This document shows, piece after piece, positions 1 through 64,000 of a stretch of DNA of 64,000 nt. This DNA is from Tahibacter aquaticus. Its GTDB lineage: Bacteria > Pseudomonadota > Gammaproteobacteria > Xanthomonadales > Rhodanobacteraceae. Numbering within the stretch: the first letter of the stretch is position 1; each line of letters opens with the position of its first letter. The notes beneath the pieces were generated by a model, which saw only the letters and a list, made by a program, of their open reading frames with translations, did no database searches and was not told the origin of the DNA. The position numbers were made by a program, and so were the translations under genes. The stretch is taken from assembly GCF_004363655.1 (NCBI RefSeq), contig NZ_SNZH01000002.1, positions 1-64,000 of the forward strand, given 5' to 3'.

Positions 1-2064
1 GAATCCGTACCAGCGCTCGCGGAAGAAGAAATGCCCGCTCATTTCGCCGGCCAGCTCTGCGCCGGTTTCGCGCATTTTTGCCTTTATCAGCGAATGCCCG
101 GTTTTCCACATGACCGGGCTGCCGCCGTGCTTGAGAATTTCCGGCTGCAGCTTGCCGGTGCATTTCACGTCGTAAATGATGGTCGCGCCCGGATTGCGCA
201 CCAGCACGTCCTTGGCGAACAGCATCAGCAGGCGGTCGGGATAGATGATCTCGCCGCTCTTGGTGACCACGCCCAGGCGATCGCCGTCGCCGTCGAAGGC
301 CAGGCCGAGATCGGCACCGACCTGCTTCACCGTCAGTATCAGATCGCGCAGGTTGACCGGGTCGGACGGGTCCGGGTGATGGTTGGGGAAGGTGCCGTCG
401 ACATCGCAGTACAGCGGCATGACTTCGCAGCCGATGCCTTCCAGCACCGCCGGAGCGATCGCGCCCGGTACGCCGTTGCCGCAGTCGACCACGATGCGCA
501 GGCGCTGTTCGACCTGTACATCGCCCACTACGCGCTCGATGTAGTCGGCCTTCACGTCCATCGCCTGCAGGCCGCCGCTACCGCTGGTGAAGCGGTTCTC
601 GGCAATGCGCGCGTACAGGTTCTGCACCGCCTGCTCGGCCAGGGTTTCGCCGCCGAGCACGATCTTGAAGCCGTTGTAGTCGGGCGGGTTGTGGCTGCCG
701 GTGACGGAAATGCCCGAACCGGTGTTCAGATGATAGGTGGCGTAGTAGACCAGCGGCGTCGGCACTTCGCCGATGTCGATCACGTCCATGCCGGCCTGGC
801 GCAGGCCGTCGATCAGGCCGGCGACCAGGTCCGGACCCGACAGGCGGCCGTCGCGGCCGACGACGATCTCGTGCAGGCCGCGTTCCACGCCTTCGCTGCC
901 GATCGCCCGGCCGATCTGGCGCGCCACTTCCTTGTCCAGGGTTTTTCCGACCACGCCGCGGATGTCATAGGCGCGGAAGATGCTGCGGTCCAGTGTCAGC
1001 TTGGGTGTTGCCGCCGCCGGCGACGGCAGCCGCGTCCCTGCCGGTGGCGTGCGCGGCGATGTACGTGCTGGCGTGGACGGCGCTTTCAGCGCCTCGGCCA
1101 TGGTCAGTTCCGGCTCCACTTCACCACCGCCGTCCCGGCCCAGTTTGCCGAGCAGGATCGCCATGCCCCGGTGCCAGCCGACCTTGCGCAGCCACAGGCC
1201 GGTAAACGCGGCCAGCCCGCAGATGAGGGCCAGCACCAGCGGCAGCCAGGGGTTTTCCTCGAACACCAGGAACAGGTCGGGCTGCAACTGGGCGACGCGG
1301 AAGGTAGAGGCATTGATCGGTGTGCCCATGTCCGGCACCGCCCCCGCTATGCCGTGCCCGACGCCGACCAGTACCAGGTCGGTGCTTTCGCCGCCGCCCT
1401 GGCGCAATTCCAGCCGGCCGTCGCGGATATTGGCGCGGGAAAACTCGTCGAACACCGGCTGCATCGGCACGGCCACCCAGGCCACGGCGATGGGCTGGTC
1501 GTTCGCCTTGACCAGCTCGGCAAACGTGATCATGCGACCGTTCTTGCCGATCACCACTGACTGCGCGTCCGAGGTGCCGGCCTGCGCCTGGATCAGCTGT
1601 GCCGCCTTGGCATAGCCGAACTTGCGGAAATCCGATTTCAGCACTTCGGTCAGTTGCGGGCTGAAGAAATACGCCTCGGCCATTTCCGGCAGGGCCAGGC
1701 GCAGGGCGGTGACCGCGGCTTCGTGCTGGGCCGGATCGCCGCTGAGCAGCGGCTGCTGTACCGCCGGCGTCGCCAGCGCCGTGACGATATGCGCGCGCAG
1801 GTCGGCAACCACCGTGGCGAGCTTGGTCGACTGCACCTGGCGCTCGCTGAACAATTGCGTCTGGGACGAATTGAAACGCCATACCTGCATCGCCTGCCAG
1901 GCAAAGAAGGCAGCGGCGGCCAGGGTCACCGTGGCCAGCGCCACCGGCAGCAGCTGGCGCCAGTCCAGCCGCAGTTTCGACAGGTCGAAGCGCGGCTTTT
2001 CCACAGCCTGGCCATTTCCTGCGGCCGCGGTCGCCAGTGCCGCTTCGGCTTTCTTCTTCTTCAT
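1..2064 (-). CDS. algC: Phosphomannomutase/phosphoglucomutase with N-terminal membrane extension (partial)
   Basis: Interconverts hexose-6-phosphate and hexose-1-phosphate for nucleotide-sugar, LPS and exopolysaccharide synthesis. The gene begins at the ATG at 2064 (MKKKKAEAALATAAAG) and runs off the left edge, so the C-terminus is missing. The first ~330 residues are an extension with a hydrophobic helix near residues 40-60 (LLPVALATVTLAAAAFFAWQ) and a second near residues 265-285, suggesting a membrane-anchored periplasmic-type domain. The catalytic phosphohexomutase part starts at FRAYDIRG. The phosphoserine loop TGSHNPP and the metal loop DGDGDR are both intact, as is GEMSGH. It follows dut with a 21-base gap, probably in one coaBC-dut-algC operon. 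Long AlgC forms downstream of dut are known in Pseudomonas and Xanthomonas relatives. Family call is firm; the role of the extension is unknown. Confidence 0.93.
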   Translation of the reverse strand, partial: MKKKKAEAALATAAAGNGQAVEKPRFDLSKLRLDWRQLLPVALATVTLAAAAFFAWQAMQVWRFNSSQTQLFSERQVQSTKLATVVADLRAHIVTALATPAVQQPLLSGDPAQHEAAVTALRLALPEMAEAYFFSPQLTEVLKSDFRKFGYAKAAQLIQAQAGTSDAQSVVIGKNGRMITFAELVKANDQPIAVAWVAVPMQPVFDEFSRANIRDGRLELRQGGGESTDLVLVGVGHGIAGAVPDMGTPINASTFRVAQLQPDLFLVFEENPWLPLVLALICGLAAFTGLWLRKVGWHRGMAILLGKLGRDGGGEVEPELTMAEALKAPSTPARTSPRTPPAGTRLPSPAAATPKLTLDRSIFRAYDIRGVVGKTLDKEVARQIGRAIGSEGVERGLHEIVVGRDGRLSGPDLVAGLIDGLRQAGMDVIDIGEVPTPLVYYATYHLNTGSGISVTGSHNPPDYNGFKIVLGGETLAEQAVQNLYARIAENRFTSGSGGLQAMDVKADYIERVVGDVQVEQRLRIVVDCGNGVPGAIAPAVLEGIGCEVMPLYCDVDGTFPNHHPDPSDPVNLRDLILTVKQVGADLGLAFDGDGDRLGVVTKSGEIIYPDRLLMLFAKDVLVRNPGATIIYDVKCTGKLQPEILKHGGSPVMWKTGHSLIKAKMRETGAELAGEMSGHFFFRERWYGF

Positions 2065-2085
2065 CCGTTGAACTCCCTGCGCCGC

Positions 2086-2541
2086 TCAGGCAACACCTGA
2101 AGAACCGAAGCCGCCCCCGCCGCGCTCAGTCGGCGGGAACTCGTGCACCAGCTGGAAACCGGCGCGCGCAATCGGCAGAAATACGAGCTGGGCGATGCGA
2201 TCGCCGGGCACGATGGTAAAGGCCTGATCAGAGCGGTTCCAGCACGAGACCAGCAAGGGCCCCTGATAGTCGGAATCGATCAGTCCGACCAGATTGCCCA
2301 GTACGATGCCGTGCTTATGCCCCAGACCCGAGCGAGGCAATATCACGGCGCAGTAGTCCGCGTCCTTTAGGTGGATCGCAAAACCGGTCGGAATCAGTTC
2401 GGACTGGCCCGGCAGCAGCGTCAACGGCTGCGCCAGCGCGGCACGCAGGTCCAGGCCGGCCGAACCCGGCGTGGCATAGGCCGGCAAGGGGATTTCAGCA
2501 CCGAGGCGCGGGTCGAGTATCTTCAGGTCCACGTCGATCAT
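2086..2541 (-). CDS. dut: Deoxyuridine 5'-triphosphate nucleotidohydrolase (dUTPase)
   Basis: Hydrolyses dUTP to dUMP and pyrophosphate, keeping uracil out of DNA and feeding dTMP synthesis. The 151-residue protein has the trimeric dUTPase motifs in order: [14 protein letters not shown] (motif 1), [12 protein letters not shown] (motif 2), GLIDSDYQG (motif 3), [10 protein letters not shown] (motif 4), and a glycine-rich C-terminal arm [11 protein letters not shown] (motif 5). Its start overlaps the end of coaBC by four bases (ATGA), so translation is probably coupled, and algC follows. Length and motifs are normal. Confidence 0.97.
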
Positions 2542-3770
2542 GCGGCGCCGGCTCCGTTGTCAGTGCCGCGATCACGCAGGCGCTGCGCCACCACGTCGAT
2601 CAGCTGCCGCGCCAGCTCGCGCTTCGGCGCCGTCGGCAGGCGCAGCGTCGCATCGGCGCTGATCAGGGTGAGACTGTTGTCGTCCACTTCGAAACCCAGG
2701 CCGCTGCCGACCTGGTTGGCGGCGATCAGGTCCAGCCGCTTGCGTTCCAGCTTGGCCCGCGCATACGCCTCGACGTTTTCGGTTTCGGCGGCGAAGCCCA
2801 CCAGCAGCGGACGCCGCGGCAGTGCCGCCACGTCGGCGAGGATGTCGGGGTTCTGGGTCAGTTCCAGGCTCAGGCCACCGTCGCCGCGTTTCTTGATCTT
2901 GTGCAAAGCCACTTCGGCCGGACGGAAATCGCCGACGGCAGCGGCGGCGATGAAGACATCGCAATTCTGCGCCGCGCCCAGCACGGCCGCATGCATCTCG
3001 CGCGCGCTGCGCACGTCGATGCGCTGTACCCCGGCCGGCGTGGCCAGGTTCACCGGCCCGGCCACCAGGGTGACCGAGGCGCCGGCTTCGGCGGCCGCTT
3101 CGGCGATGGCAAAGCCCATGCGGCCGGAGCTGCGGTTGCCAAGGAAGCGCACCGGGTCGATGTCTTCGAAGGTCGGCCCCGCGCTGATCAGTACCTGGCG
3201 GCCGGCCAGCAGGTCGCCACGCTGGCGCGCCGCCAGCCTGGCAACCAGTTCCAGCGGCTCCAGCAGACGGCCGGAACCCACATCGCCGCAGGCCTGCTCG
3301 CCCGCCGCCGGACCGAATACGCCGACGCCGCGCCGGCGCAGGATGTCCAGGTTGGCCTGGGTGGCCGGATGCGCCCACATCTGCTGGTTCATCGCGGGCG
3401 CCACATGCACTGGCGCGGCACTGGCCAGGCACAGCGTGGTGAGCAGGTCGTCGGCCAGGCCGTGCGCCAGCCGTGCGATCAGATCGGCCGAGGCCGGCGC
3501 GATCAGGATGTCCTGCGCCCAGCGCGCCAGTTCGATATGGCCCATGGCGGCTTCGGCGCCTTCATCCCAGAGACTCAGGCGTACGGGATTGCCCGACAGC
3601 GCCTGGAAGGTCAGCGGCGTGACGAAGCGCGCCGCGTTCTCAGTCATCACCACGCGCACCTGCGCGCCGGCATCGCCGAGGCGGCGCACCAGATCGGCCG
3701 CCTTGTAAGCCGCAATTCCACCCGCAACGCCGAGCAGCACCTGCCTGCCGGCCAACCCATTGGATGCCAT
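2538..3770 (-). CDS. coaBC: Bifunctional phosphopantothenoylcysteine decarboxylase / phosphopantothenate-cysteine ligase
   Basis: Catalyses two successive steps of coenzyme A synthesis: joining 4'-phosphopantothenate to cysteine, and decarboxylation to 4'-phosphopantetheine. The N-terminal flavoprotein half (CoaC) begins [20 protein letters not shown] and carries PAMNQQMW, the substrate-recognition clamp. The C-terminal half (CoaB) contains [21 protein letters not shown] and the HKIKK lysine motif. Its 410 residues are typical for the fused enzyme. It is first in the leftward coaBC-dut-algC operon and divergent from radC across 119 bases, the usual arrangement in gammaproteobacteria. Confidence 0.97.
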
Positions 3771-3889
3771 CGGAACATTCCTACCCGTTTAAGCGCCGAT
3801 AGCTTAAGGGAAAGCCCGCTCCAGACGCGCGCGAAGCGTAGCGCGGCACACCTAATCTGCCCGCCTTCGACAAGGCACAGGAACCGGTA

Positions 3890-4585
3890 ATGAACAGCTC
3901 TCCCAGCACGAGCCGCAACATCAGCCAGTGGCCACAACAGAAACGTCCGCGGGAAAAGCTGCTGTCGCAGGGCGCGGCCGCGCTGTCCGATGCCGAGCTG
4001 CTGGCGATCTTCCTCGGCTGCGGCAGCCGCGGACAGACCGCCGTCGACCTGGGCCGGCACCTGCTGAACATTTGCGGCGGCCTGCGCCAGCTGCTCGGCC
4101 GTACCGTGCCGTTGCCGCCAACCCGCGGCCTCGGCCAGGCCAAACGCTGCCGCCTCTACGCCGTACTGGAGCTGGCCCGGCGCTGCACCGCCGACGAGTT
4201 CAAGCGCGAGGCCACCTTGCGCAGTCCGGCCGATACCGCGCAATTCCTGCGCGGGCGCCTGGCCAGCTATCCGTACGAGGTCTTCGCCTGCGTGTTCCTG
4301 GACGCGCGCAACCGCGTCATCGCCTTCGAGGAACTGTTCCGCGGCACCATCGACGGCACTTCGGTACACCCGCGCGAGGTGGTGCGGGCCTGTCTGCGGC
4401 ACAACGCCGCTGCCGTCATCCTGGCCCACAACCATCCGTCCGGCGTGGCCGAACCCAGCGAATCGGACCGTCTCGTCACCGCCGAGCTGCGCCAGATACT
4501 GGGCCTGATCGGCGTGCGCGTGCTCGATCACTTCGTCGTCGGGGCCGACACCCACGTGTCGCTGGCGCAGCGCGGCCTGATCTGA
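3890..4585 (+). CDS. radC: RadC family JAB-domain protein
   Basis: RadC/UPF0758 protein of unknown molecular role, with an N-terminal helix-hairpin-helix-like part and a C-terminal JAB/MPN metalloprotease-like domain. The start of the conserved body is WPQQKRPREKLL, and the metal-binding JAMM motif reads LAHNHPSG with SESD downstream. At 231 residues it is normal for the family. It is divergent from coaBC. The historical repair annotation is not well supported, so only the family is certain. A broken second RadC-like piece lies at 54191-54390. Confidence 0.95.
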   Translation: MNSSPSTSRNISQWPQQKRPREKLLSQGAAALSDAELLAIFLGCGSRGQTAVDLGRHLLNICGGLRQLLGRTVPLPPTRGLGQAKRCRLYAVLELARRCTADEFKREATLRSPADTAQFLRGRLASYPYEVFACVFLDARNRVIAFEELFRGTIDGTSVHPREVVRACLRHNAAAVILAHNHPSGVAEPSESDRLVTAELRQILGLIGVRVLDHFVVGADTHVSLAQRGLI

Positions 4586-4647
4586 ACCGGCACAGCCCTT
4601 CGCAGCGCCGCGGCACCTGCGGTATACAAAGCACCGCGCCCACGGCG

Positions 4648-4665
4648 CCGCGCCATCTGGCGCGG
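4648..4665. terminator. Hairpin downstream of radC
   Basis: Perfect 8-bp inverted repeat (CCGCGCCA / TGGCGCGG) with a 2-base loop, 62 bases after the radC stop. There is no T-run, so it may be a Rho-assisted or attenuating hairpin rather than a classic terminator. Confidence 0.4.
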
Positions 4666-4716
4666 TCACGCCGCTGACATATACTGCGGGCGCCTGGTGG
4701 AGGGCCTGGCCGCACC

Positions 4717-5793
4717 GTGATCCTGCCGTTTCCGCGCAAGTTTCCCGAAGACGCTGCCGAACGCTCCGTTGCGGACGTGGCCCAGGCGCGGGCTTTGCTG
4801 GCCACGCTGGCACCCGGCCTGAGCTCGGCCCTGGCGCGGCGGCGTTTCGCCCTGGCCGCGGCCCTGCAGCAGGCCGGCGACGCGGCCAAGCTCGACCGCT
4901 GCGAAGCCGCCGTGCAACTGGCCTACGCCCGCCTGGCCGTGCGCCACGGCAGCTGGGGCGAAGACTTCCACGCCTACCACAACGAACACCACATCCTGGA
5001 AATCTTCGACAGCCGCATCGAGCGGCTGATGCGCCATATCGGCGTCAAGGCACTGAGCCTGGACGACTGGCTGCTGCTGGGCCTGTTCGCCGCCTGCCAC
5101 GACCTGCGCCAGCGCGAACCGGCCATCTACAGCGCCGGCGTCGGCAGCAACGAACGCGCCAGCATCGAAGAAGGGCTGCGCATCCTCGACCTGGCCGGCT
5201 TCGAACCCGAGCGCGATGCGTTCTATTACACCGCGCTGGAACTGACCATCGCCGGCTCGACCTTCGATGCACGCCCGCCCGCGCAGGACTGGGAATACAA
5301 CTCGGTCGACCTGGTGCAGGGCGGCGGCGCGCTGGCCTCCAAGCTCGACATCAAGCTGGACAAGCACGTTCCTGGCTGGCGCGACCGCCCGGCCCTGGTG
5401 CATGCACTGGAACTGGCCCTGATCGCCGCCGACCTGGACACCGCCAACGTGGCCGAGCCGTTCGCGCGCTTCGTCGAGACCGGCACGCGCCTGTGCCAGG
5501 AACGCGAAATGCGCTGCCACCGCTCCACCGACGACCCGGCCTCTGCCCTGCCCGTATTCGGTTTCCTCACCGACGGCCAGGAACGCTTCTTCTTCGACCT
5601 GCACCGCTTCAATTCCCAGGTCGGCCGCGACGCCTTTTCCGCGGCCAAGCAGGCCAATGCCGCGCCGCTGAAAGCGCTGACCATGTCGCTGCGCGCCCGC
5701 ATCGCCATCGGCGGCAAGCCGGCCAGCGGCAATGCCGTGATCGAGGCGCTGCGCCTGCTCACCCGCGAAATCGAAACCCGCGGCCTGCGTTGA
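4717..5793 (+). CDS. HD-domain-like metal-dependent phosphohydrolase, function unknown
   Basis: A 358-residue soluble protein with a GTG start. Residues ~85-125 carry [18 protein letters not shown] followed by [13 protein letters not shown], a pattern of paired histidines and an HD dipeptide like that of HD-superfamily phosphohydrolases. No nucleotide-binding or membrane segment is seen. It lies between radC and folE on the same strand, 131 bases after radC and 70 before folE. Proximity to folE could hint at nucleotide metabolism, but that is inference. The substrate is unknown and I do not assign a gene name. Confidence 0.75.
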
Positions 5794-5863
5794 CATCGGC
5801 ACAACACGGCGCGGGCCGGCAACCCTCTACAATCGCCAGTCCCTTGTCGTCTGCGGGAAGCGC

Positions 5864-6466
5864 ATGAGTTCCGAACCCAGCAACAACGGCGTCGACCGCG
5901 CCGAAGCCGAAGCCGCCATCCGCACCCTGCTGCGCTGGGCCGGCGAAGACCCGGGCCGCGAAGGCCTGCTCGACACGCCGCGCCGCGTCGTCGACGCCTA
6001 CCGCGACTGGTTTTCCGGCTACGCCGAAGACCCGGCCGAGTACCTGCGCCGCACCTTCGAGGAAGTGGCCGGCTATGACGAACTGATCGTGCTGCGCGAC
6101 ATCGAGTTCGAATCGCATTGCGAACACCACATGGCGCCGATCATCGGCCGCGCCCATGTCGGCTACCTGCCCACCGACAAGGTAGTCGGCATTTCCAAGC
6201 TCGCCCGCGTGGTGGAAGGTTTCGCCCGGCGCTTCCAGGTGCAGGAAAAGCTCACCGCCCAGATCGCCCACTGCATCGAAGACGTGCTCAAGCCGCGCGG
6301 CGTCGGCGTCGTCATCGAAGCCGCGCACCAGTGCATGACCACGCGCGGCGTGCACAAGACCGGCGTGTCCATGACCACCAGCCAGATGCTCGGCGCCTTC
6401 CGCGAAGACGCACGCACCCGCTCGGAGTTCCTGCAGTTCATCGCCATGCCGGGCCCGCGCCGCTGA
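5864..6466 (+). CDS. folE: GTP cyclohydrolase I
   Basis: Converts GTP to 7,8-dihydroneopterin triphosphate, the first step of folate (and tetrahydropterin) synthesis. The 200-residue protein has the zinc ligands Cys86 and His89 in [10 protein letters not shown] and Cys157 in [11 protein letters not shown], plus [16 protein letters not shown], which forms part of the active site. Start ATG at 5864 (MSSEPSNN). The gene is followed by a strong hairpin and a convergent GNAT gene. Length is normal and all key residues are present. Confidence 0.97.
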
Positions 6467-6488
6467 AACCGCGCCGCTGAGGCAGCCG

Positions 6489-6506
6489 CCGGGAGCCCGC
6501 TCCCGG
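6489..6506. terminator. Hairpin between convergent folE and GNAT gene
   Basis: Perfect 8-bp GC-rich stem (CCGGGAGC / GCTCCCGG) with a 2-base loop, centred in the 55-base gap between two convergent genes. The position suggests a shared bidirectional terminator, although no T-tract follows. Confidence 0.55.
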
Positions 6507-6521
6507 GGGCACGGCCCGCGC

Positions 6522-6989
6522 TCAGCCAAAAGCGACAAATCCCCTGCTGTACATGTGGTAATGCTCCTGGCTCATGCCCAGTGCTGCGTACGTGCGCTGG
6601 GCGCGCTCGTTTTCCCATTCCACGTACAGGCGCAGCCCGATCACGCGCTCGCTGGACCGCGCCGCTGCTTCCACATGCCGGTAGAGCGTGCCGAACACAC
6701 CCAGCCGGCGCGCCGCTGGCACCACATACACGCTTTGAATCCACCACCAGTCGCCGTCGCGCCAGTCGCTCCATTCGTAGGTGATCAGCAGGCAGCCGGC
6801 GGCAACACCGGCATGTTCGGCAATCCGGTAGAAGCCGCGCCGCGGTTCGTCGAACACCGCCGTCACACCGCGCCGCAAGCGCTCGCGGTCCAGCGCCAGC
6901 GATTCGGTTTCCCAGGCCATGGCCGCATTCGCCTCGACCAGAAATTCGACATCGGCCCGCGTCGCCGCGCGTATCGTCACTTCGCTCAT
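6522..6989 (-). CDS. GNAT family N-acetyltransferase
   Basis: A 155-residue acetyltransferase of the GCN5 fold. It begins MSEVTIRAATRADVEFLVEAN, the usual first strand and helix. The central strand and acetyl-CoA loop are WIQSVYVVPAARRLGVFGTLYRHVEA, and the C-terminal part reads GLRLYVEWENERAQRTYAALGM, a typical motif B ending. The acceptor substrate cannot be told from sequence. It is transcribed leftward 15 bases before the ntrC stop, towards folE. Confidence 0.9.
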   Translation of the reverse strand: MSEVTIRAATRADVEFLVEANAAMAWETESLALDRERLRRGVTAVFDEPRRGFYRIAEHAGVAAGCLLITYEWSDWRDGDWWWIQSVYVVPAARRLGVFGTLYRHVEAAARSSERVIGLRLYVEWENERAQRTYAALGMSQEHYHMYSRGFVAFG

Positions 6990-7004
6990 CCGTTTCTCTC
7001 CTGC

Positions 7005-8408
7005 CTATTCCCGGCGCCGGCGCGAACTGCCGAGCTTGCGCGTCAAGGTATTGCGCCCCAGGCCCAGCGCCTCGGCCGCGTGCTGGCGATGCCCGTCATG
7101 CGCGGCCAGCGCCGCCTCGAACAACACCCGTTCCAGTTCCGCCACCGCCGCCGCATGCAGATCGCTGCGACCGGCCGCCAGCTCGCGCTCGGCCCAGCGG
7201 CGCAAGCCCTCGCCCCAGCCCGGCTCGGCCGGCACTGCGGTTTCACGCTGGAACGGCAAATCTTCCACCCGCACCTCGCGACCCGGCGCCATCACCGCCA
7301 GACGCCGGCACAGATTTTCCAGTTGGCGCACATTGCCGGGCCAGTCGAACCGCTCCACAGCCGCCAGCGCCTTGGCCGACCAGCGCTTCGCGCCGACTTT
7401 CAGTTCTTCCGCCGCCCGCGCCAGGAAATGCTCGGCCAGCAGGCCAATGTCTTCGCGCCGCTCGCGCAGGCTGGGCAGATGAATGCGCACCACGTCCAAC
7501 CGGTGCATCAAGTCGGCGCGGAATTCGCCGCGCGCGACTTTGGCTTCCAGATCCTGATGCGTCGCCGCGATCACACGCACATCGGCGCGAATCAGTTCGC
7601 GCCCGCCGACCCGGTAGAACTCGCCCTCGGCCAGCACGCGCAGCAATCGCGTCTGCAGCAGCAAGGGCATATCGCCGATTTCATCGAGAAACAAGGTGCC
7701 GCCGTCGGCCTGCTCGAAACGGCCCGCATGCCGCCGTGTGGCGCCGGTGAACGCGCCCATCTCGTGGCCGAACAATTCCGACTCCAGCAACTCCGACGGA
7801 ATTGCCGCGGTATTCAGCGCCACCACCGAGCGCAAGGCCCGCGCGCTGTGCGTATGCAGCGCCCGCGCCACCAGCTCCTTGCCGGTACCGGTCTCGCCGG
7901 TGATCAGCACATTCAGGCCGCTGGCCGCCACGCGGCCAATGGCGCGGAACACTTCGCGCATCGCCGCCGAACGGCCGATCAATTCCGTCTCGCGCGGACC
8001 GGGCCGGCTGGGCGCGGCCGGTGGGGCTGCCTGGCTGCGCCGCTGCGCCAGCGCGCGCTGCGCCGCCGCCACGGCCTGGTCCAGATCGAACGGCTTGGGC
8101 AGGTAATCGAACGCACCGTGCTTGTACGCTGCCGCCGTCGTGGCCACGTCGGTATAGGCGCTCATCACGATCACCGGCAGCTGCGCATAGTGCGCATGCA
8201 GCCGCTCCAGCAGCTTCAGGCCGCCCTGGCCCGACATGCGCACATCGGTAAACAGCAAATCCGGTACGTGTTGCTCGATCAGCGCCAGCACGCTTTCCGC
8301 TTCCTCGAACTCCGCCACGCGCAGGCCCGCATCGCGCAAAGCCGCAGCCAGCACGAAACGCACGGCGCGGTCGTCGTCGACCAGCCAGACCAGGGCTGTT
8401 TCAGCCAT
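7005..8408 (-). CDS. ntrC: Nitrogen regulation response regulator NtrC (GlnG)
   Basis: Sigma-54-dependent activator of nitrogen-assimilation genes, phosphorylated by NtrB. Receiver domain: acidic pocket DDD near residue 12 and the likely phospho-acceptor Asp55 in LLFTDVRMS. The central AAA+ domain has Walker A GETGTGKE, the sigma-54-contacting GAFTGA loop and Walker B GGTLFLDEIGDM. The C-terminal Fis-type helix-turn-helix is HAAEALGLGRNTLTRKLGSS. I use the ATG at 8408 (MAETALVWLVDD), which overlaps the ntrB stop by eight bases; an in-frame ATG at 8420 is also possible. Its operon partner is ntrB. Confidence 0.95.
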   Translation of the reverse strand: MAETALVWLVDDDRAVRFVLAAALRDAGLRVAEFEEAESVLALIEQHVPDLLFTDVRMSGQGGLKLLERLHAHYAQLPVIVMSAYTDVATTAAAYKHGAFDYLPKPFDLDQAVAAAQRALAQRRSQAAPPAAPSRPGPRETELIGRSAAMREVFRAIGRVAASGLNVLITGETGTGKELVARALHTHSARALRSVVALNTAAIPSELLESELFGHEMGAFTGATRRHAGRFEQADGGTLFLDEIGDMPLLLQTRLLRVLAEGEFYRVGGRELIRADVRVIAATHQDLEAKVARGEFRADLMHRLDVVRIHLPSLRERREDIGLLAEHFLARAAEELKVGAKRWSAKALAAVERFDWPGNVRQLENLCRRLAVMAPGREVRVEDLPFQRETAVPAEPGWGEGLRRWAERELAAGRSDLHAAAVAELERVLFEAALAAHDGHRQHAAEALGLGRNTLTRKLGSSRRRRE

Positions 8409-9438
8409 GCGACTCTCCATAAGGCAGCAACAGACTGAATACCGTTTCACCTGCACGGCTGCGATAGGTCAGCCCGCCCAGATGCTCGCCCGCAATCTCG
8501 CGGCACAAGGCCAGCCCCAGCCCGCTGCCGTCGGCCCGCCCCGACACCATGGGCAGAAACAGATGATCGGCCAGCTCGCTGGCCACGCCGCGGCCGTTGT
8601 CGATCACATCCACGCGCAAGGCCAGCTTCGCCACGCGGTCGTGGATACGCGCCGAATGCTCGGCCCGGCTGCGCAGCACCAGCCGGTCCGCGCCGGCTTC
8701 CAGCGCATTGCGGCCGAGATTGAGAAACAGCTGGGTCAGCCGATCCGCGTCTCCCTGCAACAGCGGCAGGCTGGGATCGAAATCGCGCGTGATCGCCGCC
8801 TGCCCCTGCGACACCAGCAAGGCCGCCACCCGCTCCAGCACCTCATGGATGTTCACCGGCCCCAGCGGCGACATGACCGACCCCTGCAACAGCCGGTTCG
8901 CCAGCTGGGCGAGGCGATCGGCCTCGGCAATGATCAGCCCGGCCAACTCCTTCACTCCCTCGTCCGCCACGCGCCGCGCAATCAACTGCGCCGCCCCACG
9001 CAAGCCCGCGAGCGGATTCTTCACCTCATGCGCAAACCCGCGCAGCGATTCCGACAGCTGCGCATTCGGCTCGCGCACCGCCGGCGCCAGCGTATGCACC
9101 TCCAGCAAGGCACCGCCTTCGGCCAGCGGACTCAAGGTCAGGTCCACCGCCACCGGCAGGCCCGCCGCATCAAGCAGAACGAAATCGCGCAACTGCACCA
9201 CGCGTTGTTCGGCCAGCACGCGGCGGAAGGCTTCCGGCAACTCGGGACGGTCCGGCGCCAACGCGGACAGCGGGGTCACTTCCAGGCGGCGCGCGCCCAT
9301 ACCGAGCAGCTCGCACAGCGCCGGATTCGGCGCGTACAACTGCTGCTGCGCATCGATGCCGGCAGCGGCGGTGCTGAGTTGGGGCCAGAAGGTGGTGGAG
9401 TCCACGGTTGGTGCAGATTGGGGCGGTTGCACCATCAT
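8401..9438 (-). CDS. ntrB: Nitrogen regulation sensor histidine kinase NtrB (GlnL)
   Basis: Cytoplasmic PAS-containing histidine kinase/phosphatase acting on NtrC, normally under PII control. No transmembrane segments. The PAS region covers about residues 20-115; the H-box is FAHEVKNPLAGLRGAAQLIA with the phospho-accepting His. ATP-binding boxes are LFLNLGRNALEAG (N box), VIDNGRGV (G1) and GSGLGLALCREI (G2). Start at two consecutive ATGs at 9438. In many bacteria glnA lies upstream; here mobile DNA begins immediately upstream, so the island may have separated the pair from glnA. Confidence 0.94.
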   Translation of the reverse strand: MMVQPPQSAPTVDSTTFWPQLSTAAAGIDAQQQLYAPNPALCELLGMGARRLEVTPLSALAPDRPELPEAFRRVLAEQRVVQLRDFVLLDAAGLPVAVDLTLSPLAEGGALLEVHTLAPAVREPNAQLSESLRGFAHEVKNPLAGLRGAAQLIARRVADEGVKELAGLIIAEADRLAQLANRLLQGSVMSPLGPVNIHEVLERVAALLVSQGQAAITRDFDPSLPLLQGDADRLTQLFLNLGRNALEAGADRLVLRSRAEHSARIHDRVAKLALRVDVIDNGRGVASELADHLFLPMVSGRADGSGLGLALCREIAGEHLGGLTYRSRAGETVFSLLLPYGESHG

Positions 9439-9493
9439 AGTGCAGGGCTCGGCTTCTCACTCTGTTGGTCGGCACGCCCAGTGTGGTGGGCAC

Positions 9494-9532
9494 AACACCG
9501 AAGTTTGTACGGAAAAGACAAACTTCGGTGTT
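9494..9532. repeat. Perfect 14-bp palindrome upstream of ntrB
   Basis: Inverted repeat AACACCGAAGTTTG / CAAACTTCGGTGTT with an 11-base loop. The inner arms GAAGTTTGT...ACAAACTTC match the consensus GAAGTYTGT...ACARACTTC that heads both long repeats at 36252 and 45835, suggesting one REP-like family. There is no T-run on either side, so it is not an obvious terminator. It sits 56 bases upstream of ntrB and could also affect that transcript. Confidence 0.6.
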
Positions 9533-9714
9533 GCCGCCGGGTAAGGTGAGTCGGTCGGCTCAGAGCGGCGCACCCGTGTAGACCGTGAGCGGCTTTTGCC
9601 AATGATCAAGCGAGAAGATGTTAATAAATTCATAGACTTGCTATGGATTACTTCGCGGCGCATGCGCGGGCCCAAGGCTGGTAAGGAAGTGGTCCGGTTA
9701 CTCGCGGCTCGACC

Positions 9715-9930
9715 CGCGTGCCCCCGATTGCACGCCACCGTGTTTGAACTCGTGCTGGAGACGCGCACCGTCAGTTCCACCTAGCGGTCGAACGGCGCCG
9801 GATTAGGAATCAGGTGTGCTTGTTCATATTCCAGGGCCTCGGCGAGGGTCAGCTCCGGATGCTTTGGCTGCGCAGCGTTACGCGTCATCACGCACTGCGT
9901 GGCCAAGTACCCCGCATCAGCCGAGACGCG
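9715..9930 (-). pseudogene. IS21-family IstA transposase remnant
   Basis: Reading leftward, one frame gives LTLAEALEYEQAHLIPNPAP then FDR, a TAG stop (9783-9781), then VELTVRVSST. This fits the IstA C-terminal pattern FDGYVE..VRVSST...NRYSVP, with the expected tyrosine replaced by the stop. Homology fades after the VACNRG segment, near 9715. Only ~70 codons remain, with no catalytic region and no istB, so this is a dead fragment. The flanks (9533-9714 and 9931-10005) show nothing else recognisable. Confidence 0.6.
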
Positions 9931-10005
9931 TGCAGGTTAGGTGGGACACCCCGATCAATTTTCCGCGGGCAGAATCCCGTCTTGCTGGCCAATTTTCAGC
10001 TCGTC

Positions 10006-10230
10006 TCAACACAACGAGGCTTCGGCAAGAACAGTTTTCGGTTCGGCCACATCCAGCAGCTCACCGAAGAACTCTTCCATATCATCGGCGACGTTCCGGG
10101 AGCGCCGACCACGTGCTCCGCCGCCGACACGTCGGGTATGCCGCCAGAGGCCGCGCAAACCTTCGACTCGCCGGCTAAGCCGCGCCTCACCGCGTACGCC
10201 GTAAACGGCTACCGAATTCGGCGTCGTCAA
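10006..10230 (-). CDS. Possible small hypothetical protein
   Basis: An open frame of 74 codons. The C-terminal half (VADDMEEFFGELLDVAEPKT) has protein-like composition; the N-terminal half is arginine-rich and may be non-coding. It lies between the IS21 remnant and the next small gene. No family recognised and no clear ribosome-binding site. The 205 bases to its right (10231-10435) contain a 12-bp palindrome GTCCCGCGGGAC at about 10230 but no gene I can support. Confidence 0.25.
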   Translation of the reverse strand: MTTPNSVAVYGVRGEARLSRRVEGLRGLWRHTRRVGGGARGRRSRNVADDMEEFFGELLDVAEPKTVLAEASLC

Positions 10231-10435
10231 GTCCCGCGGGACAGGTTCTGGGGCACATCGCGTTCGATCAGCTCAGCGCCGTTGGGGCTGGAACTGAGTG
10301 TCACCGGCGTGTGCAGGCGCGCCTCACAGCAGGGAAAAGATGGAGCAGGGTCAACCCAAATACCTCATCCACATACGAGGCGAGCCGCGGAATGGCTGCG
10401 CTTCTAGCCTGGGCTCGATCACGGCTGCGACCTGC

Positions 10436-10666
10436 TCACTCCTGGTACGACAGCACAGCAACAAACTTTTCTATCGACTGTGCAAGGGTCTGGGCCTCAT
10501 CGACCGTAGTTCCCGGCTTGAGCCGCATTGTCAGTGATCCCTTCTTGATCACACTCAATTCTCCGTCCGCGGGTTCAAGTGAGAGGAACACAGGCGCATC
10601 GTCGGCACCATTCCTGCTCGGCTCGCCTTCCTTCACCAGAAACCGGTACTTGGCTGTCTCATTCAT
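10436..10666 (-). CDS. Small hypothetical protein, transposon-proximal
   Basis: 76 residues from the ATG at 10666, preceded by a good Shine-Dalgarno sequence (AGGGAGGG, five bases upstream), which is why I prefer it over the longer frame from 10726. The protein begins MNETAKYRFLVKEGE and contains SLEPADGELSVIKKGS and LKPGTTVDEAQTLAQSIEKF, a mixed beta/helix pattern. No membrane segment or known domain. It lies downstream of tniQ on the same strand, where Tn7-like elements carry cargo, so it may be cargo. The gap 10667-10895 shows no gene. Confidence 0.5.
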   Translation of the reverse strand: MNETAKYRFLVKEGEPSRNGADDAPVFLSLEPADGELSVIKKGSLTMRLKPGTTVDEAQTLAQSIEKFVAVLSYQE

Positions 10667-10895
10667 GCCACCCTCCCTTTTGTATCCGGCACCTGCCGTC
10701 CCGTTGAATTCTACGTGCGTCTGCATCGTTTTCCCGTTGGGCGTATGACCAGCGCACGATTCAGCGCTCTATCCGATGAAGACGCTTTGTGCCGTCGATC
10801 AAGACTGCGTGGCAATGGTACTCGCAACTTCAGACGCCCGGGACCTCTCGCTTTTTTGAACTGGAAAATATTTGGCGCAACGCAGGCGGACGATC

Positions 10896-12269
10896 CTATT
10901 TCCACCCGCGCATCCATTTGTCCAATATCGTCGAAATCGGATCTTCATCAACATCTCGGGGCACTTGCGAGTTGGGCTCGGAATCGGGGTTAGGCGTAGG
11001 TAGAAATTGCCGTATCACCAACAATGCTTCGACGCACTGGGCCGCCAAATCGGCCGATACTCTAGCGCGTTCCGCCACGATCATTTTAAGGTCTGGAGCG
11101 GCTAACCTCGTGGCGGACCTAAGGTGGAGCGATGCGCAGTCAAATACCCTGAGAACGTGGACCCTTGCGATGTCCTTCTGCTGAGAATAGACGTCGGAAT
11201 ACCGCCCAAAGAGGTCAGGATAGCAATCTCGGACTGCATCGAGCCATACACCTAACTGATTGCACAGAAAAGCAAGGGGAGGCAAACGAATACGTCCGCT
11301 CGCGAGCAACTTGATCATGCAATCGCCCGTGCGACGCAAATTTTCTTTGCCCGGCCGCTTAGGAAACGGAATTCTATTGAACCCTGCCGACCTGTCGAAA
11401 AGCGACCTAGAGGCGGCAGACCTAGGCTTTATGAAAATGTCCTCAATTTCGCAGCCTTGAAACGCACACAGATTGAGGTACTGCGTAATTGTCGGTATGC
11501 ACACGTGACTCGTACGCATGGTGACATCAACAAACTGGCGGACTCCGTCGGGAAAGGGCTCGCCAGCGCGCAGTCGTCGCTTCATCACGTCGCAGAACTC
11601 GAGATAGCAACTAATCTTCAGAATATCGTCCTGATTTGAGACGAATGCGGTAAAACGTATTAGAGAGCGATCGATCCAGGACGAAATTGGTGAGGCCTGC
11701 GTGTGCTTGCCCGGAACTCCCAGCGGCCTCCGGCATACAAAGCAATCTCTGCGCACCTCGTAGCTCCGGTACAATGGTTGTTCCGCGTCACACTGGGGAC
11801 AGGTGGATTCCATTGATACGCGGTGAACCGGGCAAACTGCCAGCATGGAGAACGCCCACACCAAGGGTTCGAAGCTGGTTTCATGATCCCATTCAAGGTA
11901 GCAGGTCGGGCACCACCGACGGCGAGCTTGCCCTCCTTTCGTGTAAGCCATGCCCCGGTGCGAAAGCACCTTAGAAGCGTAGTGAAACGTGCCCCTTGAC
12001 AGATTGTCCTGCCCCGTCAACTCCATAAGTCGAAATAGCAGTACTGCGTAGTTGCTTCGGGGGCCAATCCAGCTTGTGTGACCCGACGCGATCGACTTGT
12101 TCTCAGCGTTGCAGTTTCCGGCCCGAAGGATCGAGGCCAGAAATCCACGGGATACTCCGCACATGCTGGCCATGCGAAACGCGTAGTGATCTAAAGACTC
12201 GATGAGTTCCGTATCGATGCCGCGGAGACGGACGGGCGGCAAAGGAGTCCAACCCGAGCAGGCTGGCAT
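10896..12269 (-). CDS. tniQ: TniQ family transposon targeting protein
   Basis: TniQ/TnsD proteins choose the target site for Tn7-like transposons and recruit the TnsC ATPase. The 457-residue protein begins with the family's signature region (ESLDHYAFRMASMCGVSRGF) and has a zinc-finger block WCPTCYLEW...LAVCPVHRVSMES...CPQCD near residues 115-160. The middle and C-terminal helical parts (residues ~200-430) are diverse, as in TnsD-like proteins. I use the ATG at 12269, which overlaps the tnsC stop as TGATG; a GTG three bases upstream is possible. It is last in the leftward tnsAB-tnsC-tniQ operon. The length is nearer the longer TnsD-type than the shortest TniQ proteins. The target is unknown. 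Confidence 0.85.
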   Translation of the reverse strand: MPACSGWTPLPPVRLRGIDTELIESLDHYAFRMASMCGVSRGFLASILRAGNCNAENKSIASGHTSWIGPRSNYAVLLFRLMELTGQDNLSRGTFHYASKVLSHRGMAYTKGGQARRRWCPTCYLEWDHETSFEPLVWAFSMLAVCPVHRVSMESTCPQCDAEQPLYRSYEVRRDCFVCRRPLGVPGKHTQASPISSWIDRSLIRFTAFVSNQDDILKISCYLEFCDVMKRRLRAGEPFPDGVRQFVDVTMRTSHVCIPTITQYLNLCAFQGCEIEDIFIKPRSAASRSLFDRSAGFNRIPFPKRPGKENLRRTGDCMIKLLASGRIRLPPLAFLCNQLGVWLDAVRDCYPDLFGRYSDVYSQQKDIARVHVLRVFDCASLHLRSATRLAAPDLKMIVAERARVSADLAAQCVEALLVIRQFLPTPNPDSEPNSQVPRDVDEDPISTILDKWMRGWK

Positions 12270-13264
12270 CACGCCTCCTCCGTCGGCCAGATTTTGTCCG
12301 CTCGAGCCGCTACCGCATCTCGTTTGTCAGCGTGCTTTGCTGCCCAGAACGACTCGACATCGGCCCAGAGCGTTCCCAGGTCTTTGGCGTTGTAGTACGC
12401 CGTCTCGATGTCGGCTGCTGTGATTTGCGAGCGGTCAGCGTCAAGCGCGTTGCTCTCGGCGCGGTCGAGCAGGTTCGTTATCTCGCCACAAACGGCCGCG
12501 GTAGCGGCGGCGATCTCCGGAGCGAGTCTTCCGAGCAGATCGCGAGGCCTGAATTCGTACCTCGAACCAATCGTTCTGAGCAGACTCAGGTAGCAGCGCA
12601 TCTCTTCCCGATCTGAAACGTTGTACGGCGCTGCCCAGACGACGTCCATACGACGCCGGATTTCTGATCGACCCGCCCACAATGCCGTACCGGTCTGTAT
12701 CGTAGTGAGCAGAGCCATTGACCCGGCGCTCTCCATTACTGACATGAGATTAATAATGTGGTGCGCGGGGCTGGTGTCCTTGTGATTGATGCACAGGGCC
12801 GACGCATGTTCCAGACTGTACAAGTTCAGGGCTCGATCACGCGCGACATTCTTGAATTTTATCCAACACTGCGTCTCGGTGAGATTTCTACTAACGTCTT
12901 TCCAGATAGCGCTGGATAGCGCGATAGCCTCCCGAACCTTAACTGTTTCAGGCGAAGGCGTCGCGCCTCGAATGAGCCAAGAAATGTCCGGCGTGAAAAG
13001 TTGGTCGAAGCTGTCTTCCGCCCATCCTTTAGAGTTGAAGTACGCTTTCTCGGCCAACAGTGCCATGACCTCGATAGTAGGAATGCAGCCGAGGCCCCAA
13101 CATTCAGGCCGTCCGTACAACTCGCGCATCACATTCCAGCGCATGGTTGTCTTCCCTACGCCACCTACCCCGATGAGGACGATAATGCGGCCTGGCCGGT
13201 GCTTGCTCACGTAGCGCCGCAGTTGTGCCCGAGCCACTTCAAAGTTGCGATGGGGGATGATCAT
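12269..13264 (-). CDS. tnsC: TnsC/TniB-type AAA ATPase, transposition regulator
   Basis: AAA protein linking the target selector (TniQ) to the transposase. Walker A is LIGVGGVGKTTM near residues 32-43. Where Walker B is expected, after the strand ASALCI, the sequence reads INHKD instead of the usual hydrophobic-DE, so the acidic pair appears substituted; the codons (ATC AAT CAC) are clear. Later elements look normal: LLTTIQTGTALW, then RRRMDVVW. Start ATG at 13264 has AAGGAG five bases upstream and overlaps the tnsAB stop as ATGA. The C-terminus overlaps tniQ. Family assignment rests on Walker A, size (331 aa) and operon context. Confidence 0.82.
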   Translation of the reverse strand: MIIPHRNFEVARAQLRRYVSKHRPGRIIVLIGVGGVGKTTMRWNVMRELYGRPECWGLGCIPTIEVMALLAEKAYFNSKGWAEDSFDQLFTPDISWLIRGATPSPETVKVREAIALSSAIWKDVSRNLTETQCWIKFKNVARDRALNLYSLEHASALCINHKDTSPAHHIINLMSVMESAGSMALLTTIQTGTALWAGRSEIRRRMDVVWAAPYNVSDREEMRCYLSLLRTIGSRYEFRPRDLLGRLAPEIAAATAAVCGEITNLLDRAESNALDADRSQITAADIETAYYNAKDLGTLWADVESFWAAKHADKRDAVAARADKIWPTEEA

Positions 13265-15792
13265 TTCCGCTCCTTGCACTCAGGAACGGCGTCCCAGTCA
13301 ACGGCTGCTCTTTTCTTTTCGGCAGTTGCCCGGGCCAGAGGCGCTGCGGCGTCCGGCAGCGATTCGCGCACGGGCCCCAAATGCTTGGTCGACTCCATGG
13401 CTTCAAACGCATTCATTTGACGAGCATGCCGCGATTTCGCGACATCGCGCTTACCCACGCGCTGTCGACGCTTTGCATACGGTCTGAACAAGAGCTCGAA
13501 GAGTTTCAAGGGTTCCGGTAGTGTAGCGACCACAGGCGCACTCCTGTGGCATGCTTTCCACCATCCTCGTCCAGCCTTCACCCATAGGATCGAAGGATCC
13601 ACGCAGTCGCTACGTATCTCGTCGACGGACTCCGTGCGCAACACGCGTTGAAGCTCATCACTGGTAAATCGACCGTCGCCTGTTCTTACGCCATCGTGCT
13701 CGCTAGCGCTGACTTTTCTCTTCAGCTTCGCTGATGTTTGAATCAGGAAAGCGTCGTCAAATTGCTGCGGCACCCCCATACAGCCCAAGGTGGCGAGCAA
13801 TTCTTCCCGCTTCTCTTGGGGAGTTATCCCGTTCCCGTCGGGTGTCCGAGGGATATCGGTGTAGAGGTAGTCGCAAAATTCCTGATGAATAAGGCCGAAG
13901 GTGTGACGGGCGGTCTTTCGGCTTTTAAATCGGCCATCGACTTTTCGTCCCGCCATGTCGGGCTCGGTACTTCCCGCGATTCGGTGAGCGGTATTGGCAT
14001 TGGTTTGCTTGATCGCGTTTTCGGCTTGGCCGTTGAATTGGCTGCCGCCGGACGGTGCGTGAAACAGTGCGATTCCCATGGCTTCGCAAAATTCGTCGAT
14101 CCAATTCGAGGTGTTTTCCGATCCGCGATCAACCATGATGGCCCGCGGCAGAAACCCGTGCCGGAAAACGTATTCGCGGATCAGTATCGCGAGCCCATCA
14201 GTTCTTGCTGGACCGAAGATGAAGGCGTGCGCCATTGCCTCCTCCGTAGCGCCGTCCATACCGATGTAAAAGCGGGGCTTTTCTGCCGGAAATAGCGTTA
14301 TGAGATTGGATGCACATCGGTTGTCGAACTGAGAGGAGTCAATTGCAAGAAGATACCCGTATCCCAGAGGCGGTAGCGAGCGTTTGTCGCTCCCCGTCCG
14401 TGGTCGTACTGCGTGGAATTGCCGAAGTCCGCCACGTGCCAGTGCTCGCTTACGCGGATCTTGCTCTGCTACACGCTTCCCCAGCGTCGTCTGGCTTGGC
14501 GCCTGTTCCCCTGCTGCGGAACACCACGCATCAAGGTCAAGCCAGAGATGTGCAATTGTATTTCGCTTGCCCTTGTTCCAGAGTTCATTGATGACGTGGT
14601 CAATGCCTTTGCGCTGCCCTTCGGTCAGCGGCGATGGGGTGTTCTGCCCGCAGTTGCTGTAGTTCGTTAGGCAGGCAGCAAGAGGAGATTGTCCGGCAGC
14701 AATTTTGTCCGCCACAATTTTGGCAAGCTGGGTCATGCGAACGGTGGCGGGCTCCTGCCCCAGGGAGATTCTGCGCAATCGCTGCAAGCGACCCTCGGCA
14801 CGAACAATGTCTGATGTGGTCGCGCACAGAATGGGGTCACCGCTGATCTGGGGCTGGTCGAATCCCGACCTAAGCTGTGCGTAGAAGAACTCGTCCGCGG
14901 CGGCCGCCTGTGTTTTGCTGGCGAAAAGATAGAACCCTTCCCGTATCACTGGTGAGCTGCTTTTCACCAAGCCATACGCATGACCATTTGCGATCATCCA
15001 GAGCGCAACGCGCTCATTGAATACGGGCAACACAGCATTTAGCGTCTCTATCGAGCGAGGATACTCTTGCAGCAGCTGTCTTGCTCGGCGACTCGCGAGA
15101 TCCTCTTGAGGCGTCAGGGACTCACCAAGCAAGGCGTAGCAGGCTTCGAGGTTCTGGACTTGCAGCGCCATGGGGGTCGTTTGGAACCAAACCATGAAAT
15201 TCAAACCCAACGCCTTCGCGCGGGACCAATAGGGCGCATGCGTCCAGTTGTTCCCTTCCCTCCTGTAGTCCGCGTTCGGCTTTTTGGCCTCTTTCTCGAG
15301 CCAATTGTCGTACTTGCACTCAACTAGCTGAATTGAGCGTTCACGCAGGACAAGAAAATCTAAAGCGGCTGCACTGACGTGTCGTCGCTCGCCGCGAACC
15401 CGTTCGATACCTGCGCAAGGAACTTGCGTGTAGTACCCAAGGACGGTTGGATCGAGTTCCAGCTCATGTGCAAAGGTCAGTTCGCAAGTGTGGCTTTCGA
15501 CCAGCCGCCGCGCTCCGTTCTTCTTTGACTGCAGCACCCCTTTGATGCTCTGAAGCGCGCCGCCTCCGACATCGCGACACGGCGATCGCGCGATCATCGA
15601 TTCGATTTCGATGATCTGAGCCTCAGTTAGTCCTACATCTTCATAGACGCTGCGACGTCGTTCGCACGTCAAACGCTCAGTTGGCCCGGCGGGCTCGGGG
15701 AGCACAACAGGGATCTGCAAATCGCCGGTTCTTAGCGGCAAGGCAGGGGGGGGACCAGGTACCACCTCAACTTGTTGATCGATTTCAAGCAT
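13261..15792 (-). CDS. tnsAB: TnsA-TnsB fusion transposase (endonuclease plus DDE integrase)
   Basis: One polypeptide combining the two Tn7 strand-cleavage activities. Numbered from the ATG at 15792 (MLEIDQQVEVV; GGAG eight bases upstream), residues ~100-165 form a TnsA-like nuclease: ESHTCELTFAHELELDPTVL with Glu104, then AAALDFLVL (Asp145) and LVECKYDNW (Glu158, Lys160), matching the TnsA E...D...ExK order. An HTH-like linker region follows. The retroviral-integrase-type core has LLAIDSSQFD (Asp485), AIMVDRGSEN (Asp555) and NGQAENAIKQ (Glu591), with 35 residues between the last two. The C-terminus is basic. The frame stays open to a TTG at 15867 and an ATG at 15861, which are alternative starts. 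First gene of the tnsAB-tnsC-tniQ operon. Confidence 0.87.
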   Translation of the reverse strand: MLEIDQQVEVVPGPPPALPLRTGDLQIPVVLPEPAGPTERLTCERRRSVYEDVGLTEAQIIEIESMIARSPCRDVGGGALQSIKGVLQSKKNGARRLVESHTCELTFAHELELDPTVLGYYTQVPCAGIERVRGERRHVSAAALDFLVLRERSIQLVECKYDNWLEKEAKKPNADYRREGNNWTHAPYWSRAKALGLNFMVWFQTTPMALQVQNLEACYALLGESLTPQEDLASRRARQLLQEYPRSIETLNAVLPVFNERVALWMIANGHAYGLVKSSSPVIREGFYLFASKTQAAAADEFFYAQLRSGFDQPQISGDPILCATTSDIVRAEGRLQRLRRISLGQEPATVRMTQLAKIVADKIAAGQSPLAACLTNYSNCGQNTPSPLTEGQRKGIDHVINELWNKGKRNTIAHLWLDLDAWCSAAGEQAPSQTTLGKRVAEQDPRKRALARGGLRQFHAVRPRTGSDKRSLPPLGYGYLLAIDSSQFDNRCASNLITLFPAEKPRFYIGMDGATEEAMAHAFIFGPARTDGLAILIREYVFRHGFLPRAIMVDRGSENTSNWIDEFCEAMGIALFHAPSGGSQFNGQAENAIKQTNANTAHRIAGSTEPDMAGRKVDGRFKSRKTARHTFGLIHQEFCDYLYTDIPRTPDGNGITPQEKREELLATLGCMGVPQQFDDAFLIQTSAKLKRKVSASEHDGVRTGDGRFTSDELQRVLRTESVDEIRSDCVDPSILWVKAGRGWWKACHRSAPVVATLPEPLKLFELLFRPYAKRRQRVGKRDVAKSRHARQMNAFEAMESTKHLGPVRESLPDAAAPLARATAEKKRAAVDWDAVPECKERK

Positions 15793-15878
15793 GACGATCA
15801 CTCCGCTGCCCGGTGCGGAGGCCTCCGGGCGCTTCTTTCCCCTCCCTGGGAGCTGGGCCATTGACAATCGGGGCCTTG

Positions 15879-16027
15879 GAGCGGATAAGCTGGGCGGGAC
15901 AGTTCAAGTCGCGCAACACGGGGCTCAGGAGCGGCTAACTCCTGGGCCTTTTGCTTTTCCAGATCCTGGCGACGGTGAAGTGCAAATCGCGGCGGCTACG
16001 GCGGGTTGAGTTCCCTCGCGGTTACGG
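15879..16027. repeat. Cluster of degenerate repeats, candidate transposon right end
   Basis: Four short related motifs occur in the non-coding stretch upstream of tnsAB, around GCGGATAAG (15881), GCGGCTAAC (15931), GCGGCTACG (15992) and GCGGTTACG (16018), all in one orientation. Tn7-like right ends usually lie just upstream of tnsA and carry several TnsB-binding repeats, so this is a candidate end. I could not find a convincing inverted set at the left, nor a target duplication. The remaining bases between 15793 and 16156 show no gene. Confidence 0.3.
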
Positions 16028-16156
16028 TGGTTCAATGCTATGCAGCTGCAAAGGTGTTCACTAGCCTGTTTTGGGGCACGTATTCTCACCTAAGCTATTG
16101 ATCTGTTTAGAACGACCCCTGGGTTATCGGAAAAACCTACAGGCTTCTGCACTGTC

Positions 16157-17023
16157 GTGATCAACGCGCTTATCCGAGCCAAGCGCATAGCGTTCTTCCA
16201 CTCCGTGGCGGCCTCGTCTGAGCTCGCACAGCAACGCTCAACTCGCAAGATCAAGTTGCGCGATCCGTGGCTAGGCATTCGACGTGAGCAACGCGAGGCC
16301 TACCTACGGGGAGAGGGCCGGCTAGGCGAGATGCTTCGGAACGAGTTGACAGCGGAGTTCCCGGAGTCCGGCAAGGTTTGGCGCGCATCAGTCTGGGAAT
16401 TTCTCGATCCCGAAGTGCCGGATCGAAGCTGCGAATACAGGCTCTACGAAGTGTGCGACCTGGCGAGGTCGGCCGTAAGCGTTGATGTTGTTCTTGAGCA
16501 CTTTCTGCAGAGTCGCCCCACCACAATCCCTCCTGGTCTGGACGAGGTCTCGCTAACCGTCCTGGCATTGCGTGTGGCGAGGCGACTGGGGGCTCCGATC
16601 GTGGCAATGAAGGTGGCGGCTCTTCTTGCGAGGACATTACTGATGCTCAGCGGATGCACATATCGCTGTGCGGCAGCAGAGGAACTCTGGAAATACTGCG
16701 GCCACCTACTGGTACGAGGCCTAAGAGACCAAGTTCGTGCCGTGGTCTTCGATCATCGAACATGGAACTTCGTTTCTGACCATGCAATGGCAGCGACCGC
16801 TCAGTTCAAACTGCTGGCCTATGCCTCGCCACTCGGAACTGCGCTGCCTTTCCAGGTTGTTGAAGAGCTAATGCGCGATTTGGTGACGGCAGTGGTAACT
16901 GATGACGAGGACCGGGCCACCTCCATTAGCGCTCGACTCAACCTGATTTCCGCAAAGCACCGTGTCAGCAAACGACTTCCCGACATTGAGCGCCTCTCGA
17001 TATGGCAGCCCCTGGCGCGATAG
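16157..17023 (+). CDS. Hypothetical protein divergent from the Tn7-like operon
   Basis: 288 residues from a GTG at 16157; the frame is open back to 16094, so the true start could be slightly upstream. N-terminal region is basic (LIRAKRIAFFHS, STRKIKLRDPWLGIRREQRE) and is followed by an acidic middle (ELTAEFPESGKVWRAS, CEYRLYEVCDL) and a helical C-terminal half. No membrane segment, signal peptide or known catalytic motif was recognised. It is transcribed away from tnsAB across the presumed transposon end. Whether it is cargo or flanking DNA cannot be decided here. Confidence 0.6.
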   Translation: MINALIRAKRIAFFHSVAASSELAQQRSTRKIKLRDPWLGIRREQREAYLRGEGRLGEMLRNELTAEFPESGKVWRASVWEFLDPEVPDRSCEYRLYEVCDLARSAVSVDVVLEHFLQSRPTTIPPGLDEVSLTVLALRVARRLGAPIVAMKVAALLARTLLMLSGCTYRCAAAEELWKYCGHLLVRGLRDQVRAVVFDHRTWNFVSDHAMAATAQFKLLAYASPLGTALPFQVVEELMRDLVTAVVTDDEDRATSISARLNLISAKHRVSKRLPDIERLSIWQPLAR

Positions 17024-17196
17024 CGCGATATTTTTCACGGGTGCAATTCGAGCCGGCCGACACAAACTTCTGTTGTTGCTCAGCGTCGGCATACGGGCAG
17101 ACTTACTCCGCTACCTGGATTGCAACGGAGTCGTTGACTGCTCGAGCCAACGCGCAACACTACGCGCACGCGGCTTATGTATAGGAGGGTCTTGCC

Positions 17197-17706
17197 ATGC
17201 TCGTTTCCTACATGACCCTAAGTCTGCAAGACGGCGACGTAGAGGTCCGCACTGGTGCCACGAACCCCGCGAATGTACTCGCTGGAACGCCGCCCTGCAG
17301 TTTAACGGTAATTTTGCGCGAACCCGAAGTTGTAGAATTACGGATGCGTTTTTTCTCTATGGACTTCGTTGGCGATCAGCTCTTGCCGACGGCGCACCAC
17401 GACGAGAGCGAACTCGTCGGCGCTTGGCTTCGCGTGATGACAGTCGCGCTGCAGGCCGCCGACAATCTCGATGAGCTTCCACTTTCTCCTGGCGAGCTCG
17501 TCGAAGACTGGTGGTTCCGTGCTGCAGAAGGCACCTACTGGAGCCGAAAGTCGCATCAGGAAGCCATAACCGCATTGCGCAGCCAGAAAACAAATCCCGG
17601 AGATTCACTGATCATAATAAGGGGCGAACGGGACGAGGTAGAGCACCTTCTCGCGGCAGTGAATAGAGACGGAAGAGAGGAGGTTTTCGAGCGCCCGCTT
17701 GAGTAA
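17197..17706 (+). CDS. Hypothetical protein, 169 aa
   Basis: Start ATG at 17197 has a strong Shine-Dalgarno (AGGAGGG, seven bases upstream). The protein (MLVSYMTLSLQDGDVEVRTG...) is acidic and soluble, with beta-rich early segments (CSLTVILREPEVVELRMRFF) and a tryptophan-rich middle (VEDWWFRAAEGTYW). No family recognised. It follows the previous unknown gene by 173 bases on the same strand. The next 277 bases (17707-17983) contain a 6-bp inverted repeat GTGGCA/TGCCAC at 17762-17801 and a short hairpin AACCCCGGCGGGGTT near 17916, but no supported gene. Confidence 0.65.
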   Translation: MLVSYMTLSLQDGDVEVRTGATNPANVLAGTPPCSLTVILREPEVVELRMRFFSMDFVGDQLLPTAHHDESELVGAWLRVMTVALQAADNLDELPLSPGELVEDWWFRAAEGTYWSRKSHQEAITALRSQKTNPGDSLIIIRGERDEVEHLLAAVNRDGREEVFERPLE

Positions 17707-17983
17707 TATTTTCGCGCGGCCCGTTTTCCGTGCAAAACGCGTAACGCTGTAGCACAGCATAGTGGCAGGCCGTGCGAATGCAAATCTACCGGTCGTGCCA
17801 CTAGTTGAGTCGCTTGGCGATGGCGCCTATATCGTTGGGCCAACTTCGCGGTGTATAGGTAAGTTAAGGCGTGGCGGCTAGGTGCACGTACGTCTGTCAG
17901 ATTCGTTGGGAACCCCGGCGGGGTTTACTGGATCTTGGTTGGGCGGCGTCATTGTGACGGGGAAATCAGGACATGCGAGTTAA

Positions 17984-18243
17984 ATGTCACGGCAGAGTGA
18001 TATTCTTGACGTCGGCCCCAGTTGAGATCGCAACCAGTTTCATTATTCGCGCGCGTCCCGCCTTTGCGTGGAGCTTCTCGAAGCGTCCTCCGACCTCAAG
18101 GTCGTGTCCGTTGAAGGCATTTCAAAGAAGGACTCCGTCAGCGCTGGCATCGAGTCCATCGACCTCGCGCTCCACTACGGCAGCGTCAGTTTGCCAACGG
18201 CGAGGCTCGTGCGCTATCGCCAGCTCAAGCATTCGGCGCGCCA
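17984..18243 (+). pseudogene. Fragment of a dsDNA-nuclease-domain defence protein
   Basis: From the ATG at 17984 the frame reads MSRQSDILDVGPS, then a TGA stop (18023-18025), then DRNQFHYSRASRLCVELLEA, VSVEGISKKD and ending VRYRQLKHSAR. The pattern (G)D.FHY..A.R.C..LL...V.IEG...Y.QLKHS resembles the N-terminal nuclease domain of Cap4-like/DUF4297 defence proteins, with the glycine before DR replaced by the stop. Homology ends abruptly near 18243, and the remaining part of the large protein is absent. Relic of a lost defence gene; the family call is from memory of the motif. Confidence 0.45.
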
Positions 18244-18440
18244 ACAGCCTCCGCTTTCGCCAGTAGGATCGCGAGGCCTAGACAGCGGATGTGCCCTTCA
18301 CTCAAAGCCGCGAGCGCGTTCACCCGTCGCTGAGGGTTGCCGCGGAAGGCGATGTCAATGATGCCATCGCCAGTTAGCGGCAGGCAGAGGTCAGCTAGCT
18401 TGTCCTCGTCGCGATCCCTGTGGTTGAACTCGTTGTATAG
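18225..18440 (-). pseudogene. Fragment of an SMC/RecF-like AAA ATPase
   Basis: Reading leftward from about 18440: LYNEFNHRDRDEDKLADLCL, IIDIAFRGNPQRRVNALAAL, then SEGHIRCLGLAILLAKAEAV, stopping after GAPNA. LSEGHIRCLGLAILLAKA is the ABC-type signature helix of SMC/RecF-like ATPases common in defence operons. The fragment stops just where the Walker B aspartate would follow, and no Walker A region remains upstream. It abuts the oppositely oriented nuclease fragment, implying deletion plus inversion. The 18441-18651 stretch shows nothing else recognisable. Confidence 0.5.
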
Positions 18441-18651
18441 CGCTATGGTCACCGAGGGGCTCGAGCAAGCGGCCACGCTGGCCGATCGGGCCGCACGGCC
18501 GGCCGATGCGCTGCGCCATCGACGCGAATGCGCCCTGATCCTGCTCGGGTTTCGACCCAAAGCGGTCGCAAATATAGCGCAGAGCGTGGCATCGGCTTGA
18601 GACGGGCGGCCACGGCAGTGGTGGGAAATTTCCCCGGCGGTCTTTGCGCGC

Positions 18652-20073
18652 CTAGCGAGGACGGGTACGCGCTTGCAGCGTTGGGGACGCTCGCCTCCTT
18701 TGGAAACGGACACGAATTCGCGTCTTCGGCTTCAGCACCAGATCCACATAGGGCTGCGGCAATGATTGGCCGTCCGCGAACTCGAAGTCGAATTCTGCAA
18801 TCAAGCGGGCGGCAATCAGTGCCATCTCTATCGACGCAAAGTGTTGGCCCAGACAAACGTGCGGTCCGGCTCCGAAGGGCATATAGGCCCCACGAGGGAA
18901 GCCGGGCGCGCCGGGCAAGAATCGCTCGGGACGAAACACCATTGGCTCCGGAAACCAGCGCGAGTCATGGTGCAGATGCCAGATCGGTATGGCGACCAGG
19001 GTTCGCTTGGGAATCAAAATGCCGGCGACCTGCAGGTTGCGTTGGGCAACGCGAGTAATCAGCGCGGTGGATGGCGGATAAAGTCGCATCGTCTCTTTCA
19101 ATGTGGCATTCAAAAAAGGCAGGCGAGCGATAGTTTCTATTGTGGAATCGCTGCCGGCGGTTTCAAGTTCCATGCGTAGCCGCGACACCACCTCGGGATG
19201 CATGGCCATCAGGCCGATCCACCACGTCAGTGCCGATGCCGCCGTGTCGAATCCGGCTCCGAACAGAACATGGCAGTTGGCGCGTACTTCCTGCGACGTG
19301 AGTGTTGCGTTGCCGGAACTCGCCTGGTCGTCGCGAGCGGCAAGTAACATGTCCAGGATGTCTTGCTTGAGCTCGTGAGGTTGCTCAGCGTTGAGCCGCG
19401 CGTTGATATGCCGATCGATGAGCGTGTCGATCTTGCTCAGGTGTTTTTGTTTTTCCGCTCGCCCGGGAAAAGGCAACCATCGACGCGCCACAAAAGGCCA
19501 ATACGCTTCGCGCATGCTTTGCTTGCTCAGGGCACGAATCGCTACCGACGTGTCGGCGGCTTCCTCTCGCGTAGTGACGTGGGAAAAAAGCGTGCGCAGG
19601 ATGACATCCATGGTGATGCGGGTGGTCAAGGCATCGACGTCGATTTCTGCCGTGTCCCCTTCAACAGAAGGAAGTTCGGCGGCGATGCAGGCATCGATCG
19701 CAGCGCTCATCAACTCCATGTAGCCGAGCAGTCGCTTGGCCGAGAACCCGGGCGTGACGATTCGGCGTTGACGTTCCCAGACCGCGCCTTCGGTGGTGAG
19801 CACGTTGCTACCCTGAAAGGTCTGAAACATCTTCAGCAAGCGCTTCTCTTTGCAGAGATCATCGGCATGATCCACCAATAGCTCGCGTGCCGCTTCCGGG
19901 TTGAACAGATAACAGACGCGGCGAAACAGGATCCTCAGATTGGCCACGTCACCCAACTCGCGTTGAAAGTGACTCGCAGCACCTAAGGGGTCGCGCTGGA
20001 TGAAGGAAAGCAGCGGCAACCCGAAGGGCCCGGTCGCCAATGGTTTGGTCTCGGCTAACAGTGGCGTGTTCAT
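18652..20073 (-). CDS. Cytochrome P450
   Basis: Haem-thiolate monooxygenase of 473 residues. The haem-binding loop is FGAGPHVCLGQ with Cys407; the I-helix oxygen motif is LFGAGFDTAAS; the K-helix ExxR is LKETMRLYPPS; and FRPERF is the conserved meander. No N-terminal membrane anchor, so probably soluble. Substrate unknown; the general layout resembles CYP4/CYP102-type enzymes acting on long-chain or terpenoid substrates (inference). It overlaps the TetR gene upstream by four bases (ATGA), so regulator and enzyme are co-translated. No ferredoxin partner is nearby. Confidence 0.95.
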   Translation of the reverse strand: MNTPLLAETKPLATGPFGLPLLSFIQRDPLGAASHFQRELGDVANLRILFRRVCYLFNPEAARELLVDHADDLCKEKRLLKMFQTFQGSNVLTTEGAVWERQRRIVTPGFSAKRLLGYMELMSAAIDACIAAELPSVEGDTAEIDVDALTTRITMDVILRTLFSHVTTREEAADTSVAIRALSKQSMREAYWPFVARRWLPFPGRAEKQKHLSKIDTLIDRHINARLNAEQPHELKQDILDMLLAARDDQASSGNATLTSQEVRANCHVLFGAGFDTAASALTWWIGLMAMHPEVVSRLRMELETAGSDSTIETIARLPFLNATLKETMRLYPPSTALITRVAQRNLQVAGILIPKRTLVAIPIWHLHHDSRWFPEPMVFRPERFLPGAPGFPRGAYMPFGAGPHVCLGQHFASIEMALIAARLIAEFDFEFADGQSLPQPYVDLVLKPKTRIRVRFQRRRASPTLQARTRPR

Positions 20074-20744
20074 GTCGTGATTTCTTTTGGCTTGGATCGG
20101 GTGGTGGCCGCGCGTGCTTTAGACGGTTGCGCCACGCCGTGCATGGCCAAATCGAAAGCTGCCAGGAATCGCTTGGAAAGATCCCGCCTCGGGTCGATCA
20201 GCCACGCCGAAATCGCCGCAAACAGCAGGTATTGGAAGCTCAGGGCAATTTGTTCGGCGCTCTGCGTCTTGCTGACTTCACCGGTGTCTTGGGCGGCGCG
20301 GAACAGCGCAGTAAGAACCTGCCAGGTTCCGCTGACTTGCCGCGTGGCATCGGCGACTTGGCCGGCGTGGTGCACCTGGCCGGTTAAGTAGCGCAGATAG
20401 TGCGGTAGATAGTCTTTTCGCTGTGCGTGCCAAGCCGCCGATTCTCGCAGCAGATAGCGCATGCGTGCCTCGAATGTCTTGTGCGCTTTCAACGCGCCGA
20501 CGCGTTCAGCCATCCCTGCCGCAATGTCCTCGCGAAATCGATGCGCCAACAGGGCTTCCTTCACCGGGAAGTAGTTGTAAAGCGTGCCTTTGGCGACATC
20601 GGCTTCGGCGGCAATCTGCTCCATGGCGACAGCGTCGAAGCCATGCGTTTCGAACAGACGAAACGCCACGGCCGAAAGGTGGCTTGCGGTTTGCTCGCGC
20701 TTGCGCGCGCGACGACCGGGTTCCGGGGCGGTGGGGATTGCCAT
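20070..20744 (-). CDS. TetR family transcriptional regulator
   Basis: 224-residue repressor. The N-terminal helix-turn-helix is FETHGFDAVAMEQIAAEADV followed by AKGTLYNYFPVKEALL, the classic TetR pattern. The C-terminal ligand/dimer domain is helical, as expected. It is co-transcribed with the P450 and divergent from a prolyl oligopeptidase. The 81-base divergent region carries a 7-bp inverted repeat that is the likely operator, so it probably controls both transcripts. The ligand is unknown. Confidence 0.93.
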   Translation of the reverse strand: MAIPTAPEPGRRARKREQTASHLSAVAFRLFETHGFDAVAMEQIAAEADVAKGTLYNYFPVKEALLAHRFREDIAAGMAERVGALKAHKTFEARMRYLLRESAAWHAQRKDYLPHYLRYLTGQVHHAGQVADATRQVSGTWQVLTALFRAAQDTGEVSKTQSAEQIALSFQYLLFAAISAWLIDPRRDLSKRFLAAFDLAMHGVAQPSKARAATTRSKPKEITT

Positions 20745-20759
20745 GATTCACGTAAAAGG

Positions 20760-20783
20760 ACGACGTTCAAAACTATACGTCGT
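20760..20783. promoter_or_regulatory. Putative TetR operator
   Basis: Inverted repeat ACGACGT-N10-ACGTCGT in the divergent TetR/oligopeptidase spacer. It falls between the predicted -35 and -10 of the rightward promoter and overlaps a possible leftward promoter (TTGCAA, 18 bases, TATAGT), ideal for repression of both directions. Confidence 0.55.
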
Positions 20784-20794
20784 TCAAGTATATT
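20766..20794 (+). promoter_or_regulatory. Predicted sigma-70 promoter of the oligopeptidase gene
   Basis: TTCAAA, a 17-base spacer, then TATATT, ending 31 bases before the ATG at 20826. Each box is a reasonable match to the consensus (4/6 and 5/6). Prediction by eye only. Confidence 0.45.
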
Positions 20795-20825
20795 GTTGCA
20801 AGCTCCCTCGCTGTACAGGTCGTGC

Positions 20826-22970
20826 ATGTCGCTTGCGATAACACTGTTGCTGAGTACCGCACTGGCCGTCGCCGCTCGGGCAGAGCCGCCAACCGCGCCG
20901 ACAGGAAACGTCGTGGATTGGGTTCATGGCCGGCCGATCTTCGACCCCTATCGCTGGATGGAGCGGCTGAACGATCCTGCGCTCGTGGCGTGGGCGCATG
21001 CGCAAAACGATTTCACCCGTAGCGTTCTTGCGTCTGTAACGCCGGGATCGATGCATGAATCCGCTGATGCACCCGCACCCGAAGTGGCGATCGAAGCCGG
21101 CCGCTTGCGGCGGCTGCCGGGCGGTACAGCCGTGTTCCTCGCTCGCATGGGGCGCGACCCGGTCGACGCTCTCTACACCAAGGCGCCCGACGGCACCGTG
21201 GCGCAGGCCTTTGCCCCGGCGCCGGCCGCCAAGGGTGACGTGCAGACGATTTCGTTTTTCGTGCCCGCGCCCGACGGGCGACACGTTGCGATCGCCATGG
21301 CGAAGAGCGGCAGCGAGAACAGCGCGCTGTACGTGCTCGACCTGAAAACCCGCCGTCTCGTGGACGGCCCTATCGCAGGTGTGCGGTTCAGCGCAATCAG
21401 CTGGTGGCCCGACAGCCACCGTTTCGCGTACGCGAGGCTCAAAGACACCGATGGGCGATCAACGGGACGTGCGTTGTATACAGGACAACAGGTTTACGCT
21501 CATACCGTCGGGACGCATTGGCATACCGATCGTCTACTGTTTGGCAGCGCCATGCCCGCGACCGCCGACATACCGTTAGCCGACTTCCCTGAAGTCGAAA
21601 TTCACGCGCAAGCAGGTCTCGCCTTAGGCCGTCATGCGTCGGGTGTGGCACAAGAGTTCGGATTGTTCGTGGCGCCTCTGGATAGCCTGGATCAGGCACG
21701 GATTCCGTGGCGCCGTGTAGTGCGTCCCGACGCGGGGTATGGCGCACCCAGAGCGACAGGCAGCGCACCGATCGTTGTCTTCCGCGGCCGCCTTTATCTA
21801 ACTCATTTTGCCGGCAAGGGCGCGCTCCACAGTATCGACCTTGCACATTCGCAAAAGCCGCTCGTGCATTACGCGGACCCGGATTGGGTCGTGCTTGGTT
21901 TGGTGCCTGCAGCGGATGGCCTCTACGTGCAAGTGCAAGCGGGTATGCGCCAGCGGCTGCTTCGCTACACCATCGATGAAGAAGCGCCGACGACCATCAC
22001 CCTGCCGTTTGCGGGTCAATTCGACCTCGTCGCCGGTGACCAGCGCTTGCAAGGTGTGCTATTGCGCGAGCGGAGTTGGACTTCGCGTTCACGGTATTGG
22101 TCGGTCCAGGACAGCCTCGTGTCGGAGTTCCCCATCGCCACCGTGCCAGCGGATGGCATCGCGCTCTCAGCGGAGGAAATCGATATTCCAAGCTCGGATG
22201 GCGCACGCATTCCGCTTTCCATTGTGTACCCGAGCGCCCGGGCCCGTGCGAAGCCCCTTCCGTTCGTGCTGACGGGATACGCCGCCTATGGCATCAACAT
22301 GCGTCCCGTGCTGAATGAAAACCTGATGCGTCTGTATCGCGACGGCATCGGCTACGCCGTGTGCCACGCACGAGGTGGCGGCGAACTCGGCGACACATGG
22401 CACCGTGCGGCGATGAAAATGACCAAACACCTGAGCTGGGAAGACTTCATTGGCTGCGCCGAGTGGTTAATCGGACACGGGTACACGCGCGCCGACCGGC
22501 TACTCGCCGAAGGCGCAAGTGCGGGCGGCATCCTCGTGGGGCGCGCGATGACGGAGCGACCGGATCTGTTTGCCGGTGTGCATTTGGCCTCCGGCGCGCT
22601 CAACCCCATGCGGGCCGAAACCCACCAAAACGGCGCGCCCAATGTGGCGGAGTTCGGGAGTGTCGACGACCCCGATCAAGCGCGATGGATTTTTGACATG
22701 GACACCTATCTGCACGTCCAGCAGGGCGTTGCCTATCCGGCAGTCTTGCTGACACACGGCTGGAATGACGCGCGTACTCCCTTTTGGATGTCAGCCAAGA
22801 CAGCAGCTCGATTGCGGGCATCGAGTACTTCCGGCAAGCCGGTACTGATGAACATCGACTTTTCAGGCGGTCATCAGATTACTTCGGGAGAACAATCAAA
22901 GGTTTTGCAAACCAAGGCGACGATCGGCGCATTCTTCCGTTTTGTCCTGCTGGGGGACGGCACCGAGTGA
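20826..22970 (+). CDS. Secreted prolyl oligopeptidase (S9A family)
   Basis: Serine peptidase that cleaves short proline-containing peptides. The ATG at 20826 gives a signal peptide (MSLAITLLLSTALAVAARA, cleavage before EPP), so the 714-residue product is periplasmic or secreted. The N-terminal beta-propeller starts VVDWVHGRPIFDPYRWMERL. The catalytic triad in the C-terminal hydrolase domain is Ser565 (GASAGG), Asp648 (HGWNDARTPF) and His683 (GGHQI). The frame is open upstream to 20427, but that part lies over the TetR gene. It is divergent from TetR-P450 and probably TetR-controlled. Confidence 0.93.
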   Translation: MSLAITLLLSTALAVAARAEPPTAPTGNVVDWVHGRPIFDPYRWMERLNDPALVAWAHAQNDFTRSVLASVTPGSMHESADAPAPEVAIEAGRLRRLPGGTAVFLARMGRDPVDALYTKAPDGTVAQAFAPAPAAKGDVQTISFFVPAPDGRHVAIAMAKSGSENSALYVLDLKTRRLVDGPIAGVRFSAISWWPDSHRFAYARLKDTDGRSTGRALYTGQQVYAHTVGTHWHTDRLLFGSAMPATADIPLADFPEVEIHAQAGLALGRHASGVAQEFGLFVAPLDSLDQARIPWRRVVRPDAGYGAPRATGSAPIVVFRGRLYLTHFAGKGALHSIDLAHSQKPLVHYADPDWVVLGLVPAADGLYVQVQAGMRQRLLRYTIDEEAPTTITLPFAGQFDLVAGDQRLQGVLLRERSWTSRSRYWSVQDSLVSEFPIATVPADGIALSAEEIDIPSSDGARIPLSIVYPSARARAKPLPFVLTGYAAYGINMRPVLNENLMRLYRDGIGYAVCHARGGGELGDTWHRAAMKMTKHLSWEDFIGCAEWLIGHGYTRADRLLAEGASAGGILVGRAMTERPDLFAGVHLASGALNPMRAETHQNGAPNVAEFGSVDDPDQARWIFDMDTYLHVQQGVAYPAVLLTHGWNDARTPFWMSAKTAARLRASSTSGKPVLMNIDFSGGHQITSGEQSKVLQTKATIGAFFRFVLLGDGTE

Positions 22971-23037
22971 ATGTCTGCTTCTGGCCGATAGCGGACGCTC
23001 AGGCTTCACGAACGCGCGCGCTATGAAACGCATCTCA

Positions 23038-23394
23038 TCAGCGCGGTGCTCCCTGGCTCGATAGCACTTCGTAGATGTGATCAGCGAACTCGGTCGCTCG
23101 CCGTCGGATCTGCAGTGAACTTCTGCCGGCGCGAAAGTAGGCTTCGATCAAGCAACGATCCGAGCAATCCAGGATTTCACCGTTCATAGCCGTATCTGAG
23201 TCGGGAAGTAATCGATCAACGACGACCGCTGTTGGTACGGAAACCGGACCGAGAAAGAAGACCTCCCTGATTTCCTCGGGAGTGAGGCCGTGATCGCTTT
23301 TGCAATGCGCCTTGCCGTCAACAAAGCGCACTCTCCACCGCTCCGTTTCGCCGCTCGCGTGCTGAAGGTACATTTGTAAATGATATACCGGCAT
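23038..23394 (-). CDS. Hypothetical protein, 118 aa
   Basis: Starts MPVYHLQMYLQHASGETERW and contains FFLGPVSVPTAVVVDRLLPD and LDCSDRCLIEAYFRAGRSSL. Composition is protein-like with no signal peptide or membrane segment. Family not recognised. It is convergent with the oligopeptidase (67 bases apart) and lies downstream of nhaA on the same strand, 63 bases away, perhaps in its operon. Confidence 0.6.
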   Translation of the reverse strand: MPVYHLQMYLQHASGETERWRVRFVDGKAHCKSDHGLTPEEIREVFFLGPVSVPTAVVVDRLLPDSDTAMNGEILDCSDRCLIEAYFRAGRSSLQIRRRATEFADHIYEVLSSQGAPR

Positions 23395-23457
23395 GGACTT
23401 CCTATGACGCCGTCACTGGGGTGCCTTCAGTGCGACGGACGCATTCACGTCCCTCAG

Positions 23458-24846
23458 TTACGAGGCGGCCGTGGGTCGGCGGCGAGAAGAAATCCTGCCC
23501 CAGGCTAAGCCGAGCGAGGCAGCGAGAATGGAAGCCACCAATACGCCAACCTTTGCTGCACTGACCAAGCCTTCATCCCGAAAGGCAAGCATGGCGATAA
23601 ATATCGACATCGTGAATCCGATCCCGGCGAGGAGACCGACCAGCCAGATGCCTGGCCAACTCACCTGAGCCGGCAGCACACACAGTCCACTGCGCACAGC
23701 CAGCCAGCTCGCGGCGACCACGCCGAGTGGCTTTCCGAGAACGAGTGCCAAGCAAACGCCGAACGCGACGGCCTGGGCTGCGGGCTGCGCGAAATCGATT
23801 CCCCTAAGGGTCACGCCGGCATTCGCTAGGGCAAAAAGCGGCATGATCACAAATGCAACCCAGGGATGAAGGGCGATCTGCATGCGTGTTCCCGGCGAAA
23901 GGATGTCGCGCGGGAGGTCTCTCAATCGTTTTACGGACTTTGCGAGACTCGCGTCCGGATTCTCCCGCTGATCCTCACGCGAAAGCGCTGTCAGCGCACT
24001 CGATGCATCGTCAAGAGTGCGCTGGCGAGAGTGTCGGCTCGTCGCAGGCGTCAGCAACCCAAGGATGACGCCGGCGAGCGTGGGATGCGCACCCGAGCTA
24101 AGCATTCCGATCCAAAGGAGCATGCTAGGAATTGCATAGGCCGCGGCAGAGTTGACGCCAATCGCTTGAAGCGAAAACACCATCGCAATGGCAACGGCCG
24201 CAATGGCGAGGCCACTGACGTCGATCCCCCCGGAGTAGAAGAGCGCGATGATCAGCACTGCGACGATGTCGTCGATGATGGCGAGCGCGAGGAGAAAGAC
24301 CCGGACATTGCTGGGGATCGAGCGTCCCAGCAGCGCCAGAACACCCAGGGCAAACGCGATATCCGTTGCGGTGGGAATCGCCCAGCCGCGACTTTGCTGC
24401 GCGTCGTGATTGAACGCCAGATACATCAGTGCCGGCACGCATACACCGCCCAGCGCGGCGACAATGGGCAGCGAGGCGGCTCGCCACGTACTCAGCGCGC
24501 CCTCGTGTATTTCGCGTCGAATCTCCATGCCAACGACGAGGAAAAAAATCGTCATCAACCCGTCATTGATCCAGAAGTGCAACGGCCGGGAGAACTCGAC
24601 ACTACCAAGCTTCACCGATAGCTCGGTGTGCCACAGATGGTGGTAACTTTCAGCGAAGGGTGAGTTTGCCCAGACCAGGGCTACCGCCGCCGCCGCGAGC
24701 AGCACGATGCCGCTCATTGCTTCGATGTGCAGGATCCGTTCGATGGCCGAGAAGGCCCGCTCGGCAACTTCATGCGCACGGGGCTTAACGCTGGCACGGC
24801 GGGGCTGATTCACGGGCACGACACTCCGGCGTGGCGGCCCGACCAT
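23458..24846 (-). CDS. nhaA: Na+/H+ antiporter NhaA
   Basis: Inner-membrane electrogenic sodium/proton antiporter for pH and salt homeostasis. About 12 hydrophobic segments. Conserved sequence includes [16 protein letters not shown], the unwound-helix region [15 protein letters not shown] (ion-binding Asp) and [20 protein letters not shown], whose Asp pair matches Asp163/Asp164 of the E. coli enzyme. I use the ATG at 24846 ([10 protein letters not shown]); the frame extends to 24924. The ~45-residue cytoplasmic N-terminus is longer than in E. coli. Confidence 0.93.
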
Positions 24847-25212
24847 CGCATCAACCTGCCTTCCGCACTCTGCGGTGACACCCCGCCGGGATCTTACCGT
24901 GCGGCCACCGCACAACGCCAACACCGGCCGAAATCGACCTGCGCCAGCTCAATGCGCCCTGCTTCGTTTCCGAAGCGGTCTTTCCGAGGGGCAGACTCCA
25001 GATCGCCACGCCATTGCTGATGACCTGTTTCGGTATTGCAAACTGCGCAAAGCGAAAGGCACGCTCGACGAGACAGCAGCCTCGTAAAGCGAGAGAAAGG
25101 TACATTGAAGCCCGAATCGGCCCTCCCGCCGTCCGAAGTTCTTCAGCCTGTCCGTGGCTAGCGTTGACCGTATCGGCAGCGACTGTCCGGCGCCGATACG
25201 GTGCTCCGCTTT
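24847..25212. other. Non-coding gap upstream of nhaA
   Basis: 366 bases between nhaA and the sigma-factor pair. Short open frames here have random composition. No hairpin with a T-run, riboswitch-like structure or RNA gene was recognised. The nhaA promoter should lie in the left part. Confidence 0.5.
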
Positions 25213-25593
25213 TTACTCGGAGGCGCCAGCATCGGCGCGCAGGAGTGATAGTTGCAACTCGACACGCTTAATCTCTCGCAACATTCGATTGGCCTCCATG
25301 CGATTGCCCATGAACGTCTTGCACAGCGTTGTGATCTGAAACAGAAACAGCGCACCAATACCCCATTTCACGGCCAGCAGCGCGTCCGTCGCGTTCACCA
25401 TCTGCCACAACGCATAGACACCGACGAGGAAGGAAACACCGTTTGCGACATTGACCAACCACATGACCCATGACATCGGGCCGCGAAACAGGCCCATCGC
25501 CTGGGACAGATAGCCTGGCTCGGCGTGGCTGGCCAACAACGCGCGATCTTCTTCCGTCAGCGCTTGGCCAATGAGATCGTCAAACTTGCTCAT
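25213..25593 (-). CDS. Small membrane protein paired with ECF sigma factor (DUF6768-like)
   Basis: 126 residues with two membrane segments (WVMWLVNVANGVSFLVGVYA and KWGIGALFLFQITTL) after a soluble acidic N-terminus (MSKFDDLIGQALTEEDRALL), and a charged, possibly coiled C-terminal tail (MEANRMLREIKRVELQLSLL). The pairing with an ECF sigma gene through a four-base overlap (ATGA) suggests an anti-sigma or sensor role; that is inference. I recall DUF6768 proteins in this context but cannot verify. Confidence 0.7.
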   Translation of the reverse strand: MSKFDDLIGQALTEEDRALLASHAEPGYLSQAMGLFRGPMSWVMWLVNVANGVSFLVGVYALWQMVNATDALLAVKWGIGALFLFQITTLCKTFMGNRMEANRMLREIKRVELQLSLLRADAGASE

Positions 25594-26147
25594 GAATCTT
25601 CTCCTTCCAATATTGCACGGACTTTGCGCCGCGCATGCATAAGCCGGGTCTTGACCGTCCCAGGTGGAACGTCGGTGGCGATGGCAATCTCCGCCACGCT
25701 AAGATCTTCGAGATAAAACAGCGCCATCGCTGCACGTTGTGTTGCCGGCAGTCGCCCGATGGCTTTCAGCACTATGTTCAAGTCGGCGGCAAACTCTCCG
25801 GAAGCATGTTCGGGGGCTTCAAGGTTCGGCTCGAACTCGCCAGTCTCGGGCGCCCGCCAGACGCGGCCCCGCGCGAGGAAAGTACGTTGGCACCGACGAG
25901 TGACAATGCGGTACGCCCACGCGGGAAATGCCGCCAGGTCGTCGAGCCGAGCTAGGCCCTTGAGGATCTCCATCCAGGCTTCCTGCACCATGTCCTTGGC
26001 GCCATCGGCATTACCGAGTACCCGCCAAGCATGACGCAGTAACCGGGGTTGCCAGCGCGTCACCAGCCGCACGAGCGCCTGTCGGTCGCCGGTAATTGCG
26101 GCGGCCACCAGAAACTCGTCGTAGATACGCTCGCTGTCCCGTTTCAT
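25590..26147 (-). CDS. ECF-type RNA polymerase sigma factor
   Basis: 185 residues from the ATG at 26147 (MKRDSERIYDEFL). Region 2 includes ADGAKDMVQEAWMEILKGL and FPAWAYRIVTRRC; region 4 includes LPATQRAAMALFYLEDLSVA and ATDVPPGTVKTRLMHARRKV, the promoter-recognising helix-turn-helix. The frame extends upstream to 26258 but those residues are not sigma-like. Operon with the membrane protein downstream, its likely partner. Target promoters are unknown. Confidence 0.9.
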   Translation of the reverse strand: MKRDSERIYDEFLVAAAITGDRQALVRLVTRWQPRLLRHAWRVLGNADGAKDMVQEAWMEILKGLARLDDLAAFPAWAYRIVTRRCQRTFLARGRVWRAPETGEFEPNLEAPEHASGEFAADLNIVLKAIGRLPATQRAAMALFYLEDLSVAEIAIATDVPPGTVKTRLMHARRKVRAILEGEDS

Positions 26148-26625
26148 GTCACGCTGTCCTCTGGATTGCGGGATACAGGTGCGCGTCCGAGGGGCTATCG
26201 GTTCATTCGGTGACCCGATTGACTGGACGTTGCAATCGGCGCACGTCTGCCCAGGCACAACGCGGATAACGCAACGGAACGGGGGGCCGAGGTGTTTGCC
26301 GTATCGAATGCCTTGCGCGGCGTATACGTCAGCACGCCGCTCCGGTTAAGGCAAACGCCGCGGGACCACACGCGGCTGCCATGGCAAAGCAAGAGGCTAG
26401 ACAGCAACCCCAGTTGGGGCGGCTGGCACTCGGGTGTGCGCCTGAAGTATTCAAGGCGTTCTGAAGCTCGAGCTCACGTCTTTCGGTGGACCCACGATAC
26501 GGTCATGTCCATTGTACGAAGCCTTCGTATAAATTACCGAGACGCAGGAAACTTGGTCGAGTCGCACTAACAACGAGAATTGAGATCGTGCGAGACGCGT
26601 TGAAGATGCCTGCATGCATCACCAA
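26148..26625. other. Gap with no supported gene
   Basis: 478 bases between the sigma factor and the next leftward gene. Several open frames exist on both strands, but none has protein-like composition or a start with a ribosome-binding site that I would defend. No repeat or strong hairpin noticed. Confidence 0.45.
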
Positions 26626-27144
26626 TCAGCATCGCCCCCCGAAGTCTTTTCGCGCTGCAGCAATGACCGCCCCTGGTTTGGACTGCAAAAAATCAGCCGG
26701 TTTCGCTCCGTCAAGTTTCAGCGTTGGTGAAAAGCACCAGAACGCGGCTGCCCATCCATGTTCTTCGTCAGGCAACGAAGCCAATAGATCCGACATTGCC
26801 GGATGGACTCCTCCTGGGGCAGACGTGAACTGGAATGCTGGATAAAGGAACTCGGTGCCTAGTCTGACTGCAAAAAGAGTCCGTTCAAGTCGGCGCTGTT
26901 CGATGCTCTCTTGCACTTCGCCACATTCGCCCAGCCGCACAGCGACCTCGGCGGCTGTGAACCACCGTTCATTCACGAGCAATGCGTCACGAAATTCTCG
27001 CGCCGAGTCTCGCTGAAGATTCACAGCTCTCCCAAGACCATTCCCCTCGTGGCCGAACGAGGTACCCCAAGCATATTGCCGGATGTCATCGTTCCTTGTC
27101 GCGTGGAGATAAAGGGTCGTTGCCGGGGGATGGTGTATCGCCAC
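26626..27144 (-). CDS. Hypothetical protein with antitoxin-like helix-turn-helix region
   Basis: 172 residues from a GTG at 27144. The centre reads LLVNERWFTAAEVAVRLGEC and RRLERTLFAVRLGTEFLYPA, then FQF...VHPAMSDLLASLP and AAAFWCFSPTLKLDGAKPAD. This order (HTH-like segment, short beta region, YPAFQF, C-terminal helical domain ending with a substrate-like 'P..FL' motif) resembles the antitoxins of Xre/MbcA/ParS-type toxin-antitoxin pairs, but no toxin gene follows. The first ~45 residues may not be coding. Function not assigned. Confidence 0.5.
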   Translation of the reverse strand: MAIHHPPATTLYLHATRNDDIRQYAWGTSFGHEGNGLGRAVNLQRDSAREFRDALLVNERWFTAAEVAVRLGECGEVQESIEQRRLERTLFAVRLGTEFLYPAFQFTSAPGGVHPAMSDLLASLPDEEHGWAAAFWCFSPTLKLDGAKPADFLQSKPGAVIAAARKDFGGRC

Positions 27145-27449
27145 TGCAGTTGCTGCACCTGCCGCGTTCCCTGCGTTCCTTCCAGCGATCGATAGTCGCC
27201 TCCGTTTTCAGAGGAAGGGGGCGACGGCCAAGCGACTTATCACTTTCCTGAGATAAGAGGGCGGGTCCCGAGTAGATCTTGGGATCCGCTACTCCGTGTT
27301 GGCGCAACTCGCAGTCAGCGAGCGACATCTCGAACGTGCCAGCCAGCAACGCCTCTCGATCCTGTTGATCCACCTTGCGGTCCTCCGGTGTCGTTCGGCC
27401 AAAGATTGCATCAGCAACTCCGAACGTTACAGTAGCCAAGAGAGGCCGT

Positions 27450-27556
27450 CGTCGGTTCGCGAGCGAGGGCTGTTCTACAACCCGGAACGTCGGCACGGTT
27501 CCAATGGCGACCTGTCGTCGATAGAGTTCGAAAAGCGGTACGCACTAAACGGCTGA
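27450..27556 (+). pseudogene. IS3-family transposase (OrfB) C-terminal remnant
   Basis: The last ~30 codons of a rightward frame read RGLFYNPERRHGSNGDLSSI then EFEKRYALNG and stop, matching the C-terminus of IS3-family OrfB (FYNP.RRH...G.LSP.EFEK). The catalytic DDE region is absent. The bases after the stop (27557-27720) may include the old IS end. The preceding 27145-27449 stretch has overlapping weak frames on both strands but no gene I can support. Confidence 0.55.
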
Positions 27557-27720
27557 CGGCTGTCTACGGAAGTCTGGGCGATTCATAGCGAAGGCCGTCG
27601 TCAGGTTCCAGTCTGACATTAGGGGGCCGTGCGCAAAAAACCACATCCTAACCACCTGTGGGGCCGCGGCTGTGGTTTCAGTGAAGACTCAAATCGGACC
27701 TATCTCCCGAAAAGCACTCC

Positions 27721-30231
27721 TCAGGATTGCTCAGGGACAAGCACTTCGACGGGAATGCCGATCTGCGTCTGTATCGGAGTGTAGAGGTCCACCTGCAGGT
27801 CCTGCAGCACGTCAAGCGTGACGATGAGTGCATAACGAACGGATTTCGAGTGCAGCCCGGCTCCCTTCCAATCCTTCCACCAGCCACCGACGGGGTATAC
27901 GGCGATCTGAGACTTCTCTGCCAGCTGCGCAGCCGTTCCCATCCACACATCGGAGTGAATGCTTCCACGCGATCGTAGCCTCGTGCCAAGGAACCAGCCT
28001 GCGCTGTCAGGGTCGCTCATCGACTCCACATCAGCGCCAATAGCGGCATTCAGACGGTCGATTTTGTTGATTCGCTGATTGAAGCGGTCGACCGATTCGG
28101 TAGCCCCTTTAACCGCAAAACGCAGGCCATGAGATTGGTATCGGAATCGGCTCTGCCAACCCCGTTGACCGGGGTTGGGTTCCACAAAGTATGACAAGGT
28201 CACCCGAAGAGCGACTGCCGTTTCACCCAACGACTGCAATTCCGCAGCCGGCCAGGGGAACGCATGCAAGTTGATGTGGTTGAGCTTGATGTCACCCTTC
28301 TCCAGACGATACGGCTTGATCTTCTCTTGCAATACGAGCGTGGGTCGTCGCGCAAAGGAATCCAACGAGCTGGTCCAATCGATCGCTCCGAAGCCGTACT
28401 GGCGTAAGAGATTTATCTTGTGCTGCATGAGAGGAACGATCGGCAAAGAAGCGCGCATGGTCCGCGTGTATCGCGCTCCGTGGACCACCAACGCTCGCAC
28501 AGTCTCTGGCCAATAGCCCGGATACCGCGTCGCGATCGTGGCGCACAGCCGTGACACTTCCGCGGTCGCAGCGCTGGTGTCACCCGCCTCCGTCAACAGA
28601 GCCGTGGTCATGTTGTGAGAGGTGGTGAGGAGGCGTATGGCTTCAGGGCCGACGATCACATGGACGCCGCCGTCCAGGCACCCGTTGCCGCCCTCCGCCA
28701 CCACGTCGGGTTTGTACGGCCACTGCGGGCGCCACATCAGTGATGTGGATGATGCCGGCGCCAGGGCACCCACCGGGGCAATGGCTTTGAATGACGCGTA
28801 TTTCGCGTTGTCGAACCCATCGAGGAACGTACACGCTCCGACGGTAAGCGCGTTCCACGCCTGTGCCGGATTCTCGATCGAAGTCGTGATGTTGACGTTA
28901 GGGTAGCCGGTCCATTGCGGCCAAGCGACATTCCCTGCGGACAGCACGAACAATCTCGGTGTGCTCTGCGCCTCGTTCGACTCTTTGTCTTCTTCAACAG
29001 CACCGAACGCAAGATGATCGACGGTGGCCGACCATTCCGATGGGGTTCCCGTGGTCTGGCCGATGCTGGTACTCATCATGGCGAATACTCGCCGGCGATC
29101 CGCGTGCGGTTGTTCGACCCGTTCCGCGGCGAGTTGTGTCACCCATCCATAAAGGTGTACGGGCGTCTGACCGGCATCCGGAAGAAGCTTCACAGATTCC
29201 AAGCGATGGCCCACCGCATAGGCCAACGTCGATGCCAACGGATCGACCAAGTTGCCATGAAGTATCAGACCCGCCATCTGGGTGCCATGACCCTGCTGGT
29301 CAACGTGACTCCACGTGGGATGGACTGCGTGCATGTCGACGCCGTCCAGGGCGGGGGCGATCAGCGGATGACCGTGATTTACGCCGGTGTCCAGCAACGT
29401 GACATACGAGAGATCATCGCCCTGGGAATACGTGGTGCGGGCGCGCAGATTGCCAACCCAATCGGCCTGCTCCGCCGGCGTCAGGTTCGATAGGAAGAAA
29501 TCGGCCGTCGGTGCGACGCTGCGAATTTCGGCAAGGCAATCGAGCAATTCGATCGCCTGTTCGACCGCCGCGCGCGACGCGTACGCCGCGACCACCACGC
29601 GGCCCGGAAATCGGACGAAGCCTTCCTCTACGTGGATCTCGAAGCGCTGCGCTGATCCCACAAAGTGGGCGTAGGTCGCCGCTGGGCCTTCGGGAAGCTG
29701 ACGCAGCCACAATTGAAACCACTGGTGTGTTTGCGCCGCCGGCAACGGCGCGCTGTCAGTCCAGAGCTCGACAAAGGCTGCACGACGAATGCTCTGGATG
29801 ACATTGACTAGCGCTGCATTCTTCGGATCGCCCCGCTTTGTGTCTTCTTGTAGATATTCTGCGATGCGCTTTTCCAGCGCACCGATGGCCCCATCAGGAA
29901 CGAAGAGAACGACGAGGTCCGCGTCAGTGCCCTCGGTAACATTGAGCACCTCAATACCGTCTCGACGCCATTCCAGTTGCTTGTAGTCAAGAAATCCCTT
30001 TGGGGATATTTCCAGAGCAATCGCCATGCCCTGCTGCGGCAATTGCAGGGCATCACGGTACTGCGCGAGTTCCTCGGCCTGCTGCGACATGATCGACAAC
30101 TGTTGCAGCAGTCGCTGGCCGTGGGAGATTCGGTCTCGCGCGGGAGGCGCTCCGCGGATGACCGAATGCATCGATTTGAACGCCTTCGATTCCGTGTAAC
30201 CGACGACGCTAAGATGATCGAACTCCGCCAT
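27721..30231 (-). CDS. ietS: Subtilisin-like serine protease of an IetAS-type defence pair
   Basis: 836 residues, cytoplasmic (no signal peptide). The first ~270 residues are a non-catalytic domain. The S8 triad is Asp281 (TLLDTGVNHGH), His315 (QGHGTQMAG) and Ser553 (GDTSAATAEVS), with the oxyanion Asn434 in LSAGN. The C-terminal ~200 residues form an accessory domain. It lies 29 bases downstream of an AAA ATPase on the same strand. AAA ATPase plus subtilase is the published composition of the IetAS antiphage system; this identification rests on gene order and family. How the protease is activated is unknown. The reading frame is intact. Confidence 0.8.
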   Translation of the reverse strand: MAEFDHLSVVGYTESKAFKSMHSVIRGAPPARDRISHGQRLLQQLSIMSQQAEELAQYRDALQLPQQGMAIALEISPKGFLDYKQLEWRRDGIEVLNVTEGTDADLVVLFVPDGAIGALEKRIAEYLQEDTKRGDPKNAALVNVIQSIRRAAFVELWTDSAPLPAAQTHQWFQLWLRQLPEGPAATYAHFVGSAQRFEIHVEEGFVRFPGRVVVAAYASRAAVEQAIELLDCLAEIRSVAPTADFFLSNLTPAEQADWVGNLRARTTYSQGDDLSYVTLLDTGVNHGHPLIAPALDGVDMHAVHPTWSHVDQQGHGTQMAGLILHGNLVDPLASTLAYAVGHRLESVKLLPDAGQTPVHLYGWVTQLAAERVEQPHADRRRVFAMMSTSIGQTTGTPSEWSATVDHLAFGAVEEDKESNEAQSTPRLFVLSAGNVAWPQWTGYPNVNITTSIENPAQAWNALTVGACTFLDGFDNAKYASFKAIAPVGALAPASSTSLMWRPQWPYKPDVVAEGGNGCLDGGVHVIVGPEAIRLLTTSHNMTTALLTEAGDTSAATAEVSRLCATIATRYPGYWPETVRALVVHGARYTRTMRASLPIVPLMQHKINLLRQYGFGAIDWTSSLDSFARRPTLVLQEKIKPYRLEKGDIKLNHINLHAFPWPAAELQSLGETAVALRVTLSYFVEPNPGQRGWQSRFRYQSHGLRFAVKGATESVDRFNQRINKIDRLNAAIGADVESMSDPDSAGWFLGTRLRSRGSIHSDVWMGTAAQLAEKSQIAVYPVGGWWKDWKGAGLHSKSVRYALIVTLDVLQDLQVDLYTPIQTQIGIPVEVLVPEQS

Positions 30232-30260
30232 GGCCTATACGGGCCAATTGCGGCCCATCC

Positions 30261-31253
30261 TTAGCTGGGATTGACAGGCCGTAGGCTAGCAGAACGTTCG
30301 GCCAAATGTTGCATTATGCTGCTTTGCGTAACATTGTCCCGGTGTTCCAGCACCGCGTCCTTCATGGCGTCTTGGCAGGCGCGAACAATATCAGAATGGG
30401 ACAGCCCCACTGCCGCAGACGACAGCGGGCCATAGTCCAAGAGTGGCGAGGCGAGCAAGGCCAGGCGATTTTTCAACAGGTATTCGATTTGCACTTCGTC
30501 CGGTATCCGATAGCGGACAACGTCGTCGAAGCGACGCCACAAAGCGCTGTCCAACGACTCACCGTGGTTGGTGGCGGCGATAATCAAGCTCTCCGAGGTG
30601 TCCTGCTCGATAAGCTGCAGGAACATATTCAGCGTGCGGCGCATTTCCGCCACATCGTGTTGACTACCGCGCTGCAAACCCAGCGAATCGAATTCGTCGA
30701 ATAAGTAGACCCCCCGCGTGGTTCTGATCGCGTCGAACACAAGACGAAGCTTCGATGCGCTTTCACCCATGAATTTTGTGATGAGACTGTCGAATCGCGC
30801 CACGAATAGCGGCAGGCGAAGTTCGGTGGCGATGACGCTCGCCGTAAGCGTCTTTCCTGTGCCCGGTGGACCGATGAGCAACAGTTTTCGACGCGGCGAA
30901 AGGCCATGCCCGCTCAGGCGTTCGTGCTGTCGCTGTTCGTTGAGAACCCGCTCGATTTTCGACAGCACCTCAAGGGGCAACACCATCTCAGATAGGTGAT
31001 GACGCGGATACTGCACCGTGAGCAGATCCGCCAAATCGCCCTTTGGTTGCGCCAGAGGAATAGGTCGTGCGGCTCGCTGGCTGAATTGCCGCTCCTTGGC
31101 CGCGTCGACCAATGCGCGCAGTTCGCCTGCAAGCCGGGTATGCCCACGCATCGCCTCATCGGCCGCCATCTGCAGCGCGATAGAAAAGAACTGTGCGTCC
31201 TCTTCACCGGCGTAGGCGCGCAACAAGGCTTTGAGTTGGTCTGCGCGGGCCAT
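30261..31253 (-). CDS. ietA: AAA+ ATPase of an IetAS-type defence pair
   Basis: 330 residues from the ATG at 31253 (MARADQLKALL), with AAGGAGAC eight bases upstream; the frame continues to 31340 over the operators and is not preferred. Walker A is IGPPGTGKTLTA, Walker B YLFDEFDSLG, sensor 1 region IIAATNHGES and arginine finger region DSALWRRFDDVV, all of the classic FtsH/katanin-like AAA type. The N-terminal ~90 residues are helical. It is first in a leftward operon with the subtilase gene, and likely repressed by the divergent XRE-like regulator through the operators at 31304-31338. Confidence 0.85.
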   Translation of the reverse strand: MARADQLKALLRAYAGEEDAQFFSIALQMAADEAMRGHTRLAGELRALVDAAKERQFSQRAARPIPLAQPKGDLADLLTVQYPRHHLSEMVLPLEVLSKIERVLNEQRQHERLSGHGLSPRRKLLLIGPPGTGKTLTASVIATELRLPLFVARFDSLITKFMGESASKLRLVFDAIRTTRGVYLFDEFDSLGLQRGSQHDVAEMRRTLNMFLQLIEQDTSESLIIAATNHGESLDSALWRRFDDVVRYRIPDEVQIEYLLKNRLALLASPLLDYGPLSSAAVGLSHSDIVRACQDAMKDAVLEHRDNVTQSSIMQHLAERSASLRPVNPS

Positions 31254-31303
31254 GGATGTCTCCTTGGCGAATGGTAGGGGAGTTGCGAGCACGAATCTGG
31301 TAT

Positions 31304-31338
31304 GTGCAATTATAGCACTGTTGGTGCAATAATAGCAC
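31304..31338. promoter_or_regulatory. Two tandem 15-bp operators between ietA and the XRE-like regulator
   Basis: GTGCAATTATAGCAC (31304-31318) and GTGCAATAATAGCAC (31324-31338) differ at one base; each is a GTGC-N7-GCAC palindrome. Their centres are 20 bp apart, about two helical turns, favouring cooperative binding. The second ends directly before the regulator ATG. AT-rich cores overlap any promoter here. Confidence 0.75.
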
Positions 31339-31659
31339 ATGGCTTTTGTCTTCCCAAAATCCCAACGCGAGCTGTTGATAGCCGCACGAGGCGCGTTGTC
31401 GCAAGCGAAGTTCGCTGCGCAACTGGGGGTGGATCGATCCTGTTTTTCGCGCTACGAGCGGGAGGAACTCGGTGCTCCGACGTCTGTGTTGAACTACTGC
31501 TTAGCTCATGTGGCGCGGGTCCACGCCCAGGGCGAAAGCGACTCTCCGGTGCGCCAAGCACTGGCGCACCTTCAGTGCGCGACCCGCGCCTTGGAGGACC
31601 TGGGAGAGAACGACATGCCCAGTGCGGCCACCCGCCCGACTTCCGCTCAATCCCGATAA
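31339..31659 (+). CDS. XRE-like helix-turn-helix regulator
   Basis: 106 residues. The HTH is LSQAKFAAQLGVDRSCFSRY followed by EREELGAP, like lambda-repressor/XRE domains; the C-terminal part is helical. The ATG at 31339 directly follows the second operator with no Shine-Dalgarno, so the message may be leaderless, and the protein probably autoregulates while controlling the divergent ietAS operon. The bases 31660-31817 after it contain no clear gene. Confidence 0.75.
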   Translation: MAFVFPKSQRELLIAARGALSQAKFAAQLGVDRSCFSRYEREELGAPTSVLNYCLAHVARVHAQGESDSPVRQALAHLQCATRALEDLGENDMPSAATRPTSAQSR

Positions 31660-31817
31660 CGGTCTCGGAGCGCTGCGCACCCGACGCCGACGCGCCACCA
31701 AATCTGCTCCGCCACCAGGGTCGCTCAGCTGATCAACTGCTTGAACTCCAGCTTCACTTACTCCGCGACGGTGAAGACGCTGAGCGGCGGCCAATGCATA
31801 GTGAGGATCGATCCGCT

Positions 31818-31979
31818 GTGACGACCGAACTGATCGTAGTTGGTGGTGCTTACGTCGAGATCTGCGCCTTTCCGCGCTCCAGCCTTTACCGCGGTAGTGG
31901 CGTGCGCGCCGCGAGCGTGCTCGCAGGCCTGGGCAACCGCGTCACGTTGCATATGCGCCGAAGTCAATGTTTGCGATAA
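31818..31979 (+). pseudogene. N-terminal remnant of a PfkB-family carbohydrate kinase
   Basis: From a GTG at 31818 the frame reads VTTELIVVGGAYVEICAFPR, then SLYRGSGVRAASVLAGLGNR and VTLHMRR before a stop. The pattern (VVGG.Y.E..., GSG.RAA..LA.LG..V.LH) matches the first ~50 residues of PfkB/ribokinase-type kinases, which are normally ~300 residues. The nucleotide-binding C-terminal part is missing, so this is a truncated relic. The next gap, 31980-32160, holds nothing further. Confidence 0.5.
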
Positions 31980-32160
31980 ACCAGACCAGCGTCGCAGGCC
32001 TTGAGATGTCTCGGGGGCAGGGTCCGCATTGCGCGGCGTAGCCCGATTGTCCGCCGCCCAGTATCCTTGGCACATTTAGTGCCCATGGGCTTTTTCTTCC
32101 GTAGACTCAACCGGACCGTCCTGGCGAGCACAGCGAACCATCAAGGGGGCTTTCCAGAGT

Positions 32161-34197
32161 ATGGCCGACAATCAATCCACGGATATCAACGTCGAGGCCA
32201 AACAGGACTTCTTGAAGTCGCTGACTACCAGCGTCAGCCCGATCACGGCCGTCTCCGAATTGATCTGGAACGGCTTCGATGCAGGTGCCCAGCACGTCAA
32301 AGTCGTCCTGGAGCCCAATGAACTTCAAGGGCTTCACGCCATCCGGGTTTCGGACGACGGCGATGGCATTGACTACAGCCAGCGAGATGCGCTCTTCGGG
32401 GGCTTGGGTGATTCCTGGAAAGCGAAGTCGCACCGTTACAAAGGACGCACCTTGCACGGCAAAAAGGGCAAGGGACGTTTCCGTGCCTTCTCCTTAGGTG
32501 AGAGTGTGGAGTGGCGCACGACGTACCTGGATGGCAAGTCGTTCAAGTCCTACACCATCACGGGTCGCGCCAGCCAACTGACCGGCTTCCGCGCCTCGCC
32601 TCCGACGGATGCCGAAACTGGGAGCCTCGGAACTGAGGTTGTCATTGAGAACCTTGAAGCCAGCCTCCCATCACTCACCAACAACAAAGCTTCTTTGGAG
32701 ATCACCAAGCAGTTTGCGGCGTACCTCACCGAGTCGCCTGGGCTGACGCTGTACTACGACGGCGTCAAGATTGATCCTGCATCTGTTCAGAGCCACAAGG
32801 AGGACATCCACCTTGGGGACATCGAGCTCCAGAGCGGAAAGCGCATTCCGGTGGCCGTCACCATCATTGAATGGTCCGTGCCCACAGATCGCATGTTCGA
32901 ATTGTGCGACAAAGCGGGCGTATCTCTCCACGAAGTTCCCGTTGCATCGCAGATTAAAGCACCTGGCTACAACTTCACGATTTATGTGAAGAGCGATCAC
33001 TTCCGCGATCTCGACACAACGGGCTCGCTTGTCCTACCCGAACTCAGTCAAGACGTTGCCGACATACTAGGCGCTGTCAAAGGCAAGGTTCGCGAGCACT
33101 TCCGTCGCCGCATCCTCCAACACCGGAGCGACACGATCCAGCGGTGGAAGGACGAGAAGATTTACCCCTACGAGGACAAACCGGAAGTCCACGCATCTGA
33201 GCAGATCGAACGCCAAGTCTTCGACATCCTGGCTCTCAACGTCGAGGACCATCTTCCTGCGTTCGATGAAGCTCCTTCCAAGTCAAGGAGGTTCACGTTC
33301 CGCCTGCTTGCGCAAGCGATTCGGGAGAACCCCGACTCCGTCCGCACCATCATGGAAGAAGTCCTCAACCTCAAGAGGGACGAACAGGACGACCTTGCGA
33401 CATTACTGCAGAAGACGACGCTGTCAAAGATTATTACGTCCGCCCGAATCGTGGCCGATCGATTGAACTTCGTCGAATCCCTCAACGACCTGCTGTTTAA
33501 CAAGGAAAGCAAGCGGAAGCTTTTGGAGAGGGACCATCTTCACAAAGCACTGGAAGTCGAGTCCTGGATCTTTAAGGAGGATTTCAACCTCGCCGGGTCG
33601 GAGAAGACACTGGAAGCCGCGCTGGCCATTTACCTGGACAAGCTCGGTAAACGAGAGGACGAAGAGGTAGATACCGATCCAGTGCTTCGTGAAGGCAATA
33701 GGGGTGGTCGTATCGACCTGATGCTGGCGCGATCGATCCAGCCTACTGAGGGTGTACACGAGTATCTAATCGTCGAGTTGAAGCGCCCCAGCCAGAAGAT
33801 CAACTCCGAGGTGCTCGGGCAGATCGAGAGCTACGCGTTTGCTGTTGCAGCTGACGCCCGTTTCCACCAGAAGAAGACAAAATGGACGTTCATGGTCGTT
33901 TCCAACGAGATGGACGAGTTTGCTCGCAAGAAAACAAAGCAGAAGGACCGCCCGGAGGGGATCGTATTCCAGTCGGACGATTCAAGTATCACAGTCTGGG
34001 CTAAGACTTGGTCCGAAATCCTAAACGACGCACGCGCCCGATTGAATTTCTTCAGTCAGCAACTCGACTACCAAGCGGATTCTGACAGCGAGTTGGGCTA
34101 TTTAAGGCGCGCCCACTCAAAGTACATCCCGCGCGACCTAGCAGAGCTAGCAACGGGTGCCAGTGCCAATCTGGACGACCAGGAGACGGCCGGCTAA
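32161..34197 (+). CDS. GHKL (HATPase) protein fused to a PD-(D/E)xK-like nuclease; candidate defence effector
   Basis: 678 residues. N-terminal GHKL ATPase like MutL/MORC/Hsp90: SELIWNGFDAGAQHVKV (N box), IRVSDDGDGID (G1 box), and GKKGKGRFRAFSLGE (lid/G2-like). The middle (residues ~200-460) is helical, with basic and coiled stretches. The C-terminal region carries GGRIDLMLAR (Asp near 518) and YLIVELKRPSQKI (ExK near 538-540), followed by QIESYAFAVAAD, a PD-(D/E)xK pattern similar to Shedu-type nucleases. It stands alone within a defence island. An ATP-gated nuclease acting on foreign nucleic acid is an inference; its ancestry from MORC/MutL-like GHKL proteins fits known bacterial conflict systems. 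Confidence 0.78.
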   Translation: MADNQSTDINVEAKQDFLKSLTTSVSPITAVSELIWNGFDAGAQHVKVVLEPNELQGLHAIRVSDDGDGIDYSQRDALFGGLGDSWKAKSHRYKGRTLHGKKGKGRFRAFSLGESVEWRTTYLDGKSFKSYTITGRASQLTGFRASPPTDAETGSLGTEVVIENLEASLPSLTNNKASLEITKQFAAYLTESPGLTLYYDGVKIDPASVQSHKEDIHLGDIELQSGKRIPVAVTIIEWSVPTDRMFELCDKAGVSLHEVPVASQIKAPGYNFTIYVKSDHFRDLDTTGSLVLPELSQDVADILGAVKGKVREHFRRRILQHRSDTIQRWKDEKIYPYEDKPEVHASEQIERQVFDILALNVEDHLPAFDEAPSKSRRFTFRLLAQAIRENPDSVRTIMEEVLNLKRDEQDDLATLLQKTTLSKIITSARIVADRLNFVESLNDLLFNKESKRKLLERDHLHKALEVESWIFKEDFNLAGSEKTLEAALAIYLDKLGKREDEEVDTDPVLREGNRGGRIDLMLARSIQPTEGVHEYLIVELKRPSQKINSEVLGQIESYAFAVAADARFHQKKTKWTFMVVSNEMDEFARKKTKQKDRPEGIVFQSDDSSITVWAKTWSEILNDARARLNFFSQQLDYQADSDSELGYLRRAHSKYIPRDLAELATGASANLDDQETAG

Positions 34198-34894
34198 CGA
34201 ACGTTGCCGTCGAACGGAAATGGTGTGGTGAGCATGCTACGCACCGCATTGCTCTAGGCTGCAGCAGCACGCCTAGCGCCGCAGATCCAAGTCTTACGCT
34301 AGATGCAAATGCTTCAGCCGAGCCACGCGTTATGCGCCCCTATTGCTGAGGGAAACACGTTCCCCGCTGTTCCTAGGTGCGACGATAGCAGTGGTGCGTC
34401 GGCACCGTCATTCCAGACGTCAAACTCGACAACTTCCTGCGCATCCGACGCAGCTTGGGTCTGCGCCTGTGGCGACGCCATGCGGCTTCAACAAGCATGG
34501 CCGCAAATACCTGTCAGTACTGCCGCGCATTGGCTCGCATACGGCGGACGGGCGTTGCAGAGGATGTCTACTATCTCTAGTCAACTCGGATCTGACTATA
34601 GCTGCTTCATGTGTTATGGCGTATTCTTGCAAAACGATACAACACTACGGGCTCGGCCATGGGCCGAATGCGGGCGCTGGTCACGATTGACCGGCACGTT
34701 TGCCCGCCCTGACCGCATCGCTGGTCCTGACCGGAAAGGCGGCTCCGCAGCGTGTACCGCTGTTCGTCAACCACGTACCAGCAGACTGCTTGCGGGGCAG
34801 AGCGACCGTTCCCGATCGAACGCTTCTGGGCAGTTTGTCGATGCGTGCTTTCGCGTGCCGTCGCTTACCGCTTACCACCCGGCAGAATCACCCG
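34198..34894. other. Long gap without a supported gene
   Basis: 697 bases between the GHKL-nuclease gene and the HEAGH protein. Rightward frames are open in places but have random-looking composition (many Ser, Arg and Cys) and no ribosome-binding sites. No transposase motif, tRNA or repeat recognised. Probably decayed DNA. Confidence 0.45.
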
Positions 34895-35467
34895 ATGACC
34901 TGCGCTTTACCCGTTGACCGAGAAACGACCGCCTATCACGAAGCTGGGCATGCGGTGATGGCATTTCTTTCCGGCATCTTTGTCATTGACGGCCCCATCC
35001 ATATCGATGGGACGCTGACAGAGAAAGGAAATGCCGAGACCCCGCTTCACCAGGACCCCGCGCTGCTGGCTCACAGACAGGCAGAAGGATGGGTAGTCGA
35101 TGAGTTCGAACAGCGTAAGCAGCGCGCAGTGATCGCAGCAGCCGGATACGCTGCCGAGATGCTACTCGCCGATAAAGTCGGAAGAGCTTTCGATAATGAG
35201 GCAGCCTTCAGGGGCGCTCACGGCGACGTTCTCACGGTGCGGAAAGTTTGGGGAACGGGTGCATTCATTGGTTTCGCGGAGCGCGTCGCCGCCGTGATGT
35301 TGAAGCCCGAGGTTTGGGCAATGGTCGACCGACTTGCGAAAACTTTGCTCGCACGTTCAGGCCCGCTGCCAGCGGCTGAGGTCACTGCCTCGCTCGAGGC
35401 GGACCAAGCGGCCGGGGGCGCCAAGGTTGGCCTGCATCTACCGGAATTGCGTCCGCCGCCAGAGTAG
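34895..35467 (+). CDS. Small HEAGH-motif (M41-like) metalloprotease-type protein
   Basis: 190 residues from the ATG at 34895 (MTCALPVDRETTAYHEAGHA). The zinc motif HEAGH lies at residues 15-19, embedded as in FtsH-type M41 peptidases (T.YHEAGHA), and a later helical segment RAVIAAAGYAAEMLLADKVG corresponds to the region after the FtsH active site where the third ligand resides; the third acidic ligand is not certain. No AAA domain and no membrane segment. The frame continues upstream to 34700 with poor composition. Stand-alone M41-like domains occur in mobile and defence regions; role unknown. Confidence 0.65.
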   Translation: MTCALPVDRETTAYHEAGHAVMAFLSGIFVIDGPIHIDGTLTEKGNAETPLHQDPALLAHRQAEGWVVDEFEQRKQRAVIAAAGYAAEMLLADKVGRAFDNEAAFRGAHGDVLTVRKVWGTGAFIGFAERVAAVMLKPEVWAMVDRLAKTLLARSGPLPAAEVTASLEADQAAGGAKVGLHLPELRPPPE

Positions 35468-35556
35468 CCGTGCCACCTAAAATCCAGGTCCTTCCGGGAT
35501 TTCAGTGGGCAGAGAAAGGTAGGCGATGGTAGGCCTCTGACGAGGGAGTCCTCGCA

Positions 35557-36143
35557 ATGCGCGACGTAGAGCTGTACCGGTAGATACTTGGCCTACCGGC
35601 CCCCTGGATGGTGACGGACGTAAAGCTGGATCTAGAGAGCCAGCGGGTGGAGGTGCAGGTCGATCATCCACAGGGGTGTCCATGGCCCTGTCCGCGCTGC
35701 GGGAAAGGGCTGGTTCTGCATGACCATGGGCCGGAGCGATCCTGGCGGCACCTGGATACCTGCCAGCTGCAGACGATCCTGAAGGCCCGGATGCCACGGG
35801 TTCACTGTCCGGAGCACGGTGTTCTGCAGATCACCGTGCCATGGGCTGAACCGCGCTCACGATTCACGCAATTGATGGGGCGCTGGATCATCGGCGTACT
35901 GCAGCAGTGCGCCACGGTCAGGGGTGCCTGTAGGCTTCTGCACTTGCCCTGGGATGCGGCTTTTGGAGTGATGCAGCGAGCGGTCCGGCGAGGTCATGCG
36001 CGCAAAGATCCGCTCTCGCTACGCCGGATCGGCGTCGATGAATAGGCCTTTCGTAAAGGTCATTCGTACACGACCATCGTCAGCGACATCGACCGTTCCA
36101 CGATCGAGTACATGGCCGATGGGCATCCCGGCCAGGTGGATAT
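35557..36143 (+). pseudogene. ISL3-family transposase, N-terminal half with two nonsense codons
   Basis: The frame from the ATG at 35557 reads MRDVELYR, a TAG stop (35581), then continues with VEVQVDHPQGCPWPCPRCGK, zinc-finger residues (CPRCG...HCPEHG), and HLPWDAAFGVMQRAVRRG. A second TAG (36043) interrupts GVDE-AFRKGHSYTTIVSDID, where ISL3 transposases have GVDEKAFRKGH. Similarity ends near 36143, before the rest of the catalytic domain. Dead relic, oriented rightward. Confidence 0.75.
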
Positions 36144-36251
36144 AGCTCCAGCGGTCCACAAACAAACCTCCCCACGGAAAACCGGCAGTCGCGACGACGG
36201 CAAGTCCATATTTATCAAAGCGTTAGTCGCGACACACCTCTCCGCAAGCCA

Positions 36252-36360
36252 GAAGTCTGTGCGGCCAAGGGGGCATTCCGCACAGACTTCCGCCTTGCTA
36301 TGACACCAACTCCGGCTCGCTGCCCAGTGGGAAAAACAGCAATGTATGTGCGCTCTGCAC
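36252..36360 (+). repeat. 109-bp repeat, copy A (left of the R-M cassette)
   Basis: Aligns without gaps to 45835-45943 in the same orientation; I count 86 of 109 identical positions. It begins with a perfect palindrome GAAGTCTGTGCGG-N13-CCGCACAGACTTC and continues with a less structured tail including CACCAACTCC and CTCGCTGCCCAG. It ends 26 bases before the HNH gene stop. A separate 10-bp inverted repeat GCGCTCTGCA/TGCAGAGCGC spans 36350-36399 over that stop. Confidence 0.8.
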
Positions 36361-36386
36361 CGGAAGGCTGGTGTGGGGCTGCGCAC

Positions 36387-37475
36387 TCATGCAGAGCGCT
36401 CCTCGTTGAATATCCCTTTCCTTCGGCAGGCGTCGAGAAAAGGCCGCTTAAGGAAATTGCAGTCGGTGAATGGGCGTTTTCCGGTGTTGAACGCCAACGT
36501 CTGGAGAAAGTCTTGAGGATCTTTCCCGAGCTCTTTCCATTCATCCAGTACCTGCGTGAGCCAAGCTTTGCCATCACTTTCAGTACAAAGCTTCGATTTG
36601 TAGCGTTCTTCTATGCCGTACACATCCTTCCACGTGTCAATTTCCTGCGCGATAGCCGCAGGGCCAAATTGCAGGGTGATGTCCGCCGGGGTCAGCTTGG
36701 CAATGTCTGAATGCTGCAGGCCTATTTGCAGCTCAATGGAATGCGGCGTCGTCTTGTAGGGGTAGAAGACGGGGCGGCGATGAACCGCCCTCGCTGGATC
36801 TTTGAGTGCGTAGGCTGGATCCTTGCTGGTTTTGTAGCTGCTGTTGCAGTGATGACAGGCTGGGACAAGGTTGCGGAAGTTGATGGAATTGAATGGGTAC
36901 AGTGCCTTGGGCAGGTAGTGGTCGTAGGCCTCGCGCTTGCTGTGATACTCGCCAAACAAATCATTGATGCCGCAGAACGGGCACTTCCCTGACTTGTTGG
37001 TCTGCACAAAGGTCTGGTAGTGATCGTCGATGTCGCCGCACTTTTTTCTTAGAGCGGCAACGTCTACATGCGAATAAAGCCCTTTGAAGAATGACGCCAG
37101 CTGGTCACGCAGGTCTTTGAGCTCTGTGGGAAAGTCAGCGTATCGCTGCAGTGACATGGCATGGTCGTTGGCGCATACCCGTTCCACATCGTTATTCGCC
37201 CGATACCAGAGACGAAGCTGCTCGACCTGGCAAGCACTCAACGGCGCGAAGAGGCCGTAGATACGTTCCACATGTCCTGCGAAAAACTCAGCCCCTTTGC
37301 TGTCGTCGTAATGAAACGCCGTCATTACTTCAAAAAGCTCAGGATTTGAGGTGAACAGCTCTAGGCGGTAGGGACGCTTTAACGGGGCCTGGCACCACAC
37401 CGCGTAGAAGATGAAGTCGATGAAGGTCTGCATCTTCTCCATCTCGTGCGGTATATAGGTGTACGGAAACAGCAT
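36387..37475 (-). CDS. HNH endonuclease of the R-M-associated AAA/HNH pair
   Basis: 362 residues. The HNH domain near residues 160-215 has zinc Cys pair CPFCGIN, active-site region AYDHYLPKALYPFNSINFRN, and LVPACHHCNSSYKTS (second Cys pair and Asn). The N-terminal 150 residues are helical and unfamiliar. Its ATG overlaps the stop of the AAA gene (TGATG), so they are translationally coupled, as in ATPase-HNH pairs such as Septu (PtuA/PtuB). It is the last gene of the hsdRMS operon. A nucleic-acid-cutting effector role is inferred. Confidence 0.82.
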   Translation of the reverse strand: MLFPYTYIPHEMEKMQTFIDFIFYAVWCQAPLKRPYRLELFTSNPELFEVMTAFHYDDSKGAEFFAGHVERIYGLFAPLSACQVEQLRLWYRANNDVERVCANDHAMSLQRYADFPTELKDLRDQLASFFKGLYSHVDVAALRKKCGDIDDHYQTFVQTNKSGKCPFCGINDLFGEYHSKREAYDHYLPKALYPFNSINFRNLVPACHHCNSSYKTSKDPAYALKDPARAVHRRPVFYPYKTTPHSIELQIGLQHSDIAKLTPADITLQFGPAAIAQEIDTWKDVYGIEERYKSKLCTESDGKAWLTQVLDEWKELGKDPQDFLQTLAFNTGKRPFTDCNFLKRPFLDACRRKGIFNEERSA

Positions 37476-39343
37476 CAGCGCTGCGCCTCCCCATCGCTAG
37501 GCCGATCAACATCAAGGATGGCCTTGATCAGCAGTACCTTTTCCACCGAGTCGCCGAGCTGCTGGTGAATCTCCGTGATCAGGGCTTCCTTGTCTTCGGT
37601 ACCCTGTTCAAAACGGGCCCGCAACGCGTCCAGCAAGGCCTGCGCATGGCCGCCGATGGTTTCGCGCTTGCCGAAGGTGTTCATGGTGATCTTGTTGATC
37701 GACGCGCCCAGCGTGTTGTAGTCCGGGTGGCTGATGCTGACCTTGCCACTGGTTTTGTCCTTGGCAAACACCAGCACCTTCTCCGGCTTGCTGTCCGAAA
37801 TCAGGAAGGGCGTGTGGGTGGTGATCAGCATTTCCTGCGCGAGCTCGCCGTTGCCGGGCAGGCACTGGCGCAAGCGGCTGATGAAGTTGGCGCGCCAGTC
37901 GGGGTTGAAGTGCGTTTCGGGCTCGTCGAGCAGGAACAGGCAGTTGGTCTCGCGGAACAGCAGGCACAGGCCAAGGCTGTGGAGCAATTGGTGCTCGCCG
38001 TCCGATAATTCCTTGAGCATCATTGGCTCGGCCACACCATGCTTGGTGAAGCGCACGAACTTGAAGCGCATGATGCGCTGGTCGGATGCCAAGGTTGGCA
38101 CCGTCTCGCTGACGTAGTGGCTGTTCGAGGTGTAGAGGTCGGCTTTCAGAACCTCGCTGACGGCATACAGGTTGAGCGTCAACAGCACCTGAAACGCCTG
38201 GAACAGCGCCAGCGCCGAGCCATCGAAGTTCTCGCGAAATGCTTGCCGGGTCGCCTCATTGACCCAGTAGTCGAGCACGAGCGTATCGGTGGCGTCGTCG
38301 ATGTAATTCAGCGTGGCACAACGCTTGAGGGCGCTCACCACCAGCGAGGACTTGTCGTCACCCTCCAGCAGCTGCAGCAAGTTCAGACGATAGCGGGTAC
38401 TTCCTGGCTCATCAGTTTCCGAAAGCGCGGGATTGCTTTTGATGATCTCGTGGCGAACCCAATCATCAACTGATTGGCTGATCTCAGAATCTGAGAGTCC
38501 GCGTATTCGAGCTTCCGCCTGTATTCGATTTCGTCGCTCGCGCTTCTGATCTTCATCAGCGAGATCGAACGCTTCCAGTTGTACTGCGTCGATGGAAATT
38601 CGGCGGCGCAGGATGATGCGGAACTCCCGCAAGGCCTCGATGCCCACATCCTCGCGGAAGGGCTGCAGTGTGGCCTCGTCCTGAAACAGCAGGTTGCACA
38701 GCAAGATGGCCTGGCTGAATCCGCTGTCCAGATAGGCCAGCCGTGTCTCCGGGTGGCCGGGGTAGCTCAGTTGCCGGGTCAATGCATTCCAGTACTCGTC
38801 GAACTGCACGAAACGCATCTTGAAGAAAGGCAGGCTGAGGATCTCGTTCTCGCCCGAGGAATAACCCAGCACGTATTGCGGCAGCAGGATGTCGGCGTGT
38901 CCGCCCTTGAACGCCTCGTACACATCGGTGCTGAAGTCGCCCTGGTTCTCCCAAAGAATTCGCACCGATTCACCAGCGTTCTTCCACACACCCACCTTCG
39001 CCCACGACGGGCTGTCGGGGCTGCGGAACTCGGCGGGCACGCGGATCAGGTAATCCAGCTCAAAGGCGACGAGCGAAACATCCTGCGCCTCATCCTGCAA
39101 GGCTTCGGGCAGAAAGCTGCGGCGCACGCGCAGTACTTCCAACTGAAAGAAGATGGCCGCCAGCGCTTCGAGCAGATTGGATTTGCCGCTTCCATTGGGT
39201 CCAGCGCAAACGAAGGGCGCAAAGTCGATCGCTTGCGCCAGTTCGTCCTGCAAGCTCCAATCGGTGCGGAAGTGGTGCTCAAAACCGAAGCGCAGACTGC
39301 GGAAACCGTCCGGGTCGGTGATTTTGAGGCGCAGCAGTTTCAT
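37475..39343 (-). CDS. Restriction-system-associated AAA family ATPase (RecF/SMC-like)
   Basis: 622 residues. Walker A is CAGPNGSGKSNLLEALAAIF near residue 50. The C-terminal half has the ABC signature LSDGEHQLLHSLGLCLL, Walker B NCLFLLDEPETHFNPDW and the H-loop LITTHTPFLISDS. This AAA_15/AAA_21 arrangement is typical of OLD/PtuA-like ATPases; an NCBI family named restriction system-associated AAA ATPase fits the context. It overlaps hsdS (ATGA) upstream and the HNH gene downstream. Likely ATPase partner of the HNH nuclease, co-expressed with type I R-M. Confidence 0.85.
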   Translation of the reverse strand: MKLLRLKITDPDGFRSLRFGFEHHFRTDWSLQDELAQAIDFAPFVCAGPNGSGKSNLLEALAAIFFQLEVLRVRRSFLPEALQDEAQDVSLVAFELDYLIRVPAEFRSPDSPSWAKVGVWKNAGESVRILWENQGDFSTDVYEAFKGGHADILLPQYVLGYSSGENEILSLPFFKMRFVQFDEYWNALTRQLSYPGHPETRLAYLDSGFSQAILLCNLLFQDEATLQPFREDVGIEALREFRIILRRRISIDAVQLEAFDLADEDQKRERRNRIQAEARIRGLSDSEISQSVDDWVRHEIIKSNPALSETDEPGSTRYRLNLLQLLEGDDKSSLVVSALKRCATLNYIDDATDTLVLDYWVNEATRQAFRENFDGSALALFQAFQVLLTLNLYAVSEVLKADLYTSNSHYVSETVPTLASDQRIMRFKFVRFTKHGVAEPMMLKELSDGEHQLLHSLGLCLLFRETNCLFLLDEPETHFNPDWRANFISRLRQCLPGNGELAQEMLITTHTPFLISDSKPEKVLVFAKDKTSGKVSISHPDYNTLGASINKITMNTFGKRETIGGHAQALLDALRARFEQGTEDKEALITEIHQQLGDSVEKVLLIKAILDVDRPSDGEAQR

Positions 39344-40926
39344 GTCTGAATGGCTTTTATCTCAATCAAGTTTCCAAGTACGGTCTCTTTGGTTTCAATT
39401 ACACAATAAACCTGGTTTCGCTCTTGCCTCAAGCGCCCAGAATCAAGTGCCTTAAAAACCCAACCTTTGACATGTTCGTAGTCGCTGGCGCGCAGTTCGA
39501 AATCGTTGTCGGGGTGCAGTTCGCCCAGCCGGGTTTGCGCGGCGGCTATGAAGCGTTCGAGGGAGAAAGCCGCACCGCCCAACTGCGTGCGGTAGGCCTC
39601 AAGCCAGAAGCGCAGCAGCGGTGCAAGCTGTGTGCGGTCTTGCAGTGCGGGCAGCAGCAAATCGGTTTCGGGCAGCTCGATCACCGGCGTGGTGATGGGC
39701 GCAGGCACGGCAGCGGCCAAGGGACTTTCTCCTTCAATGGGGGCGGCAGGCAAGGCCACACGCGACAAATCCAGTTCGCCCTTGAAGGCCCGCTGGCTCA
39801 AAACGCCATACAGGGCTTCGAGGCAAGTAAGGCTTTGCTGGTAGAGGGACTTGATGCCTTCAACTCTTTCAACAACGGCCGAGAATTGAATTTGCGCCTC
39901 TGGGGGAGGGAATGGAATTACTATTTTTGCAAGCTCGGCGGATCGAATTCCTAAGGCAGCACTACCCGATAGTCGGCTATTCAACTTTTTCTGAATGTGA
40001 AGGTCATTTAGAACGAACTCCAAGACCTCTGGCTGATAACCGCTCTTGCATACAAGCGTTATTAATCTTTGGCCCACTGCAAACTTTTGAAATTCTCTCG
40101 GAATTCTGCACGTGTAACCGAAGGTCGCTCCTTCAGTCGTAAAAAGAACGTCATTTGCCTTTGGGAAACCCCGCGTCATCGAGTTTCTATAGGTCTCATC
40201 GGAAACAAAATCGAGCCGTGCGGCATCAAAATAGCCACGCCTCACACATTTTGCGCTTATCAATGGAATACCCGACTCAACTCTAGGGGGGGTCTTGCCG
40301 CGATAATCAATGAAATCACACACTCCTACAATTGGCTGATAGCTATCTTCGTCCTTTACACATTCGCCAAACATCTCTAGAAACACGCTCTTGAGCAGGT
40401 CGTTGAGTTGTTGTAGGTGTTGTTTGCGCTGGGCGATCAGGCCTTCCATTTTGCCGAGCAGATGGGCAATGCGGATTTGGTCGTGGAGGGGCGGGAACGG
40501 AATTTCTAGGTTGAGAAAGTCCGTCTTTGTCAGGCTTCGCCGCCGTGCAACGGCACCTTGCATGCGCGAGGCATATGAACCCCTTGCCTGGGCCGATCGC
40601 AAATATCGCTCAAGGTAGGGGATATGGGAATCTACTTCGCTTCGTAGCTTCCAGATGTCATACGCCGGACTAACGATTCCTGCTGGATATTTTGTCTGAA
40701 AACCGAGGACACCCTCATCAATCGGGAAGCCGACAACCAATTCGTTCTTGTATGCAACGCGATAGTTCGAGGTGTCTGAACTGGCAATGCGCTTCTTGAA
40801 TTTGTCTGCTTGATCGACCAAGCCGTGCTTCATGGTGATCGAAAGGACTGGCAAATCCTGATCGCCAGCACGGTGGCGGCCCGACTGTTCCAAGATTTCA
40901 CCGAGAGTTTTAGGGGTCCAGCTCAT
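39340..40926 (-). CDS. hsdS: Type I restriction-modification specificity subunit HsdS
   Basis: 528 residues, DNA-recognition subunit for HsdM and HsdR. Two target-recognition domains (about residues 1-140 and 190-330) are separated by conserved helical spacers: FPPLHDQIRIAHLLGKMEGL and FPPPEAQIQFSAVVERVEGI. The C-terminal ~130 residues (from VIELPETDLLLP) are an extension beyond the second spacer, ending IKAIQT; typical HsdS are ~400-450 residues. The extension's role is unknown. Starts with ATGA overlap to hsdM and ends with ATGA overlap to the AAA gene. Confidence 0.92.
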   Translation of the reverse strand: MSWTPKTLGEILEQSGRHRAGDQDLPVLSITMKHGLVDQADKFKKRIASSDTSNYRVAYKNELVVGFPIDEGVLGFQTKYPAGIVSPAYDIWKLRSEVDSHIPYLERYLRSAQARGSYASRMQGAVARRRSLTKTDFLNLEIPFPPLHDQIRIAHLLGKMEGLIAQRKQHLQQLNDLLKSVFLEMFGECVKDEDSYQPIVGVCDFIDYRGKTPPRVESGIPLISAKCVRRGYFDAARLDFVSDETYRNSMTRGFPKANDVLFTTEGATFGYTCRIPREFQKFAVGQRLITLVCKSGYQPEVLEFVLNDLHIQKKLNSRLSGSAALGIRSAELAKIVIPFPPPEAQIQFSAVVERVEGIKSLYQQSLTCLEALYGVLSQRAFKGELDLSRVALPAAPIEGESPLAAAVPAPITTPVIELPETDLLLPALQDRTQLAPLLRFWLEAYRTQLGGAAFSLERFIAAAQTRLGELHPDNDFELRASDYEHVKGWVFKALDSGRLRQERNQVYCVIETKETVLGNLIEIKAIQT

Positions 40927-42587
40927 CCCACCAGCCCCTTCAACTCCAGCAACTCGCGCACGATGCCGCTCTGTACTTTGCCCAGTTCCGCTTCGTCCAC
41001 ATCCCCTACCTCGGCCTGAATCAGCCGATCCAGAATCACGCCCGGCGCGTCGTAGTGGACTTCCTCGAATACATCCTGCTTGTAGCGTGAGAGCGAAAGG
41101 TCGTAGTTGTTCTTCTCGTCGGCAATCTCGCTGCGCGGCACCATGAAGCAGTTGGAAGTGCGGTCGGTGTCACTGGCGGGATTGCGTGAGTGATAGCTGG
41201 CGATGATGTCTTGCAGGTCGCCGTAGCCTTCCTGCTTGCTGCGCTTGTCGTCCAGCGAATAGCCATCGGCGGCCACTTCGTAAAACCAGACCTCTTCGGT
41301 GGCGGCTTTGCTCACCTTGTCCTTCGGCCCCCAGACCTTGGTGAACAGCAGGATGGCGGTGCTGACCCCGGCATAGGGTTTGAACACGCCACTGGGCAGG
41401 GTGATCACGGCCTTGAGGTCGCAACGCTCCACCAGCATCTGGCGCAGCGTCTTGAACGCGCCGCCGGAGCCGAACAGCACGCCCTGCGGCACGATCACGC
41501 AGGCGGTGCCGCCCTTCTTGAGCAGGCGGTAGATGTTCTCTACAAACAGCAGTTCGGTCTTGGTGGTGGCCAGCTGCAGGTGCTCGTTGATGTCGCCCTT
41601 GTCGATGCTGCCGGTGAAGGGCGGGTTGGCCATCACGATGTCGTATTCGGCCTCCTCGGTGTAGCTCTTGCTGAGGGTGTCCTTGTAGTCGATGTGTGGC
41701 TCGTCGATGCCGTGCATCATCAGGTTCATGAGGCCCAGGCGCACCATGGTCTGGTCGATGTCGTAGCCCCATAGCGAGCTGGAAAGAATGGCCTGCGCCT
41801 TTTCGGTGAGCGCTGCCGCGACCGATGTGCGGGTGAAGCCGTCTTCATCGGGCTTGAGGTCTTGGGCGCCCGCCTTTTTCGCTAGTTCGGTGACGATGTA
41901 CTGATACGCGCCGAGCAGAAAGCCGCCTGAACCGCAGGCCGGGTCGGCAATCTTGTGGCCCAGTTGCGGCTGCACCAAGTCAGCCATCAGCTTGATGATG
42001 TGGCGCGGGGTGCGGAACTGGCCGTTCTTGCCGGCGGTGGCGATCTCGGACAGCAGGAACTCGTAGACATCCCCCTGGATGTCCTGGAAGGCCTGGCCTT
42101 TCTCTTTCGAGTCCTTCTCCATCACCTCGAAGAGGTCGTCGATGGTCTTCACCGCTTCCACCAGCAGGGCGGGCTTGGGGATGATGAAAACCGCGTTCTT
42201 CATGTGGTGGGTGAAGTTGGATTCGGCGCCGTTCAGGTCCTTGAGAAAAGGGAACACCTTGCCCTGCACGTGCTGCAGCATCTCTTCGGCGTGCATGCGC
42301 TTGAATTCGCTCCAGCGCAGGCTGCGCTTGTCGATGGCGAATTTCTCGGGCTCCGGCTGGCTGCGGTATTCGGGCGGAATCCACGTGCCCGTGAACTTGG
42401 AGATGTAGTTCTCGCCGGTCCACTCGGCATCGGCCTGGCGCTTCTGGTCCAGCTCATCCAGCCGTTTCATGAACAGCAGGTAGGTGATCTGCTCGATGGC
42501 GGTGAGCGGGTTGCTGATGCCGCCGCTCCAGAACTTGTTCCAGAGCTGGTCGATCTTGCTTTTGAGTTCGGGGTTGTTTTGCAGCAT
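40923..42587 (-). CDS. hsdM: Type I restriction-modification methyltransferase HsdM
   Basis: 554 residues, N6-adenine DNA methyltransferase. N-terminal helical domain begins with the family hallmark (KSKIDQLWNKFWSGG...ITYLLFMKRLDEL). AdoMet motif I is ADPACGSGGFLLGAY and the catalytic motif IV is MANPPFTGS. Downstream conserved GGTACVIVPQGVLF is present. It works with HsdS to methylate, and with HsdR to restrict. Preceded by hsdR with a 27-base gap; start ATG at 42587. Confidence 0.95.
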   Translation of the reverse strand: MLQNNPELKSKIDQLWNKFWSGGISNPLTAIEQITYLLFMKRLDELDQKRQADAEWTGENYISKFTGTWIPPEYRSQPEPEKFAIDKRSLRWSEFKRMHAEEMLQHVQGKVFPFLKDLNGAESNFTHHMKNAVFIIPKPALLVEAVKTIDDLFEVMEKDSKEKGQAFQDIQGDVYEFLLSEIATAGKNGQFRTPRHIIKLMADLVQPQLGHKIADPACGSGGFLLGAYQYIVTELAKKAGAQDLKPDEDGFTRTSVAAALTEKAQAILSSSLWGYDIDQTMVRLGLMNLMMHGIDEPHIDYKDTLSKSYTEEAEYDIVMANPPFTGSIDKGDINEHLQLATTKTELLFVENIYRLLKKGGTACVIVPQGVLFGSGGAFKTLRQMLVERCDLKAVITLPSGVFKPYAGVSTAILLFTKVWGPKDKVSKAATEEVWFYEVAADGYSLDDKRSKQEGYGDLQDIIASYHSRNPASDTDRTSNCFMVPRSEIADEKNNYDLSLSRYKQDVFEEVHYDAPGVILDRLIQAEVGDVDEAELGKVQSGIVRELLELKGLVG

Positions 42588-42614
42588 GGTGTGCCCTGTC
42601 TCTTTGTCTGTCTG

Positions 42615-45413
42615 TCAGGCAGCCAACCGTTCGGTCAGCTGCAGGATCTCGTTGATTTCAGCCGGGCTGAACACGCCACGGATGCCTTGCGGATGGATGA
42701 CCGTGAAGGGGGCGTTGATCAGGTCTTTCTTCTCCACCTTTTCGCGCTCGATGATGAAGCCCTTCAGCAGGTTGAGGAATTCCATCTGCCGGCTGCCGAG
42801 CGTGGTGTGGGCGCGGATGAATTGGTCAAAGGCGGCGCTGACCTCGTCCGGAAAGCTCCTGAGCACTTCAATACCCAGGATGTGGCGGATGAACTGGATG
42901 AAGCGTGCCTTGCGGTTCTTGTAGACCTGACGCAGCAGGTCTTCGGTGATGTGCGGGTGTTCTTCGTGCAGCAGTTCGGCCAGTTCGTCGGCCTCTTCGC
43001 TGCTCACTGCCTCGCCGTTCTTGATCTTCTGCAGCACCACGTTATGCGCGGTGAGTTCGGCAATCAGGTTTTCCACCATTTCGCGGTAGCGGGTGATGCT
43101 GACCGCCTCGTGCTGTGGGCCGAACTCCACCCATTCCTTCTTGTGCAGTTCATCGGCCAGATCGAGTTGGGTTTGCTCCCGGCCGGTGGATTGCTCGCGG
43201 AATTTCATCAGCGGGCCGAGCTTGGCGACCAGTTGGTCGAAGGCGTCTTCATCCGCCTTGGCCCAGTAGTGGCCAGTTTGCGCGGCGCGGATCAGGGCCT
43301 CTTCCTGCTTGACGAAGCCCACGGAGAGCGGCAGTTCGCTGATCTGCTCGACGACGCCTTCCTTGAGGGTGTCGGCCTGTTCCTTTTCTTCGCTTAAGAC
43401 GGCCAGCGAGTACTCCAGCAAGTCGCGTTCGAAGCGCATGGCCTTGAAGTCGGCCTCGGACACGGTGCGGAACAGCGGCTTGATTTCTGCGCGCAGGAAC
43501 TCCAGCCGGTCGTGGCTGAGGCTGATCCAGAAGTTGTCGTCGTCCAGCCGCGCCAGCGCAGCGGCGGCTTCCTTGATCACCACCGACTCCCTGGGTAGCG
43601 CGGCAATCTGCAGGCGGAGTTTGGCGACTTCACGCGCGGCGATGTCGGTAAGGCCACTGTCCTTGGCCTTTTCGATCTTGTCGAGGCGCAGGCCCACAAG
43701 CCGCACTGGCAGCGGCAACTGCGGTTTGAGCTCCTTGCCCTTGGGGTTGAGCTTGAAGTATTCGAAGTTGTCCCAGCAGTCGAGGATCAGGAACACATCC
43801 TTCTCAAGGCACCAAGGCTTGGGCTTGCTGGATTCCAGCAGGCGGGTGCCGCGTCCGACCATCTGCCAGAACTTGGTGTACGAGTAGACCGGCTTGGCGA
43901 AGACCAGGTTGACGATCTCGCGCACGTCAATGCCGGTGTCGAGCATGTCCACGCTGATGGCGATGCGCGGCATGTCGTTGTTAGTGAACTGATCGAGCAG
44001 ACCGCCTTTGCCGTAGACGCGAGGGTCGTCCGACACCAGCACCTTGGCCAGCTCACCGTGGTACTGCGGGTGCAGCTTGTCAAAGATCTCTTCTATGCGC
44101 CGCGCATGGGCCTTGGTGGCGCAGAAGAAAATAGTCTTGCCCGGCAGCACACCGTTGGCGTCCTTGATGGCTTCTTCCATGAACTCGCGGACAATCAGGG
44201 TGTTGGTGCCCTTGTTGATAACCTGCTTTTCAAGCTGGGTGCCCTCGAAGTTGATGTCTTCAACCTCCTTGCCCTGGAGGATCAGCTTCTTCTGGTCTTC
44301 CAGCGAGATGGTGCGCTTGCTGATGCCTTCCATCTGGAACTTAGTCTGGATCTTCATGACCTGGAAGTTGCAGAGATAAGGCGGCACGTTGTTCACGGCT
44401 TCCTCATAGGTGTAGGCAAACGTGGGAATGCCATCTTCGCAACGGAAAAGCTGGAAAGTGTTGTGGTCGATGATGTCGGTTGGTGTGGCTGTCAGGCCTA
44501 GCGTGATGGTCTTGAAGTAGTCCAGCACTTCTCCGAAGGTGTTGTAGATGGAGCGATGGCTTTCATCGACGACGATGAAATCGAAGAAGTGCGGCGACAG
44601 GTGCTGCGCTTCGTCCCGGATGATGTTGAGCATCGTCGGGTAGGTGGCGACATACACACGGCGGTCCGTCGCGATCAGCTTTTCACCCACATTGGGCCAG
44701 CGCGGCTCGTTGGGCATGTGCTCCTTGAAGGCGGCCAGTGCCTGTTCACGCAAGGCGATACGGTCCACGAGGAACAACACCTTCTCTGCGTGGCCAGCCC
44801 GCATCAAGGCATCGACCATGGCGATGCAAGTGCGGGTCTTGCCGGTGCCGGTGGCCATCACCAGCAGAAAATCGCGCTTCTTCTGTTCGATGCCTTCGAG
44901 CACGGAGCGTATGGCGCGGATTTGATAATCGCGCCCGGCAATCGAGGTGTTGATGAATTCCTGCGTCAACGGCTTGCGATTGCGTCGGATGTAGGCAAAG
45001 CGCTCCAGATCATCACGCGTTGGGAAGCCGACCACCTTGCGCGGCGGCGCGTTTTCCAGATCCCAGAAATAGAGCTCGTGACCGTTGGTGTAGAAGCAGA
45101 ACGGCAACTCACCGCCCAGCTGCTTCTGGATGTTGTAGCAGTACTGCTTTGCCTGCTCGCGGCCAATAGCGGCATCGCGACTGGTCTTCTTGGCTTCGAT
45201 GACCGCGAGGGGCTTGCGGTCTTTGCCGAGCAAGACGTAGTCGCTGAACTGGTGTCCCTCATAGGGTGTGCGTGGCTCGGCCACGCCTACAGACGAGGCG
45301 GTGAGGATGTCGAACTCCTCAACAACCTGGGCCGGATCTTTCACGTCCCAGCCTGCCAGAGCAAGTTGCTGATCGATTAGCTCCGATCTGGTTTGGGCCT
45401 CAGTTTGCGTCAC
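42615..45413 (-). CDS. hsdR: Type I restriction enzyme motor/nuclease subunit HsdR
   Basis: 932 residues from a GTG at 45413 (VTQTEAQTRSEL), chosen because GAGGGAG lies seven bases upstream; the frame is open to 45575. The N-terminal PD-(D/E)xK nuclease reads FSDYVLLGKDRKPLAVIEAK. The translocase has Walker A LVMATGTGKTRT, DEAD-like box VVDESHRS, motif III GLTATP and motif VI region VGRGTRLL. Together with HsdM and HsdS it cuts DNA lacking the methyl mark after ATP-driven translocation. First gene in a leftward five-gene operon: hsdR-hsdM-hsdS-AAA-HNH. Confidence 0.95.
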   Translation of the reverse strand: MTQTEAQTRSELIDQQLALAGWDVKDPAQVVEEFDILTASSVGVAEPRTPYEGHQFSDYVLLGKDRKPLAVIEAKKTSRDAAIGREQAKQYCYNIQKQLGGELPFCFYTNGHELYFWDLENAPPRKVVGFPTRDDLERFAYIRRNRKPLTQEFINTSIAGRDYQIRAIRSVLEGIEQKKRDFLLVMATGTGKTRTCIAMVDALMRAGHAEKVLFLVDRIALREQALAAFKEHMPNEPRWPNVGEKLIATDRRVYVATYPTMLNIIRDEAQHLSPHFFDFIVVDESHRSIYNTFGEVLDYFKTITLGLTATPTDIIDHNTFQLFRCEDGIPTFAYTYEEAVNNVPPYLCNFQVMKIQTKFQMEGISKRTISLEDQKKLILQGKEVEDINFEGTQLEKQVINKGTNTLIVREFMEEAIKDANGVLPGKTIFFCATKAHARRIEEIFDKLHPQYHGELAKVLVSDDPRVYGKGGLLDQFTNNDMPRIAISVDMLDTGIDVREIVNLVFAKPVYSYTKFWQMVGRGTRLLESSKPKPWCLEKDVFLILDCWDNFEYFKLNPKGKELKPQLPLPVRLVGLRLDKIEKAKDSGLTDIAAREVAKLRLQIAALPRESVVIKEAAAALARLDDDNFWISLSHDRLEFLRAEIKPLFRTVSEADFKAMRFERDLLEYSLAVLSEEKEQADTLKEGVVEQISELPLSVGFVKQEEALIRAAQTGHYWAKADEDAFDQLVAKLGPLMKFREQSTGREQTQLDLADELHKKEWVEFGPQHEAVSITRYREMVENLIAELTAHNVVLQKIKNGEAVSSEEADELAELLHEEHPHITEDLLRQVYKNRKARFIQFIRHILGIEVLRSFPDEVSAAFDQFIRAHTTLGSRQMEFLNLLKGFIIEREKVEKKDLINAPFTVIHPQGIRGVFSPAEINEILQLTERLAA

Positions 45414-45834
45414 TTGTTTGCTCCCTCTCGCCGCTTGGTGACGCTTATTGATCGTTCTGATCAAGGCTTTGCGAGCCGGGACCCATCGCACTGAGCTGGC
45501 GGCATGGCCGAGTTCAGCGGTAGGGCAGAGCGCCTTCGCGTTCGCCGGTGCCGGTCGCGTGACGAACGTCCACACCGCCGACCAGGCCGTTGCAGTTTTG
45601 AATCAGCGCATTGGCCAGGAAACTCAGTTTGGCTTCCCTCCCGATGCCCTAGCGCGCCTACGCATCGATCCGTCTCACGATAGGTTGGTCATATCATTGT
45701 CGCTCAACGGCTGGGTTTCTCGACAGCCCGCCAGGTGGTCAGCTAACAAACTTCAGCGGTGAAACTCGAGACTTAAGAATACTCAAGCCAATGTTTCTCA
45801 AAGAATTCCTGATGCTGGTGTCATCAATAGAGCG
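45414..45834. other. Upstream region of the hsd operon
   Basis: 421 bases between hsdR and repeat copy B. Open frames exist but have no recognisable domain. The hsd promoter is expected in the left part; I cannot assign it with confidence. No strong hairpin noticed. Confidence 0.4.
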
Positions 45835-45943
45835 GAAGTCTGTGTGGACGAACGGGCGTTCCACACAAACTTCGGCCTTCCTGCTGCACCAACTCCCCCT
45901 CGCTGCCCAGGGGGCAAAACAGCGATGTGTGTGCTGTTTGCAC
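45835..45943 (+). repeat. 109-bp repeat, copy B (right of the R-M cassette)
   Basis: Direct-repeat partner of 36252-36360, gapless alignment with 86 of 109 identities. Its head GAAGTCTGTGTGG-N13-CCACACAAACTTC is the same palindrome with one stem mismatch; several differences from copy A are paired changes that keep the stem, indicating selection or derivation from a structured family. Lies 422 bases upstream of the hsdR start. Confidence 0.8.
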
Positions 45944-45998
45944 AAACATTGCTTCGGAACGAGGCTGAAGCAACGAATACAGCAATATATTCAATGGT

Positions 45999-46380
45999 TT
46001 AATTGAAACCTTGGATGGTTGGAGCAGCCTCGCCACGCTCGCGCTCGGTAATGGCGTGAACCCCTAACGCCGTAGCGAGGTGCGTCTTGCGCGTGCCAGT
46101 GCCACCGAGGAACACCACGTTCTCCGCTTTGTCGGTGAACGCGAGCGTGGCGAACTGGTCGATCTGACGACGCTTGACCTTGGATTGGTCGAACTCGAAC
46201 CCGGCCAGATCACGATGCACCGGGAAGCGCGCCGCCTGCATCTGGCACGCGACCAGCCAGAACGCGCGGCTCGCGCACAGCTTCACGTGGGCTACCTGCA
46301 CCCGCCGCCAGATGCCGCCGATCACGATCCCCTCTTCGCTCCAGTCGAACTGGAAGGCCTCATGGCCCTGGATCTGCCCA
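45999..46380 (-). pseudogene. IS21 remnant: internal IstA piece joined to an IstB piece
   Basis: One leftward frame contains HEAFQFDWSEEGIVIGGIWR, QVAHVKLCASRAFWLVA (part of the IstA integrase core), then abruptly FDQSKVKRRQIDQFATLAFT and NVVFLGGTGTRKTHLATALG (IstB helper ATPase; Walker A normally GGTGTGKTH, here with Arg). The fusion lacks most of istA and istB, so it is a deletion relic. It may derive from the same IS family as the remnant at 9715-9930. Confidence 0.75.
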
Positions 46381-46559
46381 CGTCCGTGGCCAGCCTGATG
46401 CGGCTCCAGTTCGAGGCGGTCAACGTGACGATCAACTTCCAGTGCGGAACGTTCGTCGCGTCCGGCAATATCCAGCTCAACGTCGACGCATCGCTCTGAA
46501 GAGCATCGGGTCGGTTTCAGACAGGCGCTTTGCGCGCTCCACATCCGGTAAGTCCGGAC

Positions 46560-46790
46560 CCGAAGGGCTTCGACACGAATGCCAGCCGTCGAAGGAGCCG
46601 CCATTGCCTGGGCAGTGAACAGGAGAAGCCGAGCGTCGGCGACCGACGCTCGGCTTTCGGCACACAGACGTGGTTGCGGCCGTTGACCTTGGCGCGATAC
46701 AGCGAGCGGCCGGCAACAGTGAGGACGTCACCGTCGCGCCGGCAGCGCGAAGCCGGCCATTCGCCGAGGCTCACGGTCACAGTCGCAGCA
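46560..46790 (-). pseudogene. C-terminal fragment of a GGDEF (diguanylate cyclase) domain
   Basis: Leftward frame: TVTVSLGEWPASRCRRDGDV, then LTVAGRSLYRAKVNGRNHVC and VPKAERRS. This matches the end of GGDEF domains (VTVSIG...DAL...AD.ALYRAK..GRN.V), with the GGDEF motif itself absent. Relic only. Confidence 0.55.
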
Positions 46791-47297
46791 CCGTGCCTGG
46801 GCGTTCGGCGCCAGCGATGCGCGCGCCAGGCACCGGCACCAGGCCAGCCCGGCTGCCAGCAACGCCCGGCTGCTTTTTGGCGGTCCTGATTCGGCTGCCC
46901 ACCCAATCCGACGCGGCCCTACCCCTCGCGCCTCGTCCGCTCCAGTGGAGTCGTCGTCCGCCCCCGGGGCCGCAACGGCCGGACGACGGCCAACCATCTA
47001 TCTCTATATCCGGAAGTCGAGAAATATTGCGCGTGCCCGTGCCCGTGCCGGGCCGCGCGCCCCTCTGCCACAACAGCTGCAATAGGCATCTGTCAAGAAA
47101 GTCTCTCTCCATCCTTGCACAGCTGGTACCCCTTGCGCGGGGCGACCGACAGGCGCTGTCACCGCCAGCTTCCCGGTGTAGTAGGGTTTACGCTCGACGC
47201 CACGCCAGTGGGAGCCGGCCAGCATCCGCGCCGCTCGCGAAACCGAGGCGCACACTGCCGCCGCAAGCAAGCGAGGCCGCAAGGCCAAGGAAACCGC
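46791..47297. other. GC-rich gap before rhuM
   Basis: 507 bases of high-GC DNA with frames open on both strands, none recognisable. It lies between the GGDEF fragment and rhuM. AAGGAAACCGC just before 47298 supplies the rhuM ribosome-binding site. Confidence 0.4.
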
Positions 47298-48344
47298 ATG
47301 AGCGACAGCAACGGCGAACTTATCCTCTACCGCACCGAGGACGGCCGTACCGACATACACCTGCGCGCTGCCGACGGCACCGTCTGGCTGACCCAGGCCG
47401 AGATGGCGGACCTGTTCGCGACCACGCCGCAGAACATTACCCAGCACGTCCGAACGGTCTATGACGAGAGCGAACTGGTGGAAGAGGCAACTTGTAAGGA
47501 CTACTTACAAGTTCGTTCAGAGGGAGGACGGGAAGTACGCCGTAGCGTCAAAACCTACCGGCTGGAGATGATCCTGGCAGTCGGCTTCCGAGTCCGTTCC
47601 TCGCGTGGCGCCGAGTTCCGGCGCTGGGCCGGCACAACCTTGGCGGAGTATCTGGTCAAGGGCTTTCTCCTCAACGACCAGCGGCTGAAGGACGCCGAGC
47701 GCGCCGACTACTTCGACGAGCTGCTGCGCCGAATCCGCGACATCCGCAGCTCGGAGAAGCGCTTCTACCAGAAACTGCGCGACCTGTTCAAAGCCGGCAG
47801 CAGCGACTACGACGGCACCGCGCAGACCGCCAAGACCTTCTTCGCCACCATCCAGAACAAACTGGTGTACGCCATCACCGGCCGAACTGCCGCGCAGCTG
47901 GTCGTGGAGCGGGCCAATGCGGAGGCTGAGCACATGGGGTTGATCCATTGGGTGGGCGATCGGGTCCGCAAATCCGACGCCATCGTGTCGAAGAATTATC
48001 TCGACGTGCAGGAACTCGACCAGCTCAACCGGCTGGTCACCATGTTCCTGGACTTCGCCGAGGATCGCGCCGTGCGTCGCATCGAGACGCGCATGGCCGA
48101 CTGGATCACCCAGACCGACCGCTTCCTCAGCTTCAACGAGCGCTCGCTTCTGACCGGCCCTGGCCGCATCTCGCATGAACAAATGGAGGCCATCGTCGGC
48201 GAGCGCTATGCCGCTTTCGATGTCCGTCGCCGCACAACCGAAGCGCTGGCTGCCGATCAGGAAGCCGACGACGACTTGAAGCAGCTGCAGGCCGAGGCCA
48301 AGCACCTCGCCGTCGCCAGGAAGACGGACAAGCCGCAACCATGA
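47298..48344 (+). CDS. rhuM: RhuM family protein
   Basis: 348 residues from the ATG at 47298 (MSDSNGELILYRTEDGRTDI). RhuM signatures are WLTQAEMADLFATTPQNITQ (HTH-like), EVRRSVKTYRLEMILAVGFR, FRRWAGTTLAEYLVKGFLLN and a C-terminal coiled segment. RhuM-type proteins were named in Salmonella as putative virulence factors, but are often carried inside or next to type I R-M operons; here its stop overlaps the ATG of an hsdM stub (ATGA), supporting that association. Molecular function unknown. Confidence 0.88.
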   Translation: MSDSNGELILYRTEDGRTDIHLRAADGTVWLTQAEMADLFATTPQNITQHVRTVYDESELVEEATCKDYLQVRSEGGREVRRSVKTYRLEMILAVGFRVRSSRGAEFRRWAGTTLAEYLVKGFLLNDQRLKDAERADYFDELLRRIRDIRSSEKRFYQKLRDLFKAGSSDYDGTAQTAKTFFATIQNKLVYAITGRTAAQLVVERANAEAEHMGLIHWVGDRVRKSDAIVSKNYLDVQELDQLNRLVTMFLDFAEDRAVRRIETRMADWITQTDRFLSFNERSLLTGPGRISHEQMEAIVGERYAAFDVRRRTTEALAADQEADDDLKQLQAEAKHLAVARKTDKPQP

Positions 48345-48493
48345 ACAGCAGTGCCCTCGTCCAGAAGATCCGGAATTTCTGCCACACCCTGCACTACGAC
48401 GGCTACAGCTACTCCACCCTCGTCACCCGCGCCGGCAAATATCACGCACGCCACCCTCTCGCTATGCGTTCGCCACTCGACGCAAAAAACTGA
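48341..48493 (+). pseudogene. Truncated hsdM start (second type I R-M relic)
   Basis: 50 codons beginning MNSSALVQKIRNFCHTLHYD, then GYSYSTLVTRAG and unrelated residues to a TGA. The start matches the N-terminus of another HsdM group (ALVQKLWNYCN.LRDDG.SY...), but the rest is absent. Translation would be coupled to rhuM. This marks the right border of the defence island; a chromosomal regulator starts 20 bases later. Confidence 0.6.
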
Positions 48494-48512
48494 TCGTTTC
48501 CATGCATCGACC

Positions 48513-49529
48513 ATGCTGAGCCAACACTTCCTGTTCTTCTTCGCCATGCTCGGCGCCTTCAATGGTCTTGGGGCGGCATCGTTTCTCTGGTGGCAGGCCA
48601 AGGGCGAACCCACGCCGCGCTGGCTGTCGCTGCTGATCCTCGTGGTCAGTGTGCGCACGGGAAAATCCGTGGCCTTCCATTTCTGGCCGGATATTCCCAG
48701 AACCGTTCTGCAGATCGGCCTGACCGCCTGTTTCCTGATCGGGCCCTGCCTGTTCTTCCTGGTGCGCTCAAGCCAGAGCGATACCTCCGGTCCCGGGCGC
48801 GCAGACCGCTGGCACATCGCCGCGCTGCTGGCCATCGTCGCTGGCGTGAACCTGTTCCTGCCCTATGCCGGCCATGCCGATCTGTGGCGGCACGCGATCA
48901 CGCCGGCCATCACCTACACCTGGCTGGGCTATCTGCTGCTTGCCACGGCGCAGGTATACCGCCATCGCACACGGCTGGCGGGAACGCCGTCGGGCCCGCT
49001 GCTGCTGGGGGCGCTGGGCGGCATCTGGTTCATCTGGATCGCCTACTACACCTCCGGCTATACCTCCTACATCGTCGGCGCGCTGTCGTTTACCTTCGTC
49101 CTCGCGGTGAGCGTGCTGGTCTATCTGCGCCTGCGCCTGGGCCAGGCGCCGATCGAGCCTTACCAGGACCGCCGCATTCCCGAAGCCGAGGCCGCCGCGC
49201 AATTGCAGGCCCTGGCCGAGCTGATGGCGCGCGAACACCTGCATCGCGAACCCGGCTTGACCCTGCCCCGCCTCGCGCGCCGGCTCGGCATACCGCAGAC
49301 CCGCCTGTCGCAGCTGCTGAACGACAACAACCAGACCTCGTTCAAGCAATACCTGGCGCAACTGCGCGTGGCCGAGGCCAAGGCGCTGCTGCAGCAGATG
49401 CCGCCGAAGCCGCTGGAAGCCGTGGCCGAAGCCGCCGGCTTCCAATCGATGTCGACCTTCTACAGCGCCTTCAAAAAGCGGGAGGGCATCACACCGGCGG
49501 CATTCCGCGCGGCCAGGACCGACTCCTGA
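48513..49529 (+). CDS. Membrane-anchored AraC family transcriptional regulator
   Basis: 338 residues from the ATG at 48513 (MLSQHFLFFFAMLGAFNGLG). About six or seven membrane helices occupy residues 1-215 (for example LIGPCLFFLV and GALSFTFVLAVSVLVYL). The C-terminal AraC domain has two HTHs: LTLPRLARRLGIPQTRLSQL and PLEAVAEAAGFQSMSTFYSA then FKKREGITPAAF. The frame extends upstream but over the hsdM stub. It precedes the DJ-1/PfpI gene by 91 bases and may regulate it. Confidence 0.9.
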   Translation: MLSQHFLFFFAMLGAFNGLGAASFLWWQAKGEPTPRWLSLLILVVSVRTGKSVAFHFWPDIPRTVLQIGLTACFLIGPCLFFLVRSSQSDTSGPGRADRWHIAALLAIVAGVNLFLPYAGHADLWRHAITPAITYTWLGYLLLATAQVYRHRTRLAGTPSGPLLLGALGGIWFIWIAYYTSGYTSYIVGALSFTFVLAVSVLVYLRLRLGQAPIEPYQDRRIPEAEAAAQLQALAELMAREHLHREPGLTLPRLARRLGIPQTRLSQLLNDNNQTSFKQYLAQLRVAEAKALLQQMPPKPLEAVAEAAGFQSMSTFYSAFKKREGITPAAFRAARTDS

Positions 49530-49620
49530 AAGCGATTCCCGCACTCCGGAAAAATACTTCAACAGCTTGATCTGAAAGGGATCGAATAGGGTGCAGGCTC
49601 CTCCCCACGAGCTGGCGCCT

Positions 49621-50535
49621 ATGCACGCATCTCGCTTCATCCCCTCCCTGCTGCTACTGCTGCTGTCTGCCTGGCCGGGCGGCGTTTCCAGCGCCCCGGC
49701 AGCCCAGCGCATCGCCGCACCTGCCGTCACCGAGCGTGCGCTGACCGACGCACGCGCAGGGCAGACCGGCAGCCTCGCCTCCGTTGCGCAGGCCGGCAGC
49801 CAGCAACCCGCCCGCGGCAGCCAGGGGCGCATCCTGTTCATCCTGGCCAGCAGCAAGGTCCACGGCACATCGGCGCTTCCCGCCAGCATCAGTTTCGGCG
49901 AGGTCGTGAATGCCTGGGATACGTTCCAGGCCGCCGGGTATGCAGTGGACTTCGTCTCGCCTGAGGGCGGAGCCGTGCCGATCCTCGACAGCTATGTCGG
50001 CAAGGACATGCAGCCTCGTTTGAAGGACGAGTCCATCATGAACGGGCTGCGCAACACCGCCACACCCGCGCAGATCGACGCCAGCCGCTACCGGGCCGTC
50101 TATTACGTCGGCGGCAGCAATGCCATGTACGGCGTGGCCGAGCATCCCTTGCTGCAGAACATCGCCATGCAGGTCTACGAGCGCCATGGCGGGGTGATCT
50201 CGGCTGTTTGCCACGGCACGGCGGGCATCGTGAACCTCAAGCTCGCCAGCGGCCATCACCTGGTATCGGGCAAGCGCATCAGCGGGTTCCCCGAAGAACA
50301 CGAAGAGCAGGACGCTGCCTACTTCAAACAATTCCCTTTCCTGATCCGCAAAACGGTCGAAAGCCGCGGCGGCTCGTTCCATGTCGTGAATAACGACGCG
50401 CCGCACATCGAAGTCGATGGCCGGCTAGTGACGGGGCAGAACTACGCCTCGGCGACACCGGTGGCGAAAGCCGTTGTCGAGGTTCTTCGCCAACTGGCCG
50501 AGCCACAGCCGAAGCCGGGCACGGCGAAAGGCTGA
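49621..50535 (+). CDS. Exported DJ-1/PfpI (type 1 glutamine amidotransferase-like) protein
   Basis: 304 residues from the ATG at 49621, with a signal peptide (MHASRFIPSLLLLLLSAWPG, cleaved near VSSA); a GTG at 49591 is an alternative. The domain starts GRILFILASSKVHG. The nucleophile elbow is ISAVCHGTAGIVNL with Cys, preceded by YYVGGSNAMYG, as in Hsp31-like DJ-1/PfpI proteins. Likely periplasmic. Exact activity (glyoxalase, chaperone or other) is not decidable. Followed by an NTF2-like secreted protein 72 bases downstream, on the same strand. Confidence 0.88.
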   Translation: MHASRFIPSLLLLLLSAWPGGVSSAPAAQRIAAPAVTERALTDARAGQTGSLASVAQAGSQQPARGSQGRILFILASSKVHGTSALPASISFGEVVNAWDTFQAAGYAVDFVSPEGGAVPILDSYVGKDMQPRLKDESIMNGLRNTATPAQIDASRYRAVYYVGGSNAMYGVAEHPLLQNIAMQVYERHGGVISAVCHGTAGIVNLKLASGHHLVSGKRISGFPEEHEEQDAAYFKQFPFLIRKTVESRGGSFHVVNNDAPHIEVDGRLVTGQNYASATPVAKAVVEVLRQLAEPQPKPGTAKG

Positions 50536-50607
50536 CCGGCCGGGATATCGCCGGTCTCGCGGCGAGGCCGCGCCACAGTTACCGACTCAACACCACCCAG
50601 GACACCT

Positions 50608-51045
50608 ATGAAATTGTCGATCCGATCCGTTGTTTTCGCAGCAGCCCTGCTGCTTCCCGCGTCTGTCATGGCGCAAGGCAGCGAGCGCGATGCGGTGAAT
50701 CGCGTCATGCAAAAGATGATGCGTGCGTTCGAGGCAGGCGACGCCAATCTGGTTTTCGAAGTACTCCGGAAAGACGGAGTCGTCGTCGGATACTCCACGT
50801 CCAAAGGCAGTGTGGTCACGCAGACCGCGGAAGAATGGGCGAAAGGATTCCCCGGCAAACCGGCCGACGACGAGGCCCAGCGCAAACGCAGCTACGAAAT
50901 CGTCGATGTGTCCGAAAACGCTGCGGTCGTCAAAGTGATGCTGGACTATCCCGGCTGGAAGGGGCTGGACTACCTGGCGCTGTCGAAGATCGACGGGAAC
51001 TGGATGATCGTGAGCAAATCCTGGAGCGGTCAGCGTAAACCGTAA
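50608..51045 (+). CDS. Exported NTF2-like (lumazine-binding/DUF4440-type) protein
   Basis: 145 residues with a signal peptide (MKLSIRSVVFAAALLLPASV, cleaved after MAQ or nearby). The mature part begins GSERDAVNRVMQKMMRAFEA, has the cone-fold pattern of SnoaL/NTF2 proteins, and ends YLALSKIDGNWMIVSKSW, the characteristic last strand pair. Probably periplasmic. Co-oriented with the PfpI-like gene. Substrate unknown. Confidence 0.82.
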   Translation: MKLSIRSVVFAAALLLPASVMAQGSERDAVNRVMQKMMRAFEAGDANLVFEVLRKDGVVVGYSTSKGSVVTQTAEEWAKGFPGKPADDEAQRKRSYEIVDVSENAAVVKVMLDYPGWKGLDYLALSKIDGNWMIVSKSWSGQRKP

Positions 51046-51082
51046 GCGCCGTAGCACGCGCTCAAGCCCACCGCTTCGCAGG

Positions 51083-51119
51083 CAGGGCACGCCCGATGGA
51101 ATGTCGCTGGCGTGCCCTG
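51083..51119. terminator. Bidirectional terminator-like hairpin
   Basis: Perfect 11-bp stem CAGGGCACGCC / GGCGTGCCCTG with a 15-base loop, lying between two convergent genes (stops at 51045 and 51143). No long T-run. Confidence 0.6.
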
Positions 51120-51142
51120 TGCGCAACAGTGGGCGCACTGCC

Positions 51143-52105
51143 TCAACGCACGATATTCACCGCAATCGCCGGCGTGACATGGCCCGAGGTGTTGCGGCCC
51201 GCGACAATCGCGCGCACGCCGAGCAGCACGCCGACATTGGCGTTGATGTTGTACTCGACGGCCGGCGCGAGCGCGAACGACCGGCTCGGTCCCGAATCGA
51301 ATACCGTCGCCGCGCCGCGCGCGTCGAAGCCGCGCACGCGGGTGTTGTGCGTGTGGCGGTACACGGCATCGAGCGCGAGTACCCACTGGCGCGTGACGCT
51401 GTATTCCCACGCGGCGTTCGCGACAAAACTCGCGCCCGGCTGCGCCGTGCCGCGGAAACCGTCGTCGGTGCCATAGACGCTCGCGTCGGTCAGGTGCACG
51501 CGATCGGAGAAGGTCTTCGTCAGGTTCAGGCGCATGCGCAGGATGCGCCCGTTCGGCATCCAGAAATACGTTTGTGAATAAATGCCGAGCAGTGTCGAAT
51601 TCGCGCCGCTGCCGAAGCCGTCGCTGGCGCGCTCGCCGAGGCGGTCGTACTGGCCCGTGGGCAAGGTCTGCTGCAGGGCGAGGGAGATCGTCGGCAGCCA
51701 ATGCCCGGGGCGGAACTGGCTGAGGCGATACTGGGCATGCACCGACAGATCACCCATGCCGATACCCGAGCTGCTCAGGCCTTGCGCCGGTTCGTTGTAG
51801 CCGAAGGTGGGAATCAGACTCAGCGAAAACGTATCGGTCACGCCATACGTCATGTACGTCAGCGACCCGTAGCTGTGCGAGCGCCCGGTCTTGTGCCGCT
51901 TGACGTCGCGGTCGAAGGTGGCCTCGCCGCGCACGTCGTAGAAATACGGCTCGATAAGAAAGTGGCCACGGGGCAGTGTCGATGCGGAATTGGCCAGCAT
52001 CGGGCCTGTCCACCACGCTTCGTCCAGCGATTGGCGCTGTGCTGCCGGCACCTGCGCGGCGGCACTACTGGCGGCAAACAATAGCGAAAAAAATATCTTG
52101 TGCAT
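51143..52105 (-). CDS. Outer-membrane beta-barrel transporter-like protein
   Basis: 320 residues from the ATG at 52105 with signal peptide MHKIFFSLLFAASSAAA. The mature protein alternates amphipathic strands (FLIEPYFYDVRG, YGSLTYMTYGVTDTFSLSLI, LPTISLALQQTLPTGQYDRL) and resembles the COG4313 'meta-pathway phenol degradation'/transporter family of outer-membrane proteins. It ends NIVR rather than with a terminal Phe. Ligand unknown. The 299 bases upstream (52106-52404) contain no gene I can support. Confidence 0.78.
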   Translation of the reverse strand: MHKIFFSLLFAASSAAAQVPAAQRQSLDEAWWTGPMLANSASTLPRGHFLIEPYFYDVRGEATFDRDVKRHKTGRSHSYGSLTYMTYGVTDTFSLSLIPTFGYNEPAQGLSSSGIGMGDLSVHAQYRLSQFRPGHWLPTISLALQQTLPTGQYDRLGERASDGFGSGANSTLLGIYSQTYFWMPNGRILRMRLNLTKTFSDRVHLTDASVYGTDDGFRGTAQPGASFVANAAWEYSVTRQWVLALDAVYRHTHNTRVRGFDARGAATVFDSGPSRSFALAPAVEYNINANVGVLLGVRAIVAGRNTSGHVTPAIAVNIVR

Positions 52106-52404
52106 TAGGCGTCGCCGATGCGAAAGGGAAGATGCAGCCACGCGTTACGCCACGCAGCCTGGGCGCGTCGCCGGCACTTCGCGAGTACCAATTGCGCTGG
52201 CGCCGTGCACAAAGTGGTATTCAGGACAGAATGGTGTCGTTGGCTAGGGGCCATCGTGCGGCGCAGTCGCCGCGGCGGCCATCCGCTTGTTGCGGTTCTG
52301 CGCGGGAAGGCCAGCAAGGCTTACCGGGTGGGGCCGGGGTATTTCCCCGATCTGTTCCACGGCTTCATGGTCGATACTGCAAACCCCATCGACCGTAACC
52401 GCCC

Positions 52405-52962
52405 ATGTCCATCGTCCTTACCGATTTCGCCCGCGCCCGCCTGTTTCCGCGCGAGCCGCGCCGCAACACCATCCAGGACTGCACGCCGGAGCAGTTCCAG
52501 CATCACCTCAACACCGTAGCCCCCGTGGCGGTGCTCGACGGCTACGCGCCGTTCTGCCAGCTGCACGTGCACCGCAACTGGACATCGACGCGGTGCTTTG
52601 CCGCGCCCATCACCGACGCCAACCGGCATCTGCTGCGCTCGGACTACGAAGCCCGCACGCGGGAAGAATTGCCCGTGCTGGTGCGCTGGTTCGAAGGATT
52701 CGAGCCGCCGGTCGCCAACTTTCTCATCGCCATCCTCTACAACCGCGAACAGCTGGCGGCCGAGGGCACGCTGACCACGGCGGACTGGGGCGTGGTCGGC
52801 TGCCTGTACACCGCCGAGCCCGAAGAAACGCCGATGACGCCGATCACCCTGATGCGCAACGCCCTGGGTGTGGACGAAGGCGGCTCGGGCGTGCCGCTGG
52901 ACCGCGCGGCCTACCAGCGCAGCGTCGAATTCTGGCGCACGCACGCGAACTGGCGCGGCTAG
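52405..52962 (+). CDS. DUF3228 family protein
   Basis: 185 residues, soluble. Starts MSIVLTDFARARLFPREPRR. Conserved-looking blocks are LDGYAPFCQLHVHRNWTSTR, LPVLVRWFEGFEPPVANFLI and PEETPMTPITLMRNALGVDE GGSGVPLD, which fit DUF3228 as I recall it. No catalytic role is known. Stands alone on the plus strand. Confidence 0.85.
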   Translation: MSIVLTDFARARLFPREPRRNTIQDCTPEQFQHHLNTVAPVAVLDGYAPFCQLHVHRNWTSTRCFAAPITDANRHLLRSDYEARTREELPVLVRWFEGFEPPVANFLIAILYNREQLAAEGTLTTADWGVVGCLYTAEPEETPMTPITLMRNALGVDEGGSGVPLDRAAYQRSVEFWRTHANWRG

Positions 52963-53020
52963 GCCGGAAACACGGCGGCGGCGGCCGGGTTGTGGCCGAC
53001 TACCGCCGCACTACGGGCGG

Positions 53021-54079
53021 CTAGGGCTGCTTCACCGTCGTAACCAGCGTCGGCAACTCCCAGGCACCGCCGGCCGCGACCAGCTTGCACTGCCCCGTCG
53101 TCGCCGCGGCGGTGTGCAGGAATGCCTGGCCATTCCAGCTCCAGCTGTTCGTGCTCCAGCAGTCGCCGAGGCCGCGGCCTTTCTGCGCCGAGGAAATCTG
53201 GCCGTTGGTGTAGTCGGAAGCCATCGTCGTCACCAGCGTGGCCGCGTACGGCGGCTTGTCGTCGACGACCCAGTAGCCGCTGCCCTCGTTGTAGGCAGCC
53301 ATCCAGCATTGCAGCGACACCAGCAGCTTGCCGGCCGACAGGCGCTGCACGCCCAGCGTGCCCTCTTCGTCATCGTCATCGCCCTCACCATCGGCCTTGG
53401 GTGGCGCGCAGTCGTCTTCCTTCACCGTCGCCAGTACCGCGCGGCGCAGCGCGGCATCGCCGGCCAGGGCGAGATCGGCCGCCGTCGTTGCCGGCTGCTT
53501 CGGCACCACGACGACCGGCACCGGCAGGGCCGGCAATACCTTGGATTCGTCGCCGTCGCCCTTGCGCACCAGCGCGCCGGGTGTACCGAGACGGCCCTGG
53601 AATTCGTCCATCTTCAGCAGCACCGTCGAGGCGCCCTGGTCGGACAGCTTCCAGCGCAGGCCGCCGGCCACGAAGGCGATGGCGCTGTCGCGCCGCAGCG
53701 CCGCCAGCAGGGCGTCCACCTGGGCCGACGACAGGTCGCCCTGCAATTCGCCCTTCGCCAGCGCGACCTTGCCCAGGTCCTGCTCGCCGATCCGCAGCAG
53801 CAGATCGGTCTTCGGTGCTGCCGCCTGGTCGTCGTAGCTGCCCAGCATCACCTGCCCTTTCACCGGCTTGCCCGGCCCCGCTTCGCGCGTCAGCAGCACC
53901 GATACGGGCGGCTCGTCGCCGTCGCGCTGGTAGCCGGCGGCGCGGCAGGTGCGCGTGTTGTCGCAGGCGATTTCCCAGTCGTTGTGGGTGAAGGAAAGGC
54001 TGGCCGGCGGCGCGGCGACGGTGGTGACGGGAAGCAGTGCCAGCAGCGGGATGGCGAGGCGGGTTGGCAGGAAAGGCAT
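53021..54079 (-). CDS. DUF1176 domain exported protein
   Basis: 352 residues from the ATG at 54079, with signal peptide MPFLPTRLAIPLLALLPVTT. The body begins SLSFTHNDWEIACDNTRTCR, the DUF1176 hallmark, and continues with PVSVLLTREAGPGKPVKG. The C-terminal part contains LVSLQCWMAAYNEGSGYWVV and paired cysteines. DUF1176 proteins are periplasmic, uncharacterised, and common in proteobacteria. An acidic run (DGEGDDDDEEG) interrupts the middle. Confidence 0.88.
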   Translation of the reverse strand: MPFLPTRLAIPLLALLPVTTVAAPPASLSFTHNDWEIACDNTRTCRAAGYQRDGDEPPVSVLLTREAGPGKPVKGQVMLGSYDDQAAAPKTDLLLRIGEQDLGKVALAKGELQGDLSSAQVDALLAALRRDSAIAFVAGGLRWKLSDQGASTVLLKMDEFQGRLGTPGALVRKGDGDESKVLPALPVPVVVVPKQPATTAADLALAGDAALRRAVLATVKEDDCAPPKADGEGDDDDEEGTLGVQRLSAGKLLVSLQCWMAAYNEGSGYWVVDDKPPYAATLVTTMASDYTNGQISSAQKGRGLGDCWSTNSWSWNGQAFLHTAAATTGQCKLVAAGGAWELPTLVTTVKQP

Positions 54080-54190
54080 GCGGCAGAGGCTCGATCGGCG
54101 ATGGTGAAGAACGCACGATAGCCCGGAATCGCGGCCATTTTCAGGCACCAACGGCCGAGACAGGGCCAGGTCGGCGAAGCCGCTGCCTTT

Positions 54191-54390
54191 TCACGAAACA
54201 CAGCGAACCGTATCCGCGGCCCCGACGGCGACGTGATCGACAACGCGCACGCCCTCCCATGCCAACGCCGCGCGCAGCGCTACGGTCACGGCCAGGTCTT
54301 GCGCCGACGGCAGGCTGCATCCGGACGGGTGGTCGTGCGCGAAAGCGAGGAACGCGTGCCGGTCGTTCTCAAGTAAATCGCGGCAGTTAC
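54191..54390 (-). pseudogene. RadC JAB-domain remnant
   Basis: Leftward frame without a start: RDLLENDRHAFLAFAHDHPS, then GCSLPSAQDLAVTVALRAAL and VRVVDHVAVGAADTVRCVS and stop. It matches the JAMM region and C-terminus of RadC (LAHNHPSG..PS..D...T..L......G..VLDH.VVG). Only ~60 codons are left, so it is a relic. It borders the tandem array at 54446. Confidence 0.65.
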
Positions 54391-54445
54391 ACCGTTAAAT
54401 TGACAGACCCGTTTTATCTGCTCCCGATCAGTTCAAAGCTGCTTC

Positions 54446-54857
54446 GGCGCAGCTCTTTCCTGCAAGCGACCAGATCTGAACGGATGCGACGCCGCTCTTT
54501 CCTGCAAGCGACCAGGTTTTCGCTGCTCCGGACCCGGTCAAACCGGAAACCGTGCGGGTTTTTTTCCCGCGACCGACCAGGTCTGAACGGATACGACGCC
54601 GCTCTTTCCTGCAAGCGACCAGGTTTGAACTGCTGCGACGCAGGTTTTCGCTGCTCCGGACCCGGTCAAACCTGAAACCGTGCGGGCTTTTTTCCCGCAA
54701 CCGACCAGGTCTGCACTGATACGACGCCGCTCTTTGCTGCAAGCGACCAGGTTTGAACTGCTACGACGCAGGTTTTCGCTGCTCCGGACCCGGTCAAACC
54801 TGAAACCGTGCGGGTTTTTCCCGCAACCGATCAGGTCTGAACGGTTGCGACGCAGGT
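54446..54857. repeat. Higher-order tandem repeat array (unit 107-128 bp)
   Basis: Units start with CGACGCCGCTCTTT at 54487, 54594 and 54722, with a partial unit before (from 54446) and after (54848-54857). Units 2 and 3 (128 and 126 bp) are nearly identical; unit 1 (107 bp) lacks a 21-base internal block (TTGAACTGCTGCGACGCAGG). Each unit contains an inverted repeat AGGTTTGA...TCAAACCT (absent as a pair from unit 1) and a hairpin GCGGGTTTT...CCCGC. No open frame of note. Lies directly downstream of the beta-propeller gene stop, so it could form its 3' end. Confidence 0.85.
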
Positions 54858-54872
54858 AGAAGCCGGGCGTTC

Positions 54873-57836
54873 TTAGTCGAACCCGTCGCTGAACACGCCC
54901 ACCGGGTCAGGACCATCGACGGCACTGTCGTTGGCCGGGTCTGTATCGATAGCCGTGTTCGGTGCCAGCACGCTCACGCTGTAGACGAGTGACGTTTCCG
55001 GCAGCCCCGGCACGCTGCCGCTCAGGGTGTATTGCAGGCTGCTGCCGGCCGGCAGGTCGAGCGTGGCGTCGATGGCGCCCGTGCCGCTGGCGGCGGGACA
55101 GGCGGCGCCGCCGCTGCTGGTGCAGGTCCAGGCGATGGACGTGAGCGTGCCGGCCGGTTCGTCGACGAGCTGCGCGCCGCTGACCGGGTTCGGCCCGTCG
55201 TTGCCGACCGCGATCTGGTAGGTGACGGTGCTGCCGCCGGCGACGAAGCCGGTGCCGTTGTCGACGCTGACGCCCAGGTCGACCGGCGCGCGCGGCGTGA
55301 CCGGCGCGGCCGTGGCTGCCGGCCCGGAGCCGGCGCTGTTGACGGCGCGGACCTCGCAGGTGACGGCGACGCCGTTGGTCAGCCCGGTCACGCTCAGCGG
55401 CGCGGTCGCGCCGGTCGCGCTGCCGCTGCCCGGCGAACAGGTGGCGTGGTAGCTGCCGGCGGTTTCGCCGCCCCAGTGGCTGGGCGCGGCGAAGGCGAGG
55501 CTCACTTGGCGGTTGCCGGGCGTCGCGACGACCGAGGCCGGGGCCGCAGGCACGGCGGCATCGACGACAAGGGTCAGGTCGCCGCTGGTGGCGCTGCCGA
55601 TGGCGTTGGTCGCGCTCAGGTGCACGGTGGCGCTGCCGATGGCGGTCGGTGTGCCGCTGATCGTGCCGGTGGCGGCGTCGAAGGCCAGGCCGGCCGGCAG
55701 GTCGCCGTCGGCGATGCTCAGCAGCGGCGCCGGCGAACCCGACGCGCTGACGGTATAGCTGTACGGCGTATTCCAGGTCGCGCGCGGCGGTGCGAACGCG
55801 GCGAACGCGGGCGCTACGCCGGGCGTCACGCTGGCGGCTGCGATCGATGGCCCGGTGCCGGCGCTGTTGACCGCGCTGACCACGCAGACGACGGCGGTGC
55901 CGTTGGCCAGCCCGGCCACGGTCAAGGGCGAGGCGGTGCCGCTGGCGCTGCCGCTGCCGGGCGAGCAGCTGGCGTGATAGCTGCCGCCGCTTTCGCCACC
56001 CCAGTGGCTGGGTGGCGCGAACGCCAGGCTCACCTGGCCGTCGCCGGGTGTCGCGACCACGGACGCTGGCGCCGCCGGTACTACGGCATCGACGACGAGG
56101 GTCAGGTCACTGCTGGTAATGCTGCCGATCGCGTTCGTCGCCGTCAGATGCACCGTCGCGCTGCCGATGGCGCTCGGGATGCCGCTGATCGTGCCGCTGG
56201 CGGCGTCAAACGCGAGGCCGGGCGGCAGCGTGCCATCGGCCACGCTCAGCACCGGCGCGGGCGAACCCGTCGCGCTGACGGTGTAGCTGTACGGCGTGTT
56301 CCACGTCGCGCGTGGCGGCGCAAACGCCGCGAACGCCGGCGCGACGCCGGGCGTCACGGTGGCGAACGGCGCCGACGCGATACCACCGCCGGCGCTGTTG
56401 ATCGCGTTCATGGTGCAGGTGACGGGCTGGCCGTTGGGCAGGCCCTGGGCGACGATGGGCGATGTCGCGCTGCTGTAGGCAAAGCCGCAGAACGCGTTGA
56501 ACATCGTCGCCACCTCGTTGCCGTCGCCAGTTACCGGCGTGAAGTAGATGGTGACCTTGCCGTCGCCCGGCACCACGTTGTCGATGACCGGCGGCGCGGG
56601 CCAGCCGGGCGCAATGATGATCGAGAAGGGCTGGGTAACCGTGGTACTGCCGCTCACTGCTTGCAGCACACCGGTATACGTGCCGATCTGCGTCGGCGTG
56701 CCGCTGATGACGCCGCCGGCGGCGATGGCGAGCCCGTTGGGCAACGCACCGCTGCTCACGCTGACCGTCGGCGCCGGCAGGCCGGCCGTGGTGACGGTGA
56801 ACGTATACGGCATATGCCAGGTGCCGCCGCTCGGTGGCGCGCTGGTGATGGCGGCCACAATCGGCGGCTGGAGAAAGCGGCCGATCGCCCAGGGCTGCGC
56901 GTTGGCGCCGAGGTCGATGGTGCCGGCGACGGCGTGCGTGGCCGTGTCGATGACGCTGAGCGAATTGCCGTCGCGGTTCGCCACGTAGACGCGCGTGCCG
57001 TCCGCCGTGATGTCGATGCCGTAGGGTCGCGCGCCGACGCTATAGGTGGTACCGGCGGTCAGTGTCGCCACGTCGATCTCGACGGTCTGGTTGGCGAGAA
57101 ACTGCGTGACGTACAGCGTCTGCTGGTTCGGCGACAGCACGATGCCGTTCGGTGCCTTGTTGCTGCCCAGCCCGACCGAGCCGACGACGGTATTCGTCGC
57201 TGTGTCGATCACACGGACAGTACTGTCGCCGGCGTAGGCGACGTAGGCGCGCGTGCCGGCCGCATCGAGCACGATGGCATTCGGCAGGTTGCCGGTGACG
57301 ATGGACTTGACGATGCTGCCGCTGACGAGGTCGATCACCTGCACGGTGTTCGGCGACGCCGTCAGATAGCCGCGCGTACCGTCCGGCGACACGGCGAGCC
57401 GCTGCGGCTGCGTGGCAACCGGCCAGGTCGCGACGACGCTGTTGCTGGCGGTGTCGATGACGCTGATGGTGTTGGAGCTCACGTTCATCACGTAAAGGCG
57501 GCTGTCATCCGGCGACAGCGTCGCGCTCCAGGGCTGGGTGCCGACGGTGACAGTGGTGACGATGGCGCCGCTGGCCGTGTCGATCACGGCGACCTTGCCG
57601 GCCGTCTGCAGCACCGCGTAGACGCGCTGGCCGTTGCGGCTGACGGTCGACGCCAGCGGCGCCCCGGACAGCACGATGTCAGCGACGGTGGTGCCGGTCG
57701 CGAGGTCGACCTTGGCGATCCTCGTGGTGCCCGCCTTCGGCACGAAGGCGAACGGCGCGGCGCCGGCGACGCCTACGTAGAGCAGAAGAGCAGAGAGGCC
57801 GGCGAGTAGCCGGCGCGCGCGCGTGAACGATTGCAT
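54873..57836 (-). CDS. Secreted YVTN beta-propeller / Ig-like / fibronectin-type protein
   Basis: 987 residues from the ATG at 57836 (AGGGG seven bases upstream). Signal peptide MQSFTRARRLLAGLSALLLY, cleaved near AGA. Residues ~30-330 are YVTN-type propeller repeats (VIDTASGAIV, VIDTASNSVV, VIDTATNTVV). Then come putative-Ig (He_PIG) repeats (SGTPTQIGTYTG, SGIPSAIGSATV, SGTPTAIGSATV) alternating with Fn3-like repeats (VVATPGDGQVSLAFAPPSHW), two of them nearly identical, and a DUF11-like domain. The end is VGVFSDGFD, a short tag. Probably extracellular; function unknown. Confidence 0.88.
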   Translation of the reverse strand: MQSFTRARRLLAGLSALLLYVGVAGAAPFAFVPKAGTTRIAKVDLATGTTVADIVLSGAPLASTVSRNGQRVYAVLQTAGKVAVIDTASGAIVTTVTVGTQPWSATLSPDDSRLYVMNVSSNTISVIDTASNSVVATWPVATQPQRLAVSPDGTRGYLTASPNTVQVIDLVSGSIVKSIVTGNLPNAIVLDAAGTRAYVAYAGDSTVRVIDTATNTVVGSVGLGSNKAPNGIVLSPNQQTLYVTQFLANQTVEIDVATLTAGTTYSVGARPYGIDITADGTRVYVANRDGNSLSVIDTATHAVAGTIDLGANAQPWAIGRFLQPPIVAAITSAPPSGGTWHMPYTFTVTTAGLPAPTVSVSSGALPNGLAIAAGGVISGTPTQIGTYTGVLQAVSGSTTVTQPFSIIIAPGWPAPPVIDNVVPGDGKVTIYFTPVTGDGNEVATMFNAFCGFAYSSATSPIVAQGLPNGQPVTCTMNAINSAGGGIASAPFATVTPGVAPAFAAFAPPRATWNTPYSYTVSATGSPAPVLSVADGTLPPGLAFDAASGTISGIPSAIGSATVHLTATNAIGSITSSDLTLVVDAVVPAAPASVVATPGDGQVSLAFAPPSHWGGESGGSYHASCSPGSGSASGTASPLTVAGLANGTAVVCVVSAVNSAGTGPSIAAASVTPGVAPAFAAFAPPRATWNTPYSYTVSASGSPAPLLSIADGDLPAGLAFDAATGTISGTPTAIGSATVHLSATNAIGSATSGDLTLVVDAAVPAAPASVVATPGNRQVSLAFAAPSHWGGETAGSYHATCSPGSGSATGATAPLSVTGLTNGVAVTCEVRAVNSAGSGPAATAAPVTPRAPVDLGVSVDNGTGFVAGGSTVTYQIAVGNDGPNPVSGAQLVDEPAGTLTSIAWTCTSSGGAACPAASGTGAIDATLDLPAGSSLQYTLSGSVPGLPETSLVYSVSVLAPNTAIDTDPANDSAVDGPDPVGVFSDGFD

Positions 57837-57987
57837 GAGCAAACCCCTGAGAGAAACACGGGACTACGGTCCCTTGACGGTGCTTGCGTATTTCGGGGGG
57901 CAAAACTGTCAGCGACGGCGATCAGGGGGCGCCATTGCCATGCAGCCCAGGCCGACAGTACGAGCGGCGGCCGCGCAGGCAATGGCG

Positions 57988-58416
57988 CTAGGTCGCTGCC
58001 GGCGGAAACGCCGCGAACTGGGGCGCGTCGCCGCCGATGTGGTCCCAGGGCGCCCTGGATTCCACGAAGAGGTGCATTTCGATGACGACGCCTGGGTCGC
58101 CATCGACCGAGCCCAGGGTGACGCCGTGCACGCGTTCGCCCTGCATGCCGCACAGGGTGGTGCCGCAGATACCGCAGAAGCACAACCCCCAGCCGGGCGC
58201 GGTCGTGTAGTGCCTGAGCTTGTCTTCGCCGCTTTCCCAGGTGAAGGACCCGGGCTCGACTTCGGCGTAGGCCGAGCCGGCGCCGCTGAAGGCCTTGCGG
58301 CAGCGCGAGCAATGGCAGCTGCGCGCGCCGCGCAACGGGGCGGCGATGCGGTAGCGGACGGCTGCGCAGAAGCAGCCGCCGCTCAAGGGCTCGGCTGGGT
58401 TGGGAGTATTGGTCAT
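57988..58416 (-). CDS. GFA/CENP-V family zinc protein
   Basis: 142 residues from the ATG at 58416 (MTNTPNPAEPLSGGCFCAAV). Zinc ligands: CFCAAVRY, SCHCSRCRKAF and LCFCGICGTTL, the pattern of the glutathione-dependent formaldehyde-activating enzyme-like (GFA) family. Most such proteins are of unknown substrate. The C-terminus reads FVESRAPWDHIGGDAPQFAA. The frame extends upstream over the neighbouring gene and is not preferred. Confidence 0.9.
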   Translation of the reverse strand: MTNTPNPAEPLSGGCFCAAVRYRIAAPLRGARSCHCSRCRKAFSGAGSAYAEVEPGSFTWESGEDKLRHYTTAPGWGLCFCGICGTTLCGMQGERVHGVTLGSVDGDPGVVIEMHLFVESRAPWDHIGGDAPQFAAFPPAAT

Positions 58417-58459
58417 TCGTTTCTCTCCTCGGTGGTGTTGGGTAATGGGCGCCGGCGGC

Positions 58460-59380
58460 CTATTCCATTCCGTTCTTGAACAGCGTGTCGGCGCAGACAT
58501 CGACCACCGTGCCGTACACGGTGTTCTGCGTGGCGTCGCAGTAGGTGTAGAAGATGCCGCCGTCGGCCATCATCGAGGTGGCGCCTGCCACCTCGTTATG
58601 GTTGTGGAATTCCGAGCCGCTCAGGATGTGGTGAATGCCGCCGGTGGGGCGGAATGAGCCGTAGTTGTAGAAGCGGGCACCGTCGGTCAGGTTGAAGATT
58701 TCCGTCGAGGTCCAGATCGCGCCCGGATACGTGGTGATGGTTCCGCCGTCGCTGTAGAAGCGGTAGCTGCTGCTGAACAGTCCTAGGTCGATGTCGACGA
58801 GGCCGATGGTGATCGTGCCGGTGTTCGTCATCTCCACGTCGTTGAGAAGAATGCCGTTGTTGTCGATGGTGCCGTTGTTGATCAGCATCGAGTTGCCGTT
58901 GCGCACGTTCTTGAGCTGGCCGTTGTTGGTGATATGGCCGTTGTTGGTCAGCGTGCGCTGGGCGTTCTCGAATATCGCATTGCGCGTCACGACCACGCTG
59001 CCGCCGGCATTCACCAGGAACGCGGCCCAGTTCCTGTAGGTCGCGCCGCTGGAGTCTTCGCCCAGGGTCAGCGTGCCGCTGACCTCGACACTGCCTGAGT
59101 TGGAGAACACGCAGCCAACACAGATCTGCAGTCGACCGGTTTCGGCGATGAGCAGGCTGCCGCCACTGTCGACCTGCACGCTGGCTCGCGGCGGTTCGGT
59201 GGTGAGCGTGACGGTATGGCCTGCGCGGATGATCGCGTCTTCGGTGGAGCCGGGCACCGCGCCGCCCCAGGTGGCCGGATCGGCCCAGTCTCCGCTCCGG
59301 ACCGACTGGGCGGCATAGGTGGCGCCGGGCGCTGCACACAGCAGCAGCGTCAGTGCGCAAAGGTGTCGGATAGCGATCAT
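58460..59380 (-). CDS. Secreted G8/beta-helix-like surface protein
   Basis: 306 residues from the ATG at 59380. Signal peptide MIAIRHLCALTLLLCAAPGA. The mature start SVRSGDWADPATWGGAVPGS resembles G8-type domains (W.dp.TW.gG.vPg..D.V.I). The rest is a repetitive Asn-rich beta-helix-like sequence (LTNNGHITNNGQLKNVRNGN, LINNGTIDNNGILLND). Ends DTLFKNGME, a tag similar to the neighbouring propeller protein. Probably extracellular. Confidence 0.8.
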   Translation of the reverse strand: MIAIRHLCALTLLLCAAPGATYAAQSVRSGDWADPATWGGAVPGSTEDAIIRAGHTVTLTTEPPRASVQVDSGGSLLIAETGRLQICVGCVFSNSGSVEVSGTLTLGEDSSGATYRNWAAFLVNAGGSVVVTRNAIFENAQRTLTNNGHITNNGQLKNVRNGNSMLINNGTIDNNGILLNDVEMTNTGTITIGLVDIDLGLFSSSYRFYSDGGTITTYPGAIWTSTEIFNLTDGARFYNYGSFRPTGGIHHILSGSEFHNHNEVAGATSMMADGGIFYTYCDATQNTVYGTVVDVCADTLFKNGME

Positions 59381-59622
59381 GGCCAGGGATACCTCAGAAG
59401 GAGGGGGTAATCCCTTCAAACGACGTTTTTTGCCGAGTTGCGACATGCCGGCTGACCAGCCGCTGCCGACGCGGCGAGTCGCGCGTCGCCGGAGCCGTGT
59501 TGCGGCCGTCGACAGCGCATCGACGATGGCCGGGAGCCAGGCCGAGGCCGGCAACGCGTCAGGATTTTCTACGACGAGGACGTCACCCGGAGCGATTGCC
59601 CGGGCAGGTAAAATGAAGCTCA

Positions 59623-60093
59623 TTATTTGCAAAAGAGATAATGCGGCATGACCAACTCCTGGCGGCGCAGCCCGACGAGAACGAAGGCCGCGACCAGCGC
59701 AGCAAGCGCGATCGGAGACAAGGCGGGAACCGGTACCGGCGGAGTCGTCGGTCCACCACCGCCGAACCAGCCCTGGACGTTACCGCTGCCGCCCTGGTCC
59801 ACCTGCGTCGGCGCGAGGTGCTGGCCCGTCGCATGCACATCCGAAACGCCGACATTGGCGATGGCCTGCGTGCCGCCCGTGGCGAGATTGAGGAACGCCA
59901 CCGTGCCGCTCGCGGTGACGTCCATCTGGATCGGCGGCCCGTTGCCGCTGATCTGCAGCGTGCCGAGCACGGACTGGGTCAGGCCCGACTCGAAGCGAAA
60001 GCGCTTGCCGCTGGCACTGACGAGCGAAAGGTTCGCGAATTGCGACGCACCGAGGATGGCACTCGCCGCGGTCAGGCCGTCGCGCAGCTGCAC
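59623..60093 (-). CDS. IPTL-CTERM-like sorted protein (possibly partial)
   Basis: 156 residues from a GTG at 60093. No signal peptide. Residues ~10-110 are beta-rich (LQISGNGPPIQMDVTASGTV); a Pro-rich linker (GGGGPTTPPVPV) leads to PALSPIALAALVAAFVLVGL then RRQEL, the P-L-hydrophobic-RR pattern of IPTL/PEP-CTERM exosortase-H substrates. The gene is in the same frame as, and starts 27 bases after the stop of, the subtilase gene upstream, so it may be a broken C-terminus or a small separate gene. No exosortase gene is in the window. Confidence 0.5.
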   Translation of the reverse strand: MQLRDGLTAASAILGASQFANLSLVSASGKRFRFESGLTQSVLGTLQISGNGPPIQMDVTASGTVAFLNLATGGTQAIANVGVSDVHATGQHLAPTQVDQGGSGNVQGWFGGGGPTTPPVPVPALSPIALAALVAAFVLVGLRRQELVMPHYLFCK

Positions 60094-60120
60094 GCGGCGG
60101 CTGCCGGGGTCGTGTAGCCG

Positions 60121-63100
60121 CTAAGGCGTGCAGCCGCCATCCGTATTGACGTTGTCGAGGGTCACGTCATCGACGTCGAACGTGCTGCCGTTCGAACCCG
60201 TTTCCATCACGCCGCCGAATTCCAGCAGGCGCATATGGGCATTGGCCGCGACGCCGGTGTAGATGGTCGCCCCGTTGAGGCATACGCGCAGCGCCTTCGT
60301 GGCGCGCTCGACGATCACCTTCACGTCGAAATACGTGGCGTCCGGCCATGGCGCGCCGGTGTCGACGAAACCGCCGGCCGCGGCATCGTAGACGCGAATC
60401 GCATGCGTGCCGGGGTCGAACCTCACGTAGGTGATCGGCGGCGACAGCACTTCGTTCACCGGCTTTACGAACCAGCTCGAGCCAGTGCCGACATTGCCGA
60501 TCGCCACTTTCGCGGTCGCGATCGAATACTGCGTCGCGCCTTGCGGAAAAGTGGGCGAGATCAGCGCCGTCGCGTTCTGGATCGGGTAGTTGCCGCCGTT
60601 CGACAGCACGCGCGCATGCTGCACGCCGGTCGCAGGGTTCACGTTGAAGATGCCGTTGCCCCCGAGCCAGGCGAGCTGCGGCAGGTTACCCGTCACGAAC
60701 TGCGGCGGCTCGAAGCTCGTCGTCATGGTCGGCACGCCCGGCGTCACTGCCTGGTAGATGGCGCTGGTCGCCATCAGGTTGTTGCCGCCGCTGGTCTTCA
60801 GCGCGCTCGCCGCGATGGTGTGCCTGTACATGCCCATGGCGGTCGTGACGATGTCGTAGCGAAGGGTACAAGTACCGAAAGCAGGAATGGTCGCGCCGGC
60901 CGCAAAGGTCAGCGCGCGCGTGCCGGACACCGCCGTGATCGTGCCACCCGCGCAGGTCGTGCTCGCGTTCGGCGGATCGGCGAAGACCAGGCCGTTCGGC
61001 AGGTTCGTCGTCAGCGCGGCCGTCAGCGTCACCGGATCAGCGCGCGTGCTGCCGAGCGTGATCACTTCCGATGCGACCGTGCCGGTGATCGTGTTCGTCG
61101 GTTCGAACGCGGTTTCGAGCGTAATGCCGTTGCCGGTGTCGAGGTTGATCGAGTCGATCCACCAGCCGCCACCGCCATCGGCGGCAACGCTGCAGTCCGA
61201 GCCGTGGCGCCAGCGGAACGCCACGTCGTGGCCGGCCAGCGAGTTGGGCAACACGATATTGACCGCCGACGTGCCGGTGCTGCCGCTGCCGGTGTTCGTC
61301 ACCCAGCCGTACGGCGCCAGGGGTTCGGCGTCGCAGTCGGTCACGCGCGCGATCGAACCGGTGAATGCACCGCTGACGAATAGCGCGCCCAGATCCTCCG
61401 CGTTGGTGAACGCGCCGCCGTCGACCGACAGTTCCAGCGTGCCGCCGTCGAGGTATTCCTCGGTGCGCACGCGATGGCGGAAGGTCAGGCGCGCGCCGGC
61501 CGCCACCGCGACGGTGGGGCTGGTCAGGAACGACTGGCCCTGGGTTTCCTGCTCGGGCACGAACAGCGCGTTGGGCGCGGTGTGCGACAGGCTCGATTGC
61601 GTGACGAAGGGAACGCCGCTGCCGACGGCCGACGTGGTCCAGCCGGCCGGCAGCGCCGGCGGCACGACGCTGTCGAAGTTCTCCGCCGGCGGGAAGCTGC
61701 CGATACCGATCGAGGCAACTGCCAGCGCCGCACTGGCCGAGGCTGCGTTGTCGCCGGCGTCGGTGCGCAGCGCGCCGGGCGCAAGGGTCTGCGTATACGT
61801 CTGCGGGTAACGCGAGCGCACGTCGGCGGTCACGCTGCAGCTGCCGTTGGCGGGAATGCGCGCGCCGGCCGCCAGCGTCACCGCCGTTCCGTCGGCGCTG
61901 GCGGTCACGGCGCCGCCGCTGCAGGTCGTCGCTGCGTTGGCGACCGGCGCCAGGAACACACCGGGCGGCAGGCGGTTGGCGAAATCGTGCGTCAGCACCG
62001 CGTCGACCGGGTTCGGGTTGGCCAGGGTCACGCTCAGCGTGCTCGTTGTCGCCGTGGTGATCGCTGCCGGCGCGAACGCATTGCTCAGCGTCGGCGGCTG
62101 ACGGGTGACGGTCAATTCCAGCGGCACCGGCAAGGTCGCCGCATTGGTGGCATTGCTGCTGAGGCACAGCGTGGCGCGGTAGGTGCCGGCGGCAAGGCCG
62201 GTGGCGTCGAACGTGGCTTGTGTGGTGGTCTGGCCGGCAAAGCCGAGGGTGCCGCCGCTGCTGTTGTAGCTGATCCACGCCGGCTGCGTGCAGTCGACCG
62301 TGCCCTGGACGAACGCAGACATCGCCGTCGTGGCGGCGTCGGACTGCCAGCTGTTCGGGTCGTCCCAGGGGGCATAGCGCTGCGGCGATGCGCCGATCTG
62401 CGCATCGGCGCTGGTGCGCCACGCCCACAGCGGATTGCCGGCGCTGTTGTTGCCCAGGCCGTTGATCGTCGGCCATACCATCAGCCAGTAGCGTCCCGGC
62501 GGCAGGGCCAGCGGCGTGCCGGCCACGTTCGCGGCCGTCAGATTCAACTGCAGATTGCCGCCCGTGGTGGTGATGCCGTTGGACGTGCCGATGGTGTTCG
62601 AGTACGTCCACAGCGGCGCCGCGCCAAAGCCTTGTGGCGCACCGGCCGGCACACCGGCCGCATCGGCGTAGATGCTGAATGTCACTGCCGGCGTGTTGGC
62701 CGTCGTCAGCGCGGTGTTCGGCAAGACGAAGCCGTTGGCGCGCAGCGTAGTGACATGCGTCAGTGCCGCCACATCGAAGTTCTGCGCCCAGTAGTCACCG
62801 CGCGCACTGCCGTTGTAGAAACCGGCCTGCTGGCCGTTGCCGCTGCTGGCCGTGTTGAGCGGCGTGACCTGGGCGCTGCCGCTATCGACGATGCTCCAGT
62901 TCAGGCTGGGGTTGCCGCTGTTGCGGATCGTCAGCGTCCTTGTCTCGGTCAGCTGAGTGCTGGCGCTGAGTGCCGTCGGCGCGACCTCGATGACCGGTCC
63001 GCCCGGGCGGATCGCCACCGGCAGATGCAGCACCGGTTCGGCCGGGCTCGACGGCGTCAGCACGATTTCGCCGAGCGACCATTGCGCTTCGGGCAGCAGC

Positions 63101-64000
63101 TGGCTTTGCACGCTGATGGTCAGCGTGCCCGTGCCTGCGCTGGCGACGGTGAAGCTGGCCGGCGTCGCCGCCAGCGCATTGCCGGAAAATCCATTTGTCG
63201 TCACGGTATACGTTTGTGCACCGGCCAGGGCGCGGCGCAGCGTGCGCGTGAAGGTGCAGGTGCCCACGCAGGTAGCGCTGGCCAGGCTGGGCAGGTTCAG
63301 ATGGGCGAGGTTGCCGCCAGTGGCAGGGTTTGCCGCGAGGAAGTTGGCACCGCTTTCGTCGAGCACCAGCCCGGCCTTGGCCGCCGCCGCCAGGTCGACA
63401 CGGCCGGCGCCGCGGTCCCACAGATCGCTGGGCTGGCCGTTCGACTTGACCACGCCACTGGTCCTGGCGGTCAGCATCAGTGCCGATTTGATCTGCATCG
63501 GCGACCAGCCGGGCTGCAGCGCGCGCAGCAGCAAGGCAGCACCGGCCATATGCGGACTCGACATCGAGGTGCCGTTTTCCAGCGCGGTCGCGCTGGGATC
63601 GGGCGTGGACGTCACATGGGCCTGGTAGGCGGCGAGGATGTCGACGCCGGGCGCGGTGATGTCGGGTTTCACCAGCCACTGGTTGTTCGCCAGCGCACGC
63701 GGGCCGCGCGAACTGAAATCGGCGACGACGTCGCCCGTGCCCGCGTAGGTGCGCGCTGGCCGCGTGATGGAAACCGTGCGCGTGGCCGGATCGAGCGCAG
63801 AAAAATTATCCCAATGGGCACGCCGCATCGACCAGGCATTGCCGGCCGCGCCGAGGTTGATATAGGCCGGGTCGACGAAGATCACGCCGACGGCGCCGGC
63901 TGCGACGGCGTTGGCCTGGCGTTCGCCGCTGCCGCAGGCGCTGTTGTTCTGGTCGAGATTGAGCACGGCGATGGCGCCGACCGGCGGCGGCGTTCCCGGC
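60121..64000 (-). CDS. Large subtilisin-like (S8) secreted protease, partial
   Basis: Extends past the right edge; at least 1290 residues are visible. The frame is open to 64000, so the true start is outside. Near the visible N-terminus is a PA-type insert (AVLNLDQNNSACGSGERQAN, GAVGVIFVDPAYI), then VVADFSSRGPRA, KPDITAPGVDILAAY and the catalytic serine region ENGTSMSSPHMAGAALLLRA, typical of subtilases. The Asp and His of the triad lie beyond the edge. Following domains are Ig/beta-sandwich-like repeats (for example LTVTRQPPTLSNAF, TTCAGGTITAVSGTRALTFA) and a C-terminal lectin-like part (YFDVKVIVERATKALRVCLN). Presumably extracellular. Confidence 0.9.
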   Translation of the reverse strand, partial: PGTPPPVGAIAVLNLDQNNSACGSGERQANAVAAGAVGVIFVDPAYINLGAAGNAWSMRRAHWDNFSALDPATRTVSITRPARTYAGTGDVVADFSSRGPRALANNQWLVKPDITAPGVDILAAYQAHVTSTPDPSATALENGTSMSSPHMAGAALLLRALQPGWSPMQIKSALMLTARTSGVVKSNGQPSDLWDRGAGRVDLAAAAKAGLVLDESGANFLAANPATGGNLAHLNLPSLASATCVGTCTFTRTLRRALAGAQTYTVTTNGFSGNALAATPASFTVASAGTGTLTISVQSQLLPEAQWSLGEIVLTPSSPAEPVLHLPVAIRPGGPVIEVAPTALSASTQLTETRTLTIRNSGNPSLNWSIVDSGSAQVTPLNTASSGNGQQAGFYNGSARGDYWAQNFDVAALTHVTTLRANGFVLPNTALTTANTPAVTFSIYADAAGVPAGAPQGFGAAPLWTYSNTIGTSNGITTTGGNLQLNLTAANVAGTPLALPPGRYWLMVWPTINGLGNNSAGNPLWAWRTSADAQIGASPQRYAPWDDPNSWQSDAATTAMSAFVQGTVDCTQPAWISYNSSGGTLGFAGQTTTQATFDATGLAAGTYRATLCLSSNATNAATLPVPLELTVTRQPPTLSNAFAPAAITTATTSTLSVTLANPNPVDAVLTHDFANRLPPGVFLAPVANAATTCSGGAVTASADGTAVTLAAGARIPANGSCSVTADVRSRYPQTYTQTLAPGALRTDAGDNAASASAALAVASIGIGSFPPAENFDSVVPPALPAGWTTSAVGSGVPFVTQSSLSHTAPNALFVPEQETQGQSFLTSPTVAVAAGARLTFRHRVRTEEYLDGGTLELSVDGGAFTNAEDLGALFVSGAFTGSIARVTDCDAEPLAPYGWVTNTGSGSTGTSAVNIVLPNSLAGHDVAFRWRHGSDCSVAADGGGGWWIDSINLDTGNGITLETAFEPTNTITGTVASEVITLGSTRADPVTLTAALTTNLPNGLVFADPPNASTTCAGGTITAVSGTRALTFAAGATIPAFGTCTLRYDIVTTAMGMYRHTIAASALKTSGGNNLMATSAIYQAVTPGVPTMTTSFEPPQFVTGNLPQLAWLGGNGIFNVNPATGVQHARVLSNGGNYPIQNATALISPTFPQGATQYSIATAKVAIGNVGTGSSWFVKPVNEVLSPPITYVRFDPGTHAIRVYDAAAGGFVDTGAPWPDATYFDVKVIVERATKALRVCLNGATIYTGVAANAHMRLLEFGGVMETGSNGSTFDVDDVTLDNVNTDGGCTP

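Follow-up and report, generated by a model that had tools for sequence, protein, structure and literature searches.

A fused tnsAB gene in an overlapping three-gene operon

The window analysed here is a 64,000-nucleotide stretch of a Tahibacter aquaticus contig, in which positions 10896-15867 are filled by three intact, overlapping open reading frames, all on the minus strand (Table 1). As the original prediction had proposed from the letters alone, these encode a fused TnsAB transposase, an AAA-type TnsC and a TniQ protein. The tnsC and tniQ genes overlap by 4 bases, as do tnsAB and tnsC if tnsC starts at its first ATG; with a start at GTG 13279 the latter overlap becomes 19 bases. The prediction was thus right about the core, and had left out the strand, the ends, the cargo, the target, a fourth gene and a change in TnsC.

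The joining of a TnsA-type nuclease to a complete DDE transposase was confirmed: in a six-row clade alignment the nuclease residues E124/E129, D170, E183 and K185 and the DDE residues D510, D580 and E616 are invariant (numbering of the 868-residue protein; subtracting 25 gives the D485, D555 and E591 named earlier). Compared with solved chains, TnsAB had one match, 9bw1_M ('Integrase', 898 aa; E 3.3e-19), whose best stretch covers query residues 82-229, the nuclease part, and which matches again across the DDE part. The rve family gave only a below-threshold match to TnsAB, and PF09299 matched nowhere, positive controls included, and was therefore uninformative. TnsC was identified by profile and fold matches to TnsC, and its AF2 model has the normal TnsC fold. 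The closest solved relatives of both TnsAB and TnsC are type I-B CAST proteins. The TniQ match exceeds the family cut-off, and the predicted zinc fingers are borne out by eight ligands (C121, C124, C147, H150, C158, C161, C177 and C180) that are invariant in a four-row alignment; its nearest relative is that of the Luteimonas element L066 (375.9 bits).

The predicted lack of CRISPR components held within what was covered: no cas gene was noticed among the ORFs scanned, which make up part of the cargo, and no CRISPR-like array was found among the 20 direct-repeat families listed, of 37, between 9400 and 20100. ARAGORN found no tRNA in the window. No further TniQ matched among the other element ORFs scanned (part of them), in keeping with the single TniQ predicted; this applies to the window copy and does not extend to the relatives L076 and L075, which carry second TniQ genes upstream of tnsAB (L076:5674-7014 and L075:1493-2899).

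Table 1. Features of the element and adjoining DNA, in window coordinates.
Feature	Coordinates	Strand	Details
ntrC	7005-8456		neighbour of glnL
glnL (ntrB)	8401-9438	-	target-side host gene; NCBIfam NF008293, E 1.2e-59, below model cut-off
Spacer	9439-9486		glnL start codon to left terminus, 48 bp; TGCAC 42 bp from terminus
Left end	9487-9533	+	inward TGGGCACAACACCGAAGTTTGT, then inverted ACAAACTTCGGTGTTG; putative TnsB sites
96-aa ORF	10436-10726	-	no family match
tniQ	10896-12272	-	458 aa; PF06527, E 1.1e-6; presumed target selector
tnsC	12269-13279	-	336 aa, AAA+; Walker A GVGGVGKTT; Walker B LYSL-E157-H158 in place of hhhhDE
tnsAB	13261-15867	-	868 aa (843 from internal ATG); TnsA-type nuclease fused to DDE transposase
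Gene X	16157-17023	+	288 aa; divergent from tnsAB
Lone end-like sequence	17062-17082	-	TGAGCAACAACAGAAGTTTGT; 59 bp beyond gene X, inside element
Cargo region	17197-36251		some 19 kb; its genes include those listed below
Cytochrome P450	18652-20073		cargo
TetR-type regulator	20070-20744		cargo
S9 peptidase	20427-22970		cargo
NhaA	23458-24924		cargo
nhaA-I RNA motif	24830-24883	-	before NhaA gene, inside element
Sigma-70	25590-26258		cargo
S8 subtilase	27721-30231		cargo; beside AAA ATPase
AAA ATPase	30261-31340		cargo
HATPase protein	32161-34197		cargo
Right end	36252-36326	-	three sites; inward TGGGCAGCGAGCCGGAGTTGGTGTCA at 36326, CCAC before it
Second right-end-like cluster	45835-45909	-	same layout as right end; CCCC before it

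Ends of the element and 4-bp target duplications

Comparison with the operon in related genomes, which the original prediction had suggested as a way to define ends and target, yielded both. The element spans 9487-36326 (26.8 kb), with its left end at 9487 and its right end at 36326, because a CCAC duplication, a cluster of sites and joined flanks that fit an empty site in the genus relative G004 agree on these limits. The idea of a compact three-gene element was therefore abandoned for this copy, the ends lying 26.8 kb apart. At the left end, 16-bp inverted arms (9493-9508 and 9518-9533) form a layout that recurs in Dyella, Frateuria and Pseudoxanthomonas, and the terminus of the Luteimonas element upstream of glnL is identical over the same 22 bases. 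Three sites make up the right-end cluster, with 36326 on the outside, and their spacing is that seen at the right ends of relatives. Judged from sequence, both ends thus carry arrays of putative transposase sites, two on the left and three on the right, with similar arrays in relatives; in the 64 kb there are only three site clusters, at 9500, 36252-36305 and 45835-45888.

The duplication is an exact CCAC, the second copy being 9483-9486 read from the other strand. Upstream of tnsAB, that strand has 3088 TG positions, of which 14 are preceded by CCAC, and 36326 has the best end score among these 14 (21, reached by 19 of the 3088); it is the one position of 3088 that combines CCAC with a score of at least 21. 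The DNA outside 36326 matches the sequence upstream of glnL in G004 at 24 of 27 bases. On its own the right flank scores 39 against G004, where the maximum over 200 shuffles was 27; once joined, the window flanks align through the glnL start to the unoccupied G004 site. In the window, neither ungapped inverted repeats nor TG with a 5-bp duplication nor a local alignment of the flanks revealed ends that did better than shuffled sequence.

Duplications of the same length were found in relatives: ACAT at both ends in Luteimonas, TGAG before the right end and after the left end in PS02340, and CTTT at both ends in the Stenotrophomonas elements L068 and L071, whose shared site may be vertical and was counted as one event. 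All four independent insertions with both ends found (window, L066, L072 and L068/L071) therefore show 4-bp rather than 5-bp duplications, and the length is exact, because the next base mismatches on either side in all four. No right end was located for L069, L070, L076, L077 or L055.

Two other candidate end sequences were rejected. Position 17082 is the most left-end-like of the 3088 TG positions (score 31, the next 24); as the right end of a 7.6-kb element it was rejected, having, unlike 36326, neither a duplication nor a site cluster, and the lone site at 17062-17082 may once have been an end or may serve in regulation. A 12-bp inverted match between 9874 and 17737 was dropped as chance.

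The flank at 45909, beyond the second right-end-like cluster, also resembles the G004 sequence upstream of glnL, and no left end was found for this cluster; it looks as if a second insertion at the same site had lost its left end. Between 36326 and 45909 sits a row of five successive minus-strand ORFs (36387-45575; 362, 622, 528, 554 and 986 aa, the second with an AAA_21 match), which resembles a defence-type operon and is perhaps cargo of a second element.

The start of glnL as attachment site

The glnL start is an oriented, conserved attachment site for most of the clade. Of 12 distinct clade elements, eight (window, L066, L068, L069, L070, L071, L072 and L076) have their left end upstream of glnL in a single orientation. 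The TGCAC in the spacer is the first half of a TGCAC...GGTGCA palindrome, a putative NtrC operator. From the left terminus to TGCAC the eight elements measure 42 (window), 43, 40, 40, 39, 38, 39 and 40 bp, L066 having a second TGCAC at 34 bp; the distance to GGTGCA is 50-54 bp in five elements and 66-68 bp in three. Since the latter varies and the former stays within 38-43 bp, insertion is spaced relative to the first half.

glnL is conserved in six genus relatives. In six genus relatives that lack the element, the ~400 bp upstream of the gene contain at most one site core each. Beyond the tniQ side of the element lies glnL in Dyella flava, Dyella dinghuensis and Frateuria defendens, just as it does in the window; immediately upstream of glnL, D. 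flava carries CCATAGTTTGT twice together with its reverse complement, with variants in the other two, and the window counterpart of these repeats is the inverted pair at 9493-9533. In Luteimonas the left end lies at glnL ~29 kb downstream of tniQ. A search of glnL and its upstream DNA in 10 genomes found left ends in Luteimonas, two Stenotrophomonas and PS02340, and none in Arenimonas or strain VV52.

The other four clade elements comprise one at frmR (L077 with its near-copy L055), one upstream of a LysM-like gene (L075), both gene names being assigned by eye, and two that are unplaced: L067 and L073 have no left end at glnL, the glnL of L067 lying on another contig. At L077:16419 and in L055, a C-rich stretch precedes frmR and the left end lies ~40 bp upstream of that stretch, with an operator-like site nearby. 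The TniQs of glnL-sited elements do not form one clean clade, with two changes on a weak tree.

A shared site and orientation in all eight elements is also what a single ancient insertion at glnL, inherited vertically with no repeated homing, would leave behind. We regard this as very unlikely: the seven other genus genomes all lack a match and one keeps an empty site, the duplications CCAC, ACAT, TGAG and CTTT differ, end positions vary by 5 bp, and the cargo differs from one clade element to another. In the open-licence literature we found neither a description of a glnL/ntrB attachment site for Tn7-like elements nor a publication on Tn7-like elements in Xanthomonadaceae, and the main-text passages of Benler et al. 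2021 (PMC8649781) that were available do not mention glnL or ntrB.

A divergent Xanthomonadales clade

TnsAB matches, own genomes included and many of them distant, occur in 1 of 8 genus, 33 of 398 order and 7 of 369 class genomes; the seven other genus genomes have none. With the six-row alignment A6 as query, 13 loci were recovered, 12 of them in the clade (one a copy). The nearest TnsAB is that of Luteimonas padinae (59% best-segment identity), and identity to clade relatives ranges from 36 to 60%. A TnsC profile matched 21 of 233 family genomes at 1e-10, clade and outgroup together. TnsC alone found only the window's own match in 398 genomes of the phylum. No relative emerged from a lone-protein search of genome contigs, from viral contigs (queries A1 and A6) or from phage records. 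Before counting, we dropped L074 (a copy of L075), L078 (outside the clade), L052-L054 and L056 (copies of L070, L076, L073 and L075) and the partial matches L116 and L120, and counted L055 with L077 for sites.

A 25-row TnsAB tree makes Luteimonas the sister of the window (100/99) and places Arenimonas beside this pair (93/98); the tree includes some long rows, and three of its forks are open. The neighbours of the clade in it are other proteobacterial elements, and the Nostoc row is distant. The window element belongs to a divergent Xanthomonadales clade. That it represents an uncharacterised lineage, as predicted, is supported by the TnsAB identities, the glnL site and the change in TnsC described below.

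The type I-B CAST proteins being the closest solved relatives, the element could descend from a CRISPR-associated transposon, kin to types I-B2 and I-D, that has lost its cas genes. This is the least probable of the readings weighed here, given the position of the clade in the tree, the one TniQ found, the glnL site and the lack of a cas gene among the cargo ORFs scanned.

Several Stenotrophomonas loci depart from the simple operon. L067, L068 and L071 share 92-97% identity from gene X across tnsAB and tnsC but diverge abruptly near 11398, a break pointing to exchange at the tnsC/tniQ junction. In L067 a second, diverged tnsC follows the first (11435-12655) and likewise has Gln at Walker B. 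In L068 no TniQ match follows tnsC (11395-18298), where helicase-like ORFs were seen by eye; the L068 contig also holds a second, distant TnsAB element (L078).

Loss of the Walker-B glutamate in TnsC

The catalytic Glu of Walker B is absent from all 15 clade TnsC rows, being replaced by Gln in 12 (two of them one MAG sequence) and by His in three (window, Luteimonas and Arenimonas), and is kept in all 10 outgroup rows. Further Gln rows are G1178, G1180, G1191 and G1196, some of which may repeat species already counted, and further outgroups with Glu are L063, L065, G1216, G1109, G993, G1187, G1111, G1179 and G1038. In alignments with close relatives the window motif reads LYSLEH. Parsimony on the TnsAB tree requires one change to non-Glu and one between Gln and His. 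Within close pairs, tnsC dN/dS ranges from 0.062 to 0.152 among the three Stenotrophomonas elements and equals 0.089 for L077/L055, indicating purifying selection; the window-Luteimonas comparison is saturated.

Replacement of Glu by Gln in Walker B is the textbook change that blocks hydrolysis. Because Gln or His takes the place of the catalytic Glu, the clade TnsC probably binds ATP and hydrolyses it poorly or not at all. This need not hold if the window element is an ordinary single-TniQ Tn7-like transposon whose TnsC still hydrolyses ATP, by an acid such as E157 or by altered geometry. All 15 clade rows retain Walker A and 13 retain RRR, the predicted fold is normal, and the window (E157), L066, L073 and L074/L075 rows carry Glu in place of the Asp beside His or Gln, so that in the window E157 might act as the base. 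We consider continued hydrolysis unlikely nonetheless, as in 10 of the 12 Gln rows the Asp is still present and just the Glu is missing, a configuration matching the textbook block.

The active site could also have been lost in a decayed, immobile relic, a reading to which the absence of the element from other genus genomes and the orphan right end adjoining it would lend themselves. This is about as improbable as vertical inheritance from one insertion: the ORFs are open with tight overlaps, the window copy has an exact duplication, and the change is common to the whole clade under the dN/dS values given above.

A TnsC of this kind in a homing element would be unexpected, yet with precedent. 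According to passages of a 2024 review (Annu Rev Biochem, PMC11406308), Tn7 transposition becomes hyperactive and no longer depends on target selectors once the catalytic Glu of TnsC is changed, the same change severely compromises transposition in Tn6677, ShCAST and the TnsAB-type I-D McCAST, and some type V-K TnsCs naturally lack the residue. ShCAST with a non-hydrolysable analogue gave untargeted insertion, as stated in part of another source (PMC9876797).

Gene X and cargo

The fourth gene, gene X, has 48% identity to its L066 homologue, its only phmmer match. Genes joined through a profile take its place in L067, L068, L071, L072, L073, L077 and L055; the profile also matches L075 weakly and the outgroup L061 with E 1.5e-7. 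The kinship of these candidates to gene X is tentative, because the profile was built partly from them and they are 11-19% identical to the window protein. Beside the Dyella and Frateuria elements no counterpart turned up. Close pairs have dN/dS of 0.12-0.19; the window protein matches no Pfam family, and its predicted structure is helical, at low confidence (pLDDT 55.1). In the cargo, the S8 subtilase scored 41.5 of 900 bits against the anti-phage IteS model, far below the cut-off.

Relation to known systems and proposed mechanism

Fused TnsAB with a single TniQ is an already known kind of arrangement, as the original prediction had noted for the fusion: in the parts of Faure et al. 2023 (PMC10293859) consulted, tnsAB fusions are mapped and 2,905 loci with a single TniQ/TnsD are counted. 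The three-gene order, though real, is likewise not special, recurring on a Nostoc plasmid (L029), on a Caballeronia plasmid (L031) and in a same-class genome (L022). No cas gene was noticed by eye near these operons, whose TnsCs, in contrast to the window's, keep the Glu and whose TnsABs are 21-27% identical to it. The Caballeronia TnsAB (L031:4948-7662) has PHF for PDF and DWVSE where others have VECK, and its TnsA part looks dead because nuclease residues are replaced.

Type I-B2 PmcCAST and type I-D CAST also form a Tn7-like subfamily with fused TnsAB, TnsC and TniQ. The window element differs from them in having no cas gene noticed, one TniQ among the ORFs scanned, a glnL rather than a tRNA-gene attachment site, a TnsC without the Walker-B Glu and 4-bp duplications; its TnsAB is 21-24% identical to the cyanobacterial rows over most of its length. 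With prototypic Tn7 it shares TnsA and TnsB, TnsC, a TniQ-family selector and insertion at a fixed distance and orientation at one conserved gene, whereas Tn7 inserts at the end of glmS with a 5-bp duplication and this element at the start of glnL with a 4-bp one; in addition its TnsAB is fused and the Walker B of its TnsC is changed. Type V-K TnsC variants have likewise lost the Glu naturally, but they are CRISPR-guided, whereas here the loss is common to a whole TnsAB clade and no CRISPR was seen. To our knowledge, type V-K systems lack TnsA. A 5-bp duplication is stated for Tn7 and all its relatives in the passages of PMC11406308 at hand, and wording on a 4-bp duplication in Tn7 relatives was absent among the open-licence literature matches listed. 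Given its 4-bp duplication, we describe the element as Tn7-related by its proteins and mode of action, not as a plain Tn7-like member.

At a probability of roughly three in four, we interpret the locus as a glnL-homing 26.8-kb Tn7-related cut-and-paste transposon whose TnsC binds ATP and probably hydrolyses little of it. TnsAB would bind the clustered AGTTTGT-type sites at both ends; going by the conserved catalytic residues, its TnsA part would cut the 5′ ends and its DDE part would cut and join the 3′ ends. TniQ, the likely recogniser, would read the glnL start region, probably at the TGCAC half-site, and load a TnsC ring that calls in TnsAB. Insertion occurs ~40 bp upstream with the left end towards glnL, and the duplications show joining at a 4-bp stagger. 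TnsC, in its ATP-bound state, would probably serve as a platform that hydrolyses ATP little if at all, leaving release and fidelity to TniQ and TnsAB. Among the observations that sit less easily with this interpretation, 17082 is the most left-end-like position, the 45909 cluster complicates the locus, and two clade members are sited elsewhere. More tentatively, and with somewhat less than even confidence, the clade may form a distinct Tn7-derived lineage combining a hydrolysis-free TnsC platform, a 4-bp stagger and homing to an NtrC-type operator at glnL.

The glnL start offers a new safe-harbour target whose empty site is resolved, and the 4-bp stagger breaks the rule stated for all Tn7 relatives. 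A clade that lacks the Walker-B Glu yet lands at a single site makes the need for TnsC ATP hydrolysis in fidelity and immunity directly testable.
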